From contig NC_087084.1 in assembly GCF_026151205.1 (NCBI RefSeq), positions 9,174,894 through 9,238,893 on the forward strand: a DNA stretch of 64,000 nt, in the 5' to 3' direction. This DNA comes from Bolinopsis microptera. Taxonomy: Eukaryota > Ctenophora > Tentaculata > Lobata > Bolinopsidae. Of this stretch, positions 1 to 64,000 are shown piece after piece. Numbering within the stretch: the stretch's first letter is position 1; every line of letters starts with the position of its first letter. Under the pieces are notes generated by a model. That model made no database searches and was not told the origin of the DNA. It worked only from the letters and a program-made list of their open reading frames with translations. A program made the translations under genes and the position numbers.

Positions 1-640
1 ACAAACTTTAGTTCGGTGCAGAAGCAACTGAAACAGACTTTAGTTCGGTGCAGAAGCAACTGAAACAGACTTTATTTCGGTGCAGAAGCAACTGAAACAG
101 ACTTTAGTTCGGTGCAGAAGCAACTGAAACAGACTTTAGTTCGGTGCAGAAGCAACTGAAACAAACTTTAGTTCGGTGCAGAATCAACTGAAACAGACTT
201 TAGTTCGGTGCAGAATCAACTGAAACAGACTTTAGTTCGGTGCAGAAGCAACTGAAACAAACTTTAGTTCGGTGCAGAAGCAACTGAAACAGACTTTAGT
301 TCGGTGCAGAAGCAACTGAAACAGACTTTAGTTCGGTGCAGAAGCAACTGAAACAGACTTTATTTCGGTGCAGAATCAACTGAAACAAACTTTAGTTCGG
401 TGCAGAAGCAACTGAAACAGACTTTATTTCGGTGCAGAATCAACTGAAACAGGCTTGTATTCGTTGGAGCGGCTACTGAAACAGACTTTAGCTCGGCGCA
501 GAAGCAACTGAAACAGACTTATATTCGATGGAGCGGTTACTGAAACAGACTTTAGTTCGATACAGAAGTGCAACTGAAACATACTTTTTTTAAATTGATA
601 CAGCAGCAATTGAAACAGTCGTTTGTTCGATGGAGCAGCA
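1..640. repeat. 32-bp tandem repeat, about 20 copies
   Basis: The unit contains CTTTAGTTCGGTGCAGAAGC and repeats every 32 bp. Copies are near identical on the left and decay after about 440. There are no spacers, so this is a satellite, not a CRISPR array. It continues beyond the left edge. No exon is visible here. Confidence 0.9.
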
Positions 641-647
641 ATTGAAA

Positions 648-855
648 TATACTTTTATTTTGTGAGAATGGTGAATTGTACTGGAAGTATACTTTTATTT
701 TGTGAGAATGGTAAATTGTACTGGAAATATACTTTTATTTTGTGGGGATGGTAAATTGTACTGGAAATATACTTTTATTTTGTGAGGATGTTAAATTGTA
801 CTGGAAATATACTTTTATTTTCTGAGGATAGTAAATTGTACTGGAAATCAGAGTT
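648..855. repeat. 40-bp tandem repeat, about 5 copies
   Basis: A different unit, containing ACTTTTATTTTGTGAG and GGTAAATTGTACTGG, repeats every 40 bp directly after the 32-bp array. Confidence 0.85.
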
Positions 856-973
856 GTATTGTTTCAAATTAATTTAAACATCAACATGTCACCAACAGAT
901 TCAACATGAGATCTAGTAAATTTAGGTCAGGCAAATTGTACCCCGGTATAAAGGTTAAGTTTGAGAACTAGAT

Positions 974-1427
974 GAGTGTTACTTCGACCTAGCTAGACGG
1001 TACGTAACGCGTAGCATAATCAATAACGTAACGCGTTATAACATGCTAATACCTTCGCACTTTGAGTGCAATGCCCGATAATTGAGTGCAATGCCCGATA
1101 ATCCCCTACGCGCAGCAGGGAAAAAGAAAATCGCGATTATTTTGCCCAAAAATCGCGATACCGCGATTTTTGACAGACTATACATAAGACATTAGTATAC
1201 ATAAAATTTGTCGCAAAGAATGGGAAAAATCGCGATCCCGTACATGCCGCGATTTCCTTTTGTCCCTGACGCGCAGTGGAGGGCGAGCGCAGCACGAAAA
1301 CAGTGGGGAGGTATTATCTGTTATAACGTCAATTATATTGTGGTATAAGCGAAGTATAATGAGTGTTACTTCGACCCAGCTACACGGTACGTAACGCGTC
1401 ACATAATCGATAACGTAACGCGTTATA
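974..1427. mobile_element. Possible small non-autonomous element with hairpin core
   Basis: Two direct copies of a 67-bp sequence (974-1040 and 1361-1427) contain GGTACGTAACGCGT and TAACGTAACGCGTTATA. They flank an imperfect inverted repeat at about 1107-1278 (arms with CGCGCAGCAGGG and CCCTGACGCGCAG, each next to ATCGCG motifs). A 20-bp direct duplication around GAGTGCAATGCCCGATAAT lies at 1062-1101. No coding sequence is seen. The class is not recognised. Confidence 0.45.
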
Positions 1428-1452
1428 TTATGGTATAAAGAAGGTTACTTAC

Positions 1453-3612
1453 TTGTAACCAGGTTCACAGGGGAACAGACTTCCTTCTGATTGGCCAGCC
1501 GGACAGAAATGTCCCTCCGGACACGGATACTTCTCTCCGTCCGTCTGAAATTATGATAATATAATTAGGTGATTAACTAATTATTAGATAATTATTAGAT
1601 TATTATTAGATAATTGTTTTATGAACTCGACTTTATTTTTGGTGTGGATCCGACGAAATGATGAAAAACAATTATGAACCGTGAAATCACTTTACACCAA
1701 TTGCAGCAGTAATCGTTCAAATTTAAGAATTGCTTTAACAATAACAGCTTTACCACAAACTTCATAGAACAAATAAATAGAACAAATAACGACCGATGGT
1801 GCGAAAAAGTGCGGTATTACTATTAGGCTAAGATGAGAAGTACAGGACTAGTCGTACTTTTCAATTTGACGGTGTCATACGTACTTTTACATTTTTAAGT
1901 ACGTGGTCCTAGTCGTAATTTTAAATTGACGTATTTAATACGTATTTTATCCACCGTACGGGTCCAATCTTCTCATCTAAGGTAATAGGTCAATAGTGCG
2001 ACTCCGCACCCACCGCACTTATATACTGCCTCTGATACCGGATACGGCACATACGGCACATACCACGTGAGATGGTTACCATGGTTACCTGTGCTGAGTC
2101 GGGACAGTAGTAGCCCTCAGGGCAGGATTTACAGGAGTTCTCGTCCACCCCTCCCACATCGTCCAGGTATGTTCCTGATTAAGAGAATTGTTCATCGTCA
2201 ACATTCTACTGAATAAAAATAAAAACAGCGAATAGTACAGCACCAAGGCTGAATTCTGGACTACAAAGACAATTATTACTGACAACAAACACACATAACA
2301 TTGACTACAAACACTACAGCCGTGTTGCTGTGTTGGTACCTGACACGCACGGTACAGCTTCAGTAGCACCTCTGGTACAGTAGTGTCCTGCTTTACATCT
2401 CATATCTTGAGGGTCCGGCTCTGTGGCTCCAGACCTAGGATTTGTTGAGGGTTTTAATTAGCATGATTTATAGTGATTTAAAGTAGAGGGGTACGGAAGG
2501 TACGCAGTAAAGTGAGAGAAAAAGCTCTGTAAAGTTGAGTTTAACTTAATTTTTGTTCATTGTATTGATCAGACCTCATTCATTGAAAAATTTTAAATAT
2601 ACACAATTTTTTCTTTTTAAGAACAAAACATGTTCTTGTTGCTTTTTTCTATCTCTAAATCTAATATAAACTTATAAAAATCAAAACATACAAGCAAAGA
2701 TATCCAGGATCGCACTGTTTCTGACAGGACTCCTGACCCCACACATCGTTATAAAACCCGGTCTCACACTCTGTTGGGTACGCGCTCCCTATGCTGCAGT
2801 ACGTTCCCGGCCAGCATTGTCCACCTGTATTGTTTATTGTTAACACATTGTTAACACATTGTTACTAACAAATTGTTAATTGTTTACATATTGTATCAAA
2901 TCTACTCGCGGGTAAAAATTCGCCTGATTGTATTTTCAACTAAAAGACAAAATCGAAGATTATACCCGTAATAAAACCTACATTTTTCGTAACATAGCTC
3001 ATAGTAACAGTAGTAATTTCAAGAGCACCAAGATTTAAATAACACAAGCAATACAAGTTAACACAAGTTAACACAAGTTAACACAAGTTAACACAAGTTA
3101 ACACAAGCTAACACAAGCACTGACCAGTGTGGTTCTCATCATCATTACAGTGCTCGTTGTCCAGATCACACCACTCTGTGATATTACAGAGTGAGGTGGG
3201 TTTAGAGACTTTGGCAGCTCCCCGACAGTAGTATCCTATAGCACACTCGAATCCTGGAGGGGATTATCTAGTGATTATTCACTTTAGTTAAACATATGGG
3301 AGGTGGATTAGATTCGCGAAATTGGTTTGCCTAAGATATGGATGTCCCCACCCGAGGTTGAATTTTCGTGGTTACGCTCTTTTACTTTTAGTTTTAAATC
3401 AGATCATTTTGGAAGGAGAAGAGGAGATGGCTCTGAAGACAAGCTAATTCAGACGGTTTGGAAACCAAACAATTAAAATGAATTACATCCTTTTCAACTT
3501 TCAAAAATAAAAATTATGTGTTTTATTTAGTGATTCTTACCTTCAGTGCTTCCCTTGGTAGCACAGTAGAACCCTGGTTCACACGGTTTACAAGACGCCA
3601 GGTCTTGTCCTC
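1453..3612 (-). CDS. Giant gene exons 1-6 (most 3' exons in the window)
   Basis: Exons are 1453-1544, 2089-2174, 2340-2434, 2692-2824, 3125-3253 and 3541-3612. Examples of coded modules are CPEGHFCPAGQ (exon 1), SCKSCPEGYYCPDSAQ (exon 2), CKAGHYCTRG (exon 3) and CWPGTYCSIG (exon 4). Phases match at every join; for instance exon 4 ends in two bases of a Leu codon that exon 3 completes. Exon 1 ends at GTAAGT and continues into an exon beyond the left edge; nothing exon-like is seen in 1-1452. Exon 5 is less typical: it has an Asp/Asn-rich stretch with extra cysteines. Confidence 0.85.
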
Positions 3613-6600
3613 CTGCGTTAGTAGGTGTATATTAATGTTAAGAAATCAAACAAGTAACGACTAACTCTCGGTTTGAATTATATTCAGCTGCACCATGTGC
3701 CACAATTCCAGCAAAATTCAGTAACAATTCCAGTAGCATCGTAAATAGTACCTGTACATATTGATTAAAATTCAGCCTAAGAATATCCTGCTGAAAGTTT
3801 AGTCCTGGAAGAAAACACTGTACCCTAGATATAGACGTACCTTCCTGGCTGTTGTAAGTACCAACAGGGCACTGTACCCTAGATATAGACGTACCTTCCT
3901 GGCTGTTGTAAGTACCAACAGGGCACTGTATCCTAGATATAGACGTACCTTCCTGGCTGTTGTAAGTACCAACAGGGCACTGTACCCTAGATATAGACGT
4001 ACCTTCCTGGCTGTTGTAAGTACCAACAGGGCACTGTACCCTAGATATAGACGTACCTTCCTGGCTGTTGTAAGTACCAACAGGGCACTGTACCCTAGAT
4101 ATAGACGTACCTTCCTGGCTGTTGTAAGTACCAACAGGGCACTGTACCCTAGATATAGACGTACCTTCCTGGCTGTTGTAAGTACCAACAGGGCACTGTA
4201 CTCTAGATATAGACGTACCTTCCTGGCTGTTGTAAGTACCAACAGGGCACTGTACTCTAGATATAGACGTACCTTCCTGGCTGTTGTAAGTACCAACAGG
4301 GCACTGTACTCTAGATATAGACGTACCTTCCTGGCTGTTGTAAGTACCAATAGGGCACTGTACTCTAGATATAGACGTACCTTCCTGGCTGTTGTAAGTA
4401 CCAACAGGGCACAATACCCTAGATATATACGTACCTTCCTGGCTGTTGTAAGTACCAACAGGGCACTGTACCCTAGATATAGACGTACCTTCCTGGCTGT
4501 TGTAAGTACCAACAGGGCACTGTACCCTAGATATAGACGTACCTTCCTGGCTGTTGTAAGTACCAACAGGGCACTGTACCCTAGATATAGACGTACCTTC
4601 CTGGCTGTTGTAAGTACCAACAGGGCACTGTACCCTAGATATAGACGTACCTTCCTGGCTGTTGTAAGTACCAACAGGGCACTGTACCCTAGATATAGAC
4701 GTACCTTCCTGGCTGTTATAAGTACCAACAGGGCACTGTACCCTAGATATAGACGTACCTTCCTGGCTGTTGTAAGTACCAACAGGGCACTGAATGGGAG
4801 ACGAGGAACCCAGCGGACAGTAGTTTCCTTTACCACACTTGTACTCCGATAGGTCGGATATACCTACCGCGTTACATACGTAACCAGCGTCACATTTCTA
4901 GGATGGTTGGAATGAGGGTAGAGAGTAACAGGGTTATTTGTGGCAATATCTTATATCTATCTCAATAATTAGGCGATCATTTTTAGTTTTAAACATTGGT
5001 CTTGTATTTCAAGCCAGGTTGAGCGTGAATGGAAATTATTAACATTGTTTTAAAATCAGATGATAAAACAATCGCTAATATAAGTAATAAGTAATGGAAA
5101 ACAAGTAATGAAAAAAAAAGAGAGTAACGACTAACCTGACATTCGCTCTGTTTGGTATTAGGATTGTAATGTCCGACATTACAGCTAGCCTCTTCAACAC
5201 TACCCTCCGTACAGAATGTTCCAGGTTGACAGATACCTCCCTCGCCTGAGTTACTGGAACCTAGAAAGGGAGGGGGTTAAAAGGGACACCAAAATGGGGG
5301 TTATGTAACATAAGTTGAACAATTTAAACATTTGTAAGATAATATATGACATTATTATTTTCAATGCGTTGAATGGAAGGGAGCAAGTTTTACACATGAA
5401 GGGGAGCCACGTGATAGGAAAATTACGAAGTACATAAGTTAGTTAGTTAGGGTAAAGCAGCCCTTTCAAAACAGTGCATAAATTATGTTGATGCACTAAA
5501 ACCAGTTCAATACAACTTAACAGTAACTCACCATCAGGTTCACTAGAATTAACACCAGTCTTGCACCAGTAACCAGGTTTACAAGGATCCCCATCAGTAG
5601 TCCTGCCCACTGTCTCACAGTATTTACCTCCCCCACAAGCTTGACACGAGTCTATTGACTCTCCTTTGTCCTGTTGAGTAGAGAGGATTGTACATAGTTG
5701 TTAAATCAGCTAAAGATATCAACAAGTTAATAATAATATCAAGGGCATGCAAGCTGGATGTTCCAAAATACAAATTAGCAACCAGAGCGTGTTATCCGAT
5801 TTTATGAAATGCAGTACTACTATACATTTAACGTATCACTTTAATTGTTGCTGTTGATGTTATTATAGTTAAACCCCGATTTACCGCGGAGTTTGGGAGA
5901 AGGGGAATGCCACGCGGTAAATCGGGGTTTGCGGTAAAATCAGGGTTTTGATTGTTTACATTATGTATTTTAAGCCCTATTTGATGGAAGGAAATGCAGC
6001 CGCGGTAAATCGGGGTTTGCGGTAAATAGGCTTTTTACTGTATCAATATCATGATGTTAATATTGTTAATGTTTTAAAGGCTCACGTTATCAAGGAATGT
6101 CCCAGTAGGACAGGGTGTCTTCACCCCACCACTACAATAATGTCCAGTCTCACAGCTAGTGATATTAGTTCCACCGTGACACTGTTTACCGTCTGGGCAC
6201 GTTTCACATGACATCATTCCCTCTCTGGGGGCGTGGAATCCTGCTCCACACTCCTCGGGAGACCCCCGACCAGCGGGACACTGGGCGGTGAAAATTGTTA
6301 TGGCGGATTCTTTAACATTTGCTTAAAATTGCGATACATGTTCTTGCCCAGTTTATGGACTGAATTTACCGTCTCACACATGACGTCACACGTCCTCACG
6401 TGACGTCACGTGACGTCACACTTCCTCGCTCCATTACCAACCTGAGAGCCAACAGGGCAGATGTTCTGCTCACAGACACTAGACCCATCAGGACAATAGT
6501 AACCAACACAGCACTCATCCGTCCAGGTCCCTTGTCCGGCTGTCTCGCAGTATTTACCTCCTGGACAATCTTTACAGGCATCCTCATCCTCTGACCCTGT

Positions 6601-9600
6601 GGGGAGGCGGTTCAGATATCATAATTAATGAAGATTATTTAGTCGACCACAGTTATTGGAATTTTTGTCCTCAAAACGATCAGATTGACGATAAAATGAA
6701 CTGAGCTTTTTCAAAGTACGAGTTGGAATGTTAAACTTTTGAGGAGCAATAATAACTGATAACACACACATTCCAGTAGTCATTAAATCAGAGACAGATA
6801 AAATAAGTACTAACCAGTGGCAGGGTTGTAAGTCCCAGCCGGACAGTCAGCTTCAGTAACAGCTCCAGCAGTGCAGTAGTGTCCTACAGTACACAGTCCC
6901 TCCGGGGGGTCTGACCGGGTTGAGCCTGGACTGCACACAAATCCTGTGGAGGTAGGAGTGTTGAAGAAACTGCTGGCTCCGAGTTCAGATTTAGCTTAAT
7001 ATTTGGTAATTCAAGTGGGATTATGCTTTTGGTTCGGAGCTAAATTTTGGTTAATACTGTTGTTAGTTAACGGATAAAACGAAAGACTTTAGAACAATAC
7101 AAAACTGGATTTCTCAACGAAATAAAATACCCGATTGATAAACATAAACATAGCTCTATTCACAGAGAAGACATCCACCAAAACACCTACCTGCGTTACA
7201 GGTTCCAGTTACTTGATCCTGTCCTTCTTTATCACAGAAGGAGCCAGCGGTACAGTTGGCACATGATGCTTCTGAGGTTCCACCTGAACACAGAGAGTGC
7301 TATCTTGTTATTTGTGGATGAAATTTGTATCTAGTTAGAGAACGTATCTGTAACGGTTAAAATAATTTGTTCTTACGCTCATATAAACGGGTTCTTAGTG
7401 GAGAAGTTTTAATTCAGCCGTTCGTTAAATTATTTAAATCAACTCTTGATCTAAGTAAAAATTCAGGCAGATTTTGAAAGGATAAACTAACCCTGGAGGG
7501 CCCTAAAAGTGCCAACAGGACAGAGAGTGGGTTGAGTAGCTCCAGCGATACAGTAACCTCCAGCTGGACACTTGTTAGTGGAGGGGTTTGATACGGTCTG
7601 TTTCTCCGGACACAAGTACCTAGGTACATGGGGTTAGAGTTAGAGTTAGAGGTTGGGTTAGAGGTCTGTTTCTCCAGACACAAGTACCTGGGTACATGGG
7701 GTTAGAGTTAGAGTTAGAGCTTTAGAGGTTGGGTTAGAGTTAGTTTAACAAGTACATGGGTATAGGGAGTTAGAATTAGAGTTGCAAATGAGCGCCTGGG
7801 TAGTGGGTACAGGGAGTTTGGATGTAAATAAGAGAAATAAAGAATACAATTTAATAAATAAATCAACGTAAAATTTAATAAAAAATACACAAACCCAGGA
7901 TCACAGTCTCCAGTAACCTCACTCTTTCCAGAAGAAGAGCAGAACTTGCCAGCAGGACACACTGCACACTGCTCCTCTCTGATCAGCTCTATCTCAGCTC
8001 CTATTGTACCAGCAGGACACGGGTTGTTCTGAAATATCACGTGACTAAGTGGACCAGGTGACGAACCGGGAACTTTGAGATGTTTTAGTTTTGGTTTTGG
8101 TTTTGATTTTGGTTTATAGAGCTGCACGCCACATATGTCCAGGTTCATAATAATATTAATATATAATGTAGGACTTCTAGGCAATGAACTTGGTTGTGGG
8201 ACACACTCAACTAGGGAAGTTGAGAGGCCTCACTTTAAGATGTTACAGAGCTATTCATTCGTATTTACACAACATATAACGTGAACTCTTGAGAGCATAA
8301 ACTATAATGCTACACTCCTAAGATATCACGCTTTCTTTAACGGTACTTCAGTCCCCATCGCGTGACATCACAGTCACACTACATAACGTGACGTCACAAC
8401 CCCTCACGTGACGTCACGATACTCACAGTATGATCAGAAGTGTTAACTGGACAGAAGTAGCCTTTAACACAGGACAAAGCGGTTCCATCTCCAGGACAGT
8501 ACATCCCACCCTTACACTCACCGCACTCTGTCTGCCCCTCTAGTTCCGTGTATGTTCCTGAAAGTAAGACAAATTGGGAGATTAATATAATCGCGAGTGA
8601 TAAACTTTGATATTAAAGATTTTTGGCATCGTCAGTTCTACTCGCAGTAAATTTTAGGTATCCCTGTATTTATGATGTACGACTGAAACCCTCACCGCTC
8701 ACGTGACGTCACAAAAAACACATAAATACCAGGACAATCTCGAAGTATTCTGCAACCAACCTTTCTCACAGGGCTCAGCATTAGGGGACCCCTCTTCGCA
8801 GTAATGTCCTTGAGGACAGATGCTGGCATCGTCTGGACTGGAACCCTGGTAATAATCATCTTAATGTGATGTTATTTAAAAAATATAAATCCGGCCAATA
8901 AATAACTGAAAACTCCATACTTTCCTAAAAAGCAAAATCTTAAAATTAACCAAAACGAGAGCCGATAAGCAATCAGTACAATCAGTACGATCAGTACGAT
9001 CAGTACGATCAGTACGATCCCCCATGTTATTTACCTGGGGACAGTAGTACCCCACTTTACAAGGCACTCCTCCTGTCGATGCAGCTTCACACATCCTACC
9101 TGCCTCGCACTCCGAGCATTGTGACAGTTCTGAAGGAGAGCGGTTTGTTATCACACACATTGAGATTACTAGGCTGTATTCTGCGTATTATAGGAGGGAA
9201 AAACTGTAGAAAATAACCAGCTTAATCTAAGCATGGCATTAAGTAAAACTGACCGGTTGCAGTTTGGAGAGTGTTGTATTTGCCAGCAGGGCACGGAATC
9301 TTGCTACCGGATCCAGCGGTACAGTAGTGCCCTGGACTGCACTTCAGTGCTGTAGCGATAGCACTTCCGGCCGGACAGTAATATCCTGAGGGATGTGGTT
9401 AAGACATCAATTAATAGAAGATATGGAATTACTGTAAGTAGTATATGATGCATTTTTCAATAGCCATTTTGGGAAAAAGTGATGTACAGGTGCTTGGAGT
9501 AACCATATTACGTAATGTTACCGGCGGCGACCTTGTAATTAGTGTGATATCATGTTCCATGTGGAAACTATACTGGATGTAACTTGATTATTACGTCATG

Positions 9601-12600
9601 TTCATTGCTCACGGTACATTTGTGATTTTATCGTGTAACGATCTTACCAGATTAGAGTAAGTCAAAGTGAAGTTATAATGTGTCACAAGCACGCGATCCT
9701 TATCCTATAAATCACTCGAGTGACTCATATTAAAATTTGTAACCCTTATAATCGGTGTAATATTACGTTCCATGTGAAAGCTGTATTGGATGTAACATTA
9801 TTGGATCAATGTGACCCAAAAATTTGTTAACATCACAATTTGTATAGATCACCCCGGTGTTATTAGATCATAATGTTTTCAAGTGATCACCTGAACAATT
9901 ATCGTACCCCACATGATCAGGATACCTCTAAAATATCAGACATTATATGTTGCTACGTAGGTCCACGTGAAAATGTTGCCCCTCATTCCACTGGTCCCAC
10001 CCACATCAATTAGAGCAGCCAGGTGTTAGATCATACTGTTTCTAAGAAACTCGACAGCGTTTCTGCCAGCCAACCGAGGTTATATACAAGTTACCGCTAC
10101 AGCCGCATTCATTTCTCATTTGTTCGTTTTATCATTTGTTGACTATTGACACTGATTAGAATATATTCCTGCGTTCCTTTGCTTTTTTTTGTGTATAGAA
10201 ATGTGGAACAAACTTATTTGCTGGTTATTCGGCAAATGGTTAATCATTTTTATGCTTTCTGTCCTGATACACCCTGAAGTTCTTGATGAAGTGGCTGGGC
10301 CGTCTAATATTGACACCGCTATCCCGAGAAAAAGGAGGAAATTGGTGGCATCTTGTAGGAACTGTGGATTTCTGGCTGACCACGAGGTACATTTTACAAT
10401 TTTTTGAAAGAGTATAAGCACGAATCTTACAATAATAAAGAAAACTAAATTTTATTAGCGCCAGGCTTTAATAGATACAATCACATTCAAATACATCTGA
10501 TTACGTTTTTAAAAACTATCAACTTATAACTTTATAAAACTCATAGTTAAATACTGACAAAATATCAGGATGAACTTGAAAGTCACCAGTGTACTGAAGA
10601 ATTGAGAGAATCTCAAGATCCCTCAACTACAGAATCTCAAGAACCCTCCTCTGAAGGAAAAGATCAACAGAACGCTGAGGATGAAACGTTAAAACCTAAG
10701 GTATTTTTATTCAAAACGATTTTATAATACAAATTCTTAAATATTTTCTCTGATAAATGAAACGTGGTGTTCATGAAATATCCCGTTATGTTATGAGATT
10801 TTTGTTTCGTATTACCAGTCGTTCCTTTCAGAACTGACATAAAAAGATTAAATGTAAAGACTGTGGGTCAGTAATGTGGGCTGATAACTTGAAAAGGCAT
10901 GCCAACAAATGTAAAATTCGGTGTCAAGATTGTGGAAAGCGAGTGCCTCAGGGTGAATTTAAGGACCATAAGGAGATTCATGAATGGAACCTTAGAAACA
11001 GTTTCCCGGAGTCATCCGCCTCCTCATCACAAAATGTAGATGACGAAGATTTAGACCAGGGTGAATTTAACGACATCTATGAAGAGTACGATCAATTCAT
11101 TAAGACAGCAAGCAAATTTGGTCGAATAATGGATACATTCAATTTCAAAATGGATCAATTTTCACCAAATGAACTCATTTATCGGTTCAAGGCGATCTTC
11201 AAAGCACAGAGAAATTCGTTTAAAATCAAAATTTCAATTGGAGCTATCCTCTTTAACAAAACCACAGAGGAGTATGCCTTTTACAAAAGCTCCCAAAACA
11301 ACCAGCTGCTTCTTGATCAACCAGTCCTTATTAGAAATTCCAGTGACAAGGCTAGCTTCATTCGGAAATTAGAAAGTTTGGATCTGATTGCAGCGATATC
11401 CAGACCCAACAGTCAATGGACCATTGCTAAAGTCACAAATGCTACATTTTTTGTCTACAAGCTCACAGGAACTCCTATTGGGTCACCAGTTGAACTTCCA
11501 GCACATCTTGCTAACAACAAAGGTTTGATAAGTTTAACTAAAAGGAAGGGAAAGGCTTACAACGACAAGTTGTGTTTCTTCCGAAGTCTTAGTCTTCACA
11601 TGGGGCTACCGCTTGATGGACTGGAAGGGAAAGCAAAAGAGCTGAAAAACTTGTTTTGTGAAAAAGCTTCCATAAAGGAGTTTGAAGGTGTCACCTTGGA
11701 TCAACTAGAGGAAATATCACGCATCTTCAAAGTAGCAATAAACGTTTATGAACAGGATGAAAAGAGGAGCACAGATTTGATATTTAGAACCATAACGGAG
11801 TCTGACAATCCTCTGAACCTTAACCTGTACGGCGAGCACTTTTCTTTTATCAAGAACTTAGCCATTTACTCACAGTCCTATAGGTGTTCAAAGTGTGACA
11901 AGATATGGTCTAGCTCGGGGAACTTCCATAGACATGTTCGAAATTGTGAAGCAGGTGTTAAACACAAATACGGCACCGGTACATTTGAGCTCCGACCCAC
12001 TGTTTTTGAGGCTCTTGAGGAGGAGGGAGTGTTCGTGCCACTGGAACTTCGGCCTTTTCCATTCATGGCCACTTATGACATTGAATGTATGTTGAAGAAG
12101 GAAGTAGATATCAAAGACACAGCCAAAATAAACTATACGTCTAAACATGAGCTTGCGTCTGTTTCAGTGTGTAGTAATGTACCTGGATTTACTTCTCCGA
12201 AGTGTTTCATCTTGCCTTGTGAGGGAGGTCAAAAGCAGCTTGTGAAGAAGTTTGTTGATTACCTCATGAACATCAGTGAGACTTCATCCGCAATTCTACG
12301 TGAAAGGTACTCGAAGTATCTTGATCAGATAAGTTCAGAGAGGACACTTCAAAGATTTGAGGAGCATATTACACAGTTGCCTGTGCTATCGTTTAACGGT
12401 GCCAGTTATGATTTGAGAATATTAAAAGAGTTTATTATCCCTGTTATCATTGATCTAGACTCACTTAAGTTTGTCATAAAGAAAAGTACAAGTTACATGG
12501 CAATAGTAACTGAAGAGCTGCGTTTTCTTGATGTAATGTATTACATTGCACCTTCGTTTAACTATTCTCAGTTCCTTCACGCCTACGGTGCTAACGCTCA

Positions 12601-15600
12601 GAAGGGTTTCTTTCCATATGATTGGTTTAATGACTTGAAGAAGCTTGAGTCAGATCACTTCCCATCTTACCAGGACTTTTACTCTTCATTAAAAGGATCC
12701 AACACACTTCAACCCACTGCGACGGAAATGTTGGGTGCAGATGAAGTTAACCTTATAGGAAGAAAACCGTCGAAAGGTACCCCACTTACATCCGACGAAA
12801 TGTTCAAATTCTCTCAGCAGAGATATGAGACAGTAAGCAACATGTTCTACGAAAACAAATGGACTATGAAGGATTATTTAATCCATTATAACAATGCAGA
12901 TGTCAAACCATTTTTAAGTGCTCTAAAGAGTATGTCTAAGTACTACATCGAACGAGGTGTTGACGCTTTCAAAGACGGATTTTCAGGTAACTAATAAAAT
13001 CAAAAGATAGGTATTTAAACTGTAAAATAGGTACTGTAAATTATAAAAAAATTATGAATTAATAATATCATATTATAACGACACGGTGAAGTTCTTGGAG
13101 CAAATTATGAATTGAATTATTTTACTGTTGCGAACGTAAAATATACATTTTATAATGTTTTCGGTTTCAGTTCCTGGAATTGCAGAGAGGCTTGCGTTCA
13201 AAACTTTGAAACCTGATGAAAATTTTCTCCTATTCAATAAAAGGAACGCAGATCTGGTAGAACTTTTCAGAGGAAATAATGTTGGTGGCCCTGCCATCAT
13301 TTTCGATAGATATCAGGAAGCAGGTGAGTGAAAATGAAAATGATAACGTTTACGTTTAGACATACGGAAGTAATTGAAATAATATTAAATTTGATAACTT
13401 GATCTAGAAATAGTTAACTAATGATATATATTCTTGAACAGGTGTCACAAATATCAGACATAGCAACGAAGGAAAGCAGTGTAGGAGAATCTTGGGCTAT
13501 GATGCAAACGCACTGTACCTCTGTAAGTGAACTTGTATTTCGTTTCCCCCCCCCCCCTTTTTCTTGCAGAGAATTGTGTCAAATTTTCTAAGTTAATCAA
13601 GTCTAAAAAAAGCTATTATTGATGTGGAATAAAAATTATTAGGGTGTATGCAGCAACAAATGCCATGTGGTATGTTTCTTCGAAGAAAACGGGAGGATCT
13701 TTTCGAGAAGAAATATCCAAAGCCTCATTCTGCTGCGTGCAGTGAATGGATGGGTTATCTTGAAACAACACGAGGGATTGATATACAACATGCACGCAAT
13801 GGGACTGAATTTAGAGTAGGGAGCAGAAAAATACCGGTGGATGGTTATTCCAGGTTTTACATTAAATAATATAAGTCTTTGTTTCATTTCGATACCCAAT
13901 TTGTCTAATCGTTGTCAATTATAAACTCTCAGCGTCATTCCTCACGAATTTTTAATTTTGTCTTTTCAGAGAATCAAAGACTGTATTTCAATTCCACGGA
14001 TGTTTCTTCCATGGGTGTCTTTCCTGTTTTAAGTCTCCACAACACGACCGTGAAGAATCTCGTAACGGTTGGAGATCCTTTGACGATCGCTATAAGACCA
14101 CTGGAGAGGTATCTGACTACATTACTGATGAGGGATATCGATTAGAGGTGATTTGGGAGTGTGAATGGAAAGATCAGAAGAAAACTGTTGAATTCAAAAA
14201 CAAATACTTGTATCCGGGAGAGTCGAGTGTTTACATGAGAGAGTCCCAGATACTAGCTATGGTGATGGACGGTAGCATGTTTGGTGTAGTTGAAGTGGAT
14301 ATTGAGGTTCCGGAAGAATTGAAAGATCATTTCACAGAGATGACGCCAATATTCAAAAACACGACCATATCCTTATCAGACATTGGAATTTACATGACGG
14401 ATCATCTGACTCAATCCAAACAGAATTTCCGAGATCGGAGATGTTTAATTGGATCTATGTTTGGGACCAAAATTCTCTTGATAACTCCACTCCTGATTTG
14501 GTATGTAAAGCATGGCCTCAAAGTGACAAAGATATATCAGGTCATCCAATTCGATCCGAAGGAGTGCTTCAAACGATTCGGAGATCAAGTGTCTGACGAC
14601 CGAAGAGCTGGTGAGTGTAATTACACTTAGAATTTAATAAAGTGTTAAAATAATTATAAACTTTATAATGAACGGTGAACTCTTTAACTCCTTGAGAACT
14701 TTTGTTTTAGATAAAACAATTCAGGTGACGCTGACATCAGTAAAAAGATCATTGGTGATACATCAAAGCTTATAGGTTTGAATATTACCTTTTATTTTAA
14801 CATTTATTGGCGAATTTTAGCGAATTAATAGAAAATAAATCCGTGACAACTATCCTACCACTTTCGTAGGTAACAGTGTGTATGGACATTCGATCATGGA
14901 CAAATCGAAGCACACTGCGGTCAAGTTTTGTGGAATCGAAAAAGCGTCAAAAGCTATCAACGATCCCTTCTTCAGTTCATTTGAGGAGTGTGGTGAAGAA
15001 ACATTCGAGGTATTTTTTTTAATAGTAAGAAATAGTAAGAAATAGCAAGAAATAGTAAGAAATAGTAAGAAATAGTAAGAAATAATAAGAAATTAACGTA
15101 TTAATTTCATATCAGAAATTTAAGATATGAGATTGTTAGCTCTCAAAGTTTGAAACATGTAATATCTTATTACAGATAACGCTGAAAAAGAAGTCTATCA
15201 AACACGACCTACCGATCCAGTTAGGCTTCTTCGTATATCAGTATGCTAAGATGCGAATGCTTAGCTTTTACTACGATGTTGTTGATCGATTCGTTGACAG
15301 ACAAGACTACTGTGTTTTAGAGATGGATACAGGTTTAATTTTAACAGACATAGCCTGACTCATTGTGAGATTATTGGAAATTGAATCTAAAATAGGTCTA
15401 ATATATCTACATAGGATATTAAAATGTCAAATCTCAAACTATCCTCAGACAGTTTGTATCTTGCCGTCAGTGGAATGGATTTAGACAGTGTCGTAAAACC
15501 TGAAATGACACAAGAATGGGAGGAAGCTAAAAAGGAGTGGTTTCCACGGATTGACAGCAAATCCAATGCAGCATACGATCTAAGGACCCCAGGTAACAGA

Positions 15601-18600
15601 GTGACACAATTATTTAAAGTTATATTTATATTACTCAAGGACATGGACAATTATTGTGATAAGAGACGTCGTCTTCAGTTTGTTGTACCAAATTCTATTT
15701 CAGGATTGTTCAAGATGGAATGGGAAGGTGACGGGTTTGTCGGCTTGGCTGCCAAAACTTATTACTGCTTCCATAAGGTTAATAATCTGTAATATGGTTA
15801 CTTCAAGCACCTGTACATCACTTTTTCCCAAAATGGCTATTGAAAAATGCATCATATACTACTACTGTATTATATGGCCGATATCTCATCAGGAGCAAAA
15901 TTAGAACGAAGAAAAAAAAACAAGAATTTATGAAACCCCTTAAATCCACTGTTGTATACTGAGTATTATAAAAGAAACTTGAACGTTAAGAGAAGACAAG
16001 AACCTGCAGTACAGGAGCCATCGACAGTACCATCATTGCCCACCTCACAATAACTACCAGCAGTGCAGTCCTTTGGTTCGGAGGTACCTGCCGGACACAT
16101 CTTACCGGCCGGACACACTCCTGTAGGGAGACAGAGGGTGAATGGAGGGATAAAGAGGTGTAAAAAACAGTTGCTGTTTTTGGGAATGTAATGTAATTCA
16201 AATTAGTGTCTACAAACTCATGTAGAGTCTGTATAAAAGAATGGATAATATTCTGAAACTTTAACTGATCGAACAGTCCTCCTTGAGCCTCAAGCCGACT
16301 TAACCTGATGAATTCAGAATTCATGTAAAATGTAATAAACACATACCCCCAATAGCGTTGTCATCACCCTCACAGTTACAAGCTCCCCCACTATCAGGAC
16401 AGGGCCGCGGAGTGTGAGACCCGGTAAGACAGTAGAACCCTGCCTCACAGTCTCCCTTGGGTTGTACTGAACCCTCTGTAATAAGGTGGTACGGTTAAGA
16501 GAAATGTGGTAAAATGTGGAGATATTTAGTAAAATGTGTTAAAATGTGTTAAAATGTGTTAAAATGTGGTAAAATGTGGTGAATTGTGGAGAATTAAGGA
16601 GTAAACTAAGACACATTGTGGTGAAATGAGGCTGGTTTAATGTTATCCTTGTTTCTTACAGTTGATTTGCACAGCTCAGTGAATCTTATCAAGAAAAATA
16701 CAAGCAGTAAACTTTTTATCTAAGTTAAGTAAAAATATCGTGAAAATGAATTGTAAGTTAATTTAGAAGGTTTTGAAAAGTCACGTACCTAATAAAGTTA
16801 CAAGATTTAAAAGTCACGTACCTAGACAGTACTGACCCGCTTCACATGGGCTACAGCTTTCTATTGAGGAGGCTTCCAATTTTTGGTTGAACTTCCCTTT
16901 TGGACACGGAGTTGGGTTGATTGAGCCTTCCGGGCAGTATTTACCGGCCTGTAGTTGGAGTTTTAGTGAGTGTTTACTTCCGGGCAGTATTTACCGGCCT
17001 GTAGCTGGAGTTTTAGTAAGTGTTTACTTCCGGGCAGTATTAACCTGCCTGTAGTTGGAGTTTTAGTGAGTGTTTACTTCCGGGCAGTATTTACCGGCCT
17101 GTAGTTGGAGTTTTAGTGAGTGTTTACTTCCGGGCAGTATTTGCCTGCCTGTAGTTGGAGTTTTAGTTAAGTGTTTACTTCCGGGCAGTATTTACCTGCC
17201 TGTAGTTGGAGTTTTGGGTGAGTGTTTACTTCCGGGCAGTATTTACCTGCCTGTAGTTGGAGTTTTGGGTAAGTGTTTACTTCCGGGCAGTATTTACCTG
17301 CCTGTAGTTGGAGTTTTAGTGAGTGTTTACTTCCGGGCAGTATTTACCTGCCTGTAGTTGGAGTTTTAGTGAGTGTTTACTTCCGGGCAGTATTTACCTG
17401 CCTGTAGTTGGAGTTTTGGGTAAGTGTTTACTTCCGGGCAGTATTTACCTGCCTGTAGTTGGAGATTTGGGTGAGTGTTTACTTCCGGGCAGTATTTACC
17501 TGCCTGTAGTTGGAGTTTTGGGTGAGTGTTTACTTCCGGGCAGTATTTACCTGCCTGTAGTTGGAGGTTGAGTGAGTGTTTACTTCCGGGCAGTATTTAC
17601 CTGCCTGTAGTTGGAGTTTTGGGTAAGTGTTTACTTCCGGGCAGTATTTACCTGCCTGTATTTGGAGTTTTGGGTGAGTGTTTACTTCCGGGCAGTATTT
17701 ACCTGCCTGTAGTTGGAGTTTAAGTAAGTGTTTACTTCCGGGCAGTATTTACCTGCCTGTAGTTGGAGTTTTGGGTGAGTGTTTACTTCCAGGCAGTATT
17801 TACCTGCCTGTAGTTGGAGTTTTAGTGAGTGTTTACTTCCGGGCAGTATTTACCTGCCTGTAGTTGGAGTTTTAGTGAGTGTTTACTTCCGGGCAGTATT
17901 TACCTGCCTGTAGTTGGAGTTTTGGGTAAGTGTTTACTTCCGGGCAGTATTTACCTGCCTGTAGTTGGAGTTTTGGGTGAGTGTTTACTTCCGGGCAGTA
18001 TTTACCTGCCTGTAGTTGGAGTTTTGGGTAAGTGTTTACTTCCGGGCAGTATTTACCTGCCTGTAGTTGGAGTTTTGGGTGAGTGTTTACTTCCGGGCAG
18101 TATTTACCGGCCTGTAGTTGGAGTTTTAGTGAGTGTTTACTTCCGGGCAGTATTTGCCTGCCTGTAGTTGGAGTTTTAGTTAAGTGTTTACTTCCGGGCA
18201 GTATTTACCTGCCTGTAGTTGGAGTTTTGGGTGAGTGTTTACTTCCGGGCAGTATTTACCTGCCTGTAGTTGGAGTTTTGGGTAAGTGTTTACTTCCGGG
18301 CAGTATTTACCTGCCTGTAGTTGGAGTTTTAGTGAGTGTTTACTTCCGGGCAGTATTTACCTGCCTGTAGTTGGAGTTTTAGTGAGTGTTTACTTCCGGG
18401 CAGTATTTACCTGCCTGTAGTTGGAGTTTTGGGTAAGTGTTTACTTCCGGGCAGTATTTACCTGCCTGTAGTTGGAGATTTGGGTGAGTGTTTACTTCCG
18501 GGCAGTATTTACCTGCCTGTAGTTGGAGTTTTGGGTGAGTGTTTACTTCCGGGCAGTATTTACCTGCCTGTAGTTGGAGGTTGAGTGAGTGTTTACTTCC

Positions 18601-21600
18601 GGGCAGTATTTACCTGCCTGTAGTTGGAGTTTTGGGTAAGTGTTTACTTCCGGGCAGTATTTACCTGCCTGTATTTGGAGTTTTGGGTGAGTGTTTACTT
18701 CCGGGCAGTATTTACCTGCCTGTAGTTGGAGTTTAAGTAAGTGTTTACTTCCGGGCAGTATTTACCTGCCTGTAGTTGGAGTTTTGGGTGAGTGTTTACT
18801 TCCGGGCAGTATTTACCGGCCTGTAGTTGGAGTTTTAGTGAGTGTTTACTTCCGGGCAGTATTTGCCTGCCTGTAGTTGGAGTTTTAGTTAAGTGTTTAC
18901 TTCCGGGCAGTATTTACCTGCCTGTAGTTGGAGTTTTGGGTGAGTGTTTACTTCCGGGCAGTATTTACCTGCCTGTAGTTGGAGTTTTGGGTAAGTGTTT
19001 ACTTCCGGGCAGTATTTACCTGCCTGTAGTTGGAGTTTTAGTGAGTGTTTACTTCCGGGCAGTATTTACCTGCCTGTAGTTGGAGTTTTAGTGAGTGTTT
19101 ACTTCCGGGCAGTATTTACCTGCCTGTAGTTGGAGTTTTGGGTAAGTGTTTACTTCCGGGCAGTATTTACCTGCCTGTAGTTGGAGATTTGGGTGAGTGT
19201 TTACTTCCGGGCAGTATTTACCTGCCTGTAGTTGGAGTTTTGGGTGAGTGTTTACTTCCGGGCAGTATTTACCTGCCTGTAGTTGGAGGTTGAGTGAGTG
19301 TTTACTTCCGGGCAGTATTTACCTGCCTGTAGTTGGAGTTTTGGGTAAGTGTTTACTTCCGGGCAGTATTTACCTGCCTGTATTTGGAGTTTTGGGTGAG
19401 TGTTTACTTCCGGGCAGTATTTACCTGCCTGTAGTTGGAGTTTAAGTAAGTGTTTACTTCCGGGCAGTATTTACCTGCCTGTAGTTGGAGTTTTGGGTGA
19501 GTGTTTACTTCCAGGCAGTATTTACCTGCCTGTAGTTGGAGTTTTAGTGAGTGTTTACTTCCGGGCAGTATTTACCTGCCTGTAGTTGGAGTTTTAGTGA
19601 GTGTTTACTTCCGGGCAGTATTTACCTGCCTGTAGTTGGAGTTTTGGGTAAGTGTTTACTTCCGGGCAGTATTTACCTGCCTGTAGTTGGAGTTTTGGGT
19701 GAGTGTTTACTTCCGGGCAGTATTTACCTGCCTGTAGTTGGAGTTTTGGGTAAGTGTTTACTTCCGGGCAGTATTTACCTGCCTGTAGTTGGAGTTTTGG
19801 GTGAGTGTTTACTTCCGGGCAGTATTTACCGGCCTGTAGTTGGAGTTTTAGTGAGTGTTTACTTCCGGGCAGTATTTGCCTGCCTGTAGTTGGAGTTTTA
19901 GTTAAGTGTTTACTTCCGGGCAGTATTTACCTGCCTGTAGTTGGAGTTTTGGGTGAGTGTTTACTTCCGGGCAGTATTTACCTGCCTGTAGTTGGAGTTT
20001 TGGGTAAGTGTTTACTTCCGGGCAGTATTTACCTGCCTGTAGTTGGAGTTTTAGTGAGTGTTTACTTCCGGGCAGTATTTACCGGCCTGTAATTGGAGTT
20101 TTAGTGAGTGTTTACTTCCGGGCAGTATTTACCTGCCTGTAGTTGGAGTTTTAGTGAGTGTTTACTTCCGGGCAGTATTTACCGGCCTGTAGTTGGAGTT
20201 TTAGTGAGTGTTTACTTCCGGGCAGTATTTACCTGCCTGTAGTTGGAGTTTTGGGGGAGTGTTTAATTTTCAATGCTAAGAGTGCAAGTGGCTAGGACTT
20301 TTAAGTTTTAGCAAAACCATATGAAATGTTTTTATGTATTTTCATCCTGATAAATGTTACCTTGCATTTTGTTAATATTGAATGGAAATTTGTATCCTAA
20401 AACGAATTGCGCCTTACCATTTGTAGATTATACAACATTTGTAGATTATCCTGTGCTCACCGTGACTAGTAAATCACCACTACTGCACAGTCAGTCTTGG
20501 TGTTATGTATATAATCACAGGTTATATGTCGTTATTACTGGTATTTCATACTGATAGTTGATACGTCAGACCACGTCACCTTATCCCTAAAATACCTACT
20601 CTATCGAGGTCGCGGCTCTGCAGCAGTAAGCATAAAGTATAAACTATAAACTACTCAAAAACCGAAATTCATAATTCCAGGAATACGATCATGTGATAGT
20701 ATACACATGAAAGTATCGGTACTAAAATCAAACTTTGTAACTAATATTTTACTGGTATGTTAATTGTTAGGTATTTGGCCAGGTACCTACTCAAAAACCG
20801 AAATTCATAATTCCAGGAATGAGGAATAAAATCATGTGACAGTACATAATTTGTAAAGTCAAAATGTTAACTCAAATAGTCGGATTACAGATAATGTGCT
20901 CATGGGTGCTCATTGCTCAATGACATGTTTAGACAACACTACAACACTTTTCAATTAACTCGCTCTCAACTCACAATTTGTTGGATCGTTGTTTTTGTTA
21001 AACATTATGTTCCTGAAAGTGGTTATGCTAGCTACACTCTTCAATATTGGAGGTATTTATTTGAAACCAGTTTACGTTTATAATTCTAATTTTCAATAAG
21101 AGTTTAATGCAACAAAACGATGCAGTAATTAGAGTGTCTCCTGCTGTACAATTAGAGTGTATCCTGCTGAAGTGTCGTGCATTAGAATTTAGAAAACGTG
21201 CAAGAATGAATGTCACAGGTTTGATCATTTCAGAGTCCAGGTTTCAATTGGTAAACAGCGTTGGACGCCCTATAACGTATTCATCACAAGCACTACTACT
21301 GTATAACGGTGGTACCGTTTGCGATGATTCGTTTAGTGATAACTCCGCGAGTGCCATATGCAAACTGATGGGGTTTAGCTATGCTAGTAGTTGGACACAC
21401 GGGAGCATTTGGACATCTCTTCAGAACAGTTATCATATTACGCTTGATGATGTAATCTGCTCCTCATCAAACTGGCTTTCTTGCATTTACCGGGATACAG
21501 CTGAGGATTGTGGCCATCACGAAGACGTGTTTCTAAGATGCGCAGGTACAGGTTCTTCTGTATGGTGTCCACCAGGACAATATCTCCGCTCAAGAACACA

Positions 21601-24600
21601 GTGCACACTGTGCCCCTCCAATACGTACAAAGCTCACGGAGGATCGGAGAGTTCCTGCTTATCTTGTCCTGGATCCTCCACCTTAACTGCTGGTTCAACT
21701 TCCTGCTCTTGCTCAGGTGGGCAATACTGGAGCGACACCCAATGTGTGAGCTGTCCTCAAGGCATGGCCAGTCTAGAAGGATCGCTGCAATGCCAAGCCT
21801 GTCCATCAGATTCCGCTGCATTAAATAGTGGGACCTCGTGCAGCTGCTCACCTGGGATGATATGGAGCTGGGATGGAGAAACATTGAGTTTGTGCAAAGA
21901 CTGTCCCTCTGAGACTTACAAGGATGAAGGAATGCTGACCTGCACCGCTTGCCCGTTGAGAACTACATCTTCAGCAGGATCTACTCATTGCTCTTGCCAA
22001 GCAGGGATGTACTGGAGTGGAGAAGGATGTCTGCATTGCACCCAGGGCTCGGTAAGTCAAGAGGCCGCCCTTCAATGTCAGGAGTGTCCAGCGGGATTTA
22101 CGTCTTTACAAGGAGAGATCTCTTGTGGCTGCCCACCAGGATCAATATGGAGTTGGGATGTAAAGACCTGGGGTTCCTGTAAAGACTGTCCCCCTGGGAC
22201 TTACAAAGATGAAGAAATGCTGACCTGCACCGCTTGCCCACTGAACACAACATCCCTTAAAGGTTCTGGATACTGTTCTTGCCATGAAGGGATGCACTGG
22301 AACAAAACCCGTTGTGAGAACTGCGCCCAAGGTACGGTCAGCCAAAACGGGGCATTTCGGTGTCTAGAATGTCCAATAGGATCCCTTCCATTAGAAAACG
22401 AGACCACCTGCAGCTGTGAAGTTGGAATGGTATGGAGCTGGGACGGAGAAACATTGGGCTCCTGTAAAGACTGTCCCCCTAGGACTTACAAAGATGAAGA
22501 GATGCTGACCTGCACCGCTTGCCCACTGAACACAACATCCCTAAAAGGTTCTGGATACTGTTCTTGCCATGAAGGGATGCACTGGAACAAAACCCGTTGT
22601 GAGAATTGCACCCAAGGTACGGTCAGCCAAAACGGGGCACTTCAGTGTCTAGAATGTCCAGTAGGATCCCTTTCATTAGAAAATGAGACCACCTGCAGCT
22701 GTGAAGTTGGAATGGTATGGAGCTGGGACGGAGAAACATTGGGCTCCTGTAAAGACTGTCCCCCTAGGACTTACAAAGATGAAGAAATGCTGACCTGCAC
22801 CGCTTGCCCACTGAACACAACATCCCTTAAAGGTTCTGGATACTGTTCTTGCCATGAAGGGATGCACTGGAACAAACCCCGTTGTGAGAAGTGCACCCAA
22901 GGTACAGTCAGCCAAAACGGGGCGCTTCGGTGTCTAGAATGTCCAATAGGATCCCTTTCATTAGAAAATGAGACCACCTGCAGCTGTGAAGTTGGAATGG
23001 TATGGAGCTGGGACGGAGAAACATTGGGTTCCTGTAAAGACTGTCCCCCTGGGACTTACAAAGATGAAGAAATGCTGACCTGCACCGCTTGCCCACTGAA
23101 CACAACATCCCTAAAAGGTTCTGGATACTGTTCTTGCCATGAAGGGATGCACTGGAACAAAACCCGTTGTGAGAATTGCACCCAAGGTACGGTCAGCCAA
23201 AACGGGGCACTTCAGTGTCTAGAATGTCCAGTAGGATCCCTTTCATTAGAAAATGAGACCACCTGCAGCTGTGAAGTTGGAATGGTATGGAGCTGGGACG
23301 GAGAAACATTGGGCTCCTGTAAAGACTGTCCCCCTAGGACTTACAAAGATGAAGAAATGCTGACCTGCACCGCTTGCCCACTGAACACAACATCCCTTAA
23401 AGGTTCTGGATACTGTTCTTGCCATGAAGGGATGCACTGGAACAAACCCCGTTGTCACGTTGTGAGAAGTGCACCCAAGGTACAGTCAGCCAAAACGGGG
23501 CGCTTCGGTGTCTAGAATGTCCAATAGGATCCCTTTCATTAGAAAATGAGACCACCTGCAGCTGTGAAGTTGGAATGGTATGGAGCTGGGACGGAGAAAC
23601 ATTGGGTTCCTGTAAAGACTGTCCCCCTGGGACTTACAAAGATGAAGAAATGCTTACCTGCACCGCTTGCCCACTGAACACAACATCCCTAAAAGGTTCT
23701 GGATACTGTTCTTGCCATGAAGGGATGCACTGGAACAAAACCCGTTGTGAGAATTGCACCCAAGGCTCAGTAAGTCTCGAAGGTGCCCTTCAGTGTCAGG
23801 AGTGTCCATCCGGATCCACAGCATTAAACAACGCATCATCCTGCAGCTGCCCGATAGGACAGATATGGAAGTGGGATGGGGATACGAACAGCTCCTGCAC
23901 GCCATGCCAAAGAGATACTTATAAAGGAGAGTCTATGGCAACATGTGCTGCGTGCCCTGCATTCTCATCCTCAGATCCTGGCTCTGAAAAATGTAAGTGC
24001 ATTGCTGGCATGTTCTGGAACAGTACCCGATGTCAAGAATGCACCAACAGCTCCGTCAGCCAGGAACGTTCCCTAAGTTGTGCAACATGCCCTGCTGGCT
24101 ACCCACCCATAGAAAGAGGAAGGGAATGTAATTGTCCAGAAGGTGTGATTTGGAAATGGAACGGGACTCACCACGGTTTTTGCCAGCCATGTCCTCCTGG
24201 CACCTACAAGAATGAAAATATGTCGTCCTGCACAGTTTGTCCAGAAGGTACGACATCTCTCGCAAAGTCTCATTACTGCCAATGTAATGCCGGGATGTAC
24301 TGGAATCAGTCAAGCTGTTACAGTTGCAGCCTAGGTTCTGTCAGTCCACCAGGGTCACAAGAATGCCAGCTTTGTCGTCAAGGAACATCTGCTGATCCCG
24401 GGAGATCATCCTGCAGCTGCCCTAAATGGAGATCATGGAACTGGAGTGAAGGGGGTGTTGGGTCTTGTCTGTCTATTCCAAAAGATCTTCTCTTAGTGCC
24501 GGTACTAGCTTGTACCACAGGGCTCCTGATGGTAGTCTCTACTGCTCTGGGCTTGCTGTTCTGCTGTGAGAGGAAGAAGGGAAAGAAAGAAGATAAGGGA

Positions 24601-27600
24601 CTTGGGAAGGTTGCATATAATGCTTCAAGTGGAGTGCACCTGGGTGAAGAGGAGGGGAGTTCTCCTACTACAGATGACAAATCTGACAACATTTACGAGA
24701 ACTATGAAACTTAACGGTAAATATTCTTTGAAAATTTGGCAATACTTCAAGCACATTTCATTTGCCACGCAGCCACGCTATCTGTATCACTATATTTTTG
24801 AAATTTATCTTTGACACTCCTTTACCTATTAGTATTACACGGTACACCAATAACCATTAACCATCTTCATTCTACAACCTCAGGTGAACCTTACAAGACG
24901 AGAAGTACAGCAGTGACGTTTCTCCCGCTTGATAGCAGCACTGCAAAAACTTAAAAAGTTATTTCGTTTTGAAGTTTGGACTAACTGATCTTTATATGTA
25001 TTAAGCTGCAGACAAGTTTGTCTGAAAGAATAATTTAAGTTCAAGTACTAATTTTAAAGTGTATTTTTGATAAATGATTGAATTTTTTAGAGACCACAAT
25101 ATGTTGTGAAATTTTGATACTTATTACTTTAAATATTTGTATTCTTCTTGCAGGAATATTCACCTTGGAACTGTTAAGGACCGCAAAATCTTTAGAAATT
25201 TGTTAAAAGTTATTTGGTTTTGAAGTTTGAACTAACTGATCTTTATATGTATTAAGCTGCAGACAAGTTTGTCTGAAAGAATAATTTAAGTTCAAGTACT
25301 AATTTTAAAGTGTATTTTTGATAAATGATTGAATTTTTTAGAGACCACAATATGTTGTGAAATTTTGATACTTATTACTTTAAATATTTGTATTCTTCTT
25401 GCAGGAATATTCACCTTGGAACTGTTAAGGACCGCAAAATCTTTAGAAATTTGTTAAAAGTTATTTGGTTTTGAAGTTTGGACTAACTAATCTCTAAGCC
25501 GCAGACAGAATTATCAAATTTAAAGTTTATTAATTGTAGTGTATTTTTGACAAATTATTGAACCTTTTTAAAGACCACATGTTGCGAACTTTTCATACAT
25601 GGTGTTAATTTACTTTTTTACTTTTGTTTTATTTCGAAGTTTAACTGCTTAAAATTTAAGAAATAAGTCGTCCTGGTCTTTTTTATTCAATATTTTGAAA
25701 GTAGGATTATTTCATCATCAGTGCATTTATACGACAATCACAGTAAACATCGAGAATACCAACAGACTGTAGCAATAAAGCAATAAGTACACCTTACCTC
25801 ACACTGTTTGATGGTAACACTGCTGGTACCAGAAGTTTGACAGAACATACCAGCAGTACAGGGTTTACAAACTGCAGCTCCGGGGGCGTCTGTGAACATT
25901 CCCGCCGCGCACTCCTTCATGGCTTCCGATCCTGGGGGATGGGGCTAGTTACCATAGTTACTGTGAGTTAGTTAGATCAAAAATCAATAGTTCCCACAGT
26001 CAGACAACGAAAGTCAAACTCTCAAAAAGGGGATGGGCTAGTTACTGCGGCTGGTGAAGGAGTTGATTGTTAGAGCTCTGGCTTTAGATCATCGTAAAAT
26101 ATGTAAAATCAATCTAACCTTCTTTACATCAAGTTCTGTAAAGCTAATTTTGCCTCGCATAGTTCATCTTTAACATAGTTAATCTATATTACTACGTAAA
26201 AATTCCATACGTCATCTACTTTATCATCTACATCTCTACATATGATAAGAACTACAAACCCTGAGGACAGTAAAAGCCTTGCTCGCACTCCCCTACATCT
26301 ACATAATATCTACAACTCTACATATGATAAGAACTACAAACCCTGAGGACAGTAAAAGCCCTGCTCGCACTCCCCTCCCATACTCTCCTCATCAGGGGTA
26401 GATGAGGTTGAGCCCTCTTTGCAGTAGTAACCCTCACTACACGGCCCACTTACTTCTGTTAGACCCTGTGATGAGACAAGTGTAATAGTGAGAAGTAGCT
26501 ATATAGGGAGTGTTTAGTATAATAGACAATACGGACAATACAGTTCCCACGGACAATATATTTCACACGGACAATACAGTTCACACGGACAATACAGTTC
26601 ACACGGACAATACAGTTCACACAGACAATACAGTTCACACGGACAATACAGTTCACACGGACAATATATTTCACAAGGTTAATCTTGGTCGACAATGTTA
26701 TAAAATTTTATCAATGATGAATATTTTCAAAATGTTTGAGTTCAAAGTCTTTCAAAAATCATTCGATTCAAATTTTACAACGTAATGAATAATACATAAG
26801 AAAAAAATATATATATATAAGAAAATGATAAGGTATCGACACTCTGTTCACGTGACTTACAGGATCCTTGCAATAGCTTCCAGCAGTACATATTGTACAA
26901 TTATTAACATCGCTCAATCCTGTGGTTCCTCCGAAGTAACCTATGGAGTTTAAAGGTTAGAGCCAAAGGATAAATTAAGTTTTAAAGATAAATAAATATT
27001 CGAGTGTTGGCGAAACGTTAAAAGCATGCTGAACAAATAATTATCACTGATTATATGGGCGATTTGAAAGTTTGCTAATCACAACCACGTGACCTAACCA
27101 CGTGACACAGTCACAATTACCCCTAAATCTCTATAAAAACAACGCACCAGCAGGACACTGAAGAGTGGCCTGGTAAGTGCCCGCAGGACAGTAATACCCT
27201 TGTCTGCAATCCTCTGGGACACCGGTCTCACATTGTTTACCAGCCGGACATTCTTCACATTCCTCTGACGCTTCCACGCTGGGGAAGGAGGGGCGGTTAG
27301 CAGGTTAGTGGTGGAATCTTAGGAACCATGTCATGTGGGAGGGAGGGGTGGTTAGCAGGTTAGTGGTGGAATCTTAGGAACCATGCCATGTGGGAGGGAG
27401 GGGTGGTTAGCAGGTTAGTGGTGGAATCTTAGGAACCATGTCATGTGGGAGGGAGGGGTGGTTAGCAGGTTAGTGGTGGAATCTTAGGAACCATGTCATG
27501 TGGGAGGGAGGGGTGGTTAGCAGGTTAGTGGTGGAATCTTAGGAACCATGCCATGTGGGAGGGAGGGGTGGTTAGCAGGTTAGTGGTGGAATCTTAGGAA

Positions 27601-30600
27601 CCATGTCATGTGGGAGGGAGGGGTGGTTAGCAGGTTAGTGGTGGAATCTTAGGAACCATGTCATGTGGGAGGGAGGGGTGGTTAGCAGGTTAGTGGTGGA
27701 ATCTTAGGAACCATGCCATGTGGGAGGGAGGGGTGGTTAGCAGGTTTGTGGTGGAATCTTAGGAACCATGTCATGTTATTGTGTGTAGTTATTGTAGCCT
27801 TTTCATTGAAATAAAATGTGAATATTCATGGTCGCGATGACTGGTACGATTCCTTCAGATTGGCTGTTAAAATCACCCTTAGCTAGATCATTAGCTTTAG
27901 TTCTATCAACCACTTAAACATTTTCAAAAATTAGGAAATACCAAACCAATCGACTTAGAATCCAGCTTCAACAACTGAAAATTAAACTTCTCACAAACTG
28001 AACTATCAGGCAGTCAGACAGAGTTTATCTCTCACCTAAAGGAGCCCTGTTGACATGGTGTCTCCTCGATACTCCCCTCCTCGCAGTAGTACCCTGCTCT
28101 ACAAGGGTGCGCGTTCCCAGTCTGTGGGGAGGTGTTATTAGGTGTGGGAAGAGGTGTTGTGGTGTTGTTTTAATTGTTTAGTTTTTTACTTGCTGTGGGA
28201 ATATTGAGCGATTTTTTAATTTTGGGATCATGTATTGTTTAGTGAGAAATTGATTAATTTAGTCAAAATCTATGTTTTGAAGATGTCAATTCTCTAATTA
28301 GGAAGATATGATTAATCATCCTTTAAATAAATAATAACCGCTCCAAATCCTCACAAAAACTACTGAAAAATACATACAGCAGATCCAGCCGGACAGTAGT
28401 AGCCCTTAGGACAGGTCACACTCTGACCCTCAGCCTGGGGATCCACAGTACCAGGATTAGGACAGTACATTCCTCCTGGACACTGGAGACAGTCTGACAC
28501 ATCATCCTAGACAGGTGGAGATATTGTTAGGGGTAGTGATATTAATTCAGTAGTAGTTGTGTCCTAGACAGGTGGAGATATTGTTAGGGGTAGTGATATT
28601 AATTCAATAGTAGTTGTGTCCTAGACAGGTGGAGATATTGTTAGGGGTAGTGATATTAATTCAGTAGTAGTTGAGTTCTGTTGGATTAAGCATTTCACAA
28701 GATTATTAACAGTTATCAAAAAAGGTTACATCAAAGTTTAGAATATTGAAAAGAAATGTAATAAAGCACTAAAGATCGCACACAAATCTCACCTGGAGAG
28801 TCTTCTTGTTGTATCTACCAGCGGGACACTTATCAGGGTGGTGAGTTCCCTCCCCACAGTAGGAACCTGCCGGACACTCATTTCCGGCGGGTTTACTCTC
28901 CGGAGATGCTTCCGGACAGAAGTAACCAGGTGAGCAAGGACCCGTGAAGGTGATTCCACCTCCTGATCGGGAGGGGGAGGTTAGAGGCAAATGGGTTATT
29001 TTGAGAATTCTTTAAAACAAGGATTTGTTTTGTTCACTATACGTGCAGATTCTTAGGATAAAGTTGCGATTCTATCAACAAAAAGACTCACATCACTCAC
29101 ATCACTCACATCACTCACATCACTCACATCACTCACATCACTCACATCACTCACATACCTGCACAGAACTTGCCACTAGGGCACTTCTGACACTGTTCTT
29201 TAGCAGCTAGACCTGTACTGCTACTGTAGTAGCCCGGTTCGCAGGGCAACTCAGTTGTTGTACCTGATGATTTACACAGGATTACACAGGATTAAAATTA
29301 AATTATAGGTCCACTATCGTGAACCGTCATAATTGTTTACAGAATAAAATATTGAAAACATTCATCTGATGATGATCATGGACTATGATTATTTGGAGAC
29401 AAACTTGAAAGTTTTTCCGTATGAAAGTCGACATTTTTTGCGGTAAAGCCTACGATGAAGATTGAAAACGCAAGTATCGAATAATCAACCAATTATTGGT
29501 ATAAGTTTTATAAGACAAACCTTCAGGACAGTAGTGTCCAGCTTTACATTCAGCTGGTGCAGCCTCGTGAGACCCAGCATCACAGTAGTATCCTGAGAGA
29601 AAGGGCGTTTGAATATCTACTGATTGATGGGTCGTTTGATAATAAGACAATGGCAAACCGATGGTTAAGTATCGTCTTTTAAAGTTAATACTGATTTTGA
29701 TAAACCATAAAAAGTTGAATTGAACTGGAACGTGTATCTTATTTCAAGAATGTAGGGAATGTTCTGACCAGCAGTGCAATCGAGGAATGTTTCACCGTCA
29801 TGGCCCGGTTCCGGACAGTACTTTCCAGCCGGGCATTTGAAACAGGAATCTGCGTCAGATCCTCCTTCTACATCTCTGTACGTCCCACGTGGACATTCCT
29901 CCGCAGCCTACGGAGGAAACATTCAAAAAATGCTTCTTGTGATTTTAGAACGATAAAAATGCAGCTTTGTAATTTTTCATTATTCTGTAACAATAACATG
30001 AACATTTCCTTGTGTTTTACCAACCGAGGCAGCGAGACAGAAGTGGCCGACAGGGCACGGTGCAGTAGCCGCAATACCGGTACCGTCCCCACTGACACAA
30101 GTCTTTCCGGCTGGACAATCTTTACACGATGCCGATCCTGGGACAAGGTTTAAATCCTCCTTAAAGTTGCAGATATCTTTGTTTGTTCCGTATATTTTTA
30201 ATTTTCCCGGAAAATGATAATTAAACTTGCAAGTAGTATTTTTGATATCTCGTCAGAAAAACAAAATCGGATCCAGCCAACCGGACTTGCAATAGTCGAT
30301 TTGACCGCGGCAGTGGTTAAAACACCAACCTGGTTGGTCCTGATAAGTGTTATCTAGACAGGGAACCTGCTCGGAACTTCCTGCCTCACACTTGTACCCC
30401 GCACTACACTTGTTCTTGTACCCGTCATCACTACCTGGATAACAAGGGGTTCAAACTGGATGACAGGGTGCTTCTTATCTTAGGATCTAAGAAACAAGGC
30501 AATGATACAAACACTGTTTTATCAAAATAACCGAATGACTACAAACCCTTTAATTAATTAATTAACCGTACCTTGTGGGCAAAAGTAATTTCCAGGACAC

Positions 30601-33600
30601 TGCAGACCCGTCTCCATGCCGGGTTCGTTACAGTAGAACCCTTCAGGACATGTGGTACAATCTGCAGGAGCGGTGTTCTCCTTCGCTCCGCTGTACTTTC
30701 CTATAGGACATCTGTGGAGTTTGGGAGAGTTAGAGGAGGATATTGACTTGTTAGGTAGGATCGGTCTTTATCAATTGTTTGAAAATGCGGGTTTTTTTAC
30801 AGTCAAGTCCGAGCAAATTTTATCTACATACGAAGTCAACAGTTGTTCTCGGTGCATTCCTCGGTGCATTCCTTACCAGTTTTGGACTGATTAGAAACCG
30901 ACTCATAAACAGATCTCAGAAATGTGAGTGTTTTCCAGATAAACTTACTGGTCAGGAGGATCCCCGGTTCCCTCCGGACAGTAGTGTCCAGCCGGACAGA
31001 TAACCGGTTTAGCGGTCTTAGATCCCGGACCACAGTAGAATCCGGCAGAGCACTTGTGTTCCGTTCCTGTCCCCATTTTCTCTGCAGTAAACGGAGCTTT
31101 AGCAAGATTTCACATAAAACATCTTTTTAAATGCTAAGTTCAATGAACTTGTATATTAATGGGAACTACTCATTTAACTTGAGCGTAAACTCTCGTTCAC
31201 ATAATTCGAACTAAATCAATAATGAAGAGTTCGCACCGGCAGGACAGTAGAACCCGTTGGGACACTCCTTAGCTTCTGTAGACCCCTCCTCGCAGTAGAA
31301 GCCAGGCTGGCAAGGTCCAGAACAGATCTCAGTTCCTGTTTCCTCTTCCTTCACACAATTATACGCAGGTTCACTTGTCTGCTGACCTGAATAAATTAAT
31401 TATTATTATAAATTATTATTACTATTATTACATATTAATTAAGGTATTTTGATAAAGAGGTTTTTAGAAAATTTAACACATTACTTATGCTCATTATTCC
31501 TCATTTATTTCTTGTTTGATTCTAAACAAATTTGTAGACGTTCAAGAGATCGGTAGCAACAGTTGTATGGCTAAAATTATATAAAAATTAGTAAAACTAA
31601 TAAAAAACAAATGTTAATAAAACACAACTTACTCTTGCCACAGTAGTATCCGGCAGCACATTTGGTATCCTTATAGGTTGAGAGACCTGGAGTCTTGCAA
31701 TAGTAACCACCAGGACACGGCATACAAGAAGCGTCTGTTTCAGCTCCTGCAAATATCGCAAGTGTTAGTCTTCTGTTTTAACACCTGACAATGTTGCACG
31801 TGTGATTGCGCGCAACAAATTAGATGTCGATCATTTTGAAGAACCCGTCTTCAAGAATGAAGGCAACTTATCAACAGAAATGCAGCTAGAAATATAAAGT
31901 ATGTTTCCCGCACGTTTTTCTTCATTGTAAGTTCCAACAGGACAAGGTGACTGCTCGGCACTCTTGGTGCCCTCCTCACAGTAGTAGCCGGTAGGACACT
32001 CGTTGATGGTACTGAGCGAGGGTGTTTCTTTCTCGCAATAATACCCAGCCTGAGGGGATGTTGTTATTCATATAAATTAGAAAAGGCTTGTGCTGCAAGT
32101 GTCGTGATGTTACAGCCGTGGACGGTGGAATCCTGACCAAGATTAATAAATGATTTCTATTTATTTGTTCAGTTGTTGAAAATGATGACAACACCGTCTA
32201 AAAGTGATGACGTCACCACCCGAAGGTTATGATGTCATAACAAAAACCTCACCTGGCAAACGAGGCACTCTGACATTCCCTCGTTATCCTGGAATGTTCC
32301 CGGCTCACAGGGAGTTTGCGATGCTGCTCCCGTGTCACACATGTGACCTTTACTGCATAGCTTCTCGTCACTTGCTGTCCCTGTCTGGAAACATCACAAT
32401 CATTATCATACCGCAAATTGACGAGGGGCCCCATTTATTTTTAATTGATTGAATGAGGTCCAGCGGTATTCATTTCATTTCAGTATGAGCACTTTCCAGA
32501 CAGACTTAACAAAAATAAGTTTAGACGACTAAACTTTCGAACTTTACCACACACCCCCTCCAACTCATAAAGAAGCTTGTGTTCAAGTTTTTTGGTATCT
32601 CACCTCACAGTAGTAACCAGAAGGACAGGCCTCAGTAGCATCCTGAAGACCAGGTTCAGGGCACCTGAATCCAGCTCTACAGGCAGTGCAGGAGTCAGCG
32701 TCAGGGATGTTCTCTGTAGGCCCGAAACTTCCTGCATTGGATGTTTTTTAGTGATATGATAAAAGATAGTTGTGTGGAATTTCTTCTTGATTTGGACTGT
32801 TCATACAAGGCGAATGATCCAATTAAATTGAGATTCTGGTGCTAAACAAAGCTTGACTTGAACGTCGAACTATGTTTACGGGGGTTACACAAGGTGAATT
32901 GTCCAAGTCAATTGCTTCCCAAGTAATAAGTAATCCGGGACACATTCTTGTACTCTCTGCCTCAATCATAGAGTCTGGCAAACTCTAATCACAGGTTAGT
33001 CAGGCAGTGGCTCACACTCTGTTGATATCTCTTAAGGGAATCAACAACAAAAATTCTTGTAATTCCACGTACCCTCAGGACACTGCTCCTTCCTCTCAGT
33101 CCCCTCCAGACAGTAAAACCCTTTACCACAGTTAGCTTGTGTAGCTGATGTAGAACCGTAGTCACAGAAGTAGCCCGCTCTACATAGCTTAGTTTCTATT
33201 GTGTCGGAGTTAATGGCGGGTTCGTCACAGTATCTGGAGGGGAGGTGAAGATAATTTAACTAGATCGTGATTGTAAATGCCTTCGATTGATGAAATTTAT
33301 TGCAAAAAAATAACAATTCGGATACTATACTTATAGACTGCAAAAACAAGAGCAACCCGTTTCACATACCTTCCTTGCAAGCACACTTCACAGGCATCTG
33401 ATGATTCTAGTCCTTCGGATGCACCGTAAGTGCCAACTTGGCAAGGTTTTGGGGTCTGAAAAATAAAATAAATTGTTTTAGCTTACGTAGACGTCCTTTG
33501 GTATGACATGGTGAATTAAGATAATAAAAGGTTACAGCTTGAGGTCAAATACATAGATTCATTCCAATTCTAGATTCAAAAGCCAAGATTCATAGAGCAT

Positions 33601-36600
33601 TAGTTTGATTTTTCTGAGCCAACCAAACGATGACCAACACAATCCAAGTTAAGCTATGTAAGATATAATTACCTCTCCGGAAAGACAGTAGTAGCCCTGA
33701 GGACACTTCTCACTGGTCGTGGTGGAGCAGTTCTTACCTGCCTCGCAATCCTGGCACTTTGCCATCTGGCAGGAGTAACAGAGGTTAACTTTTATATTTG
33801 GAAAGTATTTGAAACATTTGCAGAGAGTTATTTTAATTAAGAAAACAAATAACAACAACGCCTTGTCGAATGCGAAAAAAGAAAGACACAACAAGCAGAT
33901 TTGCTGACCCCGTCAGTGTTAGCAAGAGTTCCAGGAGCACACTCCTCCGGGAGAGTGGTTCCCTCCGGACACTGATGTCCGGGTGGACAAACTCCGGCTA
34001 GTGCCATATCATCCTCCTTTTCGTAGTCGTTAGCCGACGGAGACTCTTCTTTAGCTCCTGTTATGGATAATGTTAAAATTAGTAGAGCCAGTCCGAGTTA
34101 ACACTAGTCTAGCATCACGGGCGTACAGGTAAAATTAATGTTATTATGATCCCAAAAAATCTATATTTCGTCAGAAAAAGATCGTGCATTGTTAAAAATC
34201 ATACTATATTCAATTTACCATTTTTTTGCATATATCTAAAATTACGGATTTCAAATTAGAAAGGATTTACAAAGTATCCCTGAAGCAGATAACATACCCT
34301 TCCAGCAGTAGAAGCCCTCTTGACATTTAGCAGAGGGACTTGTCAGAGCTTGTATCTCACAGTAGTGACCCCCCAGACATGGCCTACAGAAGGAGACGTC
34401 CGTACCCTAAAGCAAGTGGAGAAGGGTTAGTTATCCTTTTTGTAGATATCTTTCAAATCAATCAATTTCAGATAAAAATAGATAGTCGCGTGACTTGGAG
34501 CGGTATACTTATCAGCAAATAAAAGGTTACATGATAAACTCTCAAAAGTGTTTTAAGATCGGTTTAAAAAACCCACCCGTTTATCAGGGTTGTAGGTACC
34601 CTTGAGACAGGGTACCATGGCAGTAGCTCCAGCACCACACCAGTGTCCTTTATCGCACTCTCTTCCGCCTTGTGATGACGTCACTGAAGGAGAGATGACG
34701 TCATAAGGTCATGTTAGTTTTAAAGATATGGTAATTTATGGTCGGGAACGTCATCCCCCAACCAAGACTAACCAAGACATGGAGATAACAATTTCCTAAC
34801 ATGGTAGCCGACTTGAACAAAATTCTCGGTCTAGTATCAAATATCGAATAAGCACTTTAAATTAACTAACTTGGGTTGCCGAGAGTTGCTCCTCCAGTGC
34901 AGTAGAAACCAGCATCACAGTCCTGGCCGTCAGTAGCTCGACCTGTACCAGTGCAGTATTTACCTGCCGAGCAGGGCAGACAGGCTGCCTCTGTGGACTG
35001 TTGTGTTCTGAGGTAGTTAGTTTAGTAGGGTTTGAAAATGAGAATAGGAGACAGCTTACTGCTTTACTGATTGAATCGTATTAGAACAAATATGTACATG
35101 AGAAAAACTCAACATCAATGATCAAAGTGAGCACTTGAAGACAAAATATTGAATATATTTCTTGATATGTATTTGAAACTCAACCCATGAACATTGAACG
35201 TGAGCACTAAGGTTTCTTACTTGGTATTAAACGTTCCCTCTTCACACGGGTAGATAATCCCACCAGAACAGTAGTGTCCCGCAGTACAAGGTTGAGGGTT
35301 GGAGATGGAGATGGTACAGTCGGAGTCAGTGGAGTCAGCTTTACACGCTGACTCAGTGAAGGTGAAGGAGCAGTCCTGAATCAGGGTAGACGCTGTGCAG
35401 TAGTGACCTGGGTGAGGTGAGAATAAGAGGACAGTAAGAGTAGTGTAATACATTGTCATGTGGTGTGGGTACCTATTTAGATCTAACAAACTGGATTATT
35501 TGGGAGCTGTTCCGTTTAGAGTAAGGTTAAAATCAGCAGTCAAACTGAAACAAAATAAGAAATATCCTGATGAATAAAGAGTAATACATAAAGAAGAAAG
35601 TGAGTTATGTCCAATTTAAGGATAAGACTGAATCTGGACGAGTCATTTTATGTCCCAAAAAATAATTTCCACCCGAGCTGAACATTTTGCACCCTTTGAA
35701 CATCCTCGATCTGCTTGAATCTCAAAAATGGCGAGCTGGAGGCCAGTCTTACAAGTTCTAATCAGACGTATTAGAGCTACTTCAGCTAGTGATTAATCCG
35801 ACATGTTATAAGAGTAAAGAGTAAAGAGTAAAGAGTAAAGAGTAAAGAGTAAAGAGTAAAGAGTAAAGAGTGAAAAGAGTCAAGAGTAAAGAGTAAAGAG
35901 TATAGAGTAAAAAGTAAAGACATACCTTCAGGACAGATATCACAAGTACCACTCTCCTCATCAGGCTGGTATGTGGTCTCTTCGCAGAGTTTAGGATGTG
36001 TGGAACCCTCAGGACACTTGAACCCTACCATGCACTTGTAGTCGGTTGGACTTCCTGTTTCCTGCCCTGAGAAATAACATGTTACTGATGACGTAATTTT
36101 ACTGATGACGTAATTTTACTGATGACGTAATTTTACTGATGACGTAATTTTACTGATGACGTAATTTTACTGATGACGTAATGTTACTGATGACGTAATT
36201 TTATTGATGATCTGTCAAATTTAAATTTCGTGTCGAGGAGGACATGAATATTACAATATTTAATTTATGATCCGAACTGAGCCAGATCCCACAAACCTCC
36301 AGGACAGAAGAATCCCTGGTTACAAAGTTTCCCGTCGACACTACTCATACCATTAGTATCACAGTAGTGACCAGCTTTACAGGGTACACAGTCATCCACC
36401 TTCTCTTTCTGAACAAAAATAGTCGTCAATATCGCAATTAGTTCATTAGATAAAGTTCATCATATCATTCCGAAAAAAAAACCGGAATTCAAAACAGGTG
36501 CGCTAAACCGGCAAAAAATGTCCACAAAACCAGAAGTCAAAACAGAGGAACAAAATAAATACAGCGAATTATACAAGTAAGATAAGGGACGACAGATCAC

Positions 36601-39600
36601 GGCACTCACCCCCTTGTCAGGATTGTATGTTCCAGGTAGGCACTGTATTGGGTCACCTTGTCCTGCTGGACAGTAACTACCTGCAGGACACTCCACCGCT
36701 GAAATTGCGAAAAACTTTAAAACTTAAAACAGTGTTGTAATCCTGATTTACATCTTAGGACTTTTTATATCAGCTTTAACTAGCTCATGAGTTCAACAAT
36801 GTTACAAATCTCCAAATTTCAATTTAAACCTTTGCGTATATCTTCTAAAATTATTCTACATGATTAGTTAAAGTTAAAAGTAATGGGTACACGCAGCTGT
36901 TTTGAAATAATAAGTTTTGGAATAATTGGATACTTATTTATGAAATATTTGCCCGTTCACCCACTAAAAGCACTTATAACTCACCAGTAGGTGTAGTTGA
37001 CTGTGCGGGGCAGTAATAACCAGCATCACACTTGTTTACCAACTCAAAGTTGCCGTCTCCACTACAGTAGTAGCTCTTAGGACACGCTTCAGGGGTTCTG
37101 GATCCTGCTGCACAGTAGAAACCTGGCCCACACACTCCGCCTGAAACATATTGACATGACGTCACTGGGTGATGACGTCAGAGAATGGTTGAGGACAGAA
37201 ATATAGCTGAAATTCTTTCAAGATTTTATCATGCAGGAGTTCAAAAGTTTATGCTTAACAAAAAAGCTTGACTCCTGGGCACGGCACGGTCAAAAAGTCG
37301 ATCAAATCTCAGAAATCTGACACGGTAAATCAGAGTTCAACTGTAACTGTTTAATACATGCTACTGAAATCTCTAAAACCCTGAAATCCCCCAGTCACGT
37401 ACCGTGCTCACCGTCACTCTCACTAACACTACCCGCAGAACACCACCTCCCCTCGGCACAGTCGTGTGGTATAGCTGTAGCTTCCTCGCAGTACTTTCCT
37501 GCAGGACACTCTATACAGGAACCTGGATTGTCTCCTCCTGGTTCTCTGAAGGTATATGTTGTAATAAGCTGGATTTATAAACCTTACTATTATAGTTACA
37601 GAGATCTCATTCATCGAAAAAAGGAGTGACTGTGTGGTGCAGGCCACTCCAACGATTAGGGGGAGATCTTCTCAAGTACAAGTAAGTAGTTACTGTATTA
37701 TCGTGAAAAATAATACCTTACATTACGTGGACAGACATGATAGAGGGTGCAAGCGGTGTGTCTCGAAAAGCAAGGTAAGATAAAATATAAAAACATTTCC
37801 TTGCGTTTGAGAATAACCATATATCTCGAACTATAGTTACAAGAGAACTAACCCACGGAAGGTTCCGGCAGGACAACGCTTCTTCTCCGAGGACTCGCAG
37901 TAGTAGCCTGCACTACACTTGTGGGAGTCCTGGAGGTCCGCTATCGCTGCTTCTGAACACTCGTAACCTGGTGGGAGAGGTTCGCTGGTCAGATTGTGGA
38001 GGATTTCTTTAGTGCAAGTTACCAAAATTCGTATGCAGTCTTGGATTCTTCTTTCCAGCTAATCTCAATTAGTCTTATAGCACAATTAATTAAATAATTG
38101 AATTAATGGATTAAATTACAATATCACTTTATTACTATTTAAATTCCGAATCTAACTTTTTCCAACTTACCGTCTTTACACGGGAGACATTCGCTCTGTT
38201 TCGTGGCGGGCTGATAGAAACCAACTCCACATGGAACCTGAGCTGAACTTCCCTCCGGACACATGTGGCCTGGTTCACAGGGGCCACCTGAGGAATGTGA
38301 AGTGCGTAAGAAGGAATGTGTGTGAGACTTAGTTATGTTAGATTAAAATGGCACCTGATATAACTGGAGACGAGCTGGAGAGCTCAGAGAAACTGCAGGA
38401 TGAGTGAAAGGAGGGTGTAATTTTCAGCTTTTTAGGGAAGGGAGTGGCTAAAAGCCAAAAGAACATGCTCAAAAGTTGTTTATATCATCATTACAACAGC
38501 ACTCATACTTCAACCACTACTTATATGTCGTAATCTGACGAAAGGGTTTCAACTTTACTTGAAATAGCCGATTAAACGTCGTCATTTAAACCCGACATGA
38601 TGATAAATAACACTATCGTTCACTTGCTTCAAAACTTAGAGAACACCCTACCTTGTCCGGTACCAGCAGCCGGCTGATTACTCTCAGCTCCTCCAGAACA
38701 GAAGTACCCAGCAGCACAATATCTACTCTCCAGGTCCGTTTGGGTTAGTCCTGTTTGCTCGCAGTACTTCCCGGCCGTACAGGATGAACACTCATCCTCC
38801 GCTTCGAGACGGTCCCTGTCCCTGGATAGTGTGATACTTTAGTACAAATAGTTATCAAGACTTCTCAAGGAGTTATATGAATATTTAAAATTCCGGAAAT
38901 TCTGTATAAGTTATGACAATATGTCACTGCAGCTATTCCATCGACCGAAATCGCAATAATTGTCTCAATCTAAAACAAGCAGAAGTAATGCTAGGGGAAT
39001 CGAAACAAGCCGTGTTTAAATAATGTATTCTATGATAACCACGACGGAGTTCATTTTATTTTACCCATGAATTCATTTGATGCATTTGTATTCTGTAACA
39101 GTGTTGGTATTTAATGCACACAGCACTGGCAATAGTAGATAAATAAACGAACCCGAATTTGCCAACAGGACAAGCAACAGGGTTAGCGGTTCCCTCGACA
39201 CAATAGTACCCCTCAGGACATCTACCATAGTTGTCATCATCGGGTGGTTCCGCTCGTTCAGCACCCTCCTCACAGAAATACCCCGCTGCACAGTTGCCGT
39301 CTGGTATCGAATTACCTCCCTGTAACACGGGGGGATATGAAATAGTTGAGAGCATGATTTACGAGAAGTTGTAAACTTGATACCATGAATATTGAAAAAC
39401 TTCTGATGTGTTAATTATTTACAAACAATTTTTTACTGTTACTAGGTTACTAGGTTACTTCTCAACGTAACAGCTGTAACACCACCCTATATGTTGTACT
39501 CGAGCTTTTAATCTAGAATTAAAACAAGTCCTTTATACCATGGAGCCTGAACCCGGACTGGTTACACCTAGTTAAAGCACTTCCGTCCCATTACACGATA

Positions 39601-42600
39601 TATTTTGTAAATTAAAACCAGGTAAGGAGTATAAATGCCCACCTGACAGAACTTCTGAGGAGGACAAGCAACACAAGCATCCTCACTCTCGCTCCTCACA
39701 TTAGGATTATACGTTCCGCTCTCGCAAGGGGTGGCAGCAGCTGATTCTACCGGACAATAGTGCCCAGCCGGACAGTCTTTCTCTCCTTCCCCCGCTTCAC
39801 AGTACGTTCCAGGGGTACACTCGATACAGTTAGCCACGTCTGTTCGCTTTCCCTCTTCTGTTTTCTTCCCAGCTGTGATTAATTCAGTCTGTTTAAATTG
39901 TGACTGTGGTAGTTTCGTATTTCACTATTCTTGAGGTTTGTACTGGTTGGCCCAAAGTTAACAATAGGTCGAAACCTCAGAGTTACTGTAAGAACAATGG
40001 CAATAGTGTAACAGCATGCTGAAAGCAATACCAACAGTTTCTTTTTTCCCTTTTTTACCTTCACACTTAGCGGGTTCCTCACTACGTTTAGTGCAGAAAT
40101 GGTGCATGGGGCAGGGCTCCATGTTGGCTGTGGTGGTACCCTCGGGGCAGAAGTAACCCGGTGCACATTCACCTGACGCTTCCTCCTGACCCTCGTTGTC
40201 ACACACGTAACCTGGTTTTAACAGGACGTTTTAAAAAGATATAAAAATAAAGTTAAAGCAATAAAGCAGTCTGTGGTGCGCGATTACAATTATTGAAAAA
40301 ACCTCCACAATTACAAAATGATCAACGAACTGACCTTTTGGACAAGCGGTACATTTTTCCTCACTACCGAGACCTGTCTTTAATCCCAAGGTTCCGATGG
40401 GACACGGTAACTCCTGTTCCGTTCCCTTGGGACAGTACATCCCGATAGAGCACTTGGTGCCTCCGGTACTACTGCTCACAGGCTTGCTGCCGTCACAGAA
40501 GTAACCTGCTTTGCATCTGAACTTGTTTTCCATCTCAAACCTGCCCGTTCCTGAATGGACGTTTGTAGCATGTTTCGAAGGTAAGCGTGTTTCATATGGT
40601 CATTATAAAGTTATAAGATCAGACAAAGGGCCCACTACCTCAAAAACCTGTTCGGGAATCGAATTCCCGCTAAAGTCGGTGATCAAACTTAAACCACCGC
40701 CCAACCAGCAGCAATTACCTGGGCAATAGTAACCAGGTTTACAATTTTGGCAGTCCGCATCTGACGTTCTTCCCAGGATATCGTTGTATGTTCCCTCTTT
40801 GCATGGCACAGGATCTATCGCACCCTCTGGACAGTAATGCCCTTTCGTACACTGACCCTCTGTAGAGTCCATCTGGTTGTGTGACAGTTAGCTTTAATCA
40901 TAACACCACCATGGTCGGGACCATGTGATATAAATAAGTATAGATTTATCTTGATGTGACTTGAAATGATCTTGACAAACGAGGGTCAAGGTACATAAGT
41001 CATAAGACCCCACGGTGATCATAGTTAAAGCAACAACTAACTACCGTACTTACCCCGGGATCAGGACAATATTGACCCGGAGGACAGGGCAGACACTCTC
41101 CCTGACCCTTGTCTGGCTGGTACTCTCCTGGCTTACACTCCAGCGCTTCACTTGACCCTGACAAGATGGTCGTGAATAGAGTTGGAGTAGACAACATTAT
41201 TTTTGTGGATAATTGGGAGAATCTCAAAATAAATCCTTTGCAGCGAAACAAATTTGACAGCAACATTGTACAAGTTAAATAAAAATATGAAAACATCTGC
41301 CGCAGTAACTGCTGAAATTAAACAAGGTTGAAAATAAGATATAAAAACCTTTGCCGCAGTAGTGACCAGGAGGGCACTCCTCCTCTTGTCTAGATTCAGC
41401 TCCCCCCGAGCAGAAGTACCCCTCGTCACACTCCCCAGTAGGGGTGTTCAGTGCTTCCCCTGGACAACAAAACGTAAGATTCAGGGGATTCAGGGGGACA
41501 TTTTATACAGTCTTTCAGTTCAACATGTATTTTTGTTATGAATTTTTAACGGGGTTTGCCGTTCATTGTCGATCCATCGGTCGAGAAATATACGACAATT
41601 TAAATACCTGCGGACTATATCAAGTACTCAAGTTTTTACAAAATTTCAGTTTTCCAGATTGTTCCGCGACTTAACACAAAGTACAAACTAAACCAACTCC
41701 GGGTAAAACAACTCACGGTCACAGTATCGTCCGCCCTCGCAGGGTAGACACGAGGTAACATCAGAGGACACAAATTTAGGGTTGTAGGAGCCCTTAGCAC
41801 AGGCAGTTTTAGCACCGTCCTCGCACCAGTACCCTGCCCCACACTGCTCCTGGGTTTTTATGGTGCTTCGTTCCGGACAGTGGAACCCTGGTGGGGTGGT
41901 TGTGAGTTTTTTGTTCTTTATTTTTTTATTAAATGATTGTTTTAATAGTTACTGCAACTGGAGATGTGATATTATAACTAGAGACGTTATTTCTTTTACT
42001 GTTTCCAGTTCAGTAATAGCTTCAGTCTCATTGTTGATTTCTTAGCTGGACTGTTTCTTTAGTATTCTTTTTCGTGGAAGCAAAACATTTCTCATTCATT
42101 ATCAATGCTAATGTCAATAACACATCATTAGTGCTAGACGGTATAATGTATAATGTATAGTGTACAATGTATAGTGTATAATGTATAGTGTGCTGTATAT
42201 CGTATATGAATGATACCTGGGTCGCAATGAAGAGTATACATGCTCGTAGCTTTAGGGCAGTAGTAGGTCTCAGGACAGTTAATAGGATTTCCTGTACCTT
42301 CAGGACAGTAGTACCCCTCCGGGCACACTCCACCGATGTAACCTGAATCTTGATTTTCAAACTTTATATCAACCGGACTTGACAGACATACATGCAAAAA
42401 CAGATCGTGCAAATGTTAAAGATTTTGGGAAATTACCATTGAAATTTGAGGATAGTTGTGAAATAATGTTACGTAGACACGATGAGCAAATCGTTGCATT
42501 ATCAAAGAGGACAGTAAAATTAAAAGTTGAAACAAACCTCTCTCCAGCCCTTTCGTTTTATTATAAGAGGTGTAAACATTATATTTGACTAAAAAAATCA

Positions 42601-45600
42601 ATGAAGATTGAAGGTGGTATCATCCGTTCAGTATTCGGTAACATAATGTCATTAAAATAATGTCGAAATTCCAAAATTAAAATCCTATACATATATCATG
42701 CTTATCAGATAAAGCTAAACGTGGCAGATATACATAGTTATCTTAGGTAGGTACCAGTGTTTGCGCAGGGAGAATTGATGTCCTGAGGATCATTATTAGG
42801 ATTAACCGTATCGGAACCCTGTGAAAAAGTAGTGTAATTATAATTAAGCAGTCATTATCACAACATTCTGTCATTTACTGTTTGAACTGATAATTTCAAC
42901 TGCTTTACATGTCAATTTAGGTAAGTAAACTAGGATTGATATAGGAAAAAAGCAAAAAAGCTTGAAAACCAGTTAACAAAATAAACGGCGACCATGATAA
43001 CCCACTCACCACACAGCAGAAATAGCCAGCTTGACAGATAGCGTCAGGTTCCTCTAACTCCCGGGCAGTACAGGCATTACCCGCCTCACATTTCCTACAG
43101 TTTGCCGGTATACTTCCTGCAGTAAAGGTAACATGTCTGTGAGGACATAATAATATGGATAACGGCGATTCAGATTATACTTTGTTTGAGCCTAATAACA
43201 CTTTTACTTGAGCAAGCAAATTTCTATCTGATAAAATAATATAATGAACAGTTTTTCGATAGGAAATGAAAAAATAAAGAAAGAAAGCAGAATATCAATA
43301 ACCTCCAGTATTGTCGTTGTACGTGCCAAGTGGACAGCTCTCCCCTTCCACACTGCCCTCCTCACAGTACCTGATTAGGGGGAGTTGATTTTAATTTATT
43401 TAATCGTCATTTTCGGGGGGGGGGGGGGGGGGGGGGGGTCCAACCCGATCCAATCCGATCATTCCGATCCCGATTTTGGCCTCATCAACCCTCATATCGG
43501 AAAAATCGGGAAAATTTAAATCTTCCCTCTGAGGTTTCTAGGCGATATAGGTAGCTATTTCTGTACTTAAATATGACAATAAATCGATTGGTGGTGGTCC
43601 CAGAAACCCAAAATAGTTTCTTGTTCAAACAAGAATCGTTTCGTCCGGAAAAAAAACACACTGTCGTATCAACTCTTGTTTGACAGAAACATCCACCCCG
43701 GTCCACAATTGAAAGAGGTACGGTTGGTAATAACAATCGTAACAAATAGCGAACGCTTTAGTAACTTTTGATTTAAATTGTCTCCACAATTTGTAACAGG
43801 CTATCTGCAGAAATGGGTAGCACAGTTATCTCTTAGATACAAAGAATAGTTTACACAATTTTTAATAACATTAAAAGGGATGAAAATCACTTTATTCATC
43901 AAAATCTTTATTTATCATGTAACAACTTTTCCATAGTACTGGAGAGTAAAACTATGTCAAACAAAAAAATTCTACAGCACATTTTGAGTCAGTAACAGTA
44001 ACATGTCAATATGTTACAGACTCACATGCGTTTAAAAACATTTTAGTAACAATAAATTGTGTAAACTGATGAGGAGGAGGATGAGGACTGAAGAAGAGGA
44101 GGACTGAGGAGGAGGAGGAGAAGGAGGAAAACTGAAGAGGAGGAGGACTGGGGAGGACTGACGAGGAGGAGAAGGACCGAGAAGGACTGAGGAGGAGGAG
44201 GAGGACTGACGAGGAGGAGAAGGACTGAGGAGGAGGAGGAGGATGAGGAGGACTGACGAGTAGGAAGAGGACTGGGGACTGAGGAGGACTAAGGAGGAGG
44301 AGGAGGAGGAGGAGGCTGAGGAGGACTGACGAGTAGGAAGAGGACTGGGGACTGAGGAGGACTAAGGAGGAGGATGAGGAGGATGAGGCTGAGGAGGAGG
44401 AGGACTGATGAGGAGAAGGAGGAGGAAGACTGAGGAGGAAGACTGAGGAGGATGAGGACGAGGACTAAGGATGAGGACTAGGAGGATGATAACGAGGGCT
44501 AAGGAAGAGGACTGATTAAGATGAGAAGGAAGAGGAGAAGGAGGAGGAGGACTGCGGAGGAGGATGATAAGGAGGAGAATGAGGAGGAGGAGGAGGAGGA
44601 GGAGGATGACTCAGGAGGAGGATTCAGGAGGAGGAGGAGGACTCAGGAGGAGAACTCAGGAGGAGAACTGAAGAAGAGGAGGAGGACTGATGATGAGGAG
44701 GAGAAAGAGGACTCCAAAGAAGGACTCAGGAGGAGGAAGAGGAGGAGGACTCAGGAGGAGGAAGAGGAGGAGGAGGAGGACTAATGACGAGGACGAGGAC
44801 GACTAGTGGAGGACTGAGGATGAGGACTGATGAGGAGGAGAAGGAGGAGGACTTAGGATTAGGATGATGAGGAGGAGGACTGAGGAGGACTGAGGAGGAG
44901 GATGAGGAGGAGGAGACTGAGGAGGCGGAGGAGGAGGCGGAGGATGATGAGGAGGAGGACTGAGGAGGACTGAGGAGGAAGACTGACGAGGACGAGGACT
45001 AAGGACGAGGAGGAGGAGGACGACGACTGAGCAGGAGGACTGATTAGGAGGAGAAGAAAGAGGAGAAGGAGGAGGAGGAGGGGGAGTCAGGAGGAGGAGG
45101 ACGACTAAGAGTAGGACTCAGAGGGGACTGAGGAGGAGGGTGAGAAAGAGGATGAGGACGAGGACGATTATGAGGAGGACAGAAGATGAGGACTGATGAG
45201 GAGGAGAAAGAGGAGGAGGACTAAGGAAGAAGAGGAGGATGACTGAGGAGGAGGAGTCAGGAGGAGGAGGACGACTATGAGGAGGACTGAGGAGGGCTGA
45301 TGGGGAGGAGAACGAGGAGGATGAGGAGGAGAAAGGAGGAGGTGGAGGAGGAGGAGGAGGAGAAGGAGAAGGAGGAGGACTGGGAGTAGGACTGAGGAGG
45401 AGGAGGGGACTGAGGAGGAGGGTGAGGAGGAGGAGGAGGACGAGGAGTCATGAAGAGGACTGAAGAGGACTCAGGAGGAGAAGGACTCAGGAGGAGGAGG
45501 AAGAATTAGGAGGAGGAGGAGGACTGATGAGAAGGAGGAGGAAGACTAGGGAGGAGGAGGAGGACATCTAAATGTTTTGTCTGTTTTTGTCTGTTTTTGT

Positions 45601-48600
45601 CTGTTTTTGTCCGCCCTACTTTTTGTCCGTTTTTAACATATAGGGTACCGAACGGACACAAAACATGATCCCCCAGCCAAGCATGTGTTACGATACAAAT
45701 GTACTTGACTATACATTTAAGGTGCAGTGTACTAGTGATATTATGGTATGTTTAAAGACGGGACCACAAAATGACAAAATATAACCCGGTACCTAGTGTT
45801 GTACTAATACATAATAACAAGTAACAGGGATAAAATTAATGAGCAGAAACAATCGATCTCACGTCAAGAGGCCAAAGCACCTGGGTCTGGGAGTACATGA
45901 CAACTTCAACTAGTAGTGAGCATACTAGCCCCTGCAGTGGAAAAACACATAAAACATACTATTGGAATGTCCAATTGGTTCGTTTTCTCATAACAATATA
46001 GCATATGTAGGGGTTCTGGTTGAATTATATCACTTCTGAGAGGTTTTAGAGATCGATTCTGTAAATTTCTCAATTTTCCGATTTTTCCGATTTTTCCGAT
46101 TCCGATTTTGGCCTCATCAACCCTCATATCGGACATCGGGTTGGACCCCCCCCCCCCCCCCCCCCCCCCCCCCATTTGACAAATGACAAGGCTGCAGGCC
46201 AAACGCCCAGCAGTGAAGAAGCAGAGAAAAAGAGAAAGAAGCTCTCAGAAAAAGGTACTGTTAAATCAAAAAAACCTATACTAAAGATTAAAGATGTTTC
46301 TAAAGATGTTTCTAAAGATGTTTCTAAAGATGTTTCTAAAGATTTTTCTAAAGATTTTTCTAAAGATTTTTCTAAAGATTCTAAAGCCCCTCCAAAGAAA
46401 AGTGCCATTAACCCAAAAGCAGTCCCCAAGTTTAATCTCCAAGGGCTGTGTTGTCGCTGTAAAAGTGATAACATGGCCTATGAGTCCATTTCTTGTCAGA
46501 TATGTAAAGACGTTTTCCACGCATGTTGTAAGGATAAGGCTGGCACACTTATGCCCACGTCTATTTGTGCACGGACTTTCCTGACGAATATTTTGCCAGT
46601 TATTCACAAATACAGTAATACATATTCCCAAAGATATGGTGACTTTGGCTGGACATGTCCTAACTGTAAGAAAGCTCTCCTTGCAAAAACTGCTGTTAAA
46701 ACTGCGGACTCAACTTGTAATACAAGCATGGATAGCACCAAGAGTGTGGCTAGCACTGAGAGTGTGGCTAGCACTGAAAGTGTGGCTAGCACTGAAAGTG
46801 GGGCTAGTATCACCACTGATACAACTTCCAGCAATGGAGATGAGAAGACATTGATTGAAACTTTGAGCAATTTTAAAGTAAGTTTACTGTCAAGTGTAGA
46901 AGAACTTATTTCCATCAAACTTAAATCACACATAGATTCTCTGCTCACAGAAGTACCAAATCTTACACAAAGATCCAGCACCCCTAGTAGTGCATCATCT
47001 ATCCCTAGTAGTGCATCAGCCCTAGCCCTGCAAACATCTAGTTCTTTAAGTGCTTGTCCAATGAAGTCTACCAGTTCACTTTCATCTTCAAAGAGCTACA
47101 GTGTTGCGTTGTCTCCTGAATCGGCTATAGATAGCCCGACTAGTACTGCTACTGAGAACTACATAGAACTAACCAAGAAGGAAACTCCTATGCAAAAACT
47201 TCCCTCTGACAATACCCATAATAATGCTCCTGATAATCATGTTATCGTCCTCAATGTAGAAGCTAGTAATATTAATCTTGAGGAAGCAGGAAAGCTAGCT
47301 AGCAAAGCCCTTGGTACAATACCCATGATCTTCTTGACCCCTAAACCAAAGACAGGCAAAATTGTTATCTCCTTCCCTTCAGAAAAAGATAGAGAGGATG
47401 GGAAAATAGCCCTTGCAAACTCATCAGCTGTAACTTCGTCCAAAATCACTGTTAATGATGCAAAGAAAATGTTCCCGAAAGTCACAGTTACGAATATTCC
47501 AAACAACTTAATCTCCCACATTGTCTCTGAAAATCTATCAGTTCCTGAATTTCGAGAGAAGGTTAAAACCTTCATGGAAGTGAAGCTTCTGGAAAAGAAT
47601 CAATATGTTAAAGATTTGGTGACCAAGCATGATAGAACATTTAAAGTTGTGTATGTCAATTATGGAAGAGAATACACCACTGTTGGGATTAAAGTGTCTC
47701 CTGATATAAGGCATTTCCTGTTAAACAATCAGTCCATTTACATAGGAAATTCCAGATGTAAAGTAGTTGATAGATTTGATCTTAAGCAGTGCTTCCGATG
47801 TCAGAAACTGGGACACATTTCATCTCAGTGCCAGGAAACTGATGTTATTTGTATGTATTGTAGTGCATCACACATAACCCGGGCTTGTCCCTACAAAGAG
47901 GTCAGAAGAAGTCACAGATGCACCAACTGCTCACACTCCACTTATGAATCATACAGAGAATCTTGTAACACCCATCACTCCGGTGCTGAAAACTGTCCCA
48001 TCATAATGCTGGAGAAAGAGAGTCTTAGACAAAGAACAGAGTACTCAAAAAACATGTAAAGACTACGCTTCTCAACCTAAATGTCGGACTGTTTAACACG
48101 AGGTCACTATGTAATAAAACTGCACAAGTATTTGAGCAACTGTCTGACTCCAATATTAATGCCTGTTTCCTGACAGAAACTTGGCTACGTAAGGGAGATA
48201 CGTCAAAAATAGCGGAAATTAAAGACCTAGGTTATAATATTGTTCACCAATCTAGAGCTGGTAGAGGAGGTGGTGTCGCTATTGCCTTTAAGAAAGATCT
48301 TAGCTTCAATAAACGCCCTACAAAGACCCATAAATCCTTCGAACATGTTGAGTGTGTGCTGAAGTCAAGTTCCAATGACCTTCTTCGTTTCTGCTGTGTC
48401 TATCGATCTTGTACGGCTAAAATGTCCAAAATGACAGACTTTTTACGGGAATTTGATGAATATCTTGACAGTCTAACTCACCTTCCAGGTAGACTGATCA
48501 TTGCTGGAGACTTCAATATCCATGTCGAAGACCTCACTGATCCTGATACGATAAATTTTATCCATCTCATATCAAACTATGGCCTCATCCAGCATATTTC

Positions 48601-51600
48601 CAGTTCAACACACATTGGGGGTGGAATCTTAGACCTTGTTCTTACTAGAAGCAATGCGTGTGATATGTTGAACATAAAAGATATAAATGTAGCTAAAACA
48701 GTAACAACATCAGATCACTACTTCGTAAATTTCTATATTGCCTTTCCTCACCACAAAGGAAGCAACAAAGAAGATATGGTGGGCAGAAAGATATCAGATA
48801 TAGACATGAATCTTTTCAAAGAGGATCTGTTGCTATCTGACATAAATGACCCCAACAAGTTTATTGACTGCAACTCTGCCACAGAACTCTATAACAAAGA
48901 ACTTCGCAGAATTCTTGATAAACATGCTCCCCTTATCTGTTTTAGCATTAATCCTGATCAAAGCAAGTGGGTGGACACAAAATGTCAAACTGCCAGAAGG
49001 AAACGAAGAAAAGCTGAACGTGACAACAGGAGACTACAAACTGCAGATTCAAAATTGGACTATAAAAAAGCTGTTAAGCATGCTGAGGCAGTTATAAACA
49101 CCACTAGACAGCTATACTATGAAAATCGTCTGCAAAGCTGTGAGGACAATAAAAAAGATACCTTCAAAATAGTCAATCAGCTAATGGATCGGGACATATC
49201 TAAAAACTTGAAGCCTAATAACAAACCTGCTGAAACTCTATGTGAGGAGATGAAAGAGTTTTTCAATGATAAAGTGGAAAAGATTTACTCTGCCATTAAC
49301 AATGATACTGCAGCTGACACTCTACTTGACCACTCAGAACCATTTCAAGGTGAAGCCTGGAGCCAATTTGAAACCATAAGCGACAATGATCTCAAAAAGA
49401 TTCTTTCTGAACTTAACAAAAAAGAATGTGAAGAGGACCCCATCCCTCTAAAACTTCTAATGCAGTGTTTTAATGAAGTTAAACCAATTGTGTCATTTAT
49501 TATCAATGACTCACTTGTCACTGGAAAATTTCCGTCAGTCTTAAAGAGTGCTCTTGTCAGACCAGCCATCAAAGATGATAAAGGAGATGTCAATAGCTTC
49601 AACAACTATAGACCAATTAGTAACTTACCTTTCCTCTCGAAACTCATTGAAAAGAGTGTCCAGAAACAGATGACCAAACATCTTGACTATCACAATCTTC
49701 ATGCTGAGCATCAAAGTGGTTATAGGTCAAATCATAGCTGCGAAACTGCAACCCTTACCATCTACAATGATCTTCTTTGTATCAGTGACATGAAAAGCAA
49801 GGTTATCCTCCTCCTTTTGGACCTCAGTGCTGCTTTTGATACTGTAAATCATCACTTGCTCCTAAAAAAACTAAAAAAGGACTTTGGTTTTGAAGGTACT
49901 GTTCTCGAATGGTTTACATCATACCTTAATAACAGATCCTTCACAGTAACTATTGATAAATCAAGATCAAAGAGATGCTTCCTTAGAATTGGAGTCCCGC
50001 AAGGTTCAATTCTAGGTCCAATTCTGTTTATACTTTACACAAAGGAGCTCAATCAGATCGCAAAGAGACATGGATTTAACATCCACATGTACGCAGATGA
50101 CACTCAACTGTACATTGAGTTTAACCCACTATTTCGAGATCTGTCAACAATCGAAGAGAGAATAACAAATTGTTTTGAAGATATTAAAACCTGGATGACC
50201 CAAAATAAACTCAAACTGAACCAAAACAAAACAGAAGCTCTTGTAGTACAGACCAAGAACAGTTACTCTTCATGTCCAGTCGATTCAATACAACTTGACA
50301 ATGCAGCTGACCCTGTGGAGGCATCCCGCACAGTGAAAAGTTTAGGTGTCCTATTTGATCAATTCCTAACATTTGAAGATCAAATAAATTCAATTATCAG
50401 TTGCTGCAACATCCATCTGAGGAACCTTCGAGTTATAGGCTCAAAGCTTAACTATGATCTAAAAAGACAGCTCATTCACTGCTTGATCTTTTCAAAACTA
50501 GACTACTGCAATGGACTCCTATACGGTTTACCCGATCTTCTCATAAAGAAACTCCAGAAGGTACAAAATTCCTGTGTTCGATTCTTGTTTGGTTGGAAAG
50601 CTATCAAAAAATGGGACAGTGTCACTCCATTCCTGAAAAAAGCCCATTTTCTTCCAATACGACAACGAATAGAGTATAAGATTGCTCTAACCGTGTTCAA
50701 ATGCGTCAACAACATAGCGCCGGAGTATATCACCAAATGTATTGACATCAAGAGTCAACCTGTACGTGTACTAAGAACTGAAGAAGACTATTTCCTCCTA
50801 AATGTTCCTCCTATTTCAAACTATAGTAAAACCGAGAGAAGTTTCAGCTACTGCGGACCCTCTGTTTGGAATCAGCTTCCTTATCAATTGAGAACACTAA
50901 CTGATATCGTCTTATTTAAAAAGAAACTAAAAACTCATCTCTTTGAAAACGTATTTGTATAAGTATCATGTATTACCTCTCTCATAAAATCCATACTTCA
51001 TAAAAATAAGTTCTTATGTATATGTTACTCATGAGTCGCTTTAGATGGTTTGAACTGAATCTTTGGGTTTTGAGTTCTTTATGGCTATAAAGCGATGTAT
51101 AAATTCCTACTTATTATTATTATTATTTTCCATATCTTGACAATTTCTGTATTGTCATAAAAATTATTCGGCTTTAATAGTTATGGCAAGATTTTGTTAG
51201 TGGGAAGGTTGATTTTAATTTATAATTATCATATTCCATGCCTTATCATTTTGCGTATCGTCATTAAAATCATTCAACTTTAATATCAATGACAAGATTT
51301 TGTTAGTACACTTGAATTAATTTAAGATTGTCCACTTTAAAATCAAACGGTAAGAATTAAAAGTTGTCCCACCTTCCCTTTGGACAAGAATCCCCCTTGT
51401 CGTCCATCCCTAGGTCTGGACACTGGTACCCCGCTGTACAGGGTCTACACTCGGACTTTCCTGAGGTTATCTTGCGTGAGCCACACAAGAAGGAGATATT
51501 TCATGTTGGGGGTAAGGGCTGATCAAGTTTTTGAAAAGTCGCAATCTTCATAACTATCTATGATATACTATGACCTTTTTGTGAATACATGAAGAAGGTA

Positions 51601-54600
51601 TCAGGCTTTTTACCTGTTTCTGAGTTGAATGTTCCTCTAGGGCAATCCTCCTCCTTACTGCTTCCTACTTCACAGAACGTTCCTGTACCACAAATATCAC
51701 CTGTTTCCTGAACAACGCCGTTTAAAATCAAATTTTCACACTTTAAATTAAAAACTACTTTTCAAAGTGCAATTGGGGAGTACATTAAAATGTTAACTTG
51801 AATCTTTCACAAAACACGCCAAGAATCAGTTTCAGGACGGTCAAATAGAAAGGAAATATTCAAACAATTGTATAAAAAAGTACAAAGGTGTTCTTATCAT
51901 TACCCCATCGTCGGGATCAGGTTTTATTGCTTTAGATGCACAATAGTACCCCGATTGACATTGTAGCGTACATTCCGTCGCTCCTGGAAGATAATTTTAT
52001 ATCTTAAAAATTCAGTTTGAACTGATATTGATTGGGAAGTTTCTGCGAAAAGTAGAATATGTACAGTACTATTGGCTTATTTGTTAACAAAAGCCAATTA
52101 ATTGAATAATATTAATAGTATTATCCCTACCTTCGAGATGGTTATAGAAGCCTCCCTGGCATGGTGAACAGTCGTCTTCTGTTTTCCCAGTGTCTTGCAG
52201 TCGGTATGTTCCTGAGATACATCGGTACAGTTTTATTTTATTTACTTTCACAGTTTATTGTTAAACTTTCAAGCGGTAAACTAGTTTATTTTCTATATTC
52301 TTTCAGACTTTTATTTAAGTCTAGTTAATAGTTATACATTATTATATCATATTTTATTGATCTAAGGTGTAGTATTGCCAGATCCTAGTTCATTTTGTAA
52401 CGGAGTTTTATACTAACAGGAAACGATGTAACAGAGTCGATATATTTTAATGTTGCCATGGGGTGGCAAGTCCCCATACATCGCAGTCCGGTAGTTTCAT
52501 TGCGTCTTAATATGGCATATTATCAATCTTTTTAATAATATTAAATATAATATTATAAGTATTATTAAGAAAATGATTACTGATATTTGGGAGCTGATGA
52601 TTGGCGAATCAAGAAGATGAACCAATAAACTAATAATCTTCTAAACTAATCATACAATCAACTAATTAACTTAATAACTAATATAATTACCCATTAATTA
52701 AATAATGAACTAATTAACTAACCTGCAGGACAGGGCACCTTATCAAGACCCGCAGGACAGTAATACCCAGGCGGGCATGCTCTTCCGGTGACGTCATCAG
52801 TCGGATTAGCATTTCTAGCTCCTCCCATACACTCGTACCCTGCTTCACACGGCTGCTTATCTGAGAATAGATTTAACTAATTAACTAATTGAATAATTAA
52901 CTAATCGACTGGTAAGCTAGTTGGGCTCTCTCCACACACTCGCAACCGGAAAAGATTCAGTTAATTACTAATTGATTAATTATAGAAAGGCGATAATATA
53001 ATAATGATGATCCCTACCGTTATCATCAGTAGCACCGGGAGTGGGACAGAAATAGTTCTTAGGGCAGGGTGAGCACTCAGAGGCTTTCGACAGACCCTCT
53101 TTGTCACTGAACGTCCCCGGATCGCAAGGTAACGGTTGTGGGGTACCCCGCGGACAGTAGTGACCGGCACTGCATTTCTGAGGAGGTGAATATGAGGTCT
53201 CATGAGTTGTACTGACAGAATACAGTTTGAAATTTCCAAGCAATTGCTTACTTTCCCTGATTTGATAATTACCTCTCTCGATTTGATAGAGCGCTTATTA
53301 TTTTGTCATTAATTGAATAATTAAACTCATAGCAGCCTGTCAAAAAAGCTAATACGTCAGTACCTCTTTTTTTGGGGTCTCTGTTTGATCTAGGTAGCAG
53401 AAATCTCCCGCGTTACAATCCTCACATTCTGAGAGTCCCGTCGTTGTAGATTCCGTTCCTGAAGAATTTGAGTAGATATAAGCATGAGTTTCGACTTAGC
53501 TTTTTGTGGGTGTTTTCAAAGTGAAATGTATTCGGGATCCAAAATTTGAAGATCAAAATCTCGCGTGCCAAGTGTTTTGGTGCATTTTCCTTGAACCACG
53601 TCCTCAATACTTCGAAGTCTATTCTAGATGTCATAGTTATTATACATCAGAAACATCAACAGTATTGGAGCCAATCTTAATCAGTTCTGGCCATCAACTG
53701 ATCATTTCTTAAATTATGAGAGTATTTGCTTTCAGTAATCTTACGACGAAATTAATCTCAAAGTTTACCGTTCTTGCATCTGAGTCCAGCATTGGCATCG
53801 GTAGGGCTGTCTCCGGCAGTACCGTTCGGACAGTAGTACCCTTTCGGACACTTGTATGCTGAAATTTGGAGGTACTAAATTGGAATCTATCCTCTGGGAA
53901 ATGAGGAAGTTTCTTTCAACCGGGATTCTCTCCAAATAACGAACTTAAGATGCACAACCACTCTAAGTGCTATGAAGTTTTAAACTTTTAAAGTAAGAAT
54001 CTTATTATCTAAAGAGCTCACATTGAGGTACGGACTGGCCCTCAGGACAGAAATACCCAGCCACACATTCCTCGTTAGGTTCCGTTAGTCCCTCTGCAGT
54101 ACACATCATACCTCTGGTGCAACTCTGGCAATCATCAACCTGACGAGTTTGGTAATATTAAGTTCCAATTGATTTGTAGGGAATAATCCTTTAACTTTAA
54201 GTTTACGAGTGGTGACGGTGGAGGAGGTGAGGAAAGATGTACTACGAAAATAGAATTAGTGAAATATATACCAGACTTATGCACGGATTTTAATATGTAT
54301 ATCCATGTCACTAAAAAGTATCAACAAACCTCTTCGCCACCTTCCACACGATTGAAAGTTCCAACAGGACAGGGGGTGGGAGATAAGGCTCCTTGTAAAC
54401 AGTAGTTACCTGGCGGGCATTTCTTACCCTTTACTCCATCCTGCGTAGATTTGATGGTTAGATTCAGCTAATATCACCAGTCCCAAGGGTATAAAAGATC
54501 ATACAATATAGATCAAACAATATAGATCAAACAGTTTAGTATAGGCAACTTGTTTTATTGATCGAAACAAAGTTTGTCAGAAATCCGAATGCCAAGTTTT

Positions 54601-57600
54601 AAGTGATGATAACCTCAGGTGTTCCAGTATCAGCTCCGTTCAGGCATATAAACCCAGCGTTACATTCTAGGACCGGTTTCTCCGTTCCTGCGATGGATCA
54701 ATTATAAACTAGACCAAAAACTATGTATCTATAGGTGGTATGACACAACTGGCGCGTAAAAACTGGCGCGTGACAACTGGCGCGTGACAAAGCATCAGTG
54801 AAAACTGGTGCGAGGAAGCAGACGTCGAGCAGAAGAGAGACAGCAATGAGTTCAAAGGTTTCCTCTGCTTTCCTACTGAGCCTAGCTGGACCAATATCTA
54901 TTGGTCTATAAGGAATACGTAACATTAATCCGACATTTAAATTCAACTTAATGTATTGTTTATCTTACATACTCAATCATAGTGTAAAAATAGGCTAAGC
55001 CTCATCATATGTGATAATTTGCCCAACCCAAAAATGACACAAAGCAACTTAAAAGCTACATAATACGAGCACTGACCAGGTTTGCAGTAGAAACTAGCAG
55101 TACAAGGTAGACACATAGTGGAGTTAACCGAGCCAAGCTGATCGTTGTAGGTTCCCTGAAATAGTTAATTTTAAAGGATTGAAATGATCACGATCAAAAT
55201 ATGTGAAATATCAAAATAATATATGATCTACCATATATTCATGACATAATAGTTCATACACTTGCCCTGATAATGAGTGGTAAGGATTCAGTCTAGTTAA
55301 ACTAAAATTAAACTAATATAGTCGTTTAACCAAACAGTTCTCACCGCAGGACAATCAGTAGGCAGAACATTTCCTCCCTGACAGTAGGTACCCTTAGGGC
55401 AGGTCTCTCCTGATGTCATCGTGTAGTTCTTACAGTACTGACCTGCTGGACAGTCCTGACACGAGGACCGTGCTTTGTCCTTAGGGAACAAAGATCAGTA
55501 TTAGCTTATATTTTGTACAAGAAAAAATATCAGGGGGAGTCGTCGAAAGAATCGGATAGAGAAATATATGGAAATGGGTATAGGAATCTATTCGACAATT
55601 CAAGTTCAACATTAAACGAGTATTCGTCGATTCGCCTAACAAAGCGGTTATGAAACTAAAAGCTCTGGAAAAGGGGGGGGGGGGGGCTATCTTAGCCCAA
55701 CCTCTCTTTAAAGTAGTGCCCAGCTTCAACCTCGTGTTGTATCGCTGTTGGGCTGGTTCCCGTGCAGTAGTACCCTGCTTTACATGGCCCTGTCGGGGTC
55801 GAGCTTCCCTTTGTGTCGCAGTATGAGCTGAGAGGAGGGTGGTTGTTATAATTGTAAGAAGTCATTCAGTGGTTATTATAGATTTCTTTCTTTTTTAACT
55901 TGGAAATGGAGAAGACTTCTTGTGAATCTGCTAAAATAAGTGATCACATATCATATGTTTTCATATCAATGTCACCGGACCAAGTACAATATTATTCTAA
56001 CCCGGCAGGACAAGCATCGCAGTCTTCAGCCCTCTTAGCTCCGGGACTCTTTCTGTAGTAGCCTGACTCGCAGTGGAAGGGCATGGTGCACCCTCTGGGA
56101 CAGTACCCTCCAGCTGGACAAGGTCCTCCTGTTATCGAGCCTTCTGGAGGAGCCTGGAAGTTCAATGCTGTCAAAAGATTGATGAAAATCAAAAACTTTA
56201 TGCTTGCAGTTTATCGTTTAAAATCGGTTTGTTACAAGATAAACCGCGGATAAAATTTAAACTGCAGCTCAAGGGGGATATTTTAAATAATTTGAAGCAG
56301 TAAAAAATAAATAGGTTTTTGGTTCAACAATACAAGAAATAAGGATACCACGTGACAATAAAGATACCACGTGACAATAAAGATACCACGTGACAATAAG
56401 GATAACACGTGACAATAAAGATACCACGTGACAATAAGAATACTACGTGACAATAAAGATACCACGTGACAATAAAGATACCACGTGACAATAAAGATAC
56501 CACGTGACAATAAAGATACCACGTGACAATAAAGATACCACGTGACAAGAAGGATACCACGTGACAATAAAGATACCACGTGACAACTCACAGAGGTGTA
56601 GGCTCCGTTTTTACAGAAGTAACCAGGATCACAGTCTCCACGAGGTTCTGTTAGTCCCGGACCGTCACAGTATTTACCTGCGGAGGGAAACGGGAGTAAG
56701 AATGGGAGTTTTATATTTTTTTAAACCGGAATATGTACCTAACCGGTTAGTATAACCTGCACATAAAACCAGGGATGAATTTATCATAGCTATAGATTTA
56801 TACAACTCTTATTATAAACGTCACAAATATATGACGTCATCAAACTAACCAGGGGAGCACTTCAGACAGTCAGCAGATTTGACGAGGCCGGTGTAGTTTC
56901 CAAACGTTCCCAGAGGACAGGGAACAGGGTCAGCTGTACCGGTCGGACAGTAGTGACCCTGAGGAGAGGAGGGGTCAGGAGGTTAGTACTGTCACGTGAT
57001 CAGGACATTTCAACATAGATAACCAAGAGAAACTAAATAAATCATTGAAAAAGTAAAGTACTAATAATTATAAAAAGCTACTTCTTTTGTACAACGCTTA
57101 TTATCAAAGAACACAAACTTTATCTCAAGGTTTCGGCTTGTATAATCAGAAAGGCTTGGACTAATTTAAAAATTCTCACCCTCTGGCAGTCAATTCCCAC
57201 GCTCATCCCCGGTTCATTGCAAGCTTTACCAGCCTGACAGACGGTACAGGAAGAGTAGCTCTCAGCTGCCGAGTCCATGTTGTTCAGATAAAAACCTGGA
57301 GTGGGAGACATAATAAAACGAGTAATAGGAGGGATTGGTCCATGTTGTTCAGATAGAAACCTGGAGTGGGAGACGTAATAAAACGAGTAATTGAGACGAA
57401 TCTTTCTGCAAAATCAGCGTTTAATTTGAAACTACCAGACTGGTTTGCTTAAGTATGAAATTATTACCTCTAGGACAGGGTCTTCCCGTTGAGTCGGTTC
57501 CAGCTGGACAATAGTGTCCGTTCGTACATTTAACAGGCTGTATGGATAACACGAGTGTTATTGAGAAATACTAATGCCTCTGAAGACTTTAGAAGATGAT

Positions 57601-60600
57601 CTAAAAATAACTCAAGAATACTCTGAACTGACAGCAAACACCACAAAAAACAAAAAAAAAATCCAACTTGTACCACCACATCAACAACCTCACCTCGACA
57701 GTTCCCACGGTGTTACAGTAGAAACCAGGAGGACACGTAGTACACTCGCTCACTTCAACCAGTCCTGTTAGTTTACTGTACGTTCCTTTAGGGCAACCTA
57801 TTGGCTTAGACGCCTGGTCGGGTGAGAGTGGTTAGTGGGGTTAGAATTGTAATATTATAGGTTAGGGGAGGTTAACATGGACTTTTTAACGGGATTAATA
57901 AATAAATTATCAGGAAATAACAAAGCTTTTAAGTTCATATTGCTGAGATAATCTAAAATAAACGATGTTTTTGAGTTGCCAGACTAAAAACGTCATAAAT
58001 AATTATGACGTCATGCTATTATATATATCATGACGTCACCACAAAGCTGATATAACGTACCTTATCACCGGAGAGACAATAGTGACCCTGGGGGCACGCG
58101 TCATCAGGCAGTGCTGGTGGGATTGTCCTTCCTTCCAGACATTGTGTTCCTGGAGTTTTGAAAAGTAATGGATTTGTAGAGTTTTACATCTTTTATAGTT
58201 TCCGGAAACCGAACACCAAATGAAAGTTGAACTTCAAGAACGGTATTTTTGAAACCTTTAGCCTTTAGAGCTTTAGTTTTACTATCCGCTATCACACGAT
58301 AAATTTCAATTCCACGAAAAAGGCGGAACAATCTTCGAAAGGATTACAACTTGTTGAGCAGCATTCTAATGAGTCACTCGAATTTCTAGTCACACGAAGT
58401 TGAACTTCAAGAACGGTATTTTCGAAACCAACACTAACCTGCAGTCACACGAGTTGTCATTTACACAAAACACTAACCTGCAGGACAGTAGAACTCCTCC
58501 TTCATTCTGTCCTCAGTGAGACCAGGTAACCAACAGTAGTGACCTGACTCACACTGTAAACAGCTCTCTGCTGCTGCAGCCTGGGTTAAAGCAGCGTACA
58601 ATAATATGTTCTCAATGAAGGAATTTGAAATACGTGATCAGAACGACAAATTGCTCAAATCATGCTCAGGTCAAGATGATGATAAGATCTACTTACAGAG
58701 TAGTATCCCTTCTGACACATGGTCATGTCAGAGAGGCCCTCCTCGCTACACTCGTACCCTGCTTCACAGGTACGGCAAGAGTCCAGGCTCTGGGAGGGAA
58801 AGGGAGTCAGACTATTGACTGGATAATCGAGGGATCAAACATTTGTATTAGTAGATAAGAATATGATTAGTAGATAAAGTCAGAATCTTAACTATGTCGA
58901 CTGGAGAAATAATAGGGGACTAAAAGGAGCGCTGGGAGCTCTTTATCGCTCATCAAACTCATTAGACAATAATATATTCTACCATATGTTTGAAAACCAG
59001 TTTTTAAATTAGATAAGCAATGATTATTGTGCTGAAAAATTTCTAAACAAATCAAGCGTCAAATTTAAATTAATCTCACGGCTCCATTCTCGACAGGGTT
59101 GTAAGACTTCTTGGGACACTTGACAGGCTCAATGGTTCCACCTTCAGCGTCACAATAATGCCCAACTGGACATTCTTTACAATCCTCAACTCTTTCTTTG
59201 CCCTCTTCGTCGTTGTAGCTTCCTGGGGCGAAACCGTGAGTTTACGCTTTGTATTTTGTGAATCTCTATTCTCAGCTCATGGATTTGTTAGAAAGCCTTT
59301 TTCTTTGGGTTTCAGATAAAAATACCTTTTGGACACCCCTTTTCCTTTCCCGCAGCAGTTTGACGAGGACAGTACTTTCCCTTATTACACATAGGGAGAT
59401 CATTTGCGTTGCTTTCACTTCCAGTGCAGTATCTGTCATGATATAAATTGTTAGAAAATTAGGAACTAGTAAATTAATATTGCTTTGTTAGGATTATCGA
59501 TTAAACAGTTCACATCCGACTTTATCGCAAGTTAAATAACCAAATTATGGGTAAAATTTTAAATGAATTTTAAATGTGAAAACGATCAATGAACATAAAA
59601 CCCACCTTCCCTTAGGACACTTTGAACACTCATCTTTACTCGAGAGACCCATTCTCTCAGTGAAATATCCCTCATCACAGGCATACTGGTCCGCCTTGGT
59701 TGTCCGGGCTGGACACCAATGACCGGCTGCACATTCTCGCGGATCATCCGTTCCTCCCGTGCAGTATTTACCTGGTATTTCATCATTTTAATGATTGATC
59801 AATTTATAATTTATCAAGTAAATGATAATACGACACGCAATATTTTACACTAATATTATACGTAGTGACGCGTTATTTTCATCTAATGAGCTCTTGTATA
59901 GTAGTATAGTAATCTGATCGTTTCGAGATCGAACTTAACCAGTAATCATTAATTACACCACTCACCAGCTGGACAAGGTGAACAATCTTCGTGGGAAACC
60001 AGTCCACCCCTGAGGAGAACAAAGTGTCACAGCCAGGAATCGGAGTGAAGCGCAAAAAATATATTATCACAAGTAATATCTTCAGACCAACATAATCATT
60101 AATCGTGCGGTTAAAATGTATGTTTAGAAAGTAAACAAGGCAACCAGTCTCAACAATAAATAATTGGAGTTAGGGTGAAGTGGTGCGACATGATAAACAG
60201 GGTGGTCGAGAAATAACTGCACTCACGTAATTCGTGCCAGAATTGCACAACAATTTCAGGGATTACAGATATGGATCAAACTCAAACTTCCTAAAAGTTT
60301 CGTTTAAAAAAACTAACTGTCAACTTACTTCAAGCTGTAGGTACCCGGTGGACACATGGGTGTTTTCTCTCTATCGTCAGGCTCTTCTGTGCCAGATGGA
60401 CAGTAGAATCCTGTAAAAACAAGTTACCATAACATGTAGTACATAGGGTGACGTCATAGTACATTGGGTGACGTCATAGTACATTGGGTGACGTCATAGT
60501 ACATTGGGTGACGTTGAGTTGTGAATACATTTATCCATACACTCAATCAATTTCCTGTTCGTTTTTAGTAAAAGCACGACACACCGTGAAAACTCAATAC

Positions 60601-63600
60601 GGTACCTGGAGCACAGTCCTTGTCGGGGGCAGTGAGGCCGGGTTTGGTGCAAGCTTTACCGGCAGTACACAACACACAGAGTGATAATCCGTTAGCACCC
60701 GGGTCCGCTCTGAATCGTCCCTTGGGACAGGGTGTGGGAATATCCGTCCCGGACTCACAGAAGTGGCTGTGGGGAGGTAATGTTAATCGGTTATTGAGTT
60801 ATTAGAGGAGCCGCTGCTTTAAGTAAACAAGAACTGGAGGAACGATGATCATTACACAAAATAATGTCAGATGTTACAGTAATGCTACTTACAGTTATCA
60901 TCACCTTTTAAAACGCAACAAATGTGAAATAAAAGTGAAATAAAAGTGAAATAAAAAGGGAAGTAAATGCGAGGCAAATGTAAAAAAATAAATGAAACAT
61001 ACCCAGCAGGACAAGAGATACAGGACTTCTCAGCAACTCCCTTGTTAAGAGTGTACGTGCCGGCTTCACAGGGAGTTTTAGTGCCGCTGTTCTCCGGGCA
61101 GTAGTGCCCCCGGGGACATATGATTCCTGGACAAATTAGTTATAATTCAGCTACAGTAGTGCCCACGGGGACATATGATTCCTGGACAAATTAGTTATAA
61201 TTCAGCTACAGTAGTGCCCACGTGCAAATTAGGAACAACTCATTAATTCAGCTGCGTCAGACGGATTGCGGAAGGATTGTTAGAGTGATAAATTCTGAAA
61301 CTCTCCAATAGGCGGACGGTATTTTTCACGATTTGAATTTAACTGGAGGATGGAATGTAAAAACACGACGTTATATCATGCATAATAATAATATGTAAGA
61401 CAAAATTTAGACCAAATTAAGAGCAATTTATAAAGACAAACCTATGTTGCCAGTAGCCTGAGGACAGTAATACCCAGCAGTACAAGTCAGACACGCGTTA
61501 TCAGAGACTTGTTTCTGGAGAGCGTTATAAGTGCCGGCAGTACAGGGGGTGTCCGTGTAGTGGGCAGTGCCCTGAGGGCAGTAGTAACCCTCAGGGCAGA
61601 CTAGTTCAGCTGTGGGGTAACCTGGGGAAGAGGCGTTCATATTTTGATGTTTTCTTAGTTCGGCTTGTTTTGTGAAATGTTTACTAGTTTTGTTTGGTAA
61701 GATTGTGTACATAATTATGATCATTTGAATTTAAAACTGATAAGCTTGGAATTGGAGATTGATAGCATTTTGGAATTTTTTAAATGGTGGATATCGAGCT
61801 TATCGTAAAGTGTAGAAGGTAGATAAGCTGAGTTATACTTTACCTATGGTTCTTTCAGGACAGAAATAACCCGGAGGACATGCTGTGCACTCTGTGTCCG
61901 CCTCCAATTCCAGATTCTTTCCATATGTCCCTGTTGAAGATTAAAAAACTTCAGATAACATTTTCTAGGTATGTGCTACAGCACTGGTATATATAAAAAT
62001 CTGGATTTGCCCACCCTGTGTCTACTTTCAGTTCATCTGCTAGAAACCCATTGAATTTCTCCACGAAAGTCCTGGTAAATGGTAATGTCTCATGATTATT
62101 TTCAAACCTGCAGGACAGGGTTCAGGGTAGGAGGTGGACTCAACGCAGAAGTATCCGAGTGGACACACTGTATCTACGTCAATGCTTCCTTTAGGACACC
62201 TGTAAACATGTACTAGACTTAAGATTTGTAATACTTCATATCATGTGCCTTTCAATGGCTTGGTTTGCGCCTACCTCAATTGGATAACCAAGTGATTTAT
62301 AAATCATGAACAGGTGATTAGAAATGAATTGCTATATGATTACCAAGTAATTACCAAGTTATTAAAAACGAATTAACAATTTATTAGAAAGAAAGAAGGC
62401 CCCACTATAAAACCCACCATTTTCCAGCAGGACATGCCGTACAGGTACTCTCTCCCTCCGCACTGTAACTTCCAGCCGCACACGGAGTGATGGACTTAGT
62501 GTCACACAGGTACCCTGTAAATTACATTTAGTTAGTGGGTAGTTATAGAGATATCAGCGGTGTTTCCTGTCCTTAGTTAGCTGAAAATCATGAAGACAAC
62601 AGTTCTGTGATACAATCCAGAATTGAGATTCTGAAACTCATGCTTGGTCCGATTGAACTCCGATGATCATTATTCGAGTCACTATATATTCGCTGTTTGA
62701 TCTATAACGAGCTGAAGAGACAAAAGTTAATCAGAGTATAAATTTCACTAAATAAGAGCGCTGCTGAGCTCTAACCTGCAGGACAAGCAGTACAAACAGT
62801 AGATTTGGAGTAAGAGAAGGTAGTCCCAGAACACGTGACAGGTTCTGCGGAGGAGTCCGGACACTTGGAGCCTGCTGGACAGTCCTTACACACCTGGGAC
62901 AGAGGGACACTTTATCTAGTACTTCATTTGTTATCTTATACTGATTAGGTATATTGATATATAGATAATTCCATGGATCACAAACATATCCATATTTATT
63001 ATTTCAATATTTATTAGCTAATCCTGTGCACTGAGAAGACCTCTGAAAGGTGACTACTGAACCTGTAACCTGTAACCTCATAACCTGTAACCCAGTAACC
63101 TGTAACCTGTAACCTGTAACTAACCTCACTAGGAGAGGTAGAGTAGGTACCAGTAGGACAAGGTAGTTGTATCACAGCCACAGTTACTGGGCAGTAGAAT
63201 CCTGAGGTGGGAATGTTTGTGAAGGACCTGGTAAAAAGAAGGGAATAACCACCTCTATTCAAACTTGGCTTATGTTATTAAAATTCCCAGTATTTATCAT
63301 GGAGATAGAGAGATAGAAAACTCGCAAATAAAAAGGTACTGTCTGATGTCTCCAATGAGAAATGTGTCGTATATACTCACCGTTTGTGCAAGGAGTACAA
63401 GCAGCTTGAGCTCCGGCACTAAAGAAACCCTTTTCACAGGGAACATTTTGTGTTGGATCTGAGGTGGAAGGACAGGAGTATCCAGCCGGACAAGGCGTAC
63501 AATGCTGCAAATCAGGGATTGTTTAATTTATAAGTAATTGTTATTATTTTTACAGTCGATATTTATTTGAATCGTTATGTTGATTACCGGTGAACCGACC

Positions 63601-63962
63601 GATTTTTAAATTGATAAAACATTCCCAGATGACGTTACGGAAATCAATATTTTTTCATCCCAAAACAGCTCTTTTACAACCACATATACTTATATTTGAA
63701 TGCCTTCAAAATTTAGGAACATGATAACTTAGACCATTTCCAATTTCCATCAATATTTCCCCGACCATACATCAAATAATTTTTGCGTGGGAGGGGAGGG
63801 GGGACAAAGAGTCTGACAACAGAACAGTAAAACAAACCTGTTCTCCTAGCGCGGAGTAAGTGCCACTGTCACAGTCCTTCATGTCAGACCTATTGGTAGA
63901 GTAGCAGGACTTACCAGCCGGGCACTGTTCACAGTCGGATTTATCAGATGTTGGGATAAAAC
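1453..63962 (-). CDS. Giant cysteine-rich GCC2/GCC3-repeat protein, partial (107 exons, open at both ends)
   Basis: The minus strand carries a chain of 107 exons of 44-230 bp (exon 7 may be longer), each bounded by AG and GT. They are numbered 1-107 from left to right, so translation runs 107 to 1. Joined, they give about 4,280 residues, or about 306 more if the 54-bp array in exon 7 is fully coding. Each module has spaced cysteines of the form CPxGxYCPxG, CPxGTYN and CxxCPxGKYC, which match the GCC2/GCC3 (ephrin-receptor-like, TNFR-like) family of extracellular modules. Many introns fall after the first base of a Gly codon (phase 1). No signal peptide, transmembrane helix or enzyme domain is visible. 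The N-terminus lies beyond 64000 and the C-terminus beyond position 1. An extracellular structural or adhesive role is inferred; the ligand is unknown. Introns of 100-540 bp not listed separately show only simple AT-rich sequence. Confidence 0.9.
3054..3119. repeat. 11-bp microsatellite (AGTTAACACAA)n
   Basis: About six copies end a few bases before the donor side of exon 5 (3125). Confidence 0.8.
3841..4797. repeat. 54-bp tandem array, 18 copies, each with a 5' splice site
   Basis: On the minus strand each unit is a 31-nt coding part (TGCCCTGTTGG to CAGGAAG) followed by GTACGTCTATATCTAGG and GTACAG. The 18 donor positions are spaced exactly 54 bp apart. The array is in frame with exon 7 and free of stops. 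Confidence 0.95.
3841..4897 (-). CDS. Giant gene exon 7, containing an in-frame 54-bp tandem array
   Basis: The exon starts after the acceptor at 4898-4899 with KCDAGYVCNAVG and continues through CGKGNYCPLGSS into a 54-bp repeat encoding CPVGTYNSQEGTSISRVQ. All units keep frame and lack stops. Each unit also holds a GTACGT 5' splice site after CAGGAAG. The donor could therefore be the first (exon 4759-4897, one CPVGTYNSQEG) or any later one, down to 3841. All choices leave the same phase 1 and join exon 6 as EGGQDLASCKPC. The shortest form matches the spacing in neighbouring modules, so the array probably began as a duplication across the exon-intron boundary. Which form is used cannot be decided from sequence. 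Confidence 0.75.
5136..9385 (-). CDS. Giant gene exons 8-19
   Basis: Exons are 5136-5260, 5532-5670, 6086-6280, 6442-6596, 6815-6943, 7191-7283, 7492-7619, 7895-8028, 8427-8557, 8761-8845, 9035-9129 and 9254-9385. They encode typical modules such as CQPGTFCTEG, CETCPDGKQCHGG, CKDCPGGKYCETAG, CPAGTYNPATG and CSPGHYCTAG. All joins keep frame. Exon 10 (195 bp, phase 0-0) holds three module fragments. Exon 19 is joined to exon 20 across the 6.6-kb intron that holds the DNA-polymerase transposon: exon 20 ends CTAG and exon 19 begins with the rest of the Gly codon, then YYCPAG. Confidence 0.88.
5872..6040. repeat. Palindromic intron repeat (CCCCGATTTACCGCG family)
   Basis: CCCCGATTTACCGCGG (5874-5889) is inverted at 5912-5927 as CGCGGTAAATCGGGG. 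The latter recurs directly at 6001-6015, followed in both places by TTTGCGGTAAA. This looks like a fragment of a miniature inverted-repeat element. Confidence 0.5.
7592..7745. repeat. Duplication of the exon 14 acceptor junction, with GTTAGA repeats
   Basis: The 5' end of exon 14 and its acceptor (minus-strand CCATGTACCTAG then GTACTTGTGTC) are repeated about 60 bp to the right, beyond 7660, with small changes. Both are set in GGGTTAGAGTTAGAG repeats that resemble, but are not, telomere repeats. Confidence 0.7.
8971..9020. repeat. Microsatellite (ATCAGTACG)n
   Basis: About five 9- to 10-bp units lie just left of exon 18. Confidence 0.75.
9437..9511 (+). repeat. Left terminal inverted repeat of the PolB element
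   Basis: 75 bp, nearly identical to the reverse complement of 15789-15863. ACTGTA lies immediately outside at 9431-9436. Confidence 0.93.
10201..15792 (+). CDS. Family B DNA polymerase of Polinton type, 12 exons, 1,374 aa
   Basis: Exons are 10201-10386, 10569-10700, 10847-12986, 13171-13323, 13442-13522, 13643-13853, 13970-14610, 14725-14775, 14870-15009, 15176-15332, 15449-15592 and 15704-15792. They total 4,125 nt and every join keeps frame. The N-terminal part has C2H2-like fingers (about residues 45-150 and again near 450) and an OTU-like segment with Cys at about 351 and His at about 437. The exonuclease motifs follow: TYDIEC near 517, FNGASYD near 628 and a YNNAD-type motif near 790. 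Polymerase motif A is YDANALY near 891, motif B contains GNSVYG near 1199, and motif C DTDS near 1298 is assembled across an intron. HGCFFHGC and WECEW segments are typical of transposon PolB. The C-terminal thumb region is short: the stop lies inside the right TIR. The acceptor of exon 3 (AAAAAG at 10846) and the start ATG are the least certain parts. The expected role is copying the element's own DNA. Confidence 0.85.
15015..15092. repeat. Microsatellite (AATAGTAAGA)n
   Basis: About seven 10-bp units lie inside an intron of the polymerase gene. Confidence 0.8.
15789..15863 (-). repeat. Right terminal inverted repeat of the PolB element
   Basis: 75 bp matching the left end, with ACTGTA immediately outside at 15864-15869. 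The stop codon of the polymerase gene (15790-15792) lies inside this repeat. Confidence 0.93.
16004..16948 (-). CDS. Giant gene exons 20-22
   Basis: Exons are 16004-16120 (CPAGKMCPAGTSEPKDC), 16347-16475 (CEAGFYCLTGSHTPRPC) and 16822-16948 (AGKYCPEGSINPTPCPKG then CSPCEAGQYCL). Phases agree, including the Glu codon completed between exons 22 and 21. The acceptor of exon 22 (CTACAG before 16948) is the first of about 65 near-identical acceptors repeated in the array to its right. Exon 22 joins exon 23 at 25931-25798 in phase 0, giving KQC-E-AGKYCPEG. Confidence 0.85.
16495..16590. repeat. Microsatellite (TGTGKTAAAA)n
   Basis: Imperfect 10-bp units of GTGGTAAAAT and GTGTTAAAAT type lie in the intron between exons 22 and 21. 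Confidence 0.7.
16949..20258. repeat. About 65-copy array of 50/51-bp units carrying the exon 22 acceptor
   Basis: On the minus strand each unit reads CTCCAACTACAG, then GCAGGTAAATACTGCCCGG-AA, then GTAAACACTCAC. That is a 3' splice site, the first 21 nt of exon 22 (AGKYCPE) and a GT. Units are 50 bp (TTTTAGTGAGTG) or 51 bp (TTTTGGGTGAGTG). Larger blocks are duplicated: the pattern at 17070 recurs at 18083 (1,013 bp, 20 units) and 18792 (709 bp, 14 units), and again at 19805. Plus-strand reading frames here are by-products of the repeat. Confidence 0.95.
20259..21006. other. Intergenic stretch upstream of the nested receptor gene
   Basis: No exon of the giant gene is seen. A segment around CTCAAAAACCGAAATTCA occurs twice (about 20652-20688 and 20788-20824), with similar sequence after it. 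The receptor promoter is expected near 20900-21000, but no clear TATA box or initiator stands out. Confidence 0.6.
21007..24714 (+). CDS. Nested type I receptor: SRCR plus GCC2/GCC3-like repeats, transmembrane helix (broken by an 8-bp insertion)
   Basis: Exon 1 (21007-21052) encodes the start of a signal peptide, MFLKVVMLATLFNIG. GTATTT donor and TTTCAG acceptor define an intron to 21233. Exon 2 (21234-24714) encodes an SRCR-like domain (GGTVCDDSFSDNSASAICKL, then DVFLRC) and then ephrin-receptor-like repeats with CKDCPPGTYK, CTACP and CSCHEGMHW. Six near-identical 95-residue units start at 22176, 22461, 22746, 23031, 23316 and 23609. A 27-residue hydrophobic helix (24486-24570) and a 48-residue tail follow. 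The tail has KKGKK and tyrosines in IYENYE; YEN fits the pYxN site bound by Grb2-type SH2 domains. Without the 8 extra bases at about 23455 the two exons give 1,172 residues. With them the frame breaks before the helix. A surface receptor, possibly for recognition or immunity, is inferred. Confidence 0.82.
24715..25797. other. Downstream region of the receptor gene with a 251-bp direct repeat
   Basis: A 251-bp segment starting near 24955 (CTAACTGATCTTTATATG at 24981) is repeated almost exactly from about 25206 (25232), with a third diverged partial copy from about 25457 (25483). The rest is AT-rich. No exon is visible until exon 23 of the giant gene, and no strong AATAAA was noted close to the receptor stop. 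Confidence 0.75.
25798..29592 (-). CDS. Giant gene exons 23-31
   Basis: Exons are 25798-25931, 26342-26465, 26861-26940, 27148-27278, 28036-28121, 28378-28506, 28793-28962, 29159-29263 and 29521-29592. Modules include CAAGMFTDAPG, CSEGYYCKEG, CTICTAGSYCKDP, CEECPAGKQCETG, CRAGYYCEEG, CLQCPGGMYCPNPG, CPAGSYCGEGTHHPDKC and CKAGHYCPEG. All phases agree. Several of these exons are bordered directly by tandem arrays (27279, 28507, 29158). Confidence 0.88.
26236..26390. repeat. Duplication of the exon 24 donor junction
   Basis: About 60 bp covering the 3' end of exon 24 and its GTTTGTAG donor (minus strand; CTACAAACCCTGAGGACAG on plus) occurs at about 26240-26305 and again at about 26318-26385. 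Only the right copy is attached to the complete exon. Confidence 0.8.
26520..26682. repeat. 18-bp tandem repeat, about 9 copies
   Basis: The unit is GGACAATACAGTTCACAC. It lies in the intron between exons 25 and 24. Confidence 0.9.
27279..27775. repeat. 55-bp tandem repeat, about 9 copies, abutting the exon 26 acceptor
   Basis: The unit contains GGTTAGCAGGTTAGTGGTGG and AATCTTAGGAACCATG. The first unit begins at the acceptor of exon 26 and includes its polypyrimidine tract. Copies differ mainly at CATGTC versus CATGCC. Confidence 0.93.
28507..28680. repeat. 57-bp tandem repeat, 3 copies, carrying the exon 28 acceptor
   Basis: Each unit starts CTAGACAGGTGGAG on plus, so the minus strand has CTCCACCTGTCTAG, the acceptor of exon 28, three times at 57-bp spacing (CTAG at 28507, 28564 and 28621). 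Confidence 0.9.
29086..29158. repeat. 9-bp microsatellite abutting the exon 30 donor
   Basis: Plus-strand (ATCACTCAC)n. The minus strand reads GTATGTGAGTGATGTGAGTG after exon 30, so every unit contains GTGAGT, a strong 5' splice site consensus. Confidence 0.9.
29769..35407 (-). CDS. Giant gene exons 32-49
   Basis: Exons are 29769-29907, 30025-30137, 30330-30434, 30572-30711, 30949-31081, 31237-31386, 31633-31746, 31914-32049, 32253-32384, 32604-32731, 33073-33233, 33370-33455, 33673-33765, 33909-34057, 34298-34406, 34577-34683, 34871-35007 and 35221-35407. All joins keep frame. Modules include CFKCPAGKYCPEPG, CKDCPAGKTCVSG, CPAGHYCPEGTGDPPD, CPTGYYCEEG, CEPGTFQDNEG, CGKGFYCLEG and CPPGHQCPEG. 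Exon 39 uses a weaker donor (AAAC then GTGCGG at 31912-31913). Exon 49 (187 bp) carries a longer insert between cysteines, rich in Ser, Thr and Asp. Confidence 0.88.
35810..35925. repeat. 7-bp microsatellite (GAGTAAA)n next to the exon 50 donor
   Basis: About 14 imperfect units run up to within about 10 bp of exon 50. Confidence 0.85.
35926..40550 (-). CDS. Giant gene exons 50-61
   Basis: Exons are 35926-36066, 36297-36408, 36610-36698, 36985-37140, 37412-37545, 37853-37967, 38171-38287, 38652-38821, 39153-39319, 39643-39872, 40059-40211 and 40335-40550. They include the clearest modules of the protein: CPAGSYCPAGQGDPIQC (exon 52), CTPGTYCEAGEGEKDC (exon 59) and CSIGMYCPKGTEQELPC (exon 61). 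All joins keep frame. Exon 59 (230 bp) and exon 61 (216 bp) are the longest apart from exon 7, and each holds two complete modules. Confidence 0.88.
36080..36212. repeat. 17-bp tandem repeat, about 7 copies
   Basis: The unit is ACTGATGACGTAATTTT. It lies just upstream of exon 50 in gene order, between exons 51 and 50. Confidence 0.9.
40719..43370 (-). CDS. Giant gene exons 62-69
   Basis: Exons are 40719-40872, 41054-41157, 41349-41459, 41717-41887, 42217-42342, 42755-42818, 43010-43116 and 43303-43370. Modules include CTKGHYCPEGAIDPVPC, CLPCPPGQYCPDPG, CDEGYFCSGG, CPEGYYCPEGTGNPINC and CRKCEAGNACTA. Exon 67 (64 bp) is a small linker exon with one Cys. Exon 69 starts with one base that completes an Arg codon from exon 70 (51373-51460), so the gene continues across the 8-kb intron that holds the LINE. 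Confidence 0.87.
42135..42195. repeat. Imperfect (GTATAATGTATAGT)n repeat
   Basis: Alternating GTATAATGTA and GTATAGTGTA units lie in the intron downstream of exon 66. Confidence 0.7.
43415..46173. other. 2.76-kb module bounded by G24 and C28 runs
   Basis: The left end is 24 G followed by TCCAACCCGAT; the right end is ATCGGGTTGGA followed by 28 C. The ends are thus inverted repeats. Next to both ends, in the same orientation, lies GATTTTGGCCTCATCAACCC followed by TCATATCGGA. It could be the 5' untranslated region of the LINE or a separate non-autonomous DNA element next to it. No credible gene is inside; long plus-strand frames over 44521-44784 are polypurine translations. Confidence 0.6.
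44070..45566. repeat. 1.5-kb GGA-rich polypurine tract
   Basis: The plus strand is almost only A and G, built from irregular GAGGAGGA, AGGACTGAG and GAAGAGG units with scattered CT. In giant-gene transcripts it would be a long pyrimidine tract. Confidence 0.95.
46176..48059 (+). CDS. LINE ORF1: PHD-finger and CCHC-knuckle RNA-binding protein
   Basis: Open for about 627 codons but without an ATG at the 5' end; the frame starts right after the C28 run, so the true start is missing or unclear. Order of features: a basic region with KDVS/KDFS repeats (46289-46380); a PHD-like finger (CCRC, CQIC, FHACC, then WTCPNC; 46448-46670); a Ser/Thr-rich linker with STESVA repeats; an RRM-like region (from VIVLNVEA, about 47240); and CCHC-type knuckles (CFRCQKLGHISSQC, CMYCSASHITRAC, then a third Cys/His cluster). 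This is typical of CR1-clade ORF1, which binds LINE RNA. It ends TCA AAA AAC ATG TAA. Confidence 0.85.
   Translation: MTNDKAAGQTPSSEEAEKKRKKLSEKGTVKSKKPILKIKDVSKDVSKDVSKDVSKDFSKDFSKDFSKDSKAPPKKSAINPKAVPKFNLQGLCCRCKSDNMAYESISCQICKDVFHACCKDKAGTLMPTSICARTFLTNILPVIHKYSNTYSQRYGDFGWTCPNCKKALLAKTAVKTADSTCNTSMDSTKSVASTESVASTESVASTESGASITTDTTSSNGDEKTLIETLSNFKVSLLSSVEELISIKLKSHIDSLLTEVPNLTQRSSTPSSASSIPSSASALALQTSSSLSACPMKSTSSLSSSKSYSVALSPESAIDSPTSTATENYIELTKKETPMQKLPSDNTHNNAPDNHVIVLNVEASNINLEEAGKLASKALGTIPMIFLTPKPKTGKIVISFPSEKDREDGKIALANSSAVTSSKITVNDAKKMFPKVTVTNIPNNLISHIVSENLSVPEFREKVKTFMEVKLLEKNQYVKDLVTKHDRTFKVVYVNYGREYTTVGIKVSPDIRHFLLNNQSIYIGNSRCKVVDRFDLKQCFRCQKLGHISSQCQETDVICMYCSASHITRACPYKEVRRSHRCTNCSHSTYESYRESCNTHHSGAENCPIIMLEKESLRQRTEYSKNM
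48029..50962 (+). CDS. LINE ORF2: endonuclease and reverse transcriptase
   Basis: The frame is open from 48029, minus one relative to ORF1, and has no ATG before about 48420. The apurinic-type endonuclease begins LLNLNVGLFNTRSL and continues FLTETWL, GGGVAIAFKK, IAGDFNIH and TSDHYFV. The reverse transcriptase follows: NNYRPISNLPFLSKLIEK, LLDLSAAFDTVNH, VPQGSILGPILFILYT and YADDTQLY (catalytic YADD at about 50092). The C-terminus is GPSVWNQLPYQLRT to KTHLF, typical of CR1/L2 elements. No stop interrupts it, so this copy may be recent. Translation probably depends on a frameshift or reinitiation at the ORF1 end. Confidence 0.88.
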   Translation, partial: TKNRVLKKHVKTTLLNLNVGLFNTRSLCNKTAQVFEQLSDSNINACFLTETWLRKGDTSKIAEIKDLGYNIVHQSRAGRGGGVAIAFKKDLSFNKRPTKTHKSFEHVECVLKSSSNDLLRFCCVYRSCTAKMSKMTDFLREFDEYLDSLTHLPGRLIIAGDFNIHVEDLTDPDTINFIHLISNYGLIQHISSSTHIGGGILDLVLTRSNACDMLNIKDINVAKTVTTSDHYFVNFYIAFPHHKGSNKEDMVGRKISDIDMNLFKEDLLLSDINDPNKFIDCNSATELYNKELRRILDKHAPLICFSINPDQSKWVDTKCQTARRKRRKAERDNRRLQTADSKLDYKKAVKHAEAVINTTRQLYYENRLQSCEDNKKDTFKIVNQLMDRDISKNLKPNNKPAETLCEEMKEFFNDKVEKIYSAINNDTAADTLLDHSEPFQGEAWSQFETISDNDLKKILSELNKKECEEDPIPLKLLMQCFNEVKPIVSFIINDSLVTGKFPSVLKSALVRPAIKDDKGDVNSFNNYRPISNLPFLSKLIEKSVQKQMTKHLDYHNLHAEHQSGYRSNHSCETATLTIYNDLLCISDMKSKVILLLLDLSAAFDTVNHHLLLKKLKKDFGFEGTVLEWFTSYLNNRSFTVTIDKSRSKRCFLRIGVPQGSILGPILFILYTKELNQIAKRHGFNIHMYADDTQLYIEFNPLFRDLSTIEERITNCFEDIKTWMTQNKLKLNQNKTEALVVQTKNSYSSCPVDSIQLDNAADPVEASRTVKSLGVLFDQFLTFEDQINSIISCCNIHLRNLRVIGSKLNYDLKRQLIHCLIFSKLDYCNGLLYGLPDLLIKKLQKVQNSCVRFLFGWKAIKKWDSVTPFLKKAHFLPIRQRIEYKIALTVFKCVNNIAPEYITKCIDIKSQPVRVLRTEEDYFLLNVPPISNYSKTERSFSYCGPSVWNQLPYQLRTLTDIVLFKKKLKTHLFENVFV
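50963..51124 (+). other. LINE 3' region and (TTA)n tail
   Basis: About 150 nt after the ORF2 stop, ending TAAAGCGATGTATAAATTCC followed by TTA repeats, a 3' end style known from CR1/L2 elements. Confidence 0.8.
51131..51330. repeat. Diverged tandem duplication of about 100 bp
   Basis: Two copies end in GACAAGATTTTGTTAGT or GGCAAGATTTTGTTAGT. The first copy is split by the LINE; its left part is at 43384-43414. Confidence 0.65.
51373..55479 (-). CDS. Giant gene exons 70-82
   Basis: Exons are 51373-51460, 51614-51707, 51904-51983, 52131-52211, 52723-52860, 53018-53177, 53364-53458, 53769-53858, 54022-54139, 54330-54440, 54614-54687, 55077-55155 and 55345-55479. Modules include CRPCTAGYQCPD, CGTGTFCEVG, CPPGYYCPAG, CSAGHYCPRGTPQPLPC, CPKGYYCPNG, CPPGNYCLQG and CQDCPAGQYC. 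All joins within this block keep frame. Exon 82 begins in phase 0 with DKARSSC after a CCTAAG acceptor, which does not match the end of exon 83 (see its own entry). Confidence 0.87.
55702..55827 (-). CDS. Giant gene exon 83, uncertain donor
   Basis: The acceptor at 55828-55829 is clear and the exon encodes SYCDTKGSSTPTG, CKAGYYCTGT and then EAGHYFKE. With the natural donor (GTTGGG, exon to 55702) it ends in phase 2, while exon 82 starts in phase 0. This is the only mismatch among all the junctions. An earlier GT at 55729-55730 (exon 55731-55827) restores frame but drops the AGHYF segment expected from neighbouring modules. A run of 14 G lies 16 bp beyond (55673-55686). A small assembly or real indel, or a non-canonical site, is possible. 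Confidence 0.6.
56002..60410 (-). CDS. Giant gene exons 84-97
   Basis: Exons are 56002-56153, 56592-56677, 56850-56958, 57180-57295, 57468-57537, 57694-57813, 58061-58149, 58478-58580, 58697-58789, 59080-59222, 59326-59432, 59606-59771, 59966-60009 and 60329-60410. All joins keep frame. Modules include CPAGGYCPRG, CPTGTADPVPC, CTVCQAGKACNEPG, CTNGHYCPAG, CTTCPPGFYCNTVG, CKECPVGHYCDAEG and CPPGTYS. Exon 96 is only 44 bp and codes the CSPCPAG hinge, so a gene predictor could easily miss it. Confidence 0.87.
56340..56591. repeat. 19-bp tandem repeat, about 13 copies, abutting the exon 85 donor
   Basis: The unit is ACAATAAAGATACCACGTG, so each holds a CACGTG E-box. The array ends exactly at the GT of exon 85. 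Confidence 0.95.
57277..57395. repeat. Duplication of the exon 87 acceptor junction
   Basis: About 57 bp (plus-strand GTCCATGTTGTTCAGATA then AACCTGGAGTGGGAGAC) occurs twice, copying the 5' end of exon 87 and its CTCCAG acceptor. Confidence 0.85.
58200..58440. repeat. Duplicated intron segment (GTTGAACTTCAAGAACGG)
   Basis: The segment with GTTGAACTTCAAGAACGG and TATTTTTGAAACC occurs at about 58224 and again at about 58397, in the intron between exons 91 and 90. Confidence 0.7.
60436..60512. repeat. 20-bp tandem repeat with TGACGTCA, 4 copies
   Basis: The unit is GGGTGACGTCATAGTACATT. The last copy is altered to TGACGTTG. Confidence 0.9.
60606..63962 (-). CDS. Giant gene exons 98-107 (most 5' exons in the window)
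   Basis: Exons are 60606-60766, 61003-61126, 61442-61621, 61844-61930, 62108-62199, 62418-62514, 62776-62893, 63125-63201, 63381-63504 and 63838-63962. Modules include CPRGHYCPENSG, CPEGYYCPQGTAHYTDTPC, CTACPPGYFCPE, CPLGYFCVE, CKDCPAGSKCPD, CTPCPAGYSCPS and CEQCPAGKSCYS. Exon 107 begins in phase 1 after an acceptor at 63963-63964 and needs a G from an exon beyond the right edge. The signal peptide and gene start are therefore outside the window. Confidence 0.87.
61096..61225. repeat. Duplication of the exon 99 acceptor junction
   Basis: A segment with CAGTAGTGCCCACGGGGACA and TATGATTCCTGGACAAATTA repeats the 5' end of exon 99 and its acceptor once, plus a further partial copy. Confidence 0.85.
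63058..63124. repeat. Microsatellite (ACCTGTAA)n abutting the exon 105 donor
   Basis: About seven imperfect units run into the donor of exon 105. Confidence 0.8.
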
Positions 63963-64000
63963 CTGGATAATAGTGGTGCTATCTTCGTTTTAGCCAAATG

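Follow-up and report, generated by a model that had tools for sequence, protein, structure and literature searches.

A tandem repeat in a large intron of a Cys-rich gene of Bolinopsis microptera carries the same 3' splice junction 66 times. Judging from its anatomy and reading frame, we consider it likely that this minisatellite originated in a tandem duplication spanning that junction and that exon definition uses the innermost acceptor, the other 65 being silent decoys.

A 66-copy acceptor array in an intact Cys-rich gene

The B. microptera genome is described as 13 chromosome-scale scaffolds with a haploid size of about 254 Mb, in a paper that also mentions RNA-seq and Iso-Seq data for the species (PMC10232365). 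Within the window, the whole 64,000-nucleotide stretch analyzed here, the host gene is Cys-rich and intact, with 105 modeled exons, 4152 codons, no stops and no phase breaks. The 105 were retained from 112 called exons after five had been dropped by rule (no Cys or shorter than 30 nt) and two by hand, namely a copy inside the duplication at 26213-26376 and one near 24.9 kb. A Pfam search with 659 aa of the host gene returned no family at E 0.01. The features around the array are as follows (slashes mark splice points).

16822 to 16948, minus strand: true Cys-rich exon (AGKYCPEGSINPTPC...QYCL), phase 0 in and phase 1 out, from the gene model
16927 to 20265, minus strand: tandem array of a 50/51-bp unit in 66 copies, from TRF and unit counts
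16949 to 25797, minus strand: 8849-nt intron that contains the array, with gene-like frames on the opposite strand, from the gene model
25798 to 25931, minus strand: upstream exon ending GAG/gtaagg, phase 0, from the gene model

Counted along the transcript, the array exon is number 84 of the 105 modeled; counted from the window's left end it is number 22, which agrees with an earlier first-pass annotation that had derived the array from the intron-exon junction of exon 22. The upstream exon joins it in phase 0 as CE/AGKYCPEG, using the true acceptor AG at 16949-16950. Each unit is composed of a 28-29 nt intron tail and a 22 nt exon head, and so carries the 3' splice junction and the first 22 nt of exon 16948-16822. 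TRF reports one array spanning 16927-20265, with a period of 51 and 66.0 copies. The 66 acceptor-bearing units comprise 65 spare copies and the true exon start at 16948, close to the earlier count of about 65; the interval given at that time, 16822-20258, contained a real array and also took in the exon itself (16822-16948). All 33 matches listed in a genome search with the unit fall inside the window array.

With head-to-tail units in the range of about 10-100 bp (51 bp x 66), 14 unit variants and repeated blocks, the array is a minisatellite, and it is a boundary repeat in that a phase-consistent exon (16948-16822) begins within the innermost unit. Spacings between units are 51 nt in 38 cases and 50 nt in 27. 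The unit string contains a block of 25 units and a block of 15 units, each present twice with identical unit types. Recurring blocks of this kind could reflect an assembly error that inflated the copy number or created the repeats, a very unlikely explanation given that the 14 variants are arranged in an ordered pattern and that comparable arrays are found at other loci.

Sequence within the units is highly uniform. The first-pass annotation had assigned CTACAG, the in-frame segment AGKYCPE and a following GTAAAC to every unit, wording that proved slightly too strong: an unaltered CTACAG is present in 62 of the 66 units (ATACAG in three, TTACAG in one), although the AG itself is kept in all 66; the 21-nt segment encodes AGKYCPE in 63, AGKYCLE in two and a stop in one; and GTAAAC follows it in 65, the sole exception being the true exon. 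The true exon has the form GCCGG, shared by 8 of the 66 units (six of these sit among the outermost nine and the innermost four), and the remaining units have GCAGG. The joints between units generate CCCGGAAGT, which we take to be an ETS-like motif, 63 times. All 63 such sites of the window, on both strands, lie inside the array, and an opposite-strand open frame begins 0.8 kb past it, with a first ATG about 0.94 kb past, so that the array might act at the DNA level as a regulatory cluster upstream of the opposite-strand frames. However, the motif is produced by the duplication joint itself, and we regard such a role as extremely unlikely.

The innermost acceptor alone keeps the reading frame open

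When the exon was translated from each of the 66 acceptors, only the exon-proximal choice was open and in frame, and all 65 upstream choices met a stop before the exon's donor; the test depends in part on the gene model, because exons were chained in that model so as to preserve the frame. The true acceptor scores 5.43. Spare acceptors score between 5.08 and 6.82, with 55 of the 65 above the true one (5.83-6.82) and the other ten at 5.08-5.43. Each unit thus has an acceptor of roughly the same quality as the true one, in line with the earlier suggestion that it could act as a decoy. A branch-point-like YTNAY is present within 30 nt in 65 of 66 units. Because of this motif and the 55 stronger spare acceptors, leakage into the array is plausible.

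Our preferred reading proceeds in four steps. From the anatomy, 28-29 nt of intron end and 22 nt of exon start would have been duplicated on the intron side. Growth to 66 copies would have followed; the copies and the blocks of 25 and 15 units are present in the sequence, and the process that made them is presumed. Translation then shows that the innermost of the 66 acceptors is the sole one to keep the exon open. Finally, exon definition would pair the donor at 16821 with the nearest acceptor across the exon, and the other 65, as silent decoys, would therefore be removed together with the intron. The frame and the literature together suggest that the innermost copy is probably the only one used: splice sites closest across the exon are described as favored when the flanking introns are large (PMC9225289). 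At this exon the downstream intron (16821-16476) is short, which makes exon definition uncertain.

The units also contain two potential donors. The GAA/GTAAAC donor, present in 65 units, was previously proposed to define a 7-residue microexon picked from the 65 copies. Including a single 21-nt segment leaves the frame open for 63 choices, and of 310 possible single pseudoexons that end at GTAAAC, 125 preserve an open frame, but this donor scores 0.39, under all 103 other modeled host-gene donors (minimum 2.41). Furthermore, 29 or 30 nt separate the GT from the end of the following AG, in agreement with the annotation, against 103 nt for the shortest modeled intron of the host gene, so that neighboring units could not both be spliced, as had also been recognized. 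Use as a microexon is thus most improbable.

The second donor, CAG/GTAAAT, occurs 4 nt past the acceptor in 53 units, and its score of 5.62 equals the median for real donors; the GT at this spot is retained in 61 of 65 upstream units. In these 53 units an adjacent AG/GT is combined with a donor of real strength (GGCAG/GTAAAT), and the same spot read as an acceptor (AGGCAG/GTA) reaches the 20-24th percentile of real acceptors. It might therefore serve as a ratchet point for stepwise intron removal, or pair with an acceptor at least two units on to create a new intron. The latter would resemble a potato case (PMC4974935) in that the duplicated segment spans the junction and, in 61 of 65 upstream units, a GT in what had been exon sequence of the upstream copy precedes a downstream acceptor. 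Against this, the steps measure 46-47 nt from the GT to the next acceptor and 96-98 nt over two units, shorter than the 103-nt minimum, though longer pairings are possible for a new intron. A ratchet point for recursive splicing is expected to have a strong pyrimidine tract; the pyrimidine fraction here is 0.53 (25th percentile; real acceptors' median 0.65), the same as that of the true acceptor. Pseudoexons ending at CAG/GTAAAT are in frame and open in just 15 of 290 choices. We consider stepwise removal or intron creation quite unlikely.

Self-masking of the spare sites by a hairpin was rejected as the main mechanism. Pairing of GGCAG with CTGCC around the GT is predicted at -8.5 kcal/mol in GCAGG units compared to -4.8 kcal/mol when the unit has GCCGG, as in the true exon. 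However, the two forms have similar predicted accessibility at the acceptor (a mean of 0.33 for 58 GCAGG units and 0.44 for 8 GCCGG units; median 0.38 for 104 real acceptors), and a four-unit fold of 204 nt resembles shuffled sequence (z -0.86; matched or bettered by 35 of 200 shuffles).

Junction arrays recur in the host gene and at other loci

The host gene contains, in addition to the 66-copy acceptor array, an 18-copy donor array and four junction duplications of two to three copies. This range from 2 to 66 copies was counted in favor of the founding-duplication reading.

3816 to 4792, minus strand: sister array, 54 bp x 18 (TRF), holding the 5' splice junction AAG/GTACGT of exon 4897-4759
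7612 to 7783, minus strand: 68 bp x 2.5 duplication with the acceptor of the exon starting 7619
26213 to 26376, minus strand: 82 bp x 2 duplication with the donor of the exon ending 26342
27282 to 27776, minus strand: 55 bp x 9 array, whose end misses the acceptor of exon 27278-27148 by 3.5 nt
28505 to 28673, minus strand: 57 bp x 3 duplication with the acceptor of the exon starting 28506
61099 to 61222, minus strand: 55 bp x 2.3 duplication with the acceptor of the exon starting 61126

The 54-bp array is the donor array of exon 7 noted before (the seventh exon from the window's left end), and each of its 18 possible donors gives an open, in-frame product. The 55 bp x 9 array repeats the pyrimidine tract and not the AG. 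Five further junction arrays, with 5-44 copies, were found at loci on C12 and C9, giving seven of at least five copies (three acceptor, four donor; 5-66 copies) at three loci. In every one of the seven, the innermost copy leaves the frame open. It is the sole open choice in four, the window array (66 copies), L018 (21), L023 (44) and L022 (30), and a 36-bp donor array gives an open product at every copy. Separately, two iGluR open reading frames were searched: the L032 frame has Mnemiopsis ML032222a as its top match (E 1.2e-61), and the L033 frame has kainate receptors.

The splice dinucleotide is intact at 190 of 195 sites in the seven arrays, a count that omits one false anchor beside the window array; AG lost at 5 of 30 sites of one array accounts for every loss. 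In six arrays, at most 2 of 39 neighboring dinucleotides exceed the splice dinucleotide in conservation, and in the seventh 33 of 39 do, in a comparison whose units were anchored on the splice site and which therefore favors that site. We read the high conservation in the six arrays as an effect of anchoring, though it could be weak selection. Selection acting on the spare sites was not clearly evident. Together with the 27 of 65 spacings of 50 nt, which break the frame, this leads us to regard the array as tolerated and not selected.

These results bear on the idea that upstream acceptors are sometimes used as poison sites, with a premature stop leading to destruction of the mRNA and copy number setting the yield of full-length product. 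The stops met from every spare acceptor, the higher scores of 55 of them and the AG kept in all units would suit this regulation. However, the junction arrays follow no common logic, the 54-bp and 36-bp donor arrays being open at every copy, and the conservation test is biased by its anchoring. We therefore think regulation of this kind unlikely.

Placement of arrays relative to splice junctions

Junction overlap of arrays with a period of at least 30 was compared with uniform or GC-matched placement. Opposite-strand gene arrays, a GAG repeat, a retroelement and the stretch at 10.5-15.8 kb were excluded, exons wholly inside arrays were dropped as spurious, and stretches with fewer than three confident exons contributed no arrays. 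With at least 2.5 copies and uniform placement, 4 of 5 arrays in the window lie at junctions (0.89 expected, P = 0.004; 1.28 expected, P = 0.016 in a count that used a different span), as do 5 of 11 outside it (1.40 expected, P = 0.007; 1.66 expected, P = 0.016 when placement was not wholly exonic). Lowering the threshold to 1.8 copies gave 5 of 15 outside the window (2.40 expected, P = 0.07). Under GC-matched placement at 2.5 copies or more, the expectation rose to 1.68 in the window (4 of 5, P = 0.04), 4.63 outside it (5 of 11, P = 0.54) and 6.05 overall (9 of 18, P = 0.07). Arrays of all periods of at least 7 showed no junction excess in the window (6 of 43, 4.9 expected), and none of the three arrays in the rest of the giant gene was at a junction. 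The window was picked for its junction array and L023 was fetched as a neighbor of L022 once arrays had been seen, so even the uniform-placement result is biased upward. With this sampling, and with the outside-window excess vanishing under GC-matched placement, we do not claim that minisatellites target junctions.

Discussion

The first-pass annotation is partly supported: the junction origin, the mutual exclusion of neighboring units and the donor array stand, a decoy role is probable and the microexon is not supported; it overlooked the CAG/GTAAAT donor, the single open acceptor and the recurrence of such arrays. Dozens of near-identical splice-site copies beside a real one amount to a natural experiment on how the spliceosome chooses without sequence cues, and, if the innermost copy alone is used, on how cells ignore decoys. 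Seven arrays of 5-66 copies at three loci of one genome would let exon definition, first-AG scanning and co-transcriptional first-come choice be compared. A broader proposal is that the array is a bank of 65 spare acceptors, 53 of them followed after 4 nt by a donor, which is walked through or leaked into, its copy number tuning intron removal or protein yield, and that genes of this animal may gain introns and isoforms by minisatellite growth at junctions; we give this little probability. Junction arrays resemble what an initial step might look like on one proposed path to intron gain.

Several known systems resemble parts of this arrangement. Human duplicated genes are reported to carry internal tandem repeats at exon-intron boundaries, with an average 30-bp unit in four copies and 27 intron modifications with transcript evidence (PMC2812944). 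These share a minisatellite at the boundary and a possible effect on splicing, whereas here 18-66 copies of a whole junction are known from sequence. In the potato RdRp gene, as described, an intron was gained by tandem duplication across an intron-exon boundary (PMC4974935). There too an acceptor junction was crossed, the upstream copy giving an exonic GT and the downstream copy the branch site, tract and AG; one duplication gave one new intron, compared to 65 extra copies and a hypothetical intron here. Drosophila ratchet points (PMC8605326) likewise have adjacent AG/GT in a long intron, but the 53 candidates here stand in tandem in an 8.8 kb intron, with lowish pyrimidine content. CeRep25B, a C. 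elegans minisatellite described as lying close to alternative exons (PMC4039745), is also intronic and linked with splicing; its 24-base repeat holds short regulatory motifs, while the unit here is a splice junction. The kind of array described here is therefore already known, both as boundary tandem repeats and as intron gain by tandem duplication, and is unusual in its scale and recurrence.

A tandem array of 3' splice sites

The tandem copies described in the first-pass annotation proved real, correctly located and well described: TRF returned a single array of 66 copies with a period of 51. The elements around the junction are as follows.

25931-25798, minus strand: exon preceding the array exon
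16927-20265, minus strand: tandem array
16948-16822, minus strand: array exon, continuing directly from the innermost copy of the array
16821-16476, minus strand: downstream intron, 346 nt by model

On the minus strand, the unit TAAACACTCACCCAAAACTCCAACTACAG/GCAGGTAAATACTGCCCGGAAG (slash at the splice junction) is a commonest one, with 14 copies; one variant is equally frequent. Successive acceptors (66 in all) are spaced by 51 nt in 38 cases and by 50 nt in 27. Exact CTACAG is found in 62 of the 66 units, AGKYCPE is encoded by 63, and GTAAAC comes next in 65. The sequence CCCGGAAGT, an ETS-like motif, is formed at the unit joint 63 times within the array, and the rest of the window holds no copy on either strand. 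All of the 33 matches listed in a genome search with the unit fell inside the array; the search covered the host assembly (264.65 Mb, 232 contigs), skipping very common words and scoring the best candidates alone, so absence elsewhere is unproven. Bolinopsis microptera has 13 chromosome-scale scaffolds and about 254 Mb per haploid genome (PMC10232365).

The host gene and its surroundings

We trained a semi-Markov exon chain on the window's own sequence; it gave 105 Cys-rich exons on the minus strand with zero phase breaks and a modelled coding sequence of 4152 codons with no stop and 11% Cys. With the flanks added, 200 exons of at least two Cys were called across 164 kb, some of which look spurious, and the Cys-rich chain spans roughly 140 kb on one strand (flanking stretches L003-L010, window, L011; as many as 200 exons called). 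Counted in the order of transcription, the array exon is number 84; from the left of the window, as the first-pass annotation counts, it is number 22. It joins the preceding exon at phase 0 (CE/AGKYCPEG) across an intron of 8849 nt. A Pfam scan of 659 aa of the host gene at E 0.01 found no family, although 154 matches to Ephrin_rec_like were scored genome-wide. Two glutamate receptor ORFs of the host genome were searched: one had Mnemiopsis ML032222a as closest solved relative and the other gave kainate receptors first, which leans towards a ctenophore host. Several further elements lie within introns of the gene.

21065-24714, plus strand: gene-like open frames within the array-bearing intron, with SRCR and ELAPOR1/ephrin-receptor-like Cys-rich repeats (Pfam, 452 aa)
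22146-23765: internal repeats, 285 bp x 5.7, inside these open frames
46065-50962, plus strand: non-LTR retroelement; first ORF with a zinc knuckle match slightly below the Pfam cut-off, second ORF of 977 aa with endonuclease and reverse transcriptase
10838-12994, plus strand: open frame of 718 aa, no Pfam match at E 0.001; by eye, it may resemble a large transposon's virus-type DNA polymerase
44071-45564: GAG-rich repeat of ~1.5 kb with strong purine skew

Only the innermost acceptor leaves the exon open

Splice matrices were derived from 103 other exons, with the two array exons excluded. Acceptors of the form CTACAG/GCA (55 units) score 5.83-6.82, the true acceptor 5.43 (33rd percentile) and the remaining ten spare acceptors 5.08-5.43. 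In the 30 nt upstream, YTNAY occurs in 65 of the 66 units, versus 57 of the gene's 104 real acceptors and 29% of random places. On these scores and frequencies, each copy in the array has the appearance of a full 3' splice site.

The proposal that each 21-nt segment could serve as a microexon fared poorly. Its donor, GAA/GTAAAC, scores 0.39, under all 103 modelled donors (minimum 2.41, median 5.62), and the microexon is thus left with no credible donor; splicing a lone segment and then skipping to the true exon keeps the frame open in 63 choices, but via this poor donor. In 53 units CAG/GTAAAT lies 4 nt past the acceptor, and this donor scores 5.62. Of 290 pseudoexon choices with the GTAAAT end, 15 are both open and in frame, and introns starting from GTAAAT would measure 46-47 nt across one unit and 96-98 nt across two; the modelled introns measure 103 nt at the shortest.

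The suggestion of decoy acceptors stands, with the decoys probably silent. The exon is open through to its donor from the exon-proximal acceptor at 16949-16950 only (1 of 66).

In the sense direction, the unit types run ABCDCEFGBFEFECHFIJEKFLECCEFGBFIJEKFLECCEFGBFEFECHFIJEKFLECCEFGBMNB, with two blocks, of 25 and 15 units, each present twice. GCCGG, as in the true exon, occurs in 8 of 66 units (types B, D and N), six of them in the first 9 or the last 4 positions of the array and two within the blocks; the outermost unit (type A) has GCAGG. Growth by unequal exchange would give such an order. The likely steps would be a founding duplication, growth in copy number, and selection of the innermost acceptor by exon definition. 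A published analysis (PMC9225289) finds that pairing favors the splice sites nearest to each other over the exon where flanking introns are large, and over the intron where introns are short; this rule is support and not proof here, because the array exon has 8.8 kb of intron upstream but a modelled 346 nt downstream.

Junction arrays recur

We surveyed 18 other 10-kb stretches, picked for related exons or as neighbors of such stretches, and found five further junction arrays.

Other junction arrays and duplications (location; unit x copies; site)
Host gene; 54 bp x 18; donor
Host gene; 55 bp x 2.3; acceptor 61126
Host gene; 57 bp x 3; acceptor 28506
Host gene; 68 bp x 2.5; acceptor 7619
Host gene; 82 bp x 2; donor 26342
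L018, contig C12; 70 bp x 21; donor
L022, contig C9; 36 bp x 5; donor
L022, contig C9; 64 bp x 11; acceptor
L022, contig C9; 47 bp x 30; acceptor
L023, contig C9; 43 bp x 44; donor

The seven arrays of at least 5 copies represent three loci, because L022 and L023 adjoin on C9 and L018 is on C12. The innermost copy is frame-preserving in all seven and the sole such copy in four, on exon models themselves selected for staying in frame. All copies preserve frame in the 54-bp and 36-bp arrays, as do the two innermost in the 64-bp array; in the L018 and L023 donor arrays, with unit lengths not divisible by three, the innermost donor is the only open one. The splice dinucleotide is intact at 190 of 195 array sites, and one array has lost AG at 5 of its 30. 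Other arrays or duplicates end 3-8 nt before a modelled acceptor (L023:827-1639, L023:2970-3067 and window 27282-27776); the last repeats the pyrimidine tract and not the AG.

The array at 16927-20265 is itself trivially beyond chance. Outside the window, 5 of 11 arrays lie at junctions versus 1.40 expected under uniform placement (P 0.007) and 4.63 under GC-matched placement (P 0.54); with the excess gone, the counts do not show that junctions attract arrays. GC-matched placement gave 4 of 5 versus 1.68 expected for the window alone (P 0.04) and 9 of 18 versus 6.05 for all arrays (P 0.07). We take the simplest reading to be growth of arrays out of GC-richer DNA, which in these genes is mostly near exons, with a cross-junction duplicate being harmless provided the innermost site is used.

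Comparison with known systems

Our literature search for arrays of splice sites, in which subscription papers were mostly outside coverage, returned nothing closer than two reports. Tandem repeats at exon-intron boundaries are described in human duplicated genes, averaging 30 bp x 4 and able to create introns (PMC2812944). In potato, a new intron is reported from one duplication over an acceptor junction, its GT supplied by sequence of the upstream copy that had been exonic (PMC4974935); the array at 16927-20265 shares this geometry. The array is unusual for its scale and recurrence, and its kind is already known.
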